This document shows, one piece after another, positions 1 through 64,000 of a stretch of DNA of 64,000 nucleotides. The stretch covers positions 32,304,501 to 32,368,500 of the forward strand of contig OY727094.1 in NCBI GenBank assembly GCA_963402885.1, written 5' to 3'. The notes beneath the pieces were generated by a model. It was not told where the DNA came from and made no database searches. It saw only the letters and a program-made list of their open reading frames with translations. A program made the translations under genes and the position numbers. How positions within the stretch are numbered: the stretch's first letter is position 1; each line of letters begins with the position of its first letter. This DNA is from Antedon bifida (Eukaryota; Echinodermata; Crinoidea; Comatulida; Antedonidae).

Positions 1-23
1 TGATTTTCTTTATGTTGTAAGAG

Positions 24-228
24 TAATAACACTTGGTGTTAACAATAGTTTAAACCTGAACACTGTGCTGACTTGTAATAACACTTGGCGTTAACAATAG
101 TTTAAACCTGAACACTGTGCTGACTTGTTGTAATAACACTTGATGTTAACAATAATTTAAACCTGAACACTGTGCTGACTTGTAACACTTGGTGTTAACA
201 ATAGTTTAAACCTGAACACTGTGCTGTG
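24..228. repeat. four-copy 52-bp minisatellite
   Basis: Four head-to-tail copies of a unit of about 52 bp that begins TAATAACACTTGGTGTTAAC and ends near CACTGTGCTGACTTG. Copies differ by single bases and by 2-3 bp length changes at the joints. It lies just beyond the stop codon of the HELLS-like fragment, so it may be in that gene's 3' UTR or downstream flank. Confidence 0.85.
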
Positions 229-445
229 CAGAAAACAACAGTAACTATTTGCATAGAAATAAATGTCATAAATACCATTAACGCTCCCAGATTTCAATTT
301 GTGCAATATTGGGTATACAGTATGTGAACCCAGTACTGTAGTAAATTTAAAGCCAGGAGCCATGGATTTGATGTTGATATCTTGATGGAGAATTGAATGA
401 ATATGCAGAGATCAAACTTGCAATAGATTGTCGAAGACAGGTTAG

Positions 446-1509
446 TTATCCTTCTCTAGCTGAGATCTTTAACTCCATGACATTCTCATCGCAGGATTCC
501 AGAACCTTAAATGCTTCATTCTCCTTTACTTGTTTCAATTTCTTTCCCGCGTTATTCCCAACAAGGTCGCTGCGATCCAATAGGAGCTCAAGATCTGCGT
601 CGCTGATGACTTGTTCTTCACAGTTTTTGATAATGCCAGAGTGATCAGTGGAGCGTAACACTTTTAGTAGTTCCATGGGATCCATCACAGCTTTTGAGTC
701 TCTAACCATAGTTTTACTACTTTTGAATTTACCTAAAAAAAATATCTATAATAATTTGGTCCATATTAAATATTAATTAATTAATTAAGAGGGCGTGCTA
801 TTTAATATCTCATAATATGAGATATTATGGAAGATACAGGTAAGTCAGATTTTAATATTTGTGATGTCACCAATATTTAAATTTTTCTGAAAATCAGTAG
901 ACATGTTCTGTAAGTATATACCTCCTAACCCATTAACTGCCACTTTGCATTTATGCAAACAGGACATCACCACTCGCTGTGCCAAATTAGCATTTACGAA
1001 ATGAACGTCTCTATACAATCGCCTACATTGACATGCTTTATTAAACGAAATCCAATGAACCATTCTATATTTTGACGTGAACATTTAGTAACATTTGAAA
1101 ATTGTGAGTATTGTGACGTTAAAAATGTTGGTTTGAAATGAAATGGAAGCACTATTCCACTGAGGAAGTCGTCACTGCTGTGCTTAATGAAGTGATAAAA
1201 TACAAACAATGCTTTTATCAAAATAGCAGAATGGTCTAAAACAGTGATGCATGCCCATATTTCTTTTTAATTGAACAAACATTTAAGTGGTAACTGAATC
1301 ACAACAAAAAACTACGAGCCAAAATATTTGAGGGAAAGAATTTGAGAAAGACAAAAACTGACCTTGATGAATGACCATCTTCTCCAGCTTGCTTTTTGAA
1401 GCTGCTCTCTCCACTATCTTCTGGTCAATGGTTTTAATGGTCACTAACCTGTAGACAATCACTGGCTTTTCTTGACCAATCCTGTGGCATCTATCTTGGG
1501 CTTGTAGAT
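446..1509 (-). CDS. HELLS: HELLS/LSH-type SNF2 helicase, last two exons only
   Basis: Two minus-strand exons, 1509-1363 and 732-446, encode the C-terminal end of a lymphoid-specific-helicase (HELLS/LSH/SMARCA6) type SNF2 ATPase, a nucleosome remodeller needed for DNA methylation in other animals. The first exon carries helicase motif VI (DRCHRIGQ) followed by VYRLVT and [10 protein letters not shown]. The second carries the family-specific tail [13 protein letters not shown]. The exon joint is in phase (a Gly codon split G/GT), with acceptor AG at 1510-1511 and 733-734 and donor GT at 1361-1362; stop TAG-type end at 446-448. I see no upstream exon (the ATPase lobe, or the DSDWNPQ motif exon) anywhere to the right on the minus strand. 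It is therefore either a 3' fragment left by duplication or a gene with an exceptionally long, repeat-filled intron. The open frame argues for a young or expressed copy. Family assignment is firm; completeness is not. Confidence 0.8.
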
Positions 1510-2109
1510 CTGAGTGGACAGATTGATTCAACAAAAATTACACTACAAATTAATAGATAAACTAACATCTAATATCTATTGATAGACATTCAAGACATCT
1601 GAACCTGCAACTGATGTCAGGGATGGAATCCACCAATCCGCATTAAACTCCTAGAACAATATAATTAAACGAGAGTGGAATGTGAGTAGCTTTCATGATA
1701 CACTTCACGTAAGGAATGAAATGCACATGAAATATTTAATGTAATAAATCAGTCTATCAGTAAGAACATTCTTGCACTCATTCTAAAAAATAAACAGAAA
1801 TGTAATAATACAGCATGCAGTAGGCCTAGTTGCTGATAAAATCAGAATGTGAAATGTCTATATCAATTACTGGCCATTAATTGTGCACTATAATTTACAT
1901 TTACAAATTGGCAAAAACATAGTTGTTTTCCATGAGTGCTTACCTGTCAACAGCCATCTAGACGACAGTAGTTCTATCTCTGTACATGGAGGTATGTGTA
2001 GGTCTCTGTAAATCTTCACGTATGTCACACACTTTCATCCTGCTGTGAGAAGATGAGGACAATTAAGATCAGACATTGAGGTCATCTAGGCCCCGACGTA
2101 GGTAGTAGT
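1510..2109. other. no gene recognised
   Basis: AT-rich sequence upstream of the HELLS-like exons. A minus-strand stretch at about 1943-2043 has splice-like borders (ctcacag before it, gtaagc after it), but every frame contains a stop, so it could only be an untranslated exon. Confidence 0.4.
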
Positions 2110-3955
2110 AGGCTACTAAACTAGGCTAGTTAGAAGTCACACTTCCTTCCTGTCTGTGACTCTCCAGTTTGTGTGGGCTAGAAAAGGGAGAAAAAAGTGG
2201 TAGGCCTAGGCCTTGGCTGGCTGTCTGTGTGGTGGAGGGATAACAATTGATGTGTTCATAATTATTTGTCACGCCCGTTAGTTTGGTGCCATGCAGGCAC
2301 CAGTAGAATCTAGCGTAATACCAAAACAGAAACAAACTATAAACACCCAGCTTACCTAAGTGTTGTGGCTCTTAGAAGAACAGGCTAGGCCTACACATTT
2401 TATATTAATTATTCATAAAGGCCGCGCTGTGTGAATTGATACCAAACTATTTTAACCACCTGCTCTCCTCTACTCGTTTTTAAATAGAAACCAAAGAGCG
2501 CCTTCAACGAACAACATGAGACCGTAGGCGGCCTACTAGTTCAATTTAATTTTTCATCACTAAGTCGATGTCAAAATATAACGCAATTCGTTATTTTTTC
2601 TACCAGTATTAAATAGAATACAACAACAGTTGTTTTGTAATATTGTCGGCGCAGTGACGATGCGATAATACTGAGTCATCATGAGGACGGTATAAGGTGC
2701 CAGTTTTAGCATAAAAAACACTATAGCAAATAATTATGTAAAATGTATAAAATGATGAATGCCGACTGGACAAAGAAAGACAATGAAAGAATATGAGAAT
2801 TGTATGAAGATTTGCATGAACAAATTAAATGTTTATATAAAGTTTGCAGTACACCACGCGTATATATAGTTCTGAAATGAATGAATTGTTGGGTTTCTCG
2901 ACGTTTCAATCAATAATTTACTTTGATCGTCCTCGGGAAAATCATAAATAAACTCCTCACTCGATCCTAAGGACGATCATAATACTATGGATGGGACGAT
3001 CAAAGCATAATATTGATCGAAACGTTGAACTCTAACGTCAGTTATTTTCAGAACCAAATACGTTTTATTTAAAAATTCTATTACATGTACCGTATTGATC
3101 TTTTACATTTAATCGAGGATTCTGTGTCATTTTGAGTGAATAAGTATAGACTTCAGTAATCCTATTGTGCTTCTACAGAAAGACCTGCACTAAACTAGTT
3201 AGAATTCACACTTCCCTCCTCCGACTCTCCTCCAGTGTTTGAGGGCTAGAAAAGGGAGAAAAGTATGGTAGGCCTTGGCTGGCTGTGGGTGGAAAGATAA
3301 CAATTGATGTGTTCATAATTGTCACGTTAGTTAGGTGCCATGTAGAGTCTAGCGTAATACCAAAACAGAAACAAACTATAAACACCCAGCTTACCTAAGT
3401 TTTGTGGCTCTTAGAAGAACAGGCTAGGCCTACACCTTTTATATTTATTATTATTCATAAAGGCCGCGCTGTCTGAATAATGATACCAAACCATTAACCA
3501 CCTGCTCTATGGCTTTTAAATAGAAACCAAAGAGCGCGTTCAACGGACAACATGACACCGTACCAGTTTTTGAAAAACAATTTATTTTATCAATTTAATT
3601 TTTCATCACTATGTCGATGTCAAAATATAACCCAATTCGTTTATTTTTTCCTACCCAGGATTTAAATACAATACAACAACAATTGTTTTGTAATATTTTC
3701 GGCGCAGTGACGATGCGATAATGCTAGCTGAGTCATCGTCATGATGACGGTACAGTACAAAGATGACAGTTTTAGCATAAAAAACACTATAACCAAATAC
3801 GTTTTATTTAAAAATTCTAGTACATGGATTGATCTTTTACATTTAAATCGAGGATTCTGTGTGTTTTTCTAAAAATAGTTTCTGTGTAATTTTGAGTGAA
3901 TAAGTATAGACTTAGTAGTAATCCTATTGTGCTTCTACAGAAAGACCTGCATTAG
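2110..3955. repeat. tandem duplication of about 1 kb with an insert in copy 1
   Basis: 2110-3190 and 3190-3955 are two diverged copies of one segment. Shared landmarks in the same order include GGCTAGAAAAGGGAGAAAA, TAACAATTGATGTGTTCAT, ACACCCAGCTTACCTAAG, a GGCGCAGTGACGATGCGATA block and GTGCTTCTACAGAAAGACCT. Copy 1 contains about 330 extra bases (roughly 2724-3052) that are absent from copy 2, where the flanks join directly. No coding sequence was found. Confidence 0.75.
2899..3028. repeat. imperfect inverted repeat inside the copy-1 insert
   Basis: CGACGTTTCAATCAATAATT at the left is met by an inverted partner, AATATTGATCGAAACGTTGA, at the right. An inner pair, TTTGATCGTCC and GGACGATCAAA, continues the stem. 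This is a foldback structure of about 130 bp. Confidence 0.6.
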
Positions 3956-4199
3956 ACTGTGGAACAGCTTTTGTGACGTCACGGCCAAAGTCAATAGCGG
4001 CATGTGATCGTGATATTAAAGTTGACCTAAAAAGGGTGCAGTTGCTTCCAAATGAATATTGGAATAATTGATAGTTCTTTTGCAATTTATATTTGTATAA
4101 GTGTGTTTGGATACAATCATCAATATACCTACTGTACCAGAAAAAATATTATCTGCAATCACAAATTGCAATTTTAACATTTACTATAAATAAGTCGGA

Positions 4200-4566
4200 T
4201 ACATTTGTTTGTTTTATTCGGTACAATCAACATACCAAGGATTACCCATAGATCTAGAAGAAGAGCTTTCCAATGAGGTCCTTATAACAAAAACATAGAA
4301 AAAATTCACACAAATATAACAACAGTCACAATACATCAGTCTGGTTATGCCCATTACTAAAGCTTTATAGCACGTTTATACTCATCAAGTGTTTTTATAG
4401 CTTTTATGTTTGATGGAAGATTATTCCAATATTTAATAGTATTATAATAAAATGTTTTCGAAGCTAACCCATTCATATTAGGAATTACAATATTTTTATT
4501 TAATTTCCTTGTACAGTACGTATGTTGTTTAGAAATATTTGTAAAATTGTCTGATAAAAAAGTGAA
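4200..4566 (-). mobile_element. LINE (CR1/L2/Jockey-like) 3' end fragment
   Basis: Read on the minus strand, 4566-4357 is open and ends with the conserved C-terminal block of non-LTR retrotransposon reverse-transcriptase proteins: a Phe/Tyr-rich segment, then YWNNLPSNIK, then a Leu-Asp-Tyr-Lys stretch and the stop at 4357-4359. An AT-rich 3' tail with an AATAAA-like signal follows to about 4200. The 5' part is lost where the 96-bp satellite begins. A typical 5'-truncated dead copy. Confidence 0.65.
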
Positions 4567-4572
4567 TCTACA

Positions 4573-4970
4573 TCATAGGGGGTTCAATCTGTCACGGGGG
4601 TACATAATATTCTAAACAGTCCGTAATATATTGCACCCTATAATAGATAGTTATTATCCTTTTATATTATAGGGGGTAGAATCTGTCACGGGGGTACATA
4701 ATATTCTAGACAGTCCATAATATATTGCACATCCTATAATACATAGTTATTATCCTGTTATATTTAATATAGGGTGTGCAATATATTACGGACTGTCTAG
4801 AATATTATGTACCCCCGTGACAGATTGCACACCCTATAATAGATAGTTATTATCCTGTTATATTATAGGGGGTGCAATCTGTCTCGGGGGTACATAATAT
4901 TCTAGACAGTCCATAATATATTGCACCCCCTATAATAGATAGTTATTATCCTGTTATATTACATAGCCTA
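4573..4970. repeat. 96-bp palindromic satellite, short block
   Basis: Four to five copies of the same 96-bp monomer as the main array to the right, separated from it by the 4971-5865 island. Includes one inverted monomer. Confidence 0.9.
4771..4837. repeat. monomer inverted between its own arms
   Basis: Here the segment between the two arms (AGGGTGTGCAAT and ATTGCACACCCT) reads in reverse orientation relative to every neighbour: the order is TATTACGGACTGTCTAG then GTACCCCCGTGACAGATT. The outer spacer keeps its usual orientation. The inversion end points coincide with the inverted-repeat arms. Confidence 0.8.
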
Positions 4971-5190
4971 TGTAAATACGTGAACGTGATTGGTTGAAAC
5001 TGCGTCACATGACTATCGCTGCGAGGATCGTAAATCGTATATATCCTCGAGAACGATGATATTGACTGAGTAATTTTCGCGTAATTATCGTGTCCCCTGT
5101 CATTAATCATATACATTCTCGAGTTCGATGATATTGACTGTGTAATTTTCGTGTGGCAACACTCGCGTTCGCCGATAAATAAACAAAAGT

Positions 5191-5268
5191 CATCTACTGG
5201 ATTTGAACTCGGGTGGAATTGTCACTCCATCGCAAGACAACGCTTCCACCGTTGCGCCACGCAGCTTG
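5191..5268 (-). other. tRNA-like sequence (SINE head or tRNA relic)
   Basis: On the minus strand an A-box-like TGGCGCAACGGTGG is followed 50 bases later by a B-box-like GAGTTCAAATCC, the spacing of an internal RNA polymerase III promoter. The D and T arms are only partly pairable and no acceptor stem closes, so a functional tRNA is unlikely. Confidence 0.4.
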
Positions 5269-5445
5269 CTTGAAGAAATTATTCGTCTAAACTATTTAAA
5301 CTATGCATACATAGCGCCCTCATTTGTTATTAGTCCTCCCTAAATGTGATGAAACACCGTTTGTGATTGGTCAATACTCACGGTAGTAACCTAGTAACTA
5401 GTACGCGCTGAACATCCGGTGATTCGGCTCCTCGAAGAGAAGACG

Positions 5446-5601
5446 ATGAATTGTTTATTCGGCCTACCTGATTATAATATTATTATTAATAGGCTTATTG
5501 ATGGAAATTCTTCTGTTAATTTAAACGACCTAGGCCTAAGTGAATATTTTATTGCCAAGGAATCATTAATTAGTAATTATCTGTATATTATTCTTCGCAA
5601 G
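5446..5601 (+). CDS. possible first coding exon of an unrecognised gene
   Basis: An ATG at 5446 opens 52 codons that end exactly at a strong donor (AAG/gtaagg at 5602). The predicted peptide starts MNCLFGLPDYN and contains a Leu/Ile-rich stretch; I recognise no domain. An inverted CCAAT box (GATTGGTC, about 5365) lies upstream in a less AT-rich 100 bp, which fits a promoter. No second exon could be found, since the next 7 kb is satellite. It may be the remnant of a gene start captured in the array, or a chance open frame. Confidence 0.25.
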
Positions 5602-5712
5602 GTAAGGTGTCTAGGCAGGAGGCTTGTTTACATACAATACAAATACTATAGAATAGGAGGCCTAGCCTAGCTTCACCCAACCCAGCAGACTTGTTCTTGG
5701 CTATATAATATA

Positions 5713-5865
5713 ACAGATATCGCCTTTTATATCGGTAAAATATAAGATTTAACATCCCCTCGGGATGATATTATGTTCTCGGGGAATTATATATCCCTCG
5801 AACATAATATCATTCCCTCGGGGATGTCAAATCTTATATTTCACCTCTAAGCAGGCAATATCTGT
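5713..5865. mobile_element. foldback element (MITE-like) at the satellite border
   Basis: Almost the whole 153 bp is one imperfect inverted repeat: ACAGATAT at the left end and ATATCTGT at the right, with AAGATTTAACATCCCC matched by GGGGATGTCAAATCTT and inner arms around ATAATATCAT. It abuts the start of the main satellite array. No coding capacity. Confidence 0.7.
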
Positions 5866-8800
5866 ATAATATTATAGGGTGTGCAATCTGTCACGGGGGT
5901 ACATGATATTCTAGACAGTCTGTAATATATTGCACACCCTATAATAGAGAGGTTATTATCTTGTTATATTATAGGGTGTGCAATCTGTCTCGGGGGTACA
6001 TAATATTCTAGACAGTCCGTAATATATTGCACATCCTATAATAGATAGTTATTATCCTGTTATATTATAGGGTGTGAAATCTGTAACGGGGGTACATAAT
6101 ATTCTAGACAGTCCGTAATATATTGCACACCCTCTAATAGATAGTTATTATCCTGTTATATTATAGGGTGTGCAATCTGTCACGGGGGTACATAATATTC
6201 TAGACACTCCGTAATATATTGCACACCCTCTAATAGATAGTTATTATCCTGTTATATTATAGGATGTGCAACCTGTAACGGGGGTACATAATATTCTAGA
6301 CAGTCCGTAATATATTGCACACCCTATAATAGATAGTTATTATTCTGTTATATTATAGGGGGTTCAATCTGTCACGGGGGTACATAATATTCTAAACAGT
6401 CCGTAATATATTGCACATCCTATAATAGATAGTTATTATCCTGTTATATTATAGGGGGTGCAATCTGTCACGGGAGTACATAATATTCTAGACAGTCCGT
6501 AATATATTGCACCCCCTATAATAGATAGTTATTATCTTGTTATATTATAGGGGGTGCAATCTGTCACGGGGTACATAATATTCTAAACAGTCCATAATAT
6601 ATTGCACCCCCTATAATATATAGTTATTATCCTGTTATATTATAGGGGGTGCAATCTGTCTCGGGGGTACATAATATTCTAGACAGTCCATAATATATTG
6701 CACCCCCTATAATAGATAGTTATTATCCTGTTATATTATAGGGTGTGCAATCTGTCACGGGGGTACATAATATTCTAGACAGTCCATAATATATTGCACC
6801 CCTATAATAGATAGTTATTATCGTGTTATATTATAGGGGGTGCAATCTGTCACGGGGGTACATAATATTCTAGACAGTCCGTAATATATTGCACACCCTA
6901 TAATAGATAGTTATTATCCTGTTATATTTCTCACGGGGGTACATAATATTCTAGACAGGCCATAATATATTGCACCCCTATAATAGATAGTTATTATCCT
7001 GTTATATTATAGGGTGTGCAATCTGTCACGGGGGTACATAATATTCTAGACAGTCCGCACACCCTATAATAGATTGTTATTTACTGTTATATTATAGGGC
7101 GTGCAATCTGTCACGCGGATACCTAATATTCTAGACAGTCCATAATATATTGCACACCCTATTATAGATAATTATTATCTTGTTATATTATAGGGGGTGC
7201 AATCTGTCGCGGGGTACATAATATTCTAAACAGTCCATAATATATTGCACCCCGTATAATAGATAGTTATTATCCTGTTATATTATAGGGTGTGCAATCT
7301 GTCACGGGGGTACATAATATTCTAGACAGTCCATAATATATTGCACATCCTATAATAGATAGTTATTATCCTGTTATATTATAGGGTGTGCAATCTGTCA
7401 CGGGGGTACATAATATTCTAGACAGTCCATAATATATTGCACATCCTATAATAGATAGTTATTATCCTGTTATATTATAGGGTGTGCAATCTGTCACGGG
7501 GGTACATAATATTCTAGACAGTCCATAATATATTGCACATCCTATAATAGATAGTTATTATCCTGTTATATTATAGGGTGTGCAATCTGTAACGGGGGTA
7601 CATAATATTCTAGACAGTCCATAATATATTGCACATCCTATAATAGATAGTTATTATCCTGTTATATTATAGGGTGTGCAATCTGTAACGGGGGTACATA
7701 ATATTCTAGACAGTCCATAATATATTGCACCCCCTATAATAGATAGTTATTATCGTGTTATATTATAGGGTGTGCAATCTGTAACGGGGGTACATAATAT
7801 TCTAGACAGTCCGTAATATATTGCACCTCCTATAATAGATAGTTATTATCCTGTTATATTATAGGGTGTGCAATCTGTAACGGGGGTACATAATATTCTA
7901 GACAGTCCGTAATATATTGCACCCCCTATAATAGATAGTTATTATCCTGTTATATTATAGGGTGGGCAATCTCTCACGGGGGTACATAATATTCTAGACA
8001 GTCCATAATATATTGCATATCCTATAATAGATAGTTATTATCCTGTTATATTATAGGGGGTGCAATCTGTCACGGGGGTACATAATATTCTAAACAGTCC
8101 GTAATATATTGCACCCCCTATAATAGATAGTTATTATCCTGTTATATTATAGGGGGTTCAATCTGTCACGGGGGTACATAATATTCTAGACAGTCCGTAA
8201 TATATTGCACCCCCTATAATAGATAGTTATTATTCTGTTATATTATAGGGGGTTCAATCTGTCACGGGGGTACATAATATTCTAAACAGTACGTAATATA
8301 TTGGACACCCTATAATAGATAGTTATTATCTTGTTATATTATAGGGTGTGCAATCTGTCACGGGGGTACATAATATTCTAGACAGTCCATAATATATTGC
8401 ACACCCTATAATAGAGAGGTTATTATCTTGTTATATTATAGGGGGTGCAATCTGTCACGGGGGTACATAATATTCTAAACAGTACGTAATATATTGGACA
8501 CCCTATAATAGATAGTTATTATCCTGTTATATTATAGGGTGTGCAATCTGTCACGGGGGTACATAATATTCTAGACAGTCCGTAATATATTGCACCCCCT
8601 ATAATAGATAGTTATTATCCTGTTATATTATAGGGTGGGCAATCTCTCACGGGGGTACATAATATTCTAGACAGTCCATAATATATTGCATATCCTATAA
8701 TAGATAGTTATTATCCTGTTATATTATAGGGGGTGCAATCTGTCACGGGGTTACATAATATTCTAGACAGTCCATAATATATTGCACATCCTATAATAGA

Positions 8801-11800
8801 TAATTATTATCCTGTTATATTATAGGGTGTGCAAAATGTCACGGGGGTACATAATATTCTAGACAGTCCATAATGTATTGCACCCCCTATAATAGATAGT
8901 TATTATCCTGTTATATTATAGGGTGTGCAATCTGTCACAGGGGTACATAATATTCTAGACAGTCCGTAATATATTGCACCCCCTATAATAGATAGTTATT
9001 ATCCTGTTATATTATAGGGGGGGGGGCCATCTGTCACGGGGTACATAATATTCTAGACAGTCCATAATATATTGCACATCCTATAATAGATAGTTATTAT
9101 CCTGTTATATTATAGGGTGTGCAATCTGTCACGGGGTACATAATATTCTAAACAGTCCGTAATATATTGCACATCCTATAATAGATAGTTATTATCCTGT
9201 TATATTATAGGGGGTTCAATCTGTCACGGGGGTACATAATATTCTAAACAGTCCGTAATATATTGCACCCTATAATAGATAGTTATTATCCTTTTATATT
9301 ATAGGGTGTGCAATCTGTCACGGGAGTACATAATATTCTAAACAGTCCGTAATATTGCACATCCTATAATAGATAGTTATTATCCTGTTATATTATAGGG
9401 TGTGCAATCTGTCACGGGGGTACATAATATTCTAGACAGTCCGTAATATATTGCACACCCTATAATAGATAGTTATTATCCTGTTATATTATAGGGGGTG
9501 CAATCTGTCACGGGGGTACATGATATTCTAGACAGTCTGTAATATATTGCACACCCTATAATAGAGAGGTTATTATCTTGTTATATTATAGGGTGTGCAA
9601 TCTGTCTCGGGGGTACATAATATTCTAGACAGTCTGTAATATATTGCACACCCTATAATAGAGAGGTTATTATCTTGTTATATTATAGGGTGTGAAATCT
9701 GTAACGGGGTACATAATATTCTAAACAGTACGTAATATATTGCACATCCTATAATAGATAGTTATTATCCTGTTATATTATAGGGGGTACAATCTGTCAC
9801 GGGAGTACATAATATTCTAAACAGTCCGTAATATATTGCACATCCTATAATAGATAGTTATTATCCTGTTATAGTATAGGGTGTGCAATCTGTCACGAGG
9901 GTACATAATATTCTAAACAGTCCGTAATATATTGCACATCCTATAATAGATAGTTATTATCCTGTTATATTATAGGGTGTGCAATCTGTCACGGGGGTAC
10001 ATAATATTCTAGACAGTCCGTAATATATTGCACATCCTATAATAGATAGTTATTATCTTGTTATATTATAGGGGGTTCAATCTGTCACGGGGGTACATAA
10101 TATTCTAAACAGTACGTAATATATTGCACATCCTATAATAGATAGTTATTATCCTGTTATATTATAGGGTGTGCAATCTGTCACGCGGATACATAATATT
10201 CTAGACAGTCCATAATATATTGCACCCCCTATAATAGATAGTTATTTACTGTTATATTATAGGGTGTGCAATCTGTCACGGGGGTGCATAATATTCTAGA
10301 CAGTCCGTAATATATTGCACACCCTCTAATAGATAGTTATTATCCTGTTATATTATAGGATGTGAGATCTGTAACGGGGGTACATAATATTCTAGACAGT
10401 CCGTAATATATTGCACACCCTATAATAGATAGTTATTATTCTGTTATATTATAGGGGGTGCAATCTGTCACGCGGATACCTAATATTCTAGACAGTCCGT
10501 AATATATTGCACACCCTATAATAGATAGTTATTATCCTGTTATAATATAGGGGGTGCAATCTGTCTCGGGGGTACATAATATTCTAGACACTCCGTAATA
10601 TATTGCACATCCTATAATAGATAGTTATTATCCTGTTATATTATAGGGTGGGCAATGTGTCACGGGGGTACATAATATTCTAGACAGTCCATAATATATT
10701 GCATATCCTATACTAGATAGTTATTATCCTGTTATATTATAGGGGGTGCAATCTGTCACGGGAGTACATAATATTCTAAACAGTCCGTAATATATTGCAC
10801 ATCCTATAATAGATAGTTATTATCCTGTTATATTATAGGGGGTGCAATCTGTCACGGGGGTACATAATATTCTAGACAGTCCATAATATATTGCACATCC
10901 TATAATAGATAGTTATTATCCTGTTATATTATAGGGGGTGCAATCTTTCACGGGGGTACATAATATTCTAGACAGTCCATAATATATTGCACATCCTATA
11001 ATAGATAGTTATTATCCTGTTATATTATAGGGGGTTCAATCTGTCACGGGAGTACATAATATTCTAGACAGTCCATAATATATTGCACATCCTATAATAG
11101 ATAGTTATTATCCTGTTATATTATAGGGGGTGCAATCTTTCACGGGGGTACATAATATTCTAGACAGTCCATAATATATTGCACATCCTATAATAGATAG
11201 TTATTATCTTGTTATATTATAGGGGGTTCAATCTGTCACGGGGGTACATAATATTCTACACAGTCCGTAATATATTGCACATCCTATAATAGATAGTTAT
11301 TATCCTGTTATATTATAGGGTGTGCAATCTGTCACGCGGATACATAATATTCTAGACAGTCCATAATATATTGCACCCCCTATAATAGATAGTTATTTAC
11401 TGTTATATTATAGGGTGTGCAATCTGTCACGGGGGTACATAATATTCTAGACAGTCCGTAATATATTGCACACCCTCTAATAGATAGTTATTATCCTGTT
11501 ATATTATAGGATGTGAGATCTGTAACGGGGGTACATAATATTCTAGACAGTCCGTAATATATTGCACACCCTATAATAGATAGTTATTATTCTGTTATAT
11601 TATAGGGGGTGCAATCTGTCACGCGGATACCTAATATTCTAGACAGTCCGTAATATATTGCACACCCTATAATAGATAGTTATTATCTTGTTATAATATA
11701 GGGGGTGCAATCTGTCTCGGGGGTATACATAATATTCTAGACACTCCGTAATATATTGCACACCCTCTAATAGATAGTTATTATCTTGTTATATTATAGG

Positions 11801-12604
11801 ATGTGCAATCTGTAACGGGGGTACATAATATTCTAGACAGTCCGTAATATATTGCACACCCTATAATAGATAGTTATTATTCTGTTATATTATAGGGGGT
11901 GCAATCTGTCACGCGGATACCTAATATTCTAGACAGTCCATAATATATTGCACACCCTAATAGATAGTTATTATCCTGTTATATTATAGGGGGTGCAATC
12001 TGTCACGGGGTACATAATATTCTAGACAGTCCGTAATATATTGCACACCCTATAATAGATATTTATTATTCTGTTATATTATAGGGGGTGCAATCTGTCA
12101 CGCGGATACCTAATATTCTAGACAGTCCATAATATATTGCACACCCTATAATAGATAGTTATTATCTTGTTATATTATAGGGGGTGGAATCTGTCACGGG
12201 GGTACATAATATTCTAGACAGTACGTAATATATTGCACACCCTATAATAGATAGTTATTATCCTGTTATATTATAGGGGGTGCAATCTGTCACGGGGGTA
12301 CATAATATTCTAGACAGTCCGTAATATATTGGACACCCTATAATAGATAGTTATTATCCTGTTATATTATAGGGTGTGCAATCTGTCACGCGGATACATA
12401 ATATTCTAGACAGTCCGTAATATATTGGACACCCTATAATAGATTGTTATTATCCTGTTATATTATAGGGGGTGCAATCTGTCACGAGGGTACATAATAT
12501 TCTAGACAGTCCGTAATATATTGGACACCCTATAATAGATATTTATTTTTCTGTTATATTATAGGGGGTGCAATCTGTCACGAGGGTACATAATATTCTA
12601 GACA
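5866..12604. repeat. 96-bp satellite array, about 70 monomers
   Basis: Uninterrupted head-to-tail monomers of about 96 bp. Each carries a left arm TATAGGGTGTGCAAT, a core with CTGTCACGGGGGTACATAAT, ATTCTAGACAGTCC and GTAATAT, and a right arm ATTGCACACCCTATA, followed by the spacer ATAGATAGTTATTATCC. Every monomer can therefore form a hairpin. Arm variants GGGGGTG, GGGTGTG and GGATGTG occur on the left and CACCCCC, CACACCC and CACATCC on the right, sometimes matched and sometimes not. Some larger blocks repeat as groups (for example near 10350 and 11510), showing higher-order duplication. No gene lies inside. Confidence 0.95.
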
Positions 12605-12605
12605 T

Positions 12606-12930
12606 GGAAAAAATAATTATCAATTCAGAACTTATTAAAGCAGAGGGGGTCATTCTGTTACGGGGTTAAACTTGATAGATGCAGTGAAAACGAACCCCTC
12701 CAATTTTTATGATATTTTGATATTTAACCAAATTTATTGTTAGTGATATTTTGACATAGTGTTGAGAACTGATCGATTATGAAAAAAAATAATGATCAAT
12801 ATCGATTCAGAACTTATTAAAACAGAGAGGGATATTCTGTCACAGGGGGTTGAACTTGATAGATGTCGTGAAAACGAACCCCCTCCAATTTTTATGATAT
12901 TCTGATATTTAACCAAATTTATTTATATTG
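12606..12930 (-). repeat. two monomers of the second satellite, reverse orientation
   Basis: About two copies of the 170-185-bp unit that forms the array at 43250-45850, here in opposite orientation. Shared blocks in this orientation are CAGAACTTATTAAA, TATTCTGTCAC, GAAAACGAACCCCCTCC and TTGACATAGTGTTGAGAACT. They follow directly on the end of the 96-bp array. Confidence 0.85.
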
Positions 12931-13359
12931 TGTAATTTGAAATGCGCGAGGAAGTCTTATAAATGTATACGGATTTATGAGCTTTGGTTTTATCAGATAC
13001 TGAAAATACCATGCGCTGTTCGAAATTTTGACTATTGATTCAATTTGCGCAAGAAAATCCTCACAATTTCAAATTGCATAAATTGTTCAAATCGCACATA
13101 ACAGACATAAATTTTAAATAAAATAATATAAAATCTGATGAACTCAGGTTATTATGTTTATGATTATCATTATCATTATGATTACCCTCTCCAGCAAGCA
13201 GCGACCACGTGTCAGTCCTGCATCCCCAGACATCATTGTGTTTTGTTGTTTTTAAACAGATTATTTCAGCCTGTACTACAATTAATACATGGCTATATCT
13301 TGAAAACATTGTTAGAAAAACCCGTGACTATTTATTTTTAATAAACGATTTTGGTTGAA
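12931..13359. other. no gene recognised
   Basis: AT-rich sequence with a short TTATCATTATCATTATGATT tract near 13160. Open frames here are short and resemble nothing I know. Confidence 0.4.
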
Positions 13360-13595
13360 AAAAAGATTTGCACATTTGTAGAATTTCATTTGCACATTTA
13401 ACGTCAAAACTGATCGTTTTTACATTTAACGGTGTGATTTGCACATTAGTAGATTATAAATGTTTACAGATTTGCACATTTGAAGGTGCCATGTCTGCAC
13501 AAATGTCGTTTTTTTCACATTTGAGGGCAACATGTTTGCACAAATGTGGTTTTTGCACAAATCTGACTCTTTGCACATTTCACGGCTCTACCAGA
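13360..13595. repeat. scattered TTTGCACATTTG short repeats
   Basis: Eight or so irregularly spaced copies of a TTTGCACATTTG-type word, some as the inverse GCACAAATGTGG. The 80-codon open frame over it has no recognisable domain and follows from the repeat. Confidence 0.65.
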
Positions 13596-13965
13596 TTCAC
13601 AGTGAATTAACAACGTATAATGTTAACTAGGTGCCCTGACGGATGATGCATTAATAATATCATCCGCTAGAGCACTACAAAATTCACAGTGAATTAACAA
13701 CGTATAATGTTAGTTATAGGTGTCCTGACGGATGGCACTACCAAATTCACAGTGAATTAACAACGTTACCGTAACTACTGTATAGGTGCCCTGACGGATG
13801 ATACATTAATACATATCATCCGTCAGGGCACCTAGTTAACGTTATACGTTGTTAATTTACTGTGAATCTGATAGTGCCCTGACGGATATGTATTAATGTA
13901 TCATCCGTCAGGGCACTACCAGATCCACAGTAAATTAACGTTTTCTAACTAGGTGGTATGAGGTA
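13570..13965. mobile_element. cluster of nested palindromic (foldback) elements
   Basis: Repeated blocks TTCACAGTGAATTAACAACG and GGTGCCCTGACGGATGAT occur in direct and inverted order. Two near-perfect palindromes are centred near 13809 (arms GTGCCCTGACGGATGAT and its inverse, with the CACAGTGAATTAAC arms outside) and 13896. They look like decayed, mutually inserted MITE copies. No transposase is present. Confidence 0.7.
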
Positions 13966-14021
13966 CATCAAATTAATCGGAATTTCATTGAGAAGGTTTT
14001 ATACTAAAATTGAAACCCGCC

Positions 14022-14968
14022 AATATTAGGCCTACTTGGTTTAAAATTGTTACAGGAACAACAAAAAATATTGTAAATGAATTGATTTCTCTGTTTTTAT
14101 TCTGTATATACAAGGTACACATAATATCCAATGCTGGAAGAAAAGATAAAGATGATAAAAAAAAGATCTGGATTCTTTTCACTTCTGAAGTTAAAAATCT
14201 AATAGAAAATGAACATATATGTAACTTAATTAAGGCACAACGTAAATGGGGTGAAAAAAGGGAAACTCTGCTACAATTGATAGCATGAATATAATTTGTA
14301 TAAAGTGTTTTTTCATATTTTCTAAAATGCAATATGTTTTGTTTATTTCTCAATTACAAATTGTATACAGAAGTAGAAGTAGTATTATAATAAGATGACA
14401 TCGGGTATGAAGCGTCTCACATACACACAGAGCCAAAATGACATCTTGGACTTGCACAGTGTATGGACTCTAACCTTACGGTTTTCATTTAAATATATCT
14501 TTCCATGCTATCATCCTTATTATCTAGTTTTCAAACTTTTACATTCCTCTTTTTTTCATCTCATCTTTTTTGTCTTGGTGAAAAGGGAGGATATTTTATA
14601 TTCCTCCTCTGAGTTTATAGCCTCTCTACCCAAACATGAACAAGATTTTATAAGTACGATTTTAAAGACAGTTCATAGACTTTTATTACCATGTTTTATC
14701 TGTATATTTTAATTAACTTCTTTTTTAAAATTGTAAATGAAAGCATATGGTTTTATATTGAAATCAATCACCTTTTATGTAAATATGCCTACTTTTTAAC
14801 TACTTTTAACACTGTAACAATCTTAGTAATTTACAATAGAAAGAGAAATATTCATTCAAATAATTAATTGTTACAAATGTACCTTTTATTTTTATATAGA
14901 ATATATATATATACAAATAAAACAGAGAATTATAATAAAAGTGGGACGACCCCACACAAGACAAAAAA
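14022..14968 (+). mobile_element. retroposed insert with 16-bp target duplication
   Basis: The insert is flanked by identical copies of AAAATTGAAACCCGCC at 14006-14021 and 14969-14984 and ends in an A-run on the plus strand, the hallmark of LINE-machinery insertion. A frame open to 14288 encodes a Lys-rich peptide (contains FTSEVKNLIENEH) with no domain I recognise. The rest looks like 3' UTR, with an AATAAA at about 14926. It may be a processed pseudogene or an unclassified LINE or SINE tail. Confidence 0.65.
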
Positions 14969-15865
14969 AAAATTGAAACCCGCCCTGTGTTATAATTATA
15001 GCTAATTCTTTATGCTGTAAACTGAGGGCGTGATTGAGCGGTTGTTTTTTTCTCATACTGCTGTTTTAATTATAGCATAACGTTTCAGCTTTTCAATAAC
15101 TGATTTCTAAAATACAGTCGGAAAGCCGCGTTGGTAACGCATCACTGATTTCATTCATTGTGAGGGCGCGCTTCGTGGAAAATGTTGGAATTTTTGCTAT
15201 TTTAGTACACTTAGAAAATGGTATAATTTTGATATTAAATGAAATCAATAAACGTATTTCAATAGTTGAACTACAAGCGTAAATAATGATAAAAACTGTG
15301 ATCTAAATTCCACAGATTTTTTGTTTCAAGAAATATCATTATTTTATGTATAAACTTTTTTACTTTAATTTTTTTTTAAATGATGGTAAAAAATCATTAA
15401 ATTTCATATTTTCTAGATAAGGTTTCAAAGCAAATTTAAAATCCTTTCAAGATAAACTATTAAGCTATCTATTAAAATAAAAATCTAATTTTAAGCTTTC
15501 TTGGGATGCAACTCCCACTAATCAAACCAAACCTACTACATTTCTGTTCTGTTTCGATCGAAAAATCGCCATTTTGAAACTTTGTTTACGTTTTACGAAG
15601 CTGGTACGAATCGTCCCGGACCGAATCGTGTCTGTGTTCAATACGGTTTTCATGCAGGCGTATTACGTCATAGGCCTAAGATTTCAATTTGCTCCCCGAT
15701 TATTGTTCTATTTGGTTTCTGAGCTAGGAAAGGCTACCTACTATAATTACTTACTTGATTTCTAGCCTAGCTAAGCCTAAAAATAGTATTTTCTAGGCCT
15801 AGCTAGGCTGAGTAATTCTGATATAATACTAATATTTAAGATAGGCCTGTTCAATAACGGTAATT

Positions 15866-17570
15866 TGTATGGAACGCCGTGTGCGCTTTGATTGTCGTTG
15901 TTTTGTAATCTTTGATTGTCATTGTTTCGACATGTTTTCTTTACCTCGGACGTAAATAACAATCTAAATTATTATGTAATTTATTCTCTTTTTTTACAGA
16001 TTGAATGTGATACGTTCTTTTAAACGAAATGGCGAATCGATGATTACTTACTTTAACTGTTCTAACCTGATATATATGTTTAATAAAGTCAATAAAATAC
16101 ATTGTGGTGTTTGTATTGTATATTAATATAATATATAATAAGCCAATTATTAAGAATAATATATATATATTTTCAATAAAGTATATCAAAATATATATAT
16201 TTGTTATTGTATATTAATTAATTAGTAAAGTAACTACTGTAGTAGTGTTCGCAATAATAATTACAATAACATGATGACATCAATTTATTTATTTAATATC
16301 CTAAATTATTTTATACCTTCAGATATATAAATATTGATCAATTTAAAATGAGTTTTAAATACTAAAATAAGATGCAAGTGTCTGTACGGTACGGTAATTA
16401 ATTACGCGAATTTCTGCTAATAACTACACGGCCGGCCAGGAATAGTGCTGTTGAAGGTCGCGTTTTCGTCCCCATGTTGCTTTATTGAAAACACAAACAA
16501 TGTATTACAATGGAATAACACTTAATGTATAACACACCCTATTACTAATCAATAAAAAAACAAGATTCGATAGTACAGTGTAAATGAGATATAAAGATTC
16601 GGCAATACCGTACGTAAATTATTATTGCAATATACTGTATGAAGATTCGATAGTAAAGTAAATGAGATATAAAGATTCGGCAATACTGTACGTAAATTAT
16701 TATTGCAATACTGTATGAAGATTCGATAGTAAAGTAAACGAGATATAAAGATTCGGCAACACCGTACGTAAATTATTATTGCAATACTGTAAAAAGATTC
16801 GATAGTATGTAAATGAGATATAAAGATTCGGCAATACCGTACGTAAATTATTATTGCAATACTGTATGAAGATTCGATAGTAAAGTAAACGAGATATAAA
16901 GATTCGGCAACACCGTACGTAAATTATTATTGCAATACTGTAAAAAGATTCGATAGTATGTAAATGAGATATAAAGATTCGGCAATACCGTACGTAAATT
17001 ATTGCAATACTGTATAAAGATTCGATAGTATGTAAATGAGATATAAAGATTCGGCAATACCGTACGTAAATTATTATTGCAATACTGTAAAAAGATTCGA
17101 TAGTAAAGTAGATGAGATATAAAGATTCGGCAATACCGTACGTAAATTATTATTGCAATACTGTATAAAGATTCGATAGGAGAGTGCTCGAGAAACGTCG
17201 GGTTAGTTCAACGGTATTTTTTTCCTTCACATGTATTTTTAAAAAAAGAGATATAAATAAATAAATAGTACGTAAATGAGATATAAAGGTTCAATAGTAC
17301 GTAGATTATGATGCAAACGTAAATTATTAATGATTCGATAGTATATGTAAATATATTTAGTTGGTTAATATTAAAATACAAATAAAATATACATTAATTT
17401 TTCGGCAGGCAAACTTAATTATTATAGAAATATAAAGATTCGATAGTACATGATTTGGCTTATATTTATTGGTTTGACCATACATACAGCTGTAACTCAA
17501 CTCGCCATAGGCCATGGTGTTGACAACGACAATCAATAAAGATTAAAGCGCACATGGCGTTCCATACAAA
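15866..17570. mobile_element. inner inverted pair bounding a possible second element
   Basis: ATTTGTATGGAACGCC followed by TGTGCGCTTTGATTGTC (15866-15900) is inverted at about 17528-17570 (GACAATCAATAAAG, AAAGCGCACATGGCG, TTCCATACAAAT). The bounded 1.7 kb holds the 76-bp minisatellite. No coding sequence was seen. Confidence 0.45.
16564..17180. repeat. 76-bp minisatellite, about eight copies
   Basis: Units start GATTCGATAGTAAAGTAAAT and contain GATTCGGCAATACCGTACGT and AAATTATTATTGCAATACTG. Copies vary by small indels in the GTAAAGTA segment. A reverse-orientation fragment of the same locus, including the flank at about 17180-17260, lies at 44168-44410. Confidence 0.9.
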
Positions 17571-18189
17571 TGACGATATTAAACTGGCGGCCGCTTTGGT
17601 TGGCGGCCGCTTCGACCATACTCCGGCCTAGGTAGGCCTACCCTAATAGTAGCTGGGTATTCTATAGTCTAGGCTGGTGGTAGGTCTATCCCAGCTCTGC
17701 TCATATACCAAGCAAGAAGAAGCCTGAAGGAGAAACTAGGCCCAGAACAAATAAAAAACTGTTAAAAAAACAATAAATGGAAAAACAAAAAAAAATAACC
17801 CATTTTCAATTTATATATGGGGAATGTTTTTTAAAATCGGGCATGTTTGTTTCAGAGACTCAAACGTGTATTTTTATATGGTCATGTTTTTAAAAAAGAT
17901 AATTATGGGCCCAGCTGAAACCAAGATATAAAAATATAAGTCCATCATTTACTTGAGTATTGTTACAGTGATTGGTTGGTACTCAGTATTTTAGTATCTG
18001 GCAGTAAATGTCACACTTGTATATAAATATTACTTTATTAGATACAACTTGCATTTCACACAAGCAACCAATTTTTTTTTTACGTCTACAGAATGTGAAA
18101 AGCAGTTTTTAATACAAATATCTTTCAAACAATACTGATATAAATAGTAAATACTACTACTGTATATAAAAACTTGCTTTTATTTAAAT

Positions 18190-18297
18190 AGCACCTTACG
18201 TGAGTCTTACGGTTGTACTGATTTTATGATTGTTTTATATGTTTATATTGTATGTATCTGTGTGACTCTGGTTAATAAAGTAAATCAATCAATCAAT
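18190..18297 (+). mobile_element. possible LINE 3' tail
   Basis: The stretch ends TGTGTGACTCTGGTTAATAA followed by AGTAAATCAATCAATCAAT, resembling the 3' UTR and short-repeat tail of a non-LTR retrotransposon. No coding part is attached. Confidence 0.3.
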
Positions 18298-19498
18298 TGC
18301 AACTTAATTTATATCTTATCATTGACTGATCTGAAACGCTTCTAAAACTTGAATGCGTATCAATGTATATGTTATATTATTATTAGCGAATAAAATGAAA
18401 AACTATCAGCTGCAGCAATGATATTGAAATCGAGAAAACCATTACAGCTTCCACCGTCCAACCTCATATTGAAGAACGAGACAGAAAATCGTCGAGTCTT
18501 GATACCAACAAAAACCTAAAATGAAAATGAATAGCTGAAATGTAATGAATGAAACTATTTAAATAATTGTCACTATGATATGAACAAAACATTGCATCGT
18601 TATACAGTATAATTATTCAACAACCTCAAAACATTTTCAGATATAGGCCTACCATGAAAAAGCAGCAAATACAAAATTTCCTTATGTCTGTTTATTGTAA
18701 TAATTATTAATATTATAAATAAATTGTACCCCTCAGTTGTCAATAATTTTACTATAAATAAATATTTAACTATAGAATAGGTAGGCCTATACCTGTATCA
18801 GGCTGCGATTTGCTTAATTATCTTTTTAAAACTTCCCAATGCATCTTCAACATAGAGTAGGATTGTAACGATACTTTAATAATACTAAATTGTAACTAAA
18901 GTATTTAACAGTCGTGCATATACTCACCTACAACAACCACAATCAACACACCATGCACCACACACGACGGAACTAGTGCCGCGAGACGTAACAATATATG
19001 ACATGAGGACCTTTTTTAAAATGTTCGCTATAGGAAGCTTAAATAGGGTTTCAAGCCAATTTTAACGTAAAACAGACTATTGATACTTACTCTATCCATA
19101 TACGTCGGTTTTTTGGTAATTCACTGTATGGGATGCAAATCCCACTAATGGAAAATTTGTAAACAAACACCTGTTAGAAAACTTCAGTTTTGACGGACGC
19201 ACACGAACTTTGGAAAGAAATTGTCGCTGACAACAAATCCAACAAATTATTCAGAAAATTAGGTGACCTGCGACATCTTAAACATATAAGGAACTGATCT
19301 TACCATATATGGTTAATTTTTCGCCTACTAATGTTTATTAAACAGCTATTAAATTACGTATACTTTATGCTAATGTTTTCGCGCGAAACGTTGATGCTTC
19401 TGTGCCGAGAGAGGGCTTCTAAAATTTATGACGTCATGCGAAGTCGAAAATTCAGCGATAACGGTCATATTTCCCAACGCGGCTCTCCGACTGAATAG

Positions 19499-20040
19499 AG
19501 AGTACTGAGGACAGTATTACAATTGTGGAATTATATTTATCTACATCTGAGAAGAAGCTTGTGTTCAAACGCGGTTTTTTAAATCGATCATCAGGTAGGC
19601 TCCTGTAATGTAATTGTACCTTTAAACCGTTACGTTCGATCTACGACGTAAACCGACCCCCTTGTGGCCTCTCAATTCGGTCATTAGTAATGTAACTTGG
19701 CCTACTTTAAATTAATTCGATCGTTTAACTTTTATAATTGGACCAATACATCAACGATCTTGACAAGCTCGATATCAGACACAAGTATTCAAATATCATA
19801 TTATTGTGGTTGTTTTTCATACATTTAAATCATTTATACTTGGATCACGGATACGTATTTTGGCGCCGTTTCACATCAAAGGAATCGCCGCTCAGCGCGA
19901 GAAATTACGTAACACTGAACAAGGATCTTTTGTTGTCACTTGTTTTGAACAAATAAGCCGTTAATTGGGTGCCTGATCGTCACGCTTGACCGACTCTATA
20001 AACTTGGTTAGCGATAAATTCAATTACGATGGCTGAAATA
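19499..20040. other. no gene recognised
   Basis: Mixed-composition sequence without a convincing open frame; the 72-codon frame near 19738 lacks an ATG and any known domain. Confidence 0.35.
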
Positions 20041-20046
20041 ATGTCC

Positions 20047-20195
20047 CCCTGTTGAACCCACAAAAATGTGAAAACGCCCACAAATGTGAAAACAACCAAA
20101 AACGGCGCCCACAAATGTGAAAACGATCATCGCCCACAAAAGTGATAACGCCCATAAATGTAAAAAAAGAGATACTTTTTCGCCCACAAATAAAA
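20047..20195. repeat. short repeats of GCCCACAAATGTGAAAAC
   Basis: Five to six imperfect copies of an 18-27-bp unit, GCCCACAAATGTGAAAAC. The word ACAAATGTG recalls the TTTGCACATTTG cluster at 13360-13595. The minus-strand open frame across it is repeat-driven. Confidence 0.7.
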
Positions 20196-20650
20196 AAAAA
20201 ATCAAATAAAATTTAGTGCCAGACTCAAACAATTTTGATCGAGTTAATATATCATGATTATATTGAGTTGTTTCAATACTTGTGTGTTCACGATACGTCT
20301 GTTAGGGTCGTCGTTAACGCGTTGGATTATTACTATTTTGCTGCTCGTGTGCGCTATATTTGCATTGTTAACTCGTTGGTTTAATGCACGTAATAGTTCA
20401 AGACGATATTTGTTATTTGCTTTCAAGGTCCAGGCCATAATATACATTGTTGCTTGTAGGTGTGTGGTTGTTAACTCGTTGGCTTACTATCATGTACGTA
20501 TAGTTCCAAGTCCATGTTCGATGTTTTTTTGGGCGCGCACACGATACTACAAGGTCACGGTTAAATTGCTACTTGCGTGTGTTTGGTTGTTAACTCGTTG
20601 GCTACTGAATGTACGTAATAGTTCCAAGTCGATATCGATTCGATGTTTTT

Positions 20651-21404
20651 AGTCGCGTGGACGCGACTCTATAGTTCACTATGTCGGTCGGTCGGTCTGT
20701 CTGTCTGTCGGTCGGTCGGTATCACTGAGCGTTTTATCGCTTTCTGACCTTATCTTGATATCAGTTTAATCTAGCTAAGTCAATTTTTCACAGTATATTC
20801 CTTATGGCCAGGAATCGATGTGGTTATGTTTTCACGGTGCGCAATAAAAAATTACGCGGTCTACGCACGATTTAACGAAATCACGTTTGTAATCATATCA
20901 TCACAACCATGAATCACAATTAAATAAAATTTGGTACTCATAAATTTCAGGGCATAAATCATCATATGGCAATACAATTACGTGCGTAGCGCATGTAACG
21001 CATGCGTACGCGCGCTTAAAATTTTCAAAATTTATTTTCGATGAAATAATAGTACTACGTATATACGTTTCATATACGTTTCACATATACGTTTCAGGAA
21101 ATTTAAGCGTTTACAAAATTGCCATGAGTGCGCAGATTTTTGCACTGCGCGTTAAATGTTATTGCGCACTCTTTTTGCCCGATTTCTGTTTTCTTGACTT
21201 ACTTTTCAACTCGAAATTACGTTATACGAGCACGTCAAAAGTGACAGGCTACGCACGTGTAAATTAAAAAAATATAAATGTTTTTAAACATTTCAACATT
21301 TTTAAACATTCAGTAATTTCGGTCAGTTGGTAGGTTGGTCGGTCGGTCTGTCCGTCGGTCTGTCGGTCTGTCTGTCGGTCCGGTATCACTATGCATTGTA
21401 GCAC
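20651..21404. mobile_element. hairpin-ended element with two GGTC tracts
   Basis: The left end is the hairpin AGTCGCGTGGACGCGACT and the right end GTAGCACGCGACT. Each end carries a (GGTC/TGTC)n tract followed by GGTATCACT (about 20690-20730 and 21320-21392). The interior of about 550 bp (AACGCATGCG, GAGTGCGCAGATTTTTGC, ACGAGCACGTCAAAAGTGAC) is found inverted at about 32150-32530 within another element. Non-coding. Confidence 0.65.
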
Positions 21405-22645
21405 GCGACTTAATGGCTGTTGGCCTTGTTTTTTATCTTATGTGGGTTCATCTGACTTTTATTTTTATACATATGTTCTCTTTACATATATTTTTCTCTA
21501 AACGTTTTCATTTCAATTTATTATATAACAATGTTTGTTTTTACCATCTGTTTACATACACTTTTTGTTCATTTGTTAACATATTATCACATTGATTTTT
21601 GTATTAACTTTTCTCTTCATAGTTTCCTCTTTTTATACATATTAATATCTATAATACATATAATATCTATAATACATTTTCATTAACAAGCTTATTTTTT
21701 CTTACATAGCCATTTTTTTTTCATCTACATGCATATTTATTTCATACAATTATAGTATATTTTATGTTTAATAAATAGGCCTACATCTAATTTAACATCT
21801 TATCTTTCTTTGGATTTATCTATATATACATACATACATATTTTCATTTAACAATGCATCTTCTTTCTTATACCTTACTAACTATTTACTGTAAACATAA
21901 TATTTTTCTCATCCTTTAACATTGATTTTTTTGTTTAAATAATATTTACAAAATATATTTCCACAGATTACTCTTTATAACCCATCAAATTTTCATCTAC
22001 CTTTTCTTCTTTTTTTTTTCTTATTTGGGTTCATTCCACTTTTTTTTATATTCTTTTGTTAATACATACATTATCATTTAACCAAATGTATGTTTAATAC
22101 TCTATTTATATCCTAAGACATTTTTTTTTCATTTTCACAATTTTATCATTTTAAATTTCACATGCAATAAGAATGTGCGTATTTATATATATATATATAT
22201 ACATACATAAAAGCGTTGATCAATGCACATTTCACTAATCTATACATAAACCTTCTTATCCTTCATCATTGTTTTTTATCATCAATCTATAAAAAGCTTT
22301 TCACATTTTGTCTTTTTTTTTCAAATAATTCAGTTATAAAACATATTTACAAAACATACAATATTGTAAAAAAACAAACATAATAGATCATTCATTGTAT
22401 CTCATTAACATATTCTCCTCCTTACATGTAATCTGATTCAGCATATACCGTACCGTACCTGCAGATTTACATATTTCTTATCTTTTTTTCAGATTTAAAC
22501 AATTGTAGGAGATTGATTTTGTCTTTTTTCATTAAACTTAATATCTTTACCTTATAAATACAGAATGCTCCAAAAGTGTATAATTATTTATTTACGTAAT
22601 TGTTGTCAGTTTCAAATAAAAGCCTTTTGAAAGAAAAAAACAGGA
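20651..22645. mobile_element. 2-kb insertion with 13-bp duplication inside the Harbinger-type arm
   Basis: ATTCGATGTTTTT is present on both sides (20638-20650 and 22646-22658). The opposite arm of the host element shows the empty site TTCGATGTTTTTTGCGCG near 23400, so the insertion limits are read directly. It starts with the GTCGCG hairpin element and continues with about 1.2 kb of pyrimidine-rich plus strand. The right end is A-rich after an AATAAAAG word. Confidence 0.6.
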
Positions 22646-23585
22646 ATTCGATGTTTTTTGTGCGCGTACATGGCGGACCACCAAACTGTCCTTAATCATT
22701 AACAAGATATCAAGATATCTTAGTTTTCAATAGATATATCTTTTTTGACTACCTACTTACAGTTTCGTCGGTAATCACTACAGTTTTAAAATTGATGTTA
22801 ATTTATGTTATTAAACATCATAATTTTACAGAAGTTTAAGTTTAGATTTAAACAATAATTATTTCTTACAAAAAACGCCGCTCGACCTTTTTGACGTAGC
22901 AATTTTAATTATTAACTAGAACATTTTTACTTTATGTTGAACCAAAAAAATACATACACAATTGGTATAAATACCTTTAGTTTGTGTATTATTTTTCGGT
23001 TAACATAAAAGTAATAATTTTTCAGTTAATTATATTCGGAACCAGATGAATTTATTTAATAGTTTTAATTATTGTTCTTTCGTCATTTAATGATGTTTTT
23101 TAATTGATATTCTATTTGATATTTTAAGAAGCAATCAAAAAAAGCTTATCAATCAATTAATTGAATCAAACAATCTATTTTTATTTCAGAACAAAGTCCA
23201 TGGCTTATTGTATAAGAACAAAAGTATAATTTTAGACTAAACTTTAGTACTTTGCATATTCCGTATGTACTGCGTACTCCTTAATGTCGTAGTGACGCAC
23301 AAACCCCAATATTCTTGTAAAATGTCTAGTTTCCCAGAAATTTCGTTATACAGCCGCCGACACTATATAACCTTGTAGTATCGTGTACGCGCGCAAAAAA
23401 CATCGAACATCGACTTGGAACTATACGTACATAGTAAGCCAACGAATTTAACAACCACAAGTAGCAATAGTATATATGACCTTGTTCTTGTAGTATCGTG
23501 CATGCGCGTCTTGAACTATTACGTACTTTACACGTACCAACAAGTTAACAATGCAAATATCGATGATCCAAACGACGACCCTTAA

Positions 23586-23787
23586 GCCTGTTTTGCTGTC
23601 GACGTTTTTCGACGCTATCGTTGTTGATCGTTAACAGTTCAACGACGATCGTTTGAAAACGATCAAGTTGAAATGGTAACGATAGCGAGTACCTTTTCTT
23701 GTAAATCGTTAACATTTCAATGTTTACGTAGAAGATTGCCGATTATTGTTAACGATAGCGTCGAATTACGTCGACAGAAAAACAGGC
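23586..23787. mobile_element. 202-bp MITE with TTAA target duplication
   Basis: Bounded by TTAA at 23582-23585 and 23788-23791. Ends are GCCTGTTTTGCTGTCGACG and CGTCGACAGAAAAACAGGC, with further inverted blocks inside (GACGCTATCGTTGTTGAT and ATTGTTAACGATAGCGTC). TTAA duplication is typical of piggyBac-type transposition. No coding sequence. Confidence 0.75.
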
Positions 23788-23791
23788 TTAA

Positions 23792-24167
23792 TGCGTTTTT
23801 ACAGATTTTACGGATAAAGAATATATTTAAAAATTGTACCCATCCTCTTCCCCATCACTCAACCCTAATACATACAAAACACAAATTGGGTTTGTTTAAA
23901 TGAGTCCAAATAAAAAAGTGTTAATTTATTTATTTAATAATAAATCATTGTGTCTATTTATTCATTTCTGTAAACAACAATGTATTTATAGTCCTGCGGT
24001 ACGTACATTTGAAATCGCTAGTTTTTTACGCTGAAATTACGGTGTATTCGAGACGGAATTCAAAAACCATCTAGTTAATCAAATAAACTACAAACTTATT
24101 TATCATTAATTCAAACACATTTTTCTTAAATTACAAAATGTATTCCAGCTACAAAGTAGAAGTTTAA
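23792..24167. other. upstream flank of the integrase-like gene
   Basis: AT-rich. No obvious TATA or CCAAT arrangement stands out. The start codon of the gene at 24168 is preceded by AGTTTAA. Confidence 0.3.
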
Positions 24168-27100
24168 ATGGAAGAAGAATATGAAAAGGTCTATAATTAC
24201 CTGATCAATTGTACTTATCCAGAGGGATGTTTGAAAGAGGAAAAAAGGAGGATCAGAAGGAAATGCCAAAATTTTATTATACAAGGTAAACATTTACTAC
24301 TTAAGCCGCACTACCCAAACAACCAAACTCTTTCTCTTTTAATAAAGATTATAAATAATTCATAAGTAAAATATTACATTTGAAAGAAAAATCGGTAATC
24401 ATAAAATAGTATTTAAAGGCTAAAAGACTATAGGCCTATATTTTCGTTTTTTCAATTATCATTATTACTTGTGTTACCAATGCTGTCTCCATTTTTCGTT
24501 GTCTATCTTTCTTTCTTATTTTCTTTTCCTTTTCATAGTCTACAGTAAAATGAAAAAAAAATGATACCAATATTAATCTTTAATCATAATCATAATATTA
24601 AAATCTAAGGAAAACTTCTTTTTCGAAAATGGGATGGGAGAGTGGCAAGATGCGTAAAAACAAAAGAAGAAGCAAAAGAAATCATAAGACAGGTACATGA
24701 CGTTCCAGGTAGACATCGAGGACGAAACAAAACATACAAGTTGGTGGGTGAACGTTTTTACTGGCCAGGCCAAACAATAATGGTCAATGAATGGGTAAGC
24801 TTTTAAACGTTATACAAATACTGTATACATTTTTTAAAAGATTATAATTTCTCATACACTCATTCTTTTATTCTGTTAGGCCTAACTCCCAATTTTTGTG
24901 TGTAAAAATCGTTTTATTTTAAATAATTAACATTTAGCTGACAGTTTGCAGATCAGTTAAAACTATTTACCCACTACCGGAGACAAATTGCTCGAATATG
25001 TAGAATAATGTATCTTAACAATAATTTTTTTTTTTTACTTCTTTCTAGATAAAAGATTGCTTGTCTTGCCAGAAAGCAAACAGTTCAAAATCAACAACGG
25101 AACTCCAACCAATAGCAGTATGACTTTGTTTATTTTTAGTGTTGATCTAAGGATGGTTTAATTCATTGAAAAAATAAGATCATCATCAAATCAGGCAAAC
25201 TCACTCATACTTTAGGTTGGCTAAGAGAAAGCATTTATATTTAATTAAGGGAGTATGTTTCCATTCATGTTTGATCCAAAAATGACCGAGGTTAATAATG
25301 TTGAAGTGATTAATATTATGTTTTGCAGTACACTAGCATAGCTCTGAAAACTGCATTCTTATTTAAAGATTTCAAAATTCTGCATTATTGGTCCAACTGT
25401 ACTATTTATGCAAAATACATATATCCCAATATGTTTTATGACTCCTTAATCAGTGATTTTCAAGTGGTAGCAGTCTCAATGAACACAAGGACCCTGCTGT
25501 GTTTGTCTAAACAATTCACAACAGGATACCTCATTACAATTTGGACAGGTTAAATGATCTTAGTTCAAAAATCTACTGAACTTGTACACCTCTAAAAATT
25601 TAACTTGTATTGTTCCAGGTAACAGAACCTTTCGAGAAGATGGCAATAGATGTAATGGGTCCATATAAAACATCTGATGGAGATAAATTTATATTAACAG
25701 CAACGGACTACTACACCAAATGGTGCGAGGCATTTGTCTTGCAAGATCTTGACGAGATTGCAGAATGTTTAGCAAAAATGTACTACAGACATGGTGCAGT
25801 AAAAGCAATTATAAGTCTTAATGGAAAAGAGTTTGTAAATAAGGTTAGTTCATTATGAATTATGTTTATATTTAAGCCTCTCTACAATAATTGGTTACAC
25901 TATTACAATACTGTACAACAAAACAGGGCTTTCATTGTCGATTAAATGTAAAGTAGTTGCACTTCCAATATTTATGTGTAGTAACTCTTATGTGTTCAGC
26001 TCTTGTATAAAATAAAATTAAAGTACAATATTATCATGCTATGTAAAAACAAATAAGCGATTTCTTTGTATTCCTTAAACAACTTACAAATTTGCATTGA
26101 TTTTTTCATGGGCATGCAGAAGAATAAAAAAGTCAATGCCATCTTTAATATTTTTTAACACTGTAGGTGAATGACAGACTTTGCACAATATTGGGTGCAA
26201 AAAATGGGAAAATGACAGCTTACCATCCACAATCAAACTTGGATGAAAGTACGAATAACAAAATAAAGACGTATGTATATCTTCACAATTATTCATTCAG
26301 CAGGTTTAACATACAGTAGTAGTTCCATAAATGGCTAATTGCTTTGACAACACCACTTCCTTAAGACCTTCACAGTACAAATTCCGACCATGTTGATATC
26401 CCATTATTCCCAACCAACAACCTTTCCATGACAGTTTTCAAATGTAATTTAAAAGATTCCGGTACAGTACAATTCCTGTTATTTTTAAATTTAATTACTT
26501 GCCCGAAAACCCATACCAGTACAATTAAGCCACTAATCTCAGCCCCAGACACAAAATACCCCATTTTGGCCACTATAGTGTATCAAAGAGAGTGGATAAA
26601 TTTCAAAAATTTCATGTAAAAATTCCCAGTACAAATGTGGCAATTTCAAATGTGGATGTGTACATATATTAAAAAACAAACAACCCTTCTCATTGATACA
26701 GATAGCAATAACAATATGTTTGTAATACTTAATTTCAATAACATCATCAAAATGTTGGTTTTATATTTCAGTTGCCTGAGAGAATTAATAGACCAAAAAA
26801 AAGATGACTGGGAAAGGCACCTAGATTCTGTTATTTTCGCCTTAAACATCAGCTGGCACACAACAATAAAGTCTAGTCCGTTTTTCATGCTATATCACAG
26901 GCAACCAAAAATACCGGCGGAGATCTGTGACGATGACGATGATGTTACCATTAAATGTTAGTTTCTGTGATTTCTGGAATTCTGGGTTTACTGTATATAA
27001 AATATTAAAATTTGTATAATTCTTTTTAAAGTTATTATTTTGCTATAAACTGTGTTGAAAAGTATGAAGATATGCTTATATATTACCATATGGAACTGAT

Positions 27101-30100
27101 GAGCTGAAAACATATCGAAATCTTTTTTATTTATTATCATAGGCCTACTGAAATCATTTTCTACATAATAGACAATGAATTTGATTTAAACATAAATTAA
27201 ATACTTATTTCATTTAATTTAAGACTTATTATTATTACTACTTCAGCTGATGATGAAGAGGAAGAAACAGCTGGTGATGAAGAGGAAGAAACAGCTGGTG
27301 ATAAAGAGGAAGAAACAGCTGGTGATGAAAAGGAAGAAACAGCTGGTGATGAAGAGGAAGAAACAGCTGGTGATGAAAAGGAAGAAACAGCTGGTGATGA
27401 AGAGGAAGAAACAGCTGGTGATGAAAAGGAACAGACAGCTGGTGATGAAGAGGAAGAAACAGCTGGTGATGAAAAGGAAGAAACAGCTGGTGATGAAAAG
27501 GAAGAAACAGCTGGTGATGAAGAGGAAGAAACAGCTGGTGATGAAGAGGAAGAAACAGCTGGTGATGAAGAGGAAGAAACAGCTGGTGATAAAGAGGAAC
27601 AGACAGCTGGTGATGAAAAGGAAGAAACAGCTGGTGATGAAAAGGAAGAAACAGCTGGTGATGAAAAGGAAGAAACAGCTGGTGATGAAAAGGAAGAAAC
27701 AGCTGGTGATGAAGAGGAAGAAACAGCTGGTGATGAAGAGGAAGAAACAGCTGGTGATAAAGAGGAACAGACAGCTGGTGATGAAGAGGAAGAAACAGCT
27801 GGTGATGAAGAGGAAGAAACAGCTGGTGATGAAGAGGAAGAAACAGCTGGTGATGAAAAGGAAGAAACAGCTGGTGATGAAGAGGAAGAAACAGCTGGTG
27901 ATAAAGAGGAACAGACAGCTGGTGATGAAGAGGAAGAAACAGCTGGTGATGAAGAGGAAGAAACAGCTGGTGATGAAGAGGAAGAAACAGCTGGTGATGA
28001 AAAGGAAGAAACAGCTGGTGATGAAAAGGAAGAAACAGCTGGTGATGAAGAGGAAGAAACAGCTGGTGATAAAGAGGAAGAAACAGCTGGTGATGAAGAG
28101 GAAGAAACAGCTGGTGATGAAGAGGAACAGACAGCTGGTGATGAAGAGGAAGAAACAGCTGGTGATGAAGAGGAAGAAACAGCTGGTGATGAAAAGGAAG
28201 AAACAGCTGGTGATGAAAAGGAAGAAACAGCTGGTGATGAAAAGGAAGAAACAGCTGGTGATGAAAAGGAAGAAACAGCTGGTGATAAAGAGGAAGAAAC
28301 AGCTGGTGATAAAGAGGAACAGACAGCTGGTGATGAAGAGGAAGAAACAGCTGGTGATGAAAAGGAAGAAACAGCTGGTGATGAAGAGGAACAGACAGCT
28401 GGTGATAAAGAGGAACAGACAGCTGGTGATGAAGAGGAAGAAACAGCTGGTGATGAAAAGGAAGAAACAGCTGGTGATGAAAAGGAAGAAACAGCTGGTG
28501 ATGAAGAGGAAGAAACAGCTGGTGATGAAAAGGAAGAAACAGCTGGTGATGAAAAGGAAGAAACAGCTGGTGATGAAGAGGAAGAAACAGCTGGTGATAA
28601 AGAGGAAGAAACAGCTGGTGATGAAGAGGAAGAAACAGCTGGTGATGAAAAGGAAGAAACAGCTGGTGATGAAAAGGAAGAAACAGCTGGTGATGAAGAG
28701 GAAGAAACAGCTGGTGATAAAGAGGAAGAAACAGCTGGTGATAAAGAGGAACAGACAGCTGGTGATGAAGAGGAAGAAACAGCTGGTGATGAAAAGGAAG
28801 AAACAGCTGGTGATGAAGAGGAAGAAACAGCTGGTGATGAAGAGGAAGAAACAGCTGGTGATAAAGAGGAACAGACAGCTGGTGATGAAGAGGAAGAAAC
28901 AGCTGGTGATGAAGAGGAAGAAACAGCTGGTGATAAAGAGGAACAGACAGCTGGTGATAAAGAGGAACAGACAGCTGGTGATGAAGAGGAAGAAACAGCT
29001 GGTGATGAAGAGGAAGAAACAGCTGGTGATAAAGAGGAACAGACAGCTGGTGATGAAGAGGAAGAAACAGCTGGTGATGAAGAGGAACAGAAAGCTTGTG
29101 ATGAAGAGGAAGAAACAGCTGGTGATGAAGAGGAAGAAACAGCTGGTGATGAAGAGGAACAGACAGCTGGTGATGAAGAGGAAGAAACAGCTGGTGAGAA
29201 AGAGGAACAGACAGCTGGTGATCAACATGGTCAGAGAGCAGATCTACGTAAGTACATAATGTAACTTTTGAAATTAACCTTTTATTTTAATCATTCATAT
29301 TCACTCCGACACAGATATGATCATTACGGTTTTAATTTTATTGATGCAGTTATATTATTAATTAATGAACTCTTTACTTCGGTAAAATATGACAACTAAT
29401 AGTAACTGTAAAAAACACTGTTACCATTAAAGATATATGTTTTAAATTTTTTTTGCTGAATATGCCATTTTAATATCACATAATAGTTATTCACTTTGAC
29501 CAAAAACATTTTCCCCCAATAAAATGTAATTTAAAGCATAATATACCTAAGTTGTCTGGAAGACAATGGTTTTTGGTTGAAATTAATCATTTCTTTTGTC
29601 TTTTTATAAGTGAAACAATTATTTTTGAAGTGAATAACTTTATTAAAACTGTGAAATTGCCTATTTAAAATCTGATTTTATTAATCATTATTTGTCATGT
29701 TTTTGGAGGACAATACATCTTTAAATGTTAGCTTGTGTGATTTCTGGAATTCTGGGTTTATATAAATCATTAAAATGTGTAAACATTTATTCTTCAGTTG
29801 AACTAGACGTTTGTTTTTTAAAAAGATATCCTCGTCCTGCTTTATAACTATAGATCTGTTCATACTTTATACCAAGTTTGGTTTGAACTTTATTTGAAAT
29901 AAGATTAAATATTGGTAATCAGTTATATATTTATTTATTATTTATTTTGTTAATTTCAGAAAATACAAAAAATGTATTTGTGCTTTCTGACAACAACAAA
30001 TTAGCTTGATTGCGGCAATGGTGGCCAAAGAGCCTAACGCCCGTATTCTTAATCCGAACTCGTAGTCGTAGTTCGACTTGAAAAAGTCCTAGTTCGAGCT

Positions 30101-33100
30101 ATTACTTCAAATTCGATTCATAATAGAAGTAGGCGAAGTTTGCAGTTCGACTTAATCATGTCTGGGTAACAAAGGCCAAAAGTACATTGGCCAATGACAA
30201 GAGAGTATTTGAGGAGGAGCAGACAAAATTTTGCGCATTGATCACTTTCCATTTTCCTACAAAACATTTTACTCATCAGGACTATACATCTGGATATGGA
30301 TCTTTATACTCCAATCATGGAGGTATACCTCCATGCTCCAATCACATCACACTAGAGTTTAAATGAAAAATAATTTTTATCGTTAATTATTAGAACAAGA
30401 TCAGTATTAATTTACCAGTGAAGTACTTTTGATTAACAACAAACAAAATCTTCAAAATTTGTGTAGGAACCATGGCGGTATGGTAACTTTCATATTTTCT
30501 AGGCCTCTAACAAAGTATTATCGCGACGAACCACGCACTTCATAGCGTGACAAGAAAGCGCTAGGCCCCCTAAACATTCCATCGCGTGGTGAATTTCCGC
30601 ATCTCCCATTGTCGCTATGGCGTGACGTAGTTCAAGTCGCGAAGAAAATAATGCAATTTGTATACGGTTGTAAATAAACATGATTTGCATTATTATAACA
30701 TATACCAATGTATATTTAATTAAGTTAATATAAAAATTTTATTCATTCTTCAATGACTGTTACATTTTTTATAAACCCCGTTTAAATACCATTTAGTCAA
30801 CGATTTAGCCTGCCCTCTCGAGGACTAAAAAATCGATCAAAATTCGTCTCGATTTAGTCGAGGTTGGCCTGATTTAGTTGAAGTTCGGTTTATGAATTAA
30901 AATGACGTCATTTTTAAAGTTTTAGCTCAAACTACGACTAAAGTCCGCTTTAAGAATACAGGCGTAACTGTCGCCGACCATTCCAATAAAAAGTTAAAAT
31001 GTACAAACTGAATATAATAAATTTATATGGTTCTTTGTTTTATTACTTGTTGTAGCTGTTCAGAATTTTTATACAAAGGAATCTGCTGAAAAAGGTAACT
31101 TTTTTTTGTATTGGTAGAACAAATTCTTATATAAACATACAAAATACGATAGTAGTATAAGATAGATGCTTTGACACTAAAAACAAATTGAAATTAAGTA
31201 TTATATTTTCCAAATTTTATATTTTAACTACTGTTATAATATAAATGTTAGCAATATATTATTTAACAATAATTGTAACATAAACTAGATTTAATTCGTC
31301 ACTATGACGAATTATAGGTTATATGCATTGATTTAAATAAAGATAATTGATTTTTAAAAGATATATTGATTGATTGATTGATTTTCTCAGAATCTTTAAT
31401 TATTTTAACATATTATAGGATCTTGCTAACGGGAATACAATAGCCAGTATCACAATCCCATCAAAGATCCCTCTGCATATAATGTTATAAACCATTTGTT
31501 ACATAAGTAATAAAGACATTACTTACTTTTTATATAGATTTCATTATAAATTATATGTATAAACTATAATCTATACACTAAAAAATAAAATTGAACAAAC
31601 AATACGGATATTAAAAAAAAATCTTATTTCGTTTCCCAAGGTGAGACTCGATCTTGGTACCTTAAATGCGATAGACATGAGCACAGACCACCGAGCCATA
31701 CACAACCGACTAATATTGTATAGAAAGATTCCTCCGTGTATTTACTATGCAGTAACCACTTTGGTGCAGATACAGTAGATTATTACATACTGCAATGAAT
31801 TATAATTTTTTACTATGATGACATCTTTAAAAATGTAAAACAATGATGCACTGTCAAACTATATACTTTTAACTTTAAGATATGAACTTCTGAAGGAAGA
31901 AAATTAATGTTAAGTTTGTTATTTTGGCCTAAGAAAATGTCATAATTTGTTTGATTGTCGAAATTAATTTTTTTAAATTTAATATGCGATTAATGATGAC
32001 TTAATCAACTTTTGTTCTCTTAATTTCATAATAAATAATACATATGATTCATACACTTCAAGAAAATGAAATAAAAAATAGGTGTTCCCGAGCATTCTGA
32101 CGATCTATATTAATTTTAAAATTTAGCATATTTTCATCATTTTGTTAACTTACATGTGCGTAGCCTGTCACTTTTGACGTGCTCGTATAACGCAAATTCG
32201 CGTTGAAAAGTGAATAAAATATGATGATATTATTAAAGAAAGGTTGTAAATCAGAAATCTGGCAAAGAGTGCATATTAACGTTTAACGCGCAGTGCGCGT
32301 GCTAAAATCTGCGCACTCATATTAATTTTGTAAACGCTTAAAATTGCCTGAAACGTATTACAATTTCATCGAAAATAAATTTTGACAATTTTGAAAATTT
32401 TAAGCGACCGCACGCATGCGTTATATGCGCTACGCACGTAATTGTATTGCCATATAATGAAATATGACCTGAAATTTATGAGTACTAAATTTTGGCCATA
32501 AGGAATAAACTCTGAAAAATTGACTTAGCTAGATGAAAATGATATCAAGATAATTGGATAAATAAGAGGTTATATGCATGATAATGCATATAACCTAAAT
32601 AAAGAAATAAATAAAGATTTTGACAGAATCAAGAATTAATTAATAAAAGCGGTAAAAGCACTGCAACCTATAGCCTATAAATTTAGTGGAAGTTAAAGGT
32701 TCACCTCATCTACAGTTTTTAGTAGTACAGTACTAGTAGTAGAACCCCAGTGTTCTAGTACAATGGGGATCCTGCACCAAGGTAAAATCAACTATTTTTG
32801 GTTGATTTTAAACAGGGCCAACCCTACTAGCTTACAAGATAGCAGATAACCTTCAGATATAAAAAATGGAATGTTTTAAATATAATAAATAAAAAATATT
32901 ATTCTGATTTCAGCTCTTAAGTTAGCTTGGACAAATGGAACTGTGTGTGAACAATGTTTAGTCAGCAAGATATCAAGCATTAAGATATTTGAAAGTGACA
33001 TGTTAACTCTAAAAGACTGGCTGTCAGACAAGGTAAACATATATATTGCTAATTTGTCTGTGAATCAATCAAATAAATGCAACTATCTATTATAATCAAT

Positions 33101-36100
33101 AAACAAACTGTAAATAATATAAAATAAAAAGTAAAGTAAAAGTAAAGAGTAATACCCACCAAACTAAGGTAAAATGGCAATAATATTTTCAAAATCTTTA
33201 AGGTTATAGACGCTTTCCTCGAAGTACTTGTTCTTCGAAACAAGGTAAGTGGTTTCATGTTTTCAAAGGTTTAATGTATGCATAGATCTCGAGACCCTGT
33301 TAACGAAAACAAATAAATTAATAAGTTGCATAAAATGTAATATATAGCGTCATGAGGAGATTTCCAGAATGATCGAAATCAAAACGGTACTGGGTTTGGT
33401 CTACTAGCGTTCCTGCTTCCAAAAGCCATCCATTCATAGAAGCACTAATGAAGAAAGTCTATCCATGGGGACTAATAGAGTGTGGTGGTCCCGGGACATG
33501 ACTATACTTCGGCTTTAGTTGATAGAAGATTGAAATGTTTTGTTAGAGATAAAGTATACGATCTTTTATTAAGAGATAGAGTATTCGATCTTTTATTATA
33601 TTAGTGTAAAATAGTTTGGTAAATAGTTGAATGTAATGATCTTGTACATAGATTAAATATTAAAAAAAGACAATGATATGTGTTAGTATAAAAAATAATA
33701 ATAATAATCTAACATTACAAAAAGTGTATATAGGCCTACAGTAGGCTAGATATAAGGTGAAAAGCAAAGCGATTATGGAGCGGCTATTCCAGAATATACA
33801 ATACTAAGTATCGTAAGTTTAAATTTATAAATTTTAGGCGATCTTGTCAAAGGTCAAGCACTATAGCCTGCCACGTTTTGATATTCAATATTGAACTTGA
33901 CCTGACGTGGTTCCACAATATCTTATTATGAAAATGGTAGAGTGGATAGAACATAATAAATAATTTAAAATTTACCTTTAAACTGGTTTTGAACTGAATC
34001 GGTTGATGTGTTATCGTTATCGTATTATTATTATTTTATGAATTGGTTTGATTTAAAAGTATGTTCAATAAAGTGCGTATGCGTATAGAACGAATACTGT
34101 ATGCCTGCATTTCGATGTGCGCGTGTGTTACAAAGCGTGTAATGCTAATTGCTATGTATATCGTATATTAGGAGGGAAAAAATGATAGGTATGATGGTAG
34201 AATACGAAAAAGTAGTTTAGAATGTAGAAATAGGAAATGTTTGTGGAAAATTAATTGAGACGATTAATTTTATGCACCATTTTGTATACTGTAGGAATGC
34301 CCAATTTAATTTTGATAATTGTATATATAACATACAGGTAACATTTATTGTAAAACACAAAAATGTAAATTTAAATCCATTCCCATCTTTTCCTTGTGTT
34401 ATGTTGTTTTCCCTGGTTTTATTTTAAAAATCATTTTTAAAAATTATTATTACTAATATATAATAAAACTTATCCCAATTCAGTTTACTGTGAAGATAAT
34501 TGAATCAATACAGTATACCAATATTGTAGTGGTTCTCGATAAACACAATACTTAAGTATGAACACACAAGGCTATATTATCCATAAACTGTAACTTTATA
34601 AGTACCGTTGTATCGCCATGTTATATGCGTGTGTTTATATATAGGTGGTGCTATACCTGTTTGATCTATTAATATTATCATTACAAATATTAATGAAAAA
34701 ATGAATAATAAATTGTACAATTATGGGTTGAGATGGTAGAGGGCTAATGGTTTATGTTGTTATTATAGTACTAATGTTTATTTATACAAAACTTTTACAG
34801 GAAAAGAAAATATTAAGGATTGAATCAATAACATTAACAAACATTTTAAATGGTTCATATAAATCAAGTTACTTAAAAAAGGTAAGAAAAACAAAATATG
34901 CATTGTTGAACTAAATAAATTTTATTACTTATTATTTATCATTATTGTCATCATCATTTCTATTATTAATATTAAATGGTTTATCAAATAGCCTATCTAC
35001 TATCTATTAAAATATATTTACTAATATGAATGAGGCGGTTTACTTACAGTATGCGTTATAGCTTTTCTAATGTTTATACTTAAATTAACTGCAAATTAAT
35101 TATTGCATTTATACAAACTTCTCCTTTATTTTATGTCAACATTTTGAATGAAACTAATTATGGGATGTTTGATTCCACTACAGGTTGATTTCTCCAAATA
35201 TAGCATAATAATTGGTGGATTACACGAACCCAGTCATTGGACTTTTATAGTAAGATTTTTAATTTACCTCCGCCAAGGAGGTATATGTAGTTGATCGCGT
35301 TTGTTACTTAGCAAAATTATAGTATTTACTTTGTTACTTGGCAAAATAAAATTTGCCAAGTATAGTATTTACTTTGTTTGTATATATGTTTGTTTGTTAG
35401 CACGATAGCGCCTACAGTTTGGTGTAGATAGGTATATACTTTCAGACCATGCCTATTGAAAATCAACAAAATTGGTTTATTAATAACTTCACAAATAACA
35501 AAAATGATATTATTTTCAGACCGGCTAGTGTTAAAAGATAGGAGACAATTTTCAAAAGCCGGCGAGCATTCTTAAAGTAACAAGTGTACTGAAATTGCAT
35601 TTTCTCGAGAACTACTTGTCTAAAAAACCTCATTTTTGGACAAGAGGCAAGAGTTATAAATTGTGATTTATAATTCTCAAAATATAATTTGATTTAATGT
35701 ACAGGTTTTTGATACGAGTAGTTTTAAAAAACCTATTTCTTTTCAAATTCACCAGTTTGTTTTTAGCGTTGCTGTTCTATTAGGCCTATTATTCAAATGA
35801 ATCTATTGTTAGTTGATAATTAGTTTTTAGTCGCGTGGACGCGACTCTATAGTTCACTATGTCGGTCGGTCGGTCGGTCTGGTATCACTATGCGTTTTAG
35901 CACGCGACTTATGGCTGTTGGCCTTGTTTATTACCAGCGTGTCGTGTCCTTCCTTATTTCATTCTGTACATAGGTATATACTTACAGAACATGCCTATTG
36001 ATTTTCAGGAAAATTGATATATTGGTCATGTCACAAAAGCTTATCTTCCGTACGATATATTAAATAGCACGCATTCTGTCTTCTTTTAACATGGACATAC

Positions 36101-39100
36101 TGTATTCTTTGATATGGACCAACATATTAGTCGACTGGTCGAGCGGTTAAGCTTACTCCATGGGTTAAGGCAGGGACGCCGAAAATCGGCACAGGTTCAA
36201 GACACTCCTTAACTCCTGGTCAATCTTGATTTTAGAAAGGTCATTGTTGTAATGACGGAGTTTGTTTGTATACAAAATTATTTAAACAAATTATTAACCC
36301 CAGCAGGAGTTTAACGATGTAAAGCTAATACATAAAGCAAAAAATGTATCTTTCAACATGCTCCCAATCAGTGGATATATTGTGCCAAGTACTTCACTCA
36401 GTTTCTGAGTGCTTTCATTTGTTTGTTAGCAGGATTACTCAAAAAGTAATTACAAGATCTTTACCAAAATGAAAATACAGATAGATATGTGATCAAGGAC
36501 CACTCCATTAAATTTCGAAGGCAAGCCGTACCACGGTCCCAATTCTGGACCACTTTTTAGTATAATTTTCAGACCTGCTAGTGATAAAAGATAGGACAGA
36601 ATTTTCAAAAGCTGGCGAGCAGGCTTAAAGTAACAAGTAAACTGAAAATCCATTTTCTCGAGAACTACTTGTCCAGAAAACTTCATTTTTGTACAAGAAG
36701 CAAGAGTTATAATTTTGATTTGTAATTTTTTAAAAAAAATTGATTTAATTTACAGATTTTTTGATACAAGTTGTTTTTAAAAACCTATTTCTTTTCAAAT
36801 TCACCAGTTTGTTTTTGGCATTGCTGTTCTATTGTTAGTCAACAGAATCTATTGTTAGTTGAAAGGCTGGTTACATAACCATTACACCAAATTCGCATAC
36901 ACATGCTTGTAGTGAAATAAGCCTAAATCATACACAGTATTAAAACACACGCAAATATATATATATATTTTCCCCAGAGAAATCTTATGTAGGAGAATTT
37001 TACAGTAGGCGGAGGTATGCACTCTCAGAGTGGCTTTCTAGTTTATTTTTGTAATTGTTTAGTACAATAGTAACTTTGGAGTTTTATTGTCATATTTTCA
37101 ATAAAAATGTTTTTATAATGTACATGAGTATCATGACTACACTCACAATATAAATAAATTGAAATCTGAATCAGAGTTGGATTAATAATAATTATATTGT
37201 ATTTTAGATTGGATATCCAGAGAAGAGGCTGATGCTGTATCTAAATTCTCTAGGAGAATTGGAAGATACATGCATTAACATCAAAACTAATTGGAAGTAA
37301 GTATTGACATTTTACTGTGATATGCTATATCTTATTGGAAAAAATTTTAATTTTAATATACAAATTATTGTTAGTTATTATTTTTTACATTAATTATTGG
37401 TTATCCGCAACGAAGTTGCAGGATTACCCTTGTGATTGTCAAAGATCATCATCTTTTTTTTTTTCGTTTTCTTGCGTATCTCTAAAACTTGCAAACATAA
37501 CATTTTGTAACTTTCTCAACATATCGTCATTCACGTGAAGTTGTGCAGCTAACATTTTCATTACATTTACAATTGCGCAACATGACTTACGCGCGATTTT
37601 ATGAATTTCGCGTTTTTGACATAGGTTGAAAACGAAATAAAATTTAAATATGAACCTTAGAAAAAATGGCATGTTTCACAGATAGTAACGCGCACACGCG
37701 CGTTTACAAATTACAGATGCGAAAAATAAATTTCTAATCAACTTTCTATTTCACTCGCGTGCAAATTTTTGTATGCGCGGTGCGCATGTAGGGTGCGCGT
37801 GATTTATGCTTTTCCAGGCTTTTCTAGTAATTTTAATTCAATTATCTTTCGCATGATGTACCATTTTTAAAATGTTGATGACGTCATCATGTTCGAAAGC
37901 GTGAATAACTTGGGTCACTTATTTTCATCATTACAGTAAATTTAAAATATGTTATAGCTCCTCAGAATGAAAAGTGACACTCATGATTAAAAAGTTTTCT
38001 GGAAGCTGTTGAATTGTAGATACGAATTCATGTACTGTACATATTTTGCGCATCGGATGTTGTGACGTCATCATATGGCCAGTTGAATTATAAGTCGTAT
38101 TTTCATATTTTGCGTCATAGTTCATGACATTTAAAAGAGCGCGCATCTATATTCTATGTATCCAAATTTCTTTAACACGATAATATGTTTGATGACATCA
38201 TCGTGTAAAAAAATTGGAATAAAAGACGCGTCCCGTTATTTTCACCTATTCTGCACTGTATGTAGTATATACTGTATATTATACTTAGACACAAAATAGA
38301 GAGGGCACACTAACATGTTATTTTATTTTATGTGCGGAATATTCTAACGTATGACGTGTACGTGGCGGAAAACCTAACTCGTCCATAGTGATGAGTTCAA
38401 ATCTAGTTGCATGTTAAAACTATTTGAACATTTGCCTAAGAGTATAATAATATATGAAACACACAAACAGTTTTTAGTCACGTGCAACACGACTCTACAG
38501 CTCACTATGTCGGTCGGATGGTCGGTCGGTTGGTAAACACTAACTAAAATTTGAGCATGTGACTGCAGCCATGTATATGGTTTAATTATATAAACTATAT
38601 TCAAACATCTGCAATCATAATTCACTACCTATGATTTTGAATAATTATAATTTTTCAAGGTTAACACAGTATGTTATATTTTAAATTTTATAGAATTTAA
38701 ATTTTTATTACCAATTCACACTTGGAATTTTTTTCACTTTTTTTTACAGTAAATTCCTGAAGATGAGGTTTAATACAAATGCCCCAGGCAGTAGTGCACA
38801 GAGTTGGAACATTTCCACTGCTGTGCACACAAAGCAAAGTGACAGTGCCTCATGTGGAATTTTTGTACTGAAGGTAACTAATAGTATTATTAAATAATGG
38901 TGTTAATATATCAGTGTGAGAAATGTTGGGAAAACTACATTCTATTCTTCTATTATGAATATTTGAGGCTGTCAATTTACAGTTTTCTAGCCGGAATAGT
39001 GGCGTAACGCACAGGGTCATCCAACACTGGGTAGTTGCATTAGACTGATCCCAATGGAAATAAGCTGATAAGCTTTTTGGGCTATCCTGGAAAATCTTTT

Positions 39101-41804
39101 ATAAATGTATTATTTGTAATGTCCGTAATTTATGTTATCACTTTGTATGTATTTTTTATGATGATTTTCCAAATAAATTCAAATCAAATCACTGCTCATG
39201 CTGTGGGTCCTTGACCTTGGTTTAGTCCTAACGCCACTGATGAAAAGCAAATACAAAATGATAAATAACATGTTAAAAATGTATAAAAAATGAAGAGAGG
39301 TACTAGATGTCAACATATAATTCTTGGTCCTCTTTCCTTTCATTGATTGTTTTTTTTTGCTTCCTTTTGTATTACTATTATGTATTATGGACAGTTTGTC
39401 TGAAACAAAAGTTTTTGAATGATTAATTAGACCATTGATAAAAACAGTTGATTGATGAAAGATGCTGTTCGAACTCATTTACCTTGCAAATTAAAATTAG
39501 AAAGTAAAAATTAGGACATTTTAAATTAAATTCATACATAAATCATTTTTTCTAAAGTTTGCAGAGGCAATTATTGAAGGAGGAGCATTGAATTTACAGG
39601 CCGACTCCAAATCTGTACAACAGTACAGAAAAGAGATTGGTTTGACGATCTTAATGGCATCTGGTAAATATTTTTGGATTTAGCTTGCTATACACAAAAT
39701 GCTACACTATTTTACACTTAAATTAATTCTAAATGGTTCATGCAAATCTTTTAAGGAAAAACAAAATATATCATGCATTATTTATTTACTTATTTAGTAA
39801 TTTCTGTTTTACAACCTTTATTTAGTAATTTCATCATATTTTATTCACTAAGTTAACAAAATGGTGAATATATGCTAAATTTTAAAATTAGATCGCCAGA
39901 ATGCACTGAAATCCCTATTTTGCATTTCATTTTCTTAAAGTGTATGTATCATATGTATGGTTAATTTATTATTAAATTAAAACAAAAAAAGTTGATGAAG
40001 TCATCATTCATTGCATATCAAATTTTAAACAATTAATTTCGACAATCAAACAAACTATGACATTTTCTTGGGCCGAAATAACAAATTTAACATTAACTTT
40101 CTTCTTTAAAATGTTCATATAGGCCCTATTAAAGTAAAAAGTATATACAGGTACTTTGACAGTGCATCATTTTTTTTCAAATGTTTAAAGATGTCATTCA
40201 TAGTAAACAATTATATAATTCGTTGCGGTATGTAATAATCTATCTGCACCAAAGTGGTTACTGCATAGTAAATACACGTAGAAATCTTTCTTTAACTTTC
40301 ATTCAAGGTACCGAGATCGAGCCTCACCTTGGGTAACGAAAATGAAATAAGATTTTTTTTAATTATTGTTTGTTCAATTTTCTTAGTGTATGCATGTAGA
40401 TTATACACATGATTTATAATGAAATCTAGATAGAAAGTAATAAATAGTAGTTATGTGGTTTATGATATTATACGCAGAGGGATCTTTGATCGGATTATGA
40501 TACCGGCTATTGTATTCGCGTTAGCAAGATCCTATCTTCATATATTATAAATAATTAAAGATTCTGACAAAATCAATCAATATATTTTTTAAAATCAATT
40601 ATCTTTATTTAAATCAATGCATATAACCTATAATTTGTGAAAGTAACGAATTAAATCTAGTTTATTATTATTATTATTGTCATCATTCTCATTATTAAAT
40701 GGTTTACCAAATAGCCTTTCTATTAAAGTATAATAATAATAATAATACAAACTTTATTTAATCACGGTAACACAAGGCCGTAAGACATTATACACAAATC
40801 AAATTTAACAATTAAACAAATTAACAACAAGAGTTTATCTTAATTTATACTTAAATTAGAATGAATTAGAATTTTACAATAGATTGTAAAAGCCAAATTT
40901 ACAAAAGAATAAAAATCAAAATGAACAGAGCATAAGTCTATTTTTACTTAAATAATTAAACTTAATACTAAAGATATTAATTAAATTATTAAGAATTTAA
41001 CTAAAAACTGAAAATCTTAATTTACACATCTACATTAATATTAAATTACAGTAAAACAAATTAGAATTTTAAAATTTGTAAAATCCAATAGTATATTTAC
41101 TATAAGGCATGAGGTGGTTTTATCCCTAATGTAGAATACTTTTATACTTGGTTGCTACAGTATTTTAAACTTAGTACTTTGCAAAAAATGTAAATACAGG
41201 TAGAAGAAAAAATATCTACATCTTTAATCATTTTAAAAATTTAATAGCAAAAAAATTACATTTCAGAAAATCTAACACCTTATTGCCGATTTTGTGGGGA
41301 AGAAGACATTCCAATAGGAATATATGAGGATGAATCCAAACCAAATGAATCCGATCCAACACAATGGGTGTGTAATTATAAATAATTATAATACTAATAA
41401 TGAAATTTATATTCATGTTGCTGATTAGTTATACAGTAATTTAACAATTCTTAGAATTGTTAATGTTACTAATCTAAAGAGATCATTTTTGAACAAGATA
41501 TTAATATTAAGTCAAGAGATATAATATATAATTATGTAATATTATGTAATAATATTATATTATAATGATATAATAATTACTGTAATTATTCTTTAATCAT
41601 CAATTCTAAAATAAAATTGAACATTGCTTTTATACTTCTATTTTTTAGATTGCTTGTGACACTTGTATACCTGATAAGTGGTTTCATCAAGATTGTCTGG
41701 AATCATCCAACGTTCCATTCTCAATAAGAAAATTCAGATGCTGCCAACCAAAATTAGGAAACCGAAAACCAAAAAACACAGCAAAAACAACACGACAACT
41801 ATGA
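24168..41804 (+). CDS. domesticated Ginger/gypsy-type integrase with acidic repeats, Ulp1-like protease and PHD finger
   Basis: Seventeen exons (24168-24285, 24610-24794, 25049-25117, 25619-25843, 26167-26270, 26772-26956, 27247-29247, 31056-31094, 32914-33032, 33203-33244, 34801-34881, 35184-35249, 37208-37296, 38750-38873, 39558-39663, 41267-41367, 41649-41804) join in phase with GT-AG borders to 1269 codons. Residues 41-108: integrase zinc-binding domain (His69, His75, Cys105, Cys108; RFYWPG). About 125-290: DDE core with Asp135 (AIDVMGP) and Glu226 (AYHPQ block). The middle Asp is replaced by Leu191, exactly 35 before Glu226. About 298-953: 82 acidic octapeptides. About 1000-1185: Ulp1/C48 fold with His1074 (SHW), Gln1137 and Cys1143 (SCG); the usual Asp is Asn1091. 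1191-1250: PHD finger ending Cys-Cys rather than CxxC. Ginger1 transposons and the vertebrate GIN1 gene are the closest relatives I know. Intact frame with a dead integrase site suggests a host gene. The exon-2 acceptor is the weakest joint. Confidence 0.8.
27252..29219 (+). repeat. 82 x 24-bp coding minisatellite in exon 7
   Basis: 1968 bp divide exactly into 82 units of GATGAAGAGGAAGAAACAGC plus TGGT, with no length change. In the spliced frame each unit encodes Asp-Glu-Glu-Glu-Glu-Thr-Ala-Gly, with Lys for Glu at positions 2-3 and Gln at position 5 as the common variants. Variant units recur in runs, which suggests expansion by unequal exchange. At least one other plus-strand frame and one minus-strand frame also lack stops; these are shadows of the repeat. 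Confidence 0.95.
29427..29724. mobile_element. TIR MITE, copy 1 (intron 7)
   Basis: Starts TTAAAGATATATG and ends ACAATACATCTTTAA. The interior (GAATATGCCATTTTAAT, CACATAATAGTTATTCACTT, AACTTTATTAAAACTGT) matches 48032-48337, the second copy, in the same orientation. Confidence 0.7.
30038..30964. mobile_element. 927-bp TIR element with TAA duplication (PIF/Harbinger-like)
   Basis: Left end CGCCCGTATTCTTAA, right end TTAAGAATACAGGCG, one mismatch in 15, flanked by TAA at 30035-30037 and 30965-30967. Subterminal inverted blocks CGTAGTCGTAGTTCGAC and CAAACTACGACTAAAG follow. No transposase; non-autonomous. Lies in intron 7 of the integrase-like gene. Confidence 0.65.
31284..32600 (+). mobile_element. 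hairpin-ended element (CTAGA family), intron 8
   Basis: The 5' end is ACTAGATTTAATTCGTCAC, then GACGAATT, then the terminal repeat ATAGGTTATATGCAT. The 3' end is a hairpin, GGTTATATGCATGATAATGC closing with ATATAACC (about 32572-32599), whose arm is the inverse of the 5' repeat. The same architecture, with other arm sequences, appears in the 55774-64000 array. It contains a tRNA-like segment and, at 32150-32530, the inverted core of the 20651-21404 element. An inverted truncated copy sits at 39830-40668. Confidence 0.65.
31638..31706 (-). other. tRNA-like segment inside the element
   Basis: On the minus strand ATGGCTCGGTGGTCTGTGC (A-box-like) is followed by CCAAGATCGAGTCTCACC (B-box-like). 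This could be a SINE-type polymerase III promoter rather than a real tRNA. Confidence 0.4.
33245..34800. other. intron 10, nothing recognised
   Basis: 1.56 kb of AT-rich sequence between two short Ulp1-domain exons. I see no clear transposon ends and no additional exon. Confidence 0.4.
35829..35934. mobile_element. minimal 106-bp GTCGCG/GGTC element
   Basis: Hairpin AGTCGCGTGGACGCGACT, TATAGTTCACTATGTC, a single (GGTC)n tract, GGTATCACTATGCG and AGCACGCGACT. It equals the two ends of the 20651-21404 element joined across their GGTC tracts. Confidence 0.7.
36128..36216 (+). other. tRNA-Leu/Ser-like pseudogene
   Basis: CTGGTCGAGCGGTTAAGC resembles the A box of class II tRNAs. GCCGAAAATCGGC could be a long variable arm, and GGTTCAAGACACTCC a damaged B box. 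No closed acceptor stem was found, so it is probably a SINE head or relic. Confidence 0.45.
37399..38407 (-). mobile_element. hairpin-ended element (CTAGA family), reverse copy in intron 13
   Basis: Read on the minus strand it starts ACTAGATTTGAACTC, GACGAGTT, AGGTTTTCCGCC and ends with the hairpin CCTGCAACTTCGTTGCGG plus ATAACC. The body shares AGGTGAAAATAACGGGAC, GCCATATGATGACGTCA and TTGCAAGTTTTAGAGA with the units at 55774-64000. About 1 kb, shorter than the array units. Confidence 0.7.
38475..38540. mobile_element. diverged GTCGCG/GGTC element fragment
   Basis: AGTCACGTGCAACACGACT, CTCACTATGTCGGTCGG and GGTCGGTTGGTAAACACT correspond to the start of the 35829 copy. The right end is lost. 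Confidence 0.55.
38985..39190 (+). mobile_element. possible LINE 3' end, intron 14
   Basis: GGGCTATCCTGG, a T-rich 3' region and the tail CCAAATAAATTCAAATCAA resemble the end of a CR1-like non-LTR retrotransposon. No coding part is attached. Confidence 0.35.
39715..39775 (+). pseudogene. relic copy of exon 11 within intron 15
   Basis: TTCTAAATGGTTCATGCAAA, CTTTTAAGGAAAAAC and AAAATATATCATGCATT parallel the end of exon 11 and its donor region (about 34843-34905: TTTTAAATGGTTCATATAAA, AAGGTAAGAAAAAC, AAAATATGCATT). The donor is lost (GGTAAG is GGAAAA), so it is not spliced. The homology resumes after the inserted element at about 40665-40735. Confidence 0.5.
39830..40668 (-). mobile_element. 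inverted truncated copy of the 31284-32600 element, intron 15
   Basis: The right end, read on the minus strand, is ACTAGATTTAATTCGTTAC then ATAGGTTATATGCATTG, the family 5' end. The interior matches 31310-32160 in reverse order (GATCTTTGATCGGATTATGA, AAGGTACCGAGATCGAGCCT, CACCAAAGTGGTTACTGCAT). The GTGCTCGTA core and the 3' hairpin are missing. Confidence 0.75.
40737..41090 (-). mobile_element. retrotransposon 3' UTR fragment, intron 15
   Basis: On the minus strand the segment ends TTACGGCCTTGTGTTACCG then TGATTAAATAAAGTTTGTA and a (TTA)n tail, typical of a LINE 3' end inserted at an ATA/TTA microsatellite. It splits a duplicated intron segment whose intact version is near 34930-35050. Confidence 0.5.
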
Positions 41805-41814
41805 GCTGGTAAAA

Positions 41815-43222
41815 TTAAATAATAAAATAACGAAATGCAAATGTTGCAATATTACCTTTTAATTGTCTCAAGAATCTTTGTAAATGTCCTTCTCTCGTGA
41901 TCGTGGGATCATTGTGAATTAAACGAAATTTAGTCGAGTCCTTTAGAATATCCAACATATCATTAACGTAATCATCACGATTTAGAATAACAACCCCATT
42001 TCCTTTGTCAGGCTTTATGATGATAATATCTTGCAATATTTTGCATCTCTTTAGATCCGTGCATGTTGGACAAACGATGAGACATATTGGTGCGCTACAG
42101 TAGGTGTGAGATGTCTGATTTCAACCTACCCAAAAAGATAGGGTCAGTTATATGATTGAGCATATTACGATGTATCATTTTAAAGCATGTGTAAATATTA
42201 GATTTGCAAATCTTAGGTGGTACAATGGAATGTGTGAGACCAAATTTTAAAACGCCCTCCTGCTCTTCATTGAGATGAAAAGACGACAGATTAATTAAAA
42301 CAAGTACGTACCATATTTCTAGTGAGATTACACATCTTCTTTAAATGCGTCAAAACTACCTTATCTTCCTCTCGGTTTACATTGCGTCGTATAGCCTTAG
42401 TGAGAAAGTAAAAGTCCAGCGAATTTAAAATGGACTTGACATCAGCTTCGTTCGTTGTTTAGCTTACGCAGTTTCTTAGATCGTTTGTTAATGGCCGTTC
42501 GTAATGGCCGTTCGTAATAACCGTTTTCTAATTGCACCAACATTGTGATAGCCGACTCCGGGTAGATCAAAGCAAATAAATTTCGGGAACACGTTGAACC
42601 CTGAACAATTTTTTCAGAAAGTTCACATCAAGCAACGCTTTCCTACTCTTGATAGACAACTTCTCAGCTTTCCGTAGATAACTTATTAGTAGTTGGCCTC
42701 TGTATTTGTTAGATAAATCATGAATGATTCCACCGAACTTTCGATTTAAAATAACTATAATGAGGCATTTAATGAATAGGCAAACTGCCTTAAAATGTGA
42801 CATGTTTCGAGAAACTATTCTCATCATCAGAACAGAAAACAACGTATGTAAATGAGGAAGTAATTCGCATGATAAAACAACAAGGAACGTAGGCAACAAA
42901 CAATCATATTATGGCAAGCGTGACGCGGGCTGTGACGCCTAAGTTATAGATTAATTGTTTGTTCTAAGGAAGGTTTACTCCACGTGATGTGGAGGGCTTT
43001 CTTAAGTTTGAAAGCGGAATCTGCAGAATCCAGAACGGTGAAGCATTCCGCATTAGCTAGGGCCTTACACCGTTCTGAATCCTGCAGATGTTGAAAAATG
43101 TGAGAAGCCTTGTCCCTGAAATGTTCATGCACCCGCATTGATAACCGTCTATTGGTTTCACCAACATACATGGAATTACATCTCATACATTTTTTTTTTC
43201 ATACATTAAATTTATATACAAC
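41815..43222 (-). mobile_element. Penelope-like retroelement, broken head-to-tail joint
   Basis: On the minus strand, 43222-42944 encodes the C-terminal GIY-YIG endonuclease of a Penelope-like element (YVGETNRRLS, a VHEHFRDKASH stretch, the final Leu-rich tail and stop). Then, after about 50 bases, come sequences of the N-terminal region (42899-42300) and the start of the reverse transcriptase (LNEEQEGVLKFGL, then DKGNGVVILN near 41960-42010). Endonuclease before polymerase means the 3' end of one copy is joined to the 5' part of the next, as in Penelope partial tandems. Frameshifts and in-frame stops make it dead. It begins only 11 bp after the stop of the integrase-like gene. Confidence 0.75.
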
Positions 43223-43249
43223 ATGAGAGCGGAACATATCGGGGACAGG

Positions 43250-45850
43250 GTCCTTAGGACCCTGTAACAGAATATCCCCTCTCTGTTTTAATAAGTTCTG
43301 AATCGATATTCATCATTATCGATCAATTCTCAACACTATGTCAAAATATCAATAAAAATTCATTTGGTTAAATATCAGAATATCATACAAACTGGAGGGG
43401 GTTCGTTTTCACGGCATCTTTCAAGTTCAACCCCCTGTGACAGAATATTTCCTCTGCTTTAATAAGTTCTGAATCAATATTCATCATTATTTTTTTCATA
43501 ATCGATCAGTTCTCAACACTATGTCAAAATATCAATAAAATAAAATGTTGTTAAATATCAGAATATCATTGGAGGGGGTACGTTTTCACAGCATCTATAA
43601 AGTTCAACCCCCTGTAACAGAATATCCCCCTCTACTCTGTATTAATAAGTTCTGAATCAATATTCATCATTATTTTTTCATAATCGATCAGTTCTCAACA
43701 CTATGTCAAAATATCAATAAAATAAAATGTTGTTAAATATCAGAATATCATTGGAGGGGGTACGTTTTCACAGCATCTATAAAGTTCAACCCCCTGTAAC
43801 AGAATATCCCCCTCTGTTTTAATAAGTTCTGAATCGATATTCATCATTATTTTTTTCATAATCGATCATTTCTCAACACTATGTCAAAATAGCAATAAAA
43901 ATTAATTTGGTTAAATACCAGAATATCATAAAAATTGGAGGGGGTTTGTTTTCACGGCATCTATCAAATTCAACCCCTGTAACAGAATATCCCCCTCTGT
44001 TTTAGTAAGTTCTGAATCGATATTCATCATTATTTTTTTCATAATCGATCAGTTCTCAACACTATGTCAAAATATCAATAAAAATTAATTTGGTTAAATA
44101 TCAGAATATCATAAAAATTGGAGGGGTTCGTTTTCATGGCATCTATCAAGTTCAACCCCTGTGACAGAATACCTTTATATCTCATTTACGTACGATTTAA
44201 TATTTATATCTCTATCTTTTTAAAAAAAATATATTGGTAGTGAAGGGAAAAAATAACGTTGAACTGACCCGGCGTTTCTCGAGCACTCTCCTATCGAATC
44301 ATTATACAGTATTGCATTAATAATTTACGTACGGTATTGCCGAATCTTTATATCTCATTTACATCTATCGCATCTTTATACAGTATTGCATTATTAATTT
44401 ACGTTTTACTAATCGATCAGTTCTCAACACTATGTCAAAAAATCAATACAAATGAATTTGGTTAAATATCAGAATATCATAAAAATTAGAGGGGGTTTGT
44501 TTTCACGGCATCTATAAAGTTCAACACCCTGTAACAGAATATCCCCCCTCTGTTTAATAAGTTCTGAATCGATAGTCATCATTATTTGTTTTCATAATCG
44601 ATCAGTTCTCAACACTGTGTCAAAATATCAATAAAATAAAATTTGGTTAAATATCAGAATATCATAAAAATTTGACGGGGTTCGTTTTCACGGCACCAAA
44701 AAGTTCAGCGCCCTGTAACAAAATAACCCCCCTCTGTTTTAATAAGTTCTAAATCGATGTTCATTATTTTTTCATAATCGATGAATTCTCAACACTATGT
44801 CAAAATATCAATAAAATTAAATTTGGCTAAATATCAGAATATCATAAAAAATTTGACGGGGTTCGTTTTCAAGGCATCTTTCAAGTTCAACCCATTGTAA
44901 CAGAATATCCCCCTCTGTTTTAATAAGTTCTGAATCGAAATTCATCATTATTTTTTCATAATCAATCAATTGTCAACACTATGTCAAAATATCAATAAAA
45001 ATTAATTTGGTTAAATATCAGAATATCATACAAACTGGAGGGGGTTCGTTTTCACGGCATCTTTCAAGTTCAACCCATTGTAACAGAATATCCCATCTCT
45101 GTTTTAATAAGTTCTGAATCGATATTCATCATCATTTTTTCATAATCGATCAATTCTCAACATTATGTCAAAATATCAATAAAAATAAATTTGGTTAAAT
45201 ATCAGAATATCATAAAAATTGGAGGGGGTCGTTTTCACGGCATCTTTCAAGTTCAACCCCCTGTAACAAAATATCCCCCCTCTGTTTTAATAAGTTCTAA
45301 ATCGATGTTCATCATTATTTTTTTTATAATCGATCAATTCTCAACATTATGTCAAAATATCAATAAAAATAAATTTGGTTAAATATCAGAATATCATAAA
45401 AATTGGAGGGGGTACGTTTTCACGGCATCTATCAAGTTCAACCCCTGTAACAGAATATCCCCCTCTGTTTTAGTAAGTTCTGAATCGATATTCATCATTA
45501 TTTTTTCACAATCAACCAATTCTCAACACTATGTCAAAATATCAATAAAACTGAATTTGGTTAAATATCAGAATATCATACAATCTGGAGGGATTTCGTT
45601 TTCACGGCATCTATCAAGTTCAACCCCCTGTAACAGAATATCCTCCCTCTGTTTTAATAAGTTCTGAATCGATATTCATCATTATTTTTTTCATAATCGA
45701 TCAGTTCTCGACACTATGTCAAAATATCAATAAAAATTAATTTGGTTAAATATCAGAATATCATAAAAATTGGAGGGGTTCGTTTTCATGGCATCTATCA
45801 AGTTCAACCCCTGTGACAGAAAACTCCCTCTGTTTTATAAGTTCTCAACA
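43250..45850. repeat. 170-185-bp satellite, about 14 monomers
   Basis: Monomers contain TTTTAATAAGTTCTGAATCG, ATATTCATCATTATTTTTTC, ATAATCGATCAGTTCTCAAC, ACTATGTCAAAATATCAAT, GGTTAAATATCAGAATATCA, GGAGGGGGTTCGTTTTCAC and AAGTTCAACCCCCTGTAACAG. Spacing measured at AAGTTCTGAAT is 171-183 bp. The array is broken at 44168-44410 by unrelated repeat sequence. Two reverse copies lie at 12606-12930. Confidence 0.9.
44168..44410 (-). repeat. inverted fragment of the 16564-17290 minisatellite locus inside the satellite
   Basis: GTTTCTCGAGCACTCTCC then TATCGAATCATTATACAG, followed by TTTACGTACGGTATTGCC, is the reverse complement of the right border of the 76-bp minisatellite (about 17100-17260), including its non-repeat flank. 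Confidence 0.8.
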
Positions 45851-45976
45851 CTCATGTCGTCGTCATTGCGCCGCGCCTCCGATGATCCTCTTTTTCTTTG
45901 GGTCAAAGGTTAACCACCAGTTCAAAATTCCCCGACAAAAACAAAAAGGAGAGTTTAACAAAAAAACTTAATAAAC

Positions 45977-48900
45977 ATGGAAACAGAAGTAAGAAACATA
46001 TTTGTTTAAATATACGTTTACAAATAAAAAACTGAACGTCTAATTTAGGTAGGCATAAGAAGCTATTATCAGGCCTCTGTGAGTAATATAATATAAGTAA
46101 AGTAGTAGGCCTATACTAGCATTAGTAGGCCTAGGCTAGGCCTACTTCTACTAGTAGCTAGCTAGGCCTAGCCTCTAGTAGGGATAACGATGCAAAATTA
46201 AAAGTTGTTATTTTTCAACCAATTTAAACATTATCTGTTAGTATTTTGTTTCAATATTCCAATAAAGAAAGAATTACGAAAATCTGACTTGTAGTTTTCG
46301 AAATATAGGGTCTAAAACATCGCCGAAAATGATCGTTTTTGGCCACGAACGTTGTAAACAAATTGCGCCCTCAGTCGATAATTGTATGAACTACGCCGTT
46401 TTTCGCTAAAATAATTACATATAATTACGTTTTATAGTAATTTATTTTATTTATCAACATGTTATATGTTATATAAAATATGTTATTAAATGTTTATAAA
46501 ATATATAAAGTTGTTTATTTAACGGAATTCCTACAAATTCCTTGCTCTAAATTTGTGTAGTAACGATCAGTACAGAGAGACCATGTGACATCGCGGTACA
46601 CGCGAGAGAAAACATTCCGCTGTGGGTGATTCGCGTCCACCAATCAAATAGCCAGAATCCAAAATCATTCAACCGTGAGCTCTGCCGATCGCGGGAAATC
46701 TTAGTTTTGATTGGCTTATGATGACATCATATCACAAAATGAAGGTTTTGTAGTTGAGCCTCGCGTAATTTTCACAATTTTATTTCAAAAATGAAATAAA
46801 TTGACCTTCTTTATGGTATGTGTGATTTTTCTCTAAAAGATTTGAATAATAAAGGCTTCATATCGAGAAAAAACCGTTTTTTTGGCACTTATAATAAATA
46901 TTTCTCAGAGAAAAAAGCACATGGCATGTAGAACTATATTATCTTGGCGTAGGAAGACAAACAAATCCCAGGTCATGAGAGGCTCAACTACAAAAACAAG
47001 GTTGAATAGGGTAAGGTCACTGGACCGTTCGAAGGTTTTTGAGTAAACAATCTACCGCGTATGGTCGTACGCGCTAGACAGTACGATATTTTAACCACAT
47101 TTTTTACATGTTTGGTTGGATGTAATGAAAATAAAAAATAGTTGATCTGATGGAATGATATGTAAATAAATAAATACTCAAAAGAATTATGTTTACAGTT
47201 CAATTATTTTCAGAATAATACTACATAAAAATGTGTTTAGCAATGGACAAATAATCGCGTCAATGACATAGCGCGCATGGTAACGTACGCGGAGTTGAAT
47301 CGTGGCAATAACAATGGAGTCAACTCTCGGTAACCCTACCTCTAGCCTATATGATGGAGGTAAATAGCCTGCTGCTGGCCTAAACACCACTCCGATCCTC
47401 TGTGGGGTGTCTGGATAGGCCTAGATTAGTAGTAGAGACTAGCTAGAGGGGCTAGTTACAGTAGGTAGGCACTGTGACTAGGGCCTAGCCTAGCTAGGGC
47501 ATAATCTTTATAGTTTAGCAGTAGTAGTAGTTCCAGCTTAGCTAGCCTAGCCTAGGCCTACTATTTATTAATTGCTAATATTCAATAATGTTTCTCTTGC
47601 CGGATCAGATCCCCTAGGCCTACCCAAATTTATGCATTTTTGTGATTGTTGTATCACTATCAGATATAGGCCTAGGCCTATAAGGATATTTTGATTATGA
47701 AATTCAATAAATAAATTATTTTTATCTTATTATCAGGTTGAGAATCAGAAATCGAAAGGAAAGAAAAAAGCTACCAGAAAACGACAGCCGATAAATTTGA
47801 AAGCTGCACCAGTTTGTTGTGATCTTTACTCTGTGAAAAACTTTGACATCCATTCACAGAAGTTGAAAGATGTTGTCACACTATCAGTATCAGGTTAATA
47901 TATTACAAAACAATCCCTATTAAGGAGACACCGTTGAGACCAAACAAAGTGTCCCTATAATAGAAGACTTAAGTGTCACTTAAATAGGCGTTGATCATTG
48001 TGCTATAAACATATTTTCCCCCTCATTTGTTTAAAGGTGTATTGTCCACTAAATAAATAATTAATAAACATTTTTCTGTTGAATATGCCATTTTAATGTC
48101 ACATAATAGTTATCCACTTTGAACAAAAATTAGATCTAAACAAAATTTTATTTACCTGAAAAAACTGTAATTTAAAGCAAAAAATAGTCAAATTGGCAGC
48201 CAGCCAATGGATTTTTGGTGAAAACATTATTTTTTTCAGGTTTTTTTTTCTACGGAAGTGATTAACTTTATTAAAACTATAAAGTCTGATTTTATTAATC
48301 TTCATTTTTCAGGTTTTTGGGGGACAATATATCTTTAATGAGCCGTTCTTACAAGGAATGCAATTAAGAATATTTTACCGTATTATTGTAGAAAGTATTA
48401 AAAAAAATGAATTGGTTATTAGTTATGAATTTCAACATATAAAGATGTACATAGGAGCTTAATGTAAATATGTCCATATTTTGTGTACAGATATTTAATA
48501 CTAATCAATCATTGATACTTCTTGCAGATGAAGAGATTGAAGTAGTAAACACAAACACAAGGAGATCAACTAGAGAACAGTGTGCTAGAGTAAAGTCGCC
48601 AAGCACACCTCCTGATAGAGATATTCTGATGGTTGAGTCAGATGAGGAATTAAACAAGTAGGTCCTCCTCCACCTTCCATAGCATATTCAAGTTTAGAGG
48701 TGGTATTCAGGGGTTTTATCATCATATGGATGTGTTGTGCCAGCCATTTTTCCTTTGAAATTCATCATTGTGGACCAGAGCTTTCAAATTGCAAAGACCT
48801 ACTGTAGAAAGTTATGTCATGTCAATTCACTGTGTGCGTAATTCCTCAATACAGTTTTGGCAGATCTTAGGTTCAGGTCAACAACCAATGACACAATAAG

Positions 48901-51422
48901 CATCAACTTAAGTGGTACTTTTTTTCTCTTTTAGTAGTCAACAGAGCAGAGGATCACCCTCACCTCCAACTCCACCACCAGAATTGGAAGGTGTACAGCA
49001 GATGCCATCTCAACAATTATCACAGGTTATACAGTAAGTAGACTTGCGCATTGATTTTAGTACTGACTAAAGCCTTGTCTACACTATCAAACTACAGTAG
49101 TTTGACAAAAAAAAGTGTGATGTACCCAAATATGGTAGTGATACGTTTCAATATGATAGTGATATGACATCATCATGTCTATATATGGGCACATCACATT
49201 TTTTTGTCACATAAAGGTTGATAGTGTAGACAGAGCTTTACACAATTAGGCCTTCCATTCAACACAAGGAGGATAGACTCTAAGTAGTCGTAAAATCTAT
49301 ATTTTTATATTTTATTATTATAAAATCTTTTTTTAGGAATGTTGGTCAAGCTGTTCATAACTACCGTATAAGGAGATTTCAGGAGAGTCCTGCTACTCCG
49401 GTAATCCTGATTGACGAGAGTCCAAGTCCAAAGAAACAACGCAAAGCTATCGTCGTTAAAATACGAAGCAAGTCGGGATTACATCGAACAATTGTGCGAA
49501 TGGTTGGTTTGTTTTTTAATTGATTAAATACATGCATAAACGACACATCAGATTATAATTATATAATATTAATAATGTTCAATGTTCAAATATAGCGCAA
49601 AATGTAGGGCGCCTCTACCTAGTTCTCAACAATCAACAGAAAATGAAAGAAGCACAACAAATAATTAGGAGTTGTTCAAATGTGGAGAGTGATTCAGCAT
49701 TCATATTTAAAATTTACTTAAACTTCAAACCTTGTTAAGTAAATAAATCTTTTAAAATGTTGAAATATTAAATAATATAATAGGCACAGTAACTAACTAC
49801 AGGCACTGTGAAAGTAACTAGTATTAGTATTACTATGGTGACTTAACTATCATGATCTATCATCATTTTATTTACATTCACACAGAAATCGCATCATGAT
49901 ATATTTGCAGTGTGCTAATGAGGTGTAATTTATATTTTGATCCGTCTCTCTTTGGCTTCATTGAGTTTGCGTTTTGTCTGTTAATTTTAACTGATTATGT
50001 TTTTTCTTTCAGGAGGAAAACTTTGAAAATGTATTTGATGAGTTAGCAGAAAACGAAGGTGTCCATGTGAACCAGGTTATGTTGTTGAGGGGCGAACAAA
50101 TCATTAAACTGACGGACACACCCGCTTCACTTAATCTACAACTAGCACATATACTTGGTAAGTTTGAACCTGTGTTTTATATTGTGCTTAGCTTTTACCT
50201 GGATAAACCAACATTAGCCATTCTCTCTGAAAATGAGTGTACATATGAACAGTTTTGTAAACCTTTAAACCTGTTTTTTTTTTATTGTATTTTGTTTATT
50301 TTGTGCCAGCTTAACCTGGATAAACTAATATTAGCCCTTTTCTCTGAAATGGGGGAACAATATGAACAGATGAATTTTTTTAAACCTTTAAACTTTTTTA
50401 TTTAAAGTTGTATTTGTTTATTTTGTGCTAGCTTAACCTGGATAAACCAACATTAGCCCTTTAACCTAAAATGAGAGAACAATATGAAAAGAAGAATTGA
50501 AAGTTTCCCTACATGGCAATGGGACAGTCCAATCTTCTAGAAACATCCCAACATACATTTTGGGTTGTCTTATTGGTATATTGCTATTGTGTACAAAAAC
50601 GTAAATTGTTTTTTCAGATTGTGTAATTGTAGAAGCTAAAAATAATAATTCTATAGTTGAACATGTTGATCAAGAGCAGATGATTAGTATTAAAATTCAG
50701 GGATTGGCTAAATCATCTTGCACGACAATATCAATTGCAAAGGTTTGTTTAAAATTATTCAAATTATTTATTATACCCATCCACATGTCCAGTTTTTAGC
50801 CTCATTTCTAGAATGTAGTTTAAAGATCATAATTCCCAGTAATTAAAGAATTTGATGACATCCTGTTGGGTCAGATCACTATGCTTCTTTAGGCTTAACC
50901 CTAGTGATCTCCTGCCATCAGCACAAGCTCGGTGCCAGGTGTAGAGGTACTGTATGGAATGCATGCAGGTGATGTGGAGGATATGGGTTCAAATCCTACC
51001 CAAGAATTACTTGCGTAAAACTTTTGATCATCATTTTATTGTTCGAAACATAAAATGGCCCGGTTTTCGCACAAAAAGAGAACAATCTCTGTTCAAGCCA
51101 CTGGGTTGTCATATGCCTCTGTGAAAAAGTAGTAATTTACCAACCGTACTGGTGGTTACGGCCCTGCGAAACGTTGAGAAACTCAACAGTTCTTTTTCAG
51201 AACCAATATATGTGATTTACCGCAAACTTTATATCAACATATAATTTTTTTATTCCACAGACAAGCAACTTTAGCAAGCTTTTAAAGCAGTACAGTGATT
51301 TTATAGGTGTGTCAGAGAAAAATATTAATCTAAGCTTTGACGGCGATCCAGTGATCATCACATCAACACCGAACAGCCTTGATATGGAGAATGATGATGT
51401 AATCGATGCCACGGTTACATAG
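45977..51422 (+). CDS. NFATC2IP: NFATC2IP (NIP45/Esc2/Rad60 family), two SUMO-like domains
   Basis: Eight exons (45977-45988, 47737-47893, 48528-48657, 48935-49033, 49337-49502, 50013-50157, 50618-50742, 51261-51422) join in phase to 331 residues. A basic N-terminal part (KSKGKKKATRKRQ) is followed by Ser/Pro-rich linkers (SPSPPTPPP), which suggest a disordered nuclear region. The first SUMO-like domain, about residues 167-250, has VVKIRSKSGLHRTIVRM and MLLRGEQI. The second, about 258-331, has ISIKIQG and INLSFDGDPV, ending ENDDVIDATVT. No di-Gly end, so it is not conjugated. NIP45/Esc2/Rad60 proteins act in SUMO-dependent genome stability and bind the SUMO E2 through the second domain. Exon 1 (METE) is only four codons and is my least certain exon; the other joints have good splice sites. 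Intron 1 holds a foldback element and TAGGCCTA-rich sequence. Confidence 0.85.
46746..46998. mobile_element. foldback MITE in NFATC2IP intron 1
   Basis: TTTTGTAGTTGAGCCTC at the left is matched by GAGGCTCAACTACAAAA at the right, about 250 bp apart. No coding content. Confidence 0.6.
48032..48337. mobile_element. TIR MITE, copy 2 (NFATC2IP intron 2)
   Basis: Ends TTAAAGGTGTATTGTCC and GGGGGACAATATATCTTTAA are inverted repeats with TA at the borders. The interior matches the copy at 29427-29724. The TA borders suggest a Tc1/mariner-type origin. Confidence 0.7.
49070..49238. mobile_element. 169-bp MITE with TA duplication (NFATC2IP intron 4)
   Basis: Ends AAGCCTTGTCTACACTATCAA and TTGATAGTGTAGACAGAGCTT, flanked by TA on each side (49068-49069 and 49239-49240). 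The interior is nearly palindromic (GTGATGTACCCA and GGGCACATCAC). Tc1/mariner type. Confidence 0.75.
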
Positions 51423-51623
51423 CATCACATCAACACTGAACAGTCTTGATATGGAGAATGATGATGTAATCGATGCCACGGTTACATAGCATCACATCAA
51501 CACTGAACAGTCTTGATATGGAGAATGATGATGTAATCGATGCCACGGTTACATAGCATCACATCAACACTGAACAGTCTTGATATGGAGAATGATGATG
51601 TAATCGATGCCACCGTTACATAG
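51356..51623 (+). repeat. four 67-bp copies of the gene's coding end, stop included
   Basis: Four exact-length 67-bp units (51356-51422, 51423-51489, 51490-51556, 51557-51623), each CATCACATCAACACTGAAC to GATGCCACGGTTACATAG. The first is the last 22 codons of NFATC2IP with its stop TAG at 51420-51422; the other three form the start of the 3' UTR. Copies 2-4 share ACTGAACAGTC against ACCGAACAGCC in copy 1. Confidence 0.95.
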
Positions 51624-52823
51624 CATCATGTCAGGGAGAAGATGATACAAATTGTGGTCATCTGCTATGATAATGTTTAAAGCATACAAGTTTAAATGGC
51701 ATATGGGGGTGGTGGGCAGGAGATGTAGGATTTCTTTAAACAGGAGAGAAATAACATATAACATTGTTCATTAATCAAAAATTAGTTCATTAATTAATTT
51801 TAGCTTGGGGAGAGCAAGCCCCTACTGTAGCACTGCATACATTCCTGGCTTTAAATGGGTTCAATATACTCATTTTGTACCTAAACTTTGTAATTTATTT
51901 TTTTCTTTTTTAAGTTTGTATAACCTAAAATTTCATTTGTTACTTCAGTATTCTACTATTAGTATTAAACTAACCAATTTATTTATTTATTCAAATATAA
52001 CCAAATCATTGTTACTAAATTTAATTTGTAACTGTTGAATATGCAAGTTACTGCATATATATGGATCTTCCTATTTTCACTGCAATGTGATTGGAACAAT
52101 GTATTTTTACACTTTTTCAATCAATTTAGTGAGTATAGTTAGTATATATATATATATATATATATTTACATTATAAAATAAAGTTAAATGATAGCAATAA
52201 TGTCCTAAACTTGTTAAATAATCGTTCACATTTGTTAGTAATAATGAAAAACAAAACTAGAGTTCCACACGGTACGTAGTTCATTTGTTTTTACCGTTGT
52301 TTTCGGAATTAATATTCATAGAATACGGGTGAATAAATCATACTTTGTTTAAATTGTTATCAGAGTCTGTCTCTCCTTCCGTCATATTTATCTATTAATT
52401 CTATGTCCAAACATTTTTTTAAATTTTTGTACATTGTTTGGGAAGAAGGAAATAACTTTATTAAAACTACAATGTGGTACAGTAATACAGTTTCATGTTT
52501 GGGGCGAACATCGGTCTGTCTATCACTAATAATGATTTTATAATAATAATGTAATTTTTATCACATTTGTTTTTATTTAAAACACTAAATCGGTGACATA
52601 CAAGATCGATAGCCATAAAATCCAGTACAGTACAATTTTTTATGGAACTCCGCCCTCTCTAGGCGTCCATGCGTAACAAATTGATTAAGAACAAACTCAG
52701 CTGAAAGTCCTCATCTCACACAGACAGGTGGTTGGTGTTGGTGTCTGGCTGGTAGAAAGCGATAATATTTTCGGAATCTTGTTTTTTCCGAATAAAATTG
52801 GATTTTTTAATTGGTAAACTGCA
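51624..52823. other. intergenic, no gene recognised
   Basis: AT-rich, with a (TA)n tract at about 52143-52166 and possible AATAAA signals near 52177 for the NFATC2IP transcript. Open frames are short and without known domains. Confidence 0.4.
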
Positions 52824-54522
52824 ATGGATCTACGAGAATATGAAGGCCTTGGTGAAGCTGTTCTTAAAGAAAAGGTTCGTAAAGTTCGGTAACGAACATC
52901 AGTTTTTATCACAAGTTAAAATACGCGCTTCTTTTGACAGGAAATGAGGCTGGAAGTAGGCCTGGGCCCTGCTGCATAGAGTTGTCGTCTGCCAGGGTCT
53001 GGGGAGATGATTCAAGCATGGCGAAGAGTTTTTGATCCTGTTGACATAACATTTTTAGCATACATTTTTTATAATGAACTGGAGCTTGCTTGTAAAGTAC
53101 AATTTATTACAATCCAATCAATTATAGAGCATGGAATAAATAATGTATGGTGATTTTGAATTATATTTTTTGTGTAATTTTTAATTTTAACTTTTCAATG
53201 AATGTTTTCCATGCAGCCTAAGACAGGGGCGGATCCAGCATTATATAGATTAGGGGGGGCTAAATATTTCATAAATGATAAAAACGGTCTGTCAGGTTGC
53301 AGAAAAATAAAAAGTCATTATTTTATTATAAAACAAATTAAATTTTAGTGGGGGCTAAAGCCTATTTAGCCCCTGCCTAAATCCGCCCCTGGCCTAAGAA
53401 GTAAGATGTATTTTTAACACAAAGTTTTTAAAATTTTTTTCAAATTATTTTTTTTTCTGTTAATGTCTATATTTTTAAAAAAGAAGTTTTTCACCTTTTC
53501 ACCAAAAGAAGAGAAAAAAGTTCCTGGAACCTAACCAAGTTGATATATATTTCACCTGCCAAATTCATTCACTCTATTTTTAAAGAGGTGTTGAAAAATG
53601 TCTTTCAACCCGGTTAATGGTGACGTATGGTCACTGTAGGGTTATGAAATAAAATATAAAAAAAATCATACATAGAACATGTTTATAACATTCAATGTTT
53701 AACAACATGTACAGTTATTTAAGGAACGTGTTTTAGTTGTTTACTTAAGATCATACTTAATGTTTACTATACATTCGTAATACAATTATGTCTTGCTATT
53801 GACTTGTTTGTTGTACAAGTATTCAGCGTCAATATTCCTGTCTGTTTAGGTAACAAGGATGTAAATTACAGTACCTGTGATAGTTCATGAACATTCTTTC
53901 TATACGAATGAATGAATCTTTTTTTTTTAATTGTAATTTAAAATCATAAATTAACAATCATACAATATTGGACACATAAAACAAACAGAAGCAGAAGGTA
54001 GATTACATACACAAACACTAGAAAACACAAACAATTAAGACCATTACTAAATTGTTTAAGCAGAATTAATTTATATATACTATAAAAACATTTATATTAC
54101 ACCAGTTCTTTACATGTGAAACCTACCCCAAAATATTTTGATTTGTTGTATGTGACAACTCTGTACTTCCTCCATAAACCCCTCCCTCTCCCTTTTCAAC
54201 ATCCAACCAGGGAGTTACATACAACTCCCTGATCCAATCATCAAGGGTGAGATACGTTCAGATTGATCATAAAAGATCAAGAGTGTACTAAAGATTTATT
54301 ATTCTAGTCATCCATACGTTGAAAGACTTCAATCTGTTTGTAATGTAACAGTAGATGATCGTTTCCATTACTTATACAGTGTACTTTGACATTTAGTAAT
54401 ACTTGTACTATAGATGAAAATTGGAAAATTAATTTCCAATTCTCACGTTTTTTTAAAGATGAAAAAGAAACCTTTTCTCAGCATCGAGAATCCTGTTCGG
54501 TTTTTTGGAGTCAATAGCTTTA
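52824..54522 (+). CDS. possible first two coding exons of an unrecognised gene
   Basis: Exon 52824-52874 (ATG, 17 codons, MDLREYEGLGEAVLKEK) has donor GTTCGT, and exon 54459-54522 (MKKKPFLSIENPVRFFGVN) lies between acceptor TTTTAAAG and donor GTAAGT. The joint is phase 0, and the second exon leaves phase 1. I do not recognise the family. Upstream of 52824 the sequence is locally richer in C and G, as near a promoter. No third exon could be found before the repeat array, so the gene would have to continue beyond the window, or this is a fragment. The intron holds a hAT MITE. Confidence 0.35.
53224..53391. mobile_element. 168-bp hAT MITE with perfect 8-bp duplication
   Basis: CAGGGGCGGATCCAG and AAATCCGCCCCTG are the terminal repeats, flanked by GCCTAAGA at 53216-53223 and 53392-53399. 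The CAGGGGCGGAT end is a widespread hAT terminus in animals. Non-coding. Confidence 0.85.
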
Positions 54523-55773
54523 GTAAGTAGATTATTTACATCCCTGTCTGTAACTAACCTTGCAAGCTTGCAATGCCCTACCTTAAATTATTAACTTAAT
54601 CTGTCTTCATTCCTTTCTATTTGATATAACCAAAAAAAGTTGAAATGAAATAATGAAATATAAAAACTGCCAGTGCTATATAAGTTAGTAGGTCTATAAG
54701 TCCATAGTATTTTTCAGTAAAACAGGTAGCGCAAGTGCCCCATGTCTCGAAGTGGCTGCTTCAGCACCTTCCCCCTCCCCAACCCCATTTGGTTTGTATA
54801 CAAGTGACCCCCCCCCCCCCCCACCCCCAATTAGTAAAACTATTACAATATTTATCAATGTAATATTATCACTTAATATTATTACTTGTACAGTATTATA
54901 AAATTATGAGCTTCTAATACAGTATTACAAGGCACCTGAGTATCCTGTAATTTTCCTTCTAGTTGGGTTGGTATGCAGTGGGGCGTGTATGTATTGAGCA
55001 GATAGAAGGTTAAAGCTTGATTTAATCATATAAACACATTTTAAATCTTCATTTTCTATCTACTGTATGCCAGGGGCAATTTCTTCATTCTATTTTTAAA
55101 TTTAACAAAAATGTATGTTTGTTGTTTTATGACGATGATAAACTATTTGTATATTATTGAAAGTGAGTTTTTAATGATTGTTTATATAATGAAACAATTA
55201 TCAAATCTATGTAATTTAATAAATATCATGAATTGATGAATTGCGGACATTTCAGTAAACCAGATAACAAACTTTTGTTCTGTGATTTATTAAAAAAGTT
55301 AAAAGTTTTAAAAATCACAGTTTTAAATGGAGCTGCTAAAAAAATCAATTTTTTAATTGATTTATTCATTTATATATTAATATTATTTATCTGGCTTACA
55401 ATGCAAGCTTTGCAATTTTTTTCTCCCTGCCTTCACATCTGTGTTAAAAAAAAAACATGAAGGCAAAATTGAATCGTTATTTTATTTAGGAAATACCTGT
55501 ACAAGAATTGTATTGGTAAATTGTATATTGGGTTTAACAATGAATAAACTTGTTAAACAAAGTATACAGTAGTACACTGGGCTTCTGTTAACACTTCTTT
55601 TAAATTGAGAGAGGATGAAAAGATTTTATTTTTATTGATGAAATAAAATTGTACAATTCAATCTTTTCCAAACAATGGTTGTATTGACCATATATGGGTA
55701 CACTAATAGTTATCTTTAATTGGTTTTCATTTTATTTTGTAATCTAGACCTTGACCTAAAAACATAACTAAAA
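54523..55773. other. no gene recognised; poly-C tract
   Basis: AT-rich apart from a C-run at about 54809-54831. A frame at 55236-55460 starts from an ATG but is Leu/Ile/Lys-rich low-complexity translation without a known domain. Confidence 0.4.
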
Positions 55774-57284
55774 CTAGAATTTAATTCGTCACTTTGACGA
55801 ATTATAGGTGATCATTTTTATCATTTTACTGAAATTAATTTTTTTTTAAACATGCACGTACGTTAACATACGATCGGAAAATGTTGATGTATGCCATCCT
55901 ATTATATGCTTATAGTGCTGAGTTGTGCCTATATGCCATATACAATATGTACAGTATATACTGTATATCTATATACAGTGTAGCATAGGTGAAATTACGG
56001 GACACATGTTCTAATTTTTTGGCATGATGACGTTATCAAACTAAACTTTAAGATAACAATTTCGAAAGATAATTAATTGAGCAAAAAAATATAAGATTTG
56101 GAAAAAAATTTGGCACGTAGAAGCGCTGTGCGCGCTCTTTGAATTGTGTATAACTTTGACGAAAAATATGAAAAAACTACTTTTTCACTTCAACTGGCCA
56201 TATGTTAACGTCACAACATCCGATAGGCTTAATTTTTATATGAATTAATATCTACATTTTATCAGCTTTCATAATAAATTATAATCATCAAGGTAACCTT
56301 CAATTCTGAAGAGCTGTAAGATATTCAAATTTACTGCGAAGGTGAAATTACACGGCCTACGTTATTTAAGTTTTTACGCGTGATGACGTCATTAAAATGA
56401 AGGTAGTGTCAACTCATGATAAAGATAATTAATTAAGCAAGCACATACTGAAAGTTGTGTGAAATTCGAGCACACATAACCAAGATGCGCTCTGTTGAAT
56501 GTGATAATCTACACAAAAAGATAACAAATCCTAATTTTTAAATTCAAGTGGCCATTTGATGACGTCAAAACATTTTGTACGTAAAATGTGTACATGAATT
56601 CATATCTACAACTCAATGGCTTCCAGAATAAGTTAAAAAAATCGGGGGTCATCTTGCATTCTGAAGAATTATTTTCATTTTAAAAAAGACTTATTTTTTA
56701 CCATTTTCAGAACTTTTGTAAAATAAATGTGCGCATTTTGTCATTTTTAACGTGCTCGTATAGCGTTATTTTAAGTCGGAACTGACTCAAATTTGGTGAA
56801 TGTACTAAGGATGGTGAGTAGAATGAGATTTGTAAAAAAAATTCATATTTTTTACGCTTTTTAAGTATCGCGCGCGCAAAAACGCATTTTTGCGCAGTAA
56901 TTTTTTGAAACACGCAAATGGCCTAATTCATGCTCTAAATTGATCAAAACTTAATTTTGAGCGTTTTAAATTTTTAACGCGCGATATCACGCGCATGAAC
57001 CTACGTGCGCGTGCGTTTTTATTTGCTAATATTTTTACCCTTGATCTGAAGTTTACGTGTAGTGAATTTCATTAATATGTGATAATGAATTATGGAGATA
57101 TGATTGATAATGTGATTTCGCAAAATGGCGTATAAATGTCGTCACGGATGAGTGATCACGCTGGAAAGCTTATTAGGATTAAGTTGTATTATTTGAAAGA
57201 TATTCTGAAATTTTTGTAATCATTGACATTAAACTTTTTGAGATAATTGTTACACAAAATAGTGTACAGAAACAATAAAAAGAA
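55774..57284 (+). mobile_element. first, most diverged array unit
   Basis: The start ACTAGAATTTAATTCGTCAC, GACGAATTATAGGTGAT resembles the solitary element at 31284 more than units 2-6. The 3' hairpin is missing before the CTAG of the next unit. Inner blocks (ATAGGTGAAATTACGGGAC, AACGTGCTCGTATAGCG) show family membership. Confidence 0.7.
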
Positions 57285-60200
57285 CTAGACATGTAACTCG
57301 TCACTTTGACGAGTTTGGTTTTCCGCCGCGCAAGTGGTGCAACATTAACATTAAGGGGATAGGTTGAGGACAAAAGGAAGTGTTCACGTTGGCATTATGA
57401 CCTGAACTGAAGAATATGATATGTTGTTATTGCTGAATTTTATTATTTAAATTCATATATAGTATACACAGTATAATCTGTATCCATATCACATACAGTG
57501 TAGAATAGGTGAAATTACGGGACCCGATATTTATTGCAATTTTTAACATGTTGACGGTTTTAAAGTGAAACGCGAAGGTAGCATTTCCGAAAGGAAATTA
57601 TCTCAGCAACAACGTATTAGCGTGTAGAAGAAATTTGAATACGTGAAATATTGATGCGCGCTCTTTTAAATGTAATGAATTATGACGCAAAAGATGAAAA
57701 TACGACCTTTTTTATTTAACTGGCCATATGATGACGTCACAACATCCGATTGGCAACATTTTTACATAGTTTCGTATCTACAATCCAATAGCTTCCAGAA
57801 AAAGTTTTAATCGTGATTATCACATTTTATTCTTACGACCTATAACAGATTAAAATTTACTGTAAAGATGAAATTAATGCCACACGTGATTTAAATTTTT
57901 AGGCATGATGACGTCAAAAAAATTAAAATATTTTTAACTCCTGCGAAAGATAGTTGATTGACCTAGACAATATAAAAATCGGGGTGAAAATGGAAAACGG
58001 ATAAGTGGAGATGCGCTCTATTCAATGTGGTAAGCTATGACGAAAGATACAAAAATCCTAAATTTTATATTCGCGTGGCCATACGATGACGTCACAATGT
58101 CCGGTTAGCCATATTAATACCTGATACGATATCTACAACTCATCTACTTCCAGAATATGCCATCCACAAAAAGTTGACCGTTTAGTTTAGAAATTACGAC
58201 TGTTTAAAAAAAGGCATATTTTAAACGAATTTTTTAACGTTTTCATAAAAAACGCGCGCATATTGTCCAATTCGACGTGCTCGTATGACGTATCTTTAAG
58301 TCGAAATTGTTTAAAATTTGGTAAAATTACTAGAAAAGGCTGGAAAAACATAAATCACGCGAAAAAAATACGTTTTCAATGCTACGTGCGCACCGCACAC
58401 GTAAAAATGTGCGCACGCGTGGGAATGTTTGACATGCTTAAAACGACATGAAACGCGTAGAAAGTTGATTATAAATTAATTTTGCGCATTTTGAAATTTT
58501 AAATGCGCGTGCGCGCGTAACTTTGTGTAAAACACGCAATTTTTTTTCCACAGAAAGTTAGCGCATAATATAAATTAAACTTTTGCAAAGTTTCAAGTTG
58601 AAATGTAATTTGGTTGTCGAGCTATGTTAAATACGAGAAAATCGTTAAATCGCGCGTACGTCACGTTGCGCAATTGTAAGCATCATGAAAAGCTTCGCTT
58701 GACGACGTTACATTAATGTCAAAATGTCAACATAGTTAAAAAAATGTTATGTTTGCAAGTTTTAGAGAAAAGCGTTACACAAAAATCATACAGAAAGAAA
58801 GAAGATGAAAAAAAAGATGATGATGATGATTTCGTACAATCACAAGAGGTTTTCCTGCAACTTCGTTGCGGAAAACCAAAAAAAATAACTAGACATGTAA
58901 CTCGTCACTTTGACGAGTTTGGTTTTCCGCCGCGCAAGTGGTGCAACATTAACATTAAAGGGATAGGTTGAGGACAAAAGGAAGTGTTCACGTTGGCATT
59001 ATGACCTGAACTGAAGAATATGATATGTTGTTATTGCTGAATTTTATTATTTAAAATCATATATAGTATACACAGTATAATCTGTATCCATATCACATAC
59101 AGTGTAGAATAGGTGAAATTACGGGACCCGATATTTATTGCAATTTTTAACATGTTGACGGTTTTAAAATGAAACGCGAAGGTAGCATTTCCGAAAGGAA
59201 ATTATCTCAGCAACAACGTATTAGCGTGTAGAAGAAATTTGAATACGTGAAATATTGATGCGCGCTCTTTTAAATGTAATGAATTATGACGCAAAAGATG
59301 AAAATACGACCTTTTTTATTTAACTGGCCATATGATGACGTCACAACATCCGATTGGCAACATTTTTACATAGTTTCGTATCTACAATCCAATAGCTTCC
59401 AGAAAAAGTTTTAATCGTGATTATCACATTTTATTCTTACGAGCTATAACAGATTAAAATTTACTGTAAAGATGAAATTAATGCCACACGTGATTTAAAT
59501 TTTTAGGCATGATGACGTCAAAAAAATTAAAATATTTTTAACTCCTGCGAAAGATAGTTGATTGACCTAGACAATATCAAAATCGGGGTGAAAATGGAAA
59601 ACGGATAAGTGGAGATGCGCTCTATTCAATGTGGTTAGCTATGACGAAAGATACAAAAATCCTAAATTTTATATTCGCGTGGCCATACGATGACGTCACA
59701 ATGTCCGGTTAGCCATATTAATACCTGATACGATATCTACAACTCATCTACTTCCAGAATATGCCATCCACAAAAAGTTGACCGTCTAGTTTAGAAATTA
59801 CGACTGTTTAAAAAAAGGCATATTTTAAACGAATTTTTTAACCTTTTCATAAAAAACGCGCGCAAATTGTCCAATTCGACGTGCTCGTATGACGTATCTT
59901 TAAGTCGAAATTGTTTAAAATTTGGTAAAATTACTAGAAAAGGCTGGAAAAACATAAATTACGCAAAAAAAATACGTTTTCAATGCTACGTGCGCACCGC
60001 ACACGTAAAAATGTGCGCACGTGTGGGAATTTTTGACATGCTTAAAACGACATGAAACGCGTAGAAAGTTGATTACAAATTAATTTTGCGCATTTTGAAA
60101 TTTTAAATGCGCGTGCGCGCGTAACTTTGTGTAAAACACGCAATTTTTTTTCCACAGAAAGTTAGCGCATAATATAAATTAAACTTTTGCAAAGTTTCAA

Positions 60201-63200
60201 GTTGAAATGTTATTTGGTTGTCGAGCTATGTTAAATACGAGAAAATCGTTAAATCGCGCGTACGTCACGTTGCGCAATTGTAAGCATCATGAAAAGCTTC
60301 GCTTGACGACGTTACATAAATGTCAAAATGTCAACATAGTTAAAAAAATGTTATGTTTGCAAGTTTTAGAGAAAAGCGTTACACAAAAATCATACAGAAA
60401 GAAAGAAGATGAAAAAAAAGATGATGATGATGATGATGATGATGATTTCGTACAATCACAAGAGGTTTTCCTGCAACTTCGTTGCGGAAAACCAACTAGA
60501 CATGTAACTCGTCACTTTGACGAGTTTGGTTTTCCGCCGCGCAAGTGGTGCAACATGAACGTGTAACGACGTACCTTTTAACATTAAGGGATAGGTTGAG
60601 GACAAAAGGAAGTGTTCACGTTGGCATTATGACCTGAAATGAAGAATATGATATGTTGTTATTGCTGAATTCTATTATTTCGATTCATATATAGTATACA
60701 CAGTATAATCTGTATCCATATCACACAGTGTAGAATAGGTGAAATTACGGGACCCGCTATTTATTGCAAATTTTAACATGTTGACGGTTTTAAAATGAAA
60801 TGCGAAGGTAGCAATTTCGGAAGGAAATTATCTCAGCAACAACATATTAACGTCTAGAAGAAATTTGAATACGTGAAATATTGATGCGCGCTCTTTTAAA
60901 TGTAATGAATTATGACGCAAAAGATGAAAATACGACTTTTTTCATTTAACTGGCCATATGATGACGTCACAACATCCGATTGGCAAAATTTTCACATGAT
61001 TTCATATCTACAATCCAATAGCTTCCATAAAACGTTTTAATCGTGATTTATCACATTTTATTCTTACGAGCTATAACAGATTAAAATTGACTGTAAAGAT
61101 GAAATTAATGCCACACGTAATTTAAATTTTTAGGAATGATGACGTCAAAAAAATTAAAATATTTCTAATTCATGCGAAAGACAGTTGATTGACCTAGACA
61201 ATATCAAAATTTGGGTGAAAATGGAAAACGGATAAGTGGAGATGCGCTCTATTAAATGTGATGAGCTATGACGAAAGATACAAAAATCCTAAATTTTATA
61301 TTAGCGTGGCCATACGATGACGTCACAATGTCCGGTTAGCCATATTAATACATGATCCGATATCTACAACTCATTAACTTCCAGAAAATGTCATCCACAA
61401 AAAGTTGACCGTGCAGTTTAGAAATTACGACTGTTTAAAAAAAGGCATATTTTAAACGAATTTTTTAACCTTTTCATAAAAAACGCGCGCAAATTGTCCA
61501 ATTCGACGTGCTCGTATGACGTATCTTTAAGTCGAAATTGTTTAAAATTTGGTAAAATTACTAGAAAAGGCTGGAAAAACATAAATCACGCGAAAAAAAT
61601 ACGTTTTCAATGCTACGTGCGCACCGCACACGTAAAAATGTGCGCACGCGTGGGAATGTTTGACATGCTTAAAACGACATGAAACGCGTAGAAAGTTGAT
61701 TATAAATTAATTTTGCGCATTTTGAAATTTTAAATGCGCGTGCGCGCGTAACTTTGTGTAAAACACGCAATTTTTTTTCCACAGAAAGTTAGCGCATAAT
61801 ATAAATTAAACTTTTGCAAAGTTTCAAGTTGAAATGTTATTTGGTTGTCGAGCTATGTTAAATACGAGAAAATCGTTAAATCGCGCGTACGTCACGTTGC
61901 GCAATTGTAAGCATCATGAAAAGCTTCGCTTGACGACGTTACATAAATGTCAAAATGTCAACATAGTTAAAAAAATGTTATGTTTGCAAGTTTTAGAGAA
62001 AAGCGTTACACAAAAATCATACAGAAAGAAAGAAGATGAAAACTAGACTTGAACTCGTCACTTTGACGAGTTAGTTATCCGCACGACAAACGCCACGCGC
62101 ACGTCATACGTTGGAATTTTGCACACGGAAAAAGATTATGGCATTATGAGCTGAACTGAAGAATATCATATGCTGTTAGTGCCGAATTCTGTCAATTTTG
62201 TGTCATATAGTATATACAGTGCAAACGGTATAATCTGTATACATGTTACATACAGTGTAGAATAGGTGAAATTACGGGACCCCCCGTTTATTCTTATTTT
62301 TAACATGGCGACGGTATCAAAATGAAACACTAAGATAGCAATTTCGGAAGTACATTATCTCAGCAACAACATGTTAACGTGTAGAAGAAATTTGAATACG
62401 TAAAATGTAGATGCGCGCTCTTTTAAATGTGATGAACTATGACGCAAAAGATGAAAATACGACTTTTTTTATTCAACTGGCCATATAATGACGTCACAAC
62501 ATCGGATTGGAAAAATGTTCACATGAATTCGTATCTACAATCCAATAGCTTCCAGAAAACGTTTTAATCATGATTATAGCTTTTTATTCTGACGAGCTAT
62601 AACAGATTGAAAGTTACTTTAAAGAAGAAAATAAGTGACCCACGTTATTTAAATTTTTTCAACATGATGACGTCATAGAATTAAAATATTTTTAACTCAT
62701 ACGAAAGATAGTTCATTTACCTACAAAATATCAAAATCGGGGTGAAATTGGAAAACGGATAAGTGAAGATGTGCTCAATTAAATGTGATACGCTAAGACG
62801 AAAGATACAAAAATCCTATATTTTATATTCGCGTGGCCACACGATGACGTCACAATGTCCGGTTAGCCATATTAATGCATGATCCAATATCTACAACTCA
62901 TCAACTTCCAGAATACGTAATAAAAATAACTTTTACCGTTTAGTTTAGAAACTACGACTGTTTAAAAAAAGGTATAATTTTGACAAATTTTGACAAATTT
63001 TTGAACTTTTTCATCAAAAACGCACGTAAGTTATCCAATTCAACGTGCCCGTATGACGTAATTTTAAGTAAAAAATGTTTAAAAGTTGGTAAAATTCCTA
63101 GAAAAGGCTAAAGAAACATAAATCACGCGAAAAAAATTGTTTTCAACGCTACGTGCGCACCGCGCGCGTAAAAATATGCGCGCGCGTGGGAATTTTTTAC

Positions 63201-63609
63201 ATGCTTAAAATGACATGAAACGCGTAGAAAGTTGATTAGAAATTGATTTTTCGCATTTTGAAAATTTAAACGCGCGTGCGCGCGTAACTTTGTGTGAAAC
63301 ATGCCATTTTTTTTTCACAGTTAGTTAGCGCAAGATATAAATTAAACTTTTACTAAGTTTTAAATTCAAATGTTATATGGTTTTCGATTTATGTTAAATA
63401 CGCGAAATTCGTTAAAACGCGCGTAAGTCATGTTGCGCAACTCTGACGTCATTCAAAAATAAAAAAGCACAACTTCACGTGAATGCCCACATGTTAACAA
63501 AGTTATGAAATGTTAACTTTACAAGTTTTAGAGATACGCTCTGCACAAAAATGACAGAAAGAAAGAATAATACAGAAAAAAAAAAAAAAAAAAGATGAAA
63601 CAGGACAGT

Positions 63610-63682
63610 TCCAAGGAGTTATCCGCTGAATGCGGATAACTAACTAGACATGTAACTCGTCACTTTGACGAGTTAGTTATCC
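63610..63682. repeat. palindromic joint between array units 5 and 6
   Basis: The 3' hairpin GTTATCCGCTGAATGCGGATAAC-type stem is followed by TAACTAGACATGTAACTCGT, CACTTTGACGAGTT and AGTTATCCGC. GCGGATAACTAACT and AGTTAGTTATCCGC are inverted across the joint, with ACTCGTCA/TGACGAGT as an inner stem. Confidence 0.85.
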
Positions 63683-64000
63683 GCACGACAAACGCTACGT
63701 GCACGTCATACGTTGGAATATTGCACACAGAAAAAGATTATGGCATTATGACCTGAACTGAAGAATATGATATGTTGTTAGTGCTGATTTCTGTCAATTT
63801 TGTGTCGTATAGTATATATAGTATAATATGTGTACATATTACATAAGTGTAGAATAAGTGAAATTATGGGACCTGCCATTTATTGCAATTTTTAACATGT
63901 TGACGGTTTTAAAATGAAACGCGAAGGTAGCAATTTCAGAAGGAAATTATCTCAGCAACAACATATTAACGTGTAGAAGAAATTTGAATACGTGAAATAT

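Follow-up and report, generated by a model that had tools for sequence, protein, structure and literature searches.

A probably immobile, Ginger1-derived gene of the crinoid Antedon bifida joins an altered integrase to a retained Ulp1-like domain

Ginger1 DNA transposons already combine an integrase, a Ulp1 protease and a PHD finger, as the sections of Bao et al. (2010; PMC2836005) drawn on here describe for Ginger1-9_HM of Hydra, so the integrase–Ulp1–PHD fusion is not new. The same sections bear out the first-pass annotation where it ascribed this combination of domains to Ginger1 transposons. Ginger1 elements have terminal inverted repeats (TIRs) of approximately 40–270 bp with CCGG/CCGT target duplications, and Table 1 of that article gives 0–4 introns. 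GIN2 is described by its HHCC finger, integrase and GPY/F parts, and the word 'Ulp1' occurs 0 times in the accessible text of PMC3424704. Among the literature matches listed, there was no report of a crinoid gene of this kind. Here we describe such a gene in a 64,000-nucleotide stretch (the window) of contig OY727094.1 of Antedon bifida.

The gene model at 24168..41804 on the forward strand was reproduced exactly. It has 17 exons with consistent phases, GT-AG borders in 16 of 16 introns, and 1269 codons closed by one terminal stop (Table 1). All of this stands as first proposed, but the description 'intact' does not, given the losses relative to a paralog on contig C1 described below. The model was read from DNA alone, and its splice sites were selected to keep the frame, which is what one would see if exons of separate transposons had been strung into one model. 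We regard such an artefact as very improbable. The C1 paralog shows the identical exon order with usable splice sites and thus supports the exon chain independently. The matches to known proteins also run across several exon joints, both for the N-terminal part against the PFV integrase (1e-13, best chain) and for the C-terminal part against SENP1 (3.8e-12).

Table 1. Features of the gene and its immediate 3′ flank, in window coordinates.
Feature	Position	Strand	Basis
Exon 1, start codon and YPYY-like segment	24168..24285	+	75–80% protein match in C1, L045, L046
Exon 2, H2C2 zinc finger	24610..24794	+	Pfam match
Exon 3, CxxC of H2C2 finger	25049..25117	+	Pfam match
Exon 4, integrase core; first Asp kept, second Asp to Leu (SLNG; C1 SDNG)	25619..25843	+	alignments to PFV integrase and C1
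Exon 5, integrase core, catalytic Glu kept	26167..26270	+	PFV integrase alignment
Exon 6, end of integrase core; the paralog's following exon is GPY/F	26772..26956	+	rebuilt model
Exon 7, 2001 nt, phase 1 at both ends, acidic 24-bp repeat x 82.5, consensus DEEEETAG	27247..29247	+	repeat analysis
Exon 8, linker, phase 1 at both ends	31056..31094	+	rebuilt model
Exon 9, start of Ulp1-like domain	32914..33032	+	SENP1 alignment
Exon 10, Ulp1-like	33203..33244	+	SENP1 alignment
Exon 11, Ulp1-like	34801..34881	+	SENP1 alignment
Exon 12, Ulp1-like, catalytic His (HW)	35184..35249	+	SENP1 alignment
Exon 13, Ulp1-like, Asn at triad Asp position (YLNSLG)	37208..37296	+	SENP1 alignment; Asn also in C1, C7b
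Exon 14, Ulp1-like, Gln and catalytic Cys (KQSDSASCG)	38750..38873	+	SENP1 alignment
Exon 15, end of Ulp1-like domain	39558..39663	+	rebuilt model, protease-half genome search
Exon 16, PHD-like finger, first Cys pair	41267..41367	+	Pfam match below cut-off
Exon 17, rest of PHD-like finger (last Cys pair CC) and stop	41649..41804	+	Pfam match below cut-off, paralog comparison
C-terminal domain remnant NYELVKLNNKITKCKCC, other frame, outside the predicted product	41797..41859	+	resembles C1 and C7b tails

The 24-bp tandem array of exon 7 (82.5 copies at 27244–29222) changes how the length of the open frame is to be read. Besides the gene frame, one more frame on the forward strand and three on the reverse strand are open across the array, so an open frame over the repeat is no evidence of coding. 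The evidence from the open frame therefore comes from 602 non-repeat codons, and the earlier argument that 1269 open codons are a sign of life does not hold. The exon could be skipped without a frameshift, because both of its ends are in phase 1. Among the 83 repeat units (the last being an edge unit), we counted 1 synonymous and 65 nonsynonymous codon changes; these were set aside as evidence of selection, because they come mostly from a few shared unit types. The introns of the gene hold an inverted pair of repeats (31280–32258 and 39800–40665) with 86.3% identity over 884 aligned bases.

Profile searches of the joined product placed Integrase_H2C2 (PF17921; 4e-16) and Peptidase_C48/Ulp1 (PF02902; 3.3e-12) above their Pfam cut-offs. 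The two other domains named in the first-pass annotation fell below theirs: rve at 9.3e-5 (23.1 bits against 32.6) and PHD at 0.0082 (16.6 bits against 24). Both pass in the C1 paralog, where PHD reaches 34.4 bits. In the alignment to the PFV integrase, two residues of the catalytic triad are kept (first Asp and Glu), and Leu stands in place of the second Asp. The DDE triad is thus incomplete in the window copy, whereas it is intact in C1. The codon at this position is GAC in C1 and CTT in the window copy. All three bases differ, which points to an early loss of catalysis in an exon that otherwise remained open. A GPY/F exon was not found in the window by tblastn; it is found in C1 and in two partial copies (L045 and L046). 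The segment in exon 1 reads Y, P, F, F at plausible spacing against YPYY, as judged by eye without a reference alignment. The PHD-like finger departs from the C4HC3 pattern, since its last pair is CC and not CxxC (by eye). The C-terminal domain is frameshifted and shortened, and its remnant lies directly before a repeat fragment. Fragments at 41818–43198 on the reverse strand, which we take to be a Penelope-like element, lie against the end of the gene; their GIY-YIG match of 0.02 is below the cut-off.

The alignment of the Ulp1-like domain to SENP1 shows that His, Cys and the oxyanion Gln are kept and that Asp is replaced by Asn. This Asn is common to the window gene, the C1 paralog and a second paralog on contig C7 (C7b). 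In CE-clan proteases, the third residue may be Asp, Glu or Asn, according to the part of PMC1847702 consulted.

These observations do not fit the proposal of a host gene 'keeping the whole set'. The second catalytic Asp, the GPY/F exon and the C-terminal domain are lost, and the PHD-like finger is damaged. Such losses, together with rve and PHD scores that fall under the cut-offs here and over them in C1, favor a decaying duplicate: C1 would be the working gene, and the window copy would have lost constraint recently and be drifting to a pseudogene. This is a serious rival to a domesticated protease gene, and we consider it possible. Several lines of evidence oppose it. The 602 non-repeat codons contain no stop, and every intron retains its GT-AG borders. 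In a neutral simulation that scored stops only, the probability of zero stops was 0.166 at 2% divergence, 0.033 at 4% and 0.008 at 6%, which leaves a short neutral period compatible with the data. A test of the window lineage, described below, also argues against decay.

Other members of the family were sought in the genome (315.6 Mb, 27 contigs). The COX1 of this genome reads through 660 residues under the echinoderm mitochondrial code, and among 120 database matches listed (8000 scored) the top five bear the crinoid names Tropiometra, Metacrinus, Comanthus (two) and Comatulinae, at 91–93%. The window gene is not single-copy: paralogs and fragments exist. The most complete is the C1 paralog at C1:20243527-20255745, which has the exon order of the window gene, the intact DDE triad, the GPY/F exon and an extra C-terminal domain; when joined, it comprises 41 exons and 1087 codons. 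The remaining relatives are broken or partial, which counts in favor of the decaying duplicate. The 5′ half occurs in two further copies, one on C8 and one on C12 (L045, L046). BLAST gives 98.5% identity between the two and 95.2% identity to C1, and the C12 copy agrees with C1 at 98.1% of aligned bases when gaps are ignored. The two copies share an in-frame stop in exon 6, and no Ulp1 or PHD exons were found beside them (10 kb around each). C7b has the protease/PHD exons, with exon 12 apparently frameshifted. The 18.5 kb upstream of it holds no close integrase exon and one distant match (22.6%). A 157-bp tandem array of approximately 22 copies (L033–L034, about C7:13564441-13567911) also lies upstream of this truncated paralog. 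Single exon pieces of the family occur on C8, C10 and C13. A dispersed repeat (L036, L041, L042; approximately 89–97% alike) carries an exon-15-like piece followed by an exon-1-like piece of the window gene.

The genome search with the protease half returned 25 matches, and the window gene's own exons accounted for eight of these. The search with PF02902 gave six matches, and the window gene was not among them; such a search thus misses genes that are split into small exons. The integrase half gave 133 matches, mostly at approximately 26–35% identity, most of which are probably Gypsy elements; the eight Gypsy-like loci compared with it showed 25–32% identity. We rejected a Gypsy retrotransposon as the source of the window gene, since it is without the reverse-transcriptase/RNase H sequence that was seen by eye in four translated loci (L005–L008). 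Protein-database searches gave 128 matches for the integrase half, of which 120 were listed. Among the matches listed, the nearest were plant Gypsy proteins at approximately 30% identity, and one mayfly protein was also named. The protease half gave no match in the protein database, and no animal relative of the whole window protein was among the protein-database matches listed.

At the DNA level, the search with 24168–27240 scored 40 of 802 candidates and returned at least 56 matches. The window gene's own locus was the only one of these that matched over the full length. The next-scoring matches were those on C12, C8 and C1 (72–74% over 1.1–1.2 kb), and short pieces of approximately 55–110 bases matched at 87–93%. 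No second copy nearly identical to the integrase half was present among the 40 candidates scored.

Comparison of the window gene with the C1 paralog gave dN/dS values of 0.215 for the integrase half (292 codons, bootstrap 0.149–0.307) and 0.195 for the other half (302 codons, bootstrap 0.118–0.286). A value near 0.2 is averaged over both branches, and any neutral period could then account for no more than roughly one fifth to one third of the divergence. A three-gene lineage test was carried out on the protease/PHD half (238 codons) with C7b, itself truncated, as the outgroup. Over these codons, the window and C1 genes are 66.8% identical, versus 50.4% and 52.9% to C7b. On the window lineage, 11 changes are synonymous and 11 nonsynonymous, against an expected nonsynonymous share of 79% (p=0.0023); this result rests on the 57 of 238 codons that are identical in C1 and C7b. 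For the C1 lineage, the corresponding counts are 17 and 11 over 63 codons (p=6.7e-6). Purifying selection on the window gene is thus supported between the paralogs and, for the protease/PHD half, on the window lineage. With introns as the yardstick, the ratios are higher: approximately 0.36 for the integrase half (dN 0.136, intron distance 0.373) and approximately 0.29 for the other half, the latter on introns that barely align. These higher ratios count against our preferred reading, given below.

The two halves differ in age. The dS between the window and C1 genes is 0.634 in the integrase half and 1.242 in the other half, and intron identity is 70.6% (3 of 5 introns used) and approximately 50% (2 of 8 used), respectively. 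This is consistent with gene conversion, or with the integrase half having been exchanged later.

The locus sits between ordinary genes, because flanking exons match HELLS (LSH; reverse-strand ORF at 449–1537, 1.1e-35) and an NFATC2IP-like SUMO-like protein (forward-strand ORF at 49284–50402, 1.2e-7). The position of a Ulp1-like gene near a SUMO-like gene may be chance. A 183-bp satellite array lies at 43313–45845, and relatives of it adjoin the C1 paralog and the C8 and C12 copies. No TIRs were found at the window gene among the 25 of 27 inverted pairs listed (arms ≥30 nt). Short-word comparison of 6.2 kb upstream with 5.2 kb downstream found none either; weak satellite matches aside, the flanks shared no inverted repeat. 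At the C1 paralog no TIRs were found, and the longest match between the flanks was 17 nt. Many near-identical copies bearing TIRs, named earlier as the sign of a live element, were thus not found. On the lack of detected TIRs and, among the candidates scored, of a near-identical integrase half, we rejected a live transposon at the window gene.

The gene could instead belong to a large, intron-rich, low-copy family of Ginger1-type transposons that is still mobile, perhaps through the C1 copy. We consider this unlikely, even though C1 retains the DDE triad, GPY/F, Ulp1 and PHD, and the likeness of the C8 and C12 copies to each other indicates that the 5′ half was copied fairly recently. The lack of detected TIRs at both the window and C1 argues against it, as does the number of introns (16, against 0–4 in Table 1 of PMC2836005). 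The C8 and C12 copies bring a satellite array along and have no Ulp1 or PHD exons nearby, which fits duplication and not transposition.

The linker between the two halves differs among the copies. In C1, it consists of 23 in-phase mini-exons of 30 nt and one exon of 48 nt between the GPY/F exon and exon 8. The mini-exons have AG and GTAAG flanks, are in phase 1 at both ends, and encode DDVTEPHHEP or close variants; a 24th copy is without a usable acceptor. They lie in an array of approximately 140-bp units (L031 1646–5549; C1:20246646-20250549), of which 23 hold a 30-nt mini-exon. The C7b linker has three 27-nt mini-exons and one acidic exon of 51 nt, all in phase 1 at both ends. The ancestral linker may therefore have been short, with mini-exons and one acidic exon; C1 would then have multiplied the mini-exons and the window copy would have expanded the acidic exon. 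The linker would thus have been lengthened by two different routes in two copies, an in-exon minisatellite and a mini-exon array.

Taken together, the window gene is probably Ginger1-derived, immobile, clearly altered from its transposase ancestor and under constraint. Our preferred reading, to which we assign a probability of roughly one half, is an immobile Ginger1-derived gene that is no longer a DDE integrase, with the integrase part serving as a tether, an acidic spacer, and a Ulp1-type protease that was kept. Under this reading, integrase, Ulp1 and PHD domains were already combined in the ancestral Ginger1-type transposase, which gave rise to a small family in the crinoid genome. The window copy would have ceased to be a DDE integrase with the change of the second catalytic Asp to Leu and with no GPY/F exon found. 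It retains the zinc finger, the remainder of the integrase core and the Ulp1-type domain with its His, Asn, Gln and Cys. We infer that the integrase part has most likely become a binding or tethering module, with the long acidic spacer linking it to a protease directed at a ubiquitin-like modifier, for example SUMO. The loss of the PHD ligand spacing and of the C-terminal domain speaks against this preferred reading, being in the direction expected of decay. A more specific version would have the dead Ginger1 integrase of a host gene tether a working Ulp1-type protease, with a His-Asn-Cys triad, to chromatin, and would have selection enlarge the spacer repeatedly, through the 24-bp repeat in the window copy and the mini-exon array in C1; this fuller version is doubtful. 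Expression, protease activity, a substrate and a nuclear role would be predicted for the product, and targeted deSUMOylation at chromatin might be its function. The gene has perhaps been domesticated for its protease half. If so, the accessory protease half would be the part that was kept, while the text consulted on other Ginger1-derived host genes discusses them by their integrase part. Having a complete-looking and a non-catalytic-looking copy in one genome opens a way to study why transposases take up Ulp1 and PHD domains.

The support for a putative Ginger1 origin comes from domain architecture, namely the H2C2 finger, integrase core, Ulp1 domain and PHD-like finger, with GPY/F in the paralog, and not from a tree; judged by sequence, plant Gypsy proteins were nearest among the matches listed, which speaks against this assignment. 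Like Ginger1 elements, the window gene has an H2C2 finger, a Gypsy-like integrase core, a Ulp1 domain, a PHD-like finger and introns, and its C1 paralog has GPY/F. Unlike them, it has 16 introns rather than 0–4, a long repeat spacer, no TIRs that could be found, no second catalytic Asp and no GPY/F exon found. GIN1 and GIN2, as presented in the available parts of PMC2836005 and PMC3424704, are likewise Ginger1-derived, multi-exon and immobile, and GIN2 also departs from DDE; the window gene differs from both in having a Ulp1-like protease and a PHD-like finger. Imagin of malacostracan crustaceans, in the accessible text of PMC12863088, is similarly Ginger1-derived, without inverted repeats, with DDE lost and under purifying selection. 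It is single-copy with syntenic orthologues, whereas the window gene has paralogs and was compared within one genome. The words 'Ulp1' and 'PHD' occur 0 times in that text, whereas the protease half of the window gene is present and constrained. The window product shares the catalytic His, Gln and Cys with the SENP/Ulp1 proteases (family C48), and it is set apart from them by Asn in place of Asp and by its fusion to an integrase.
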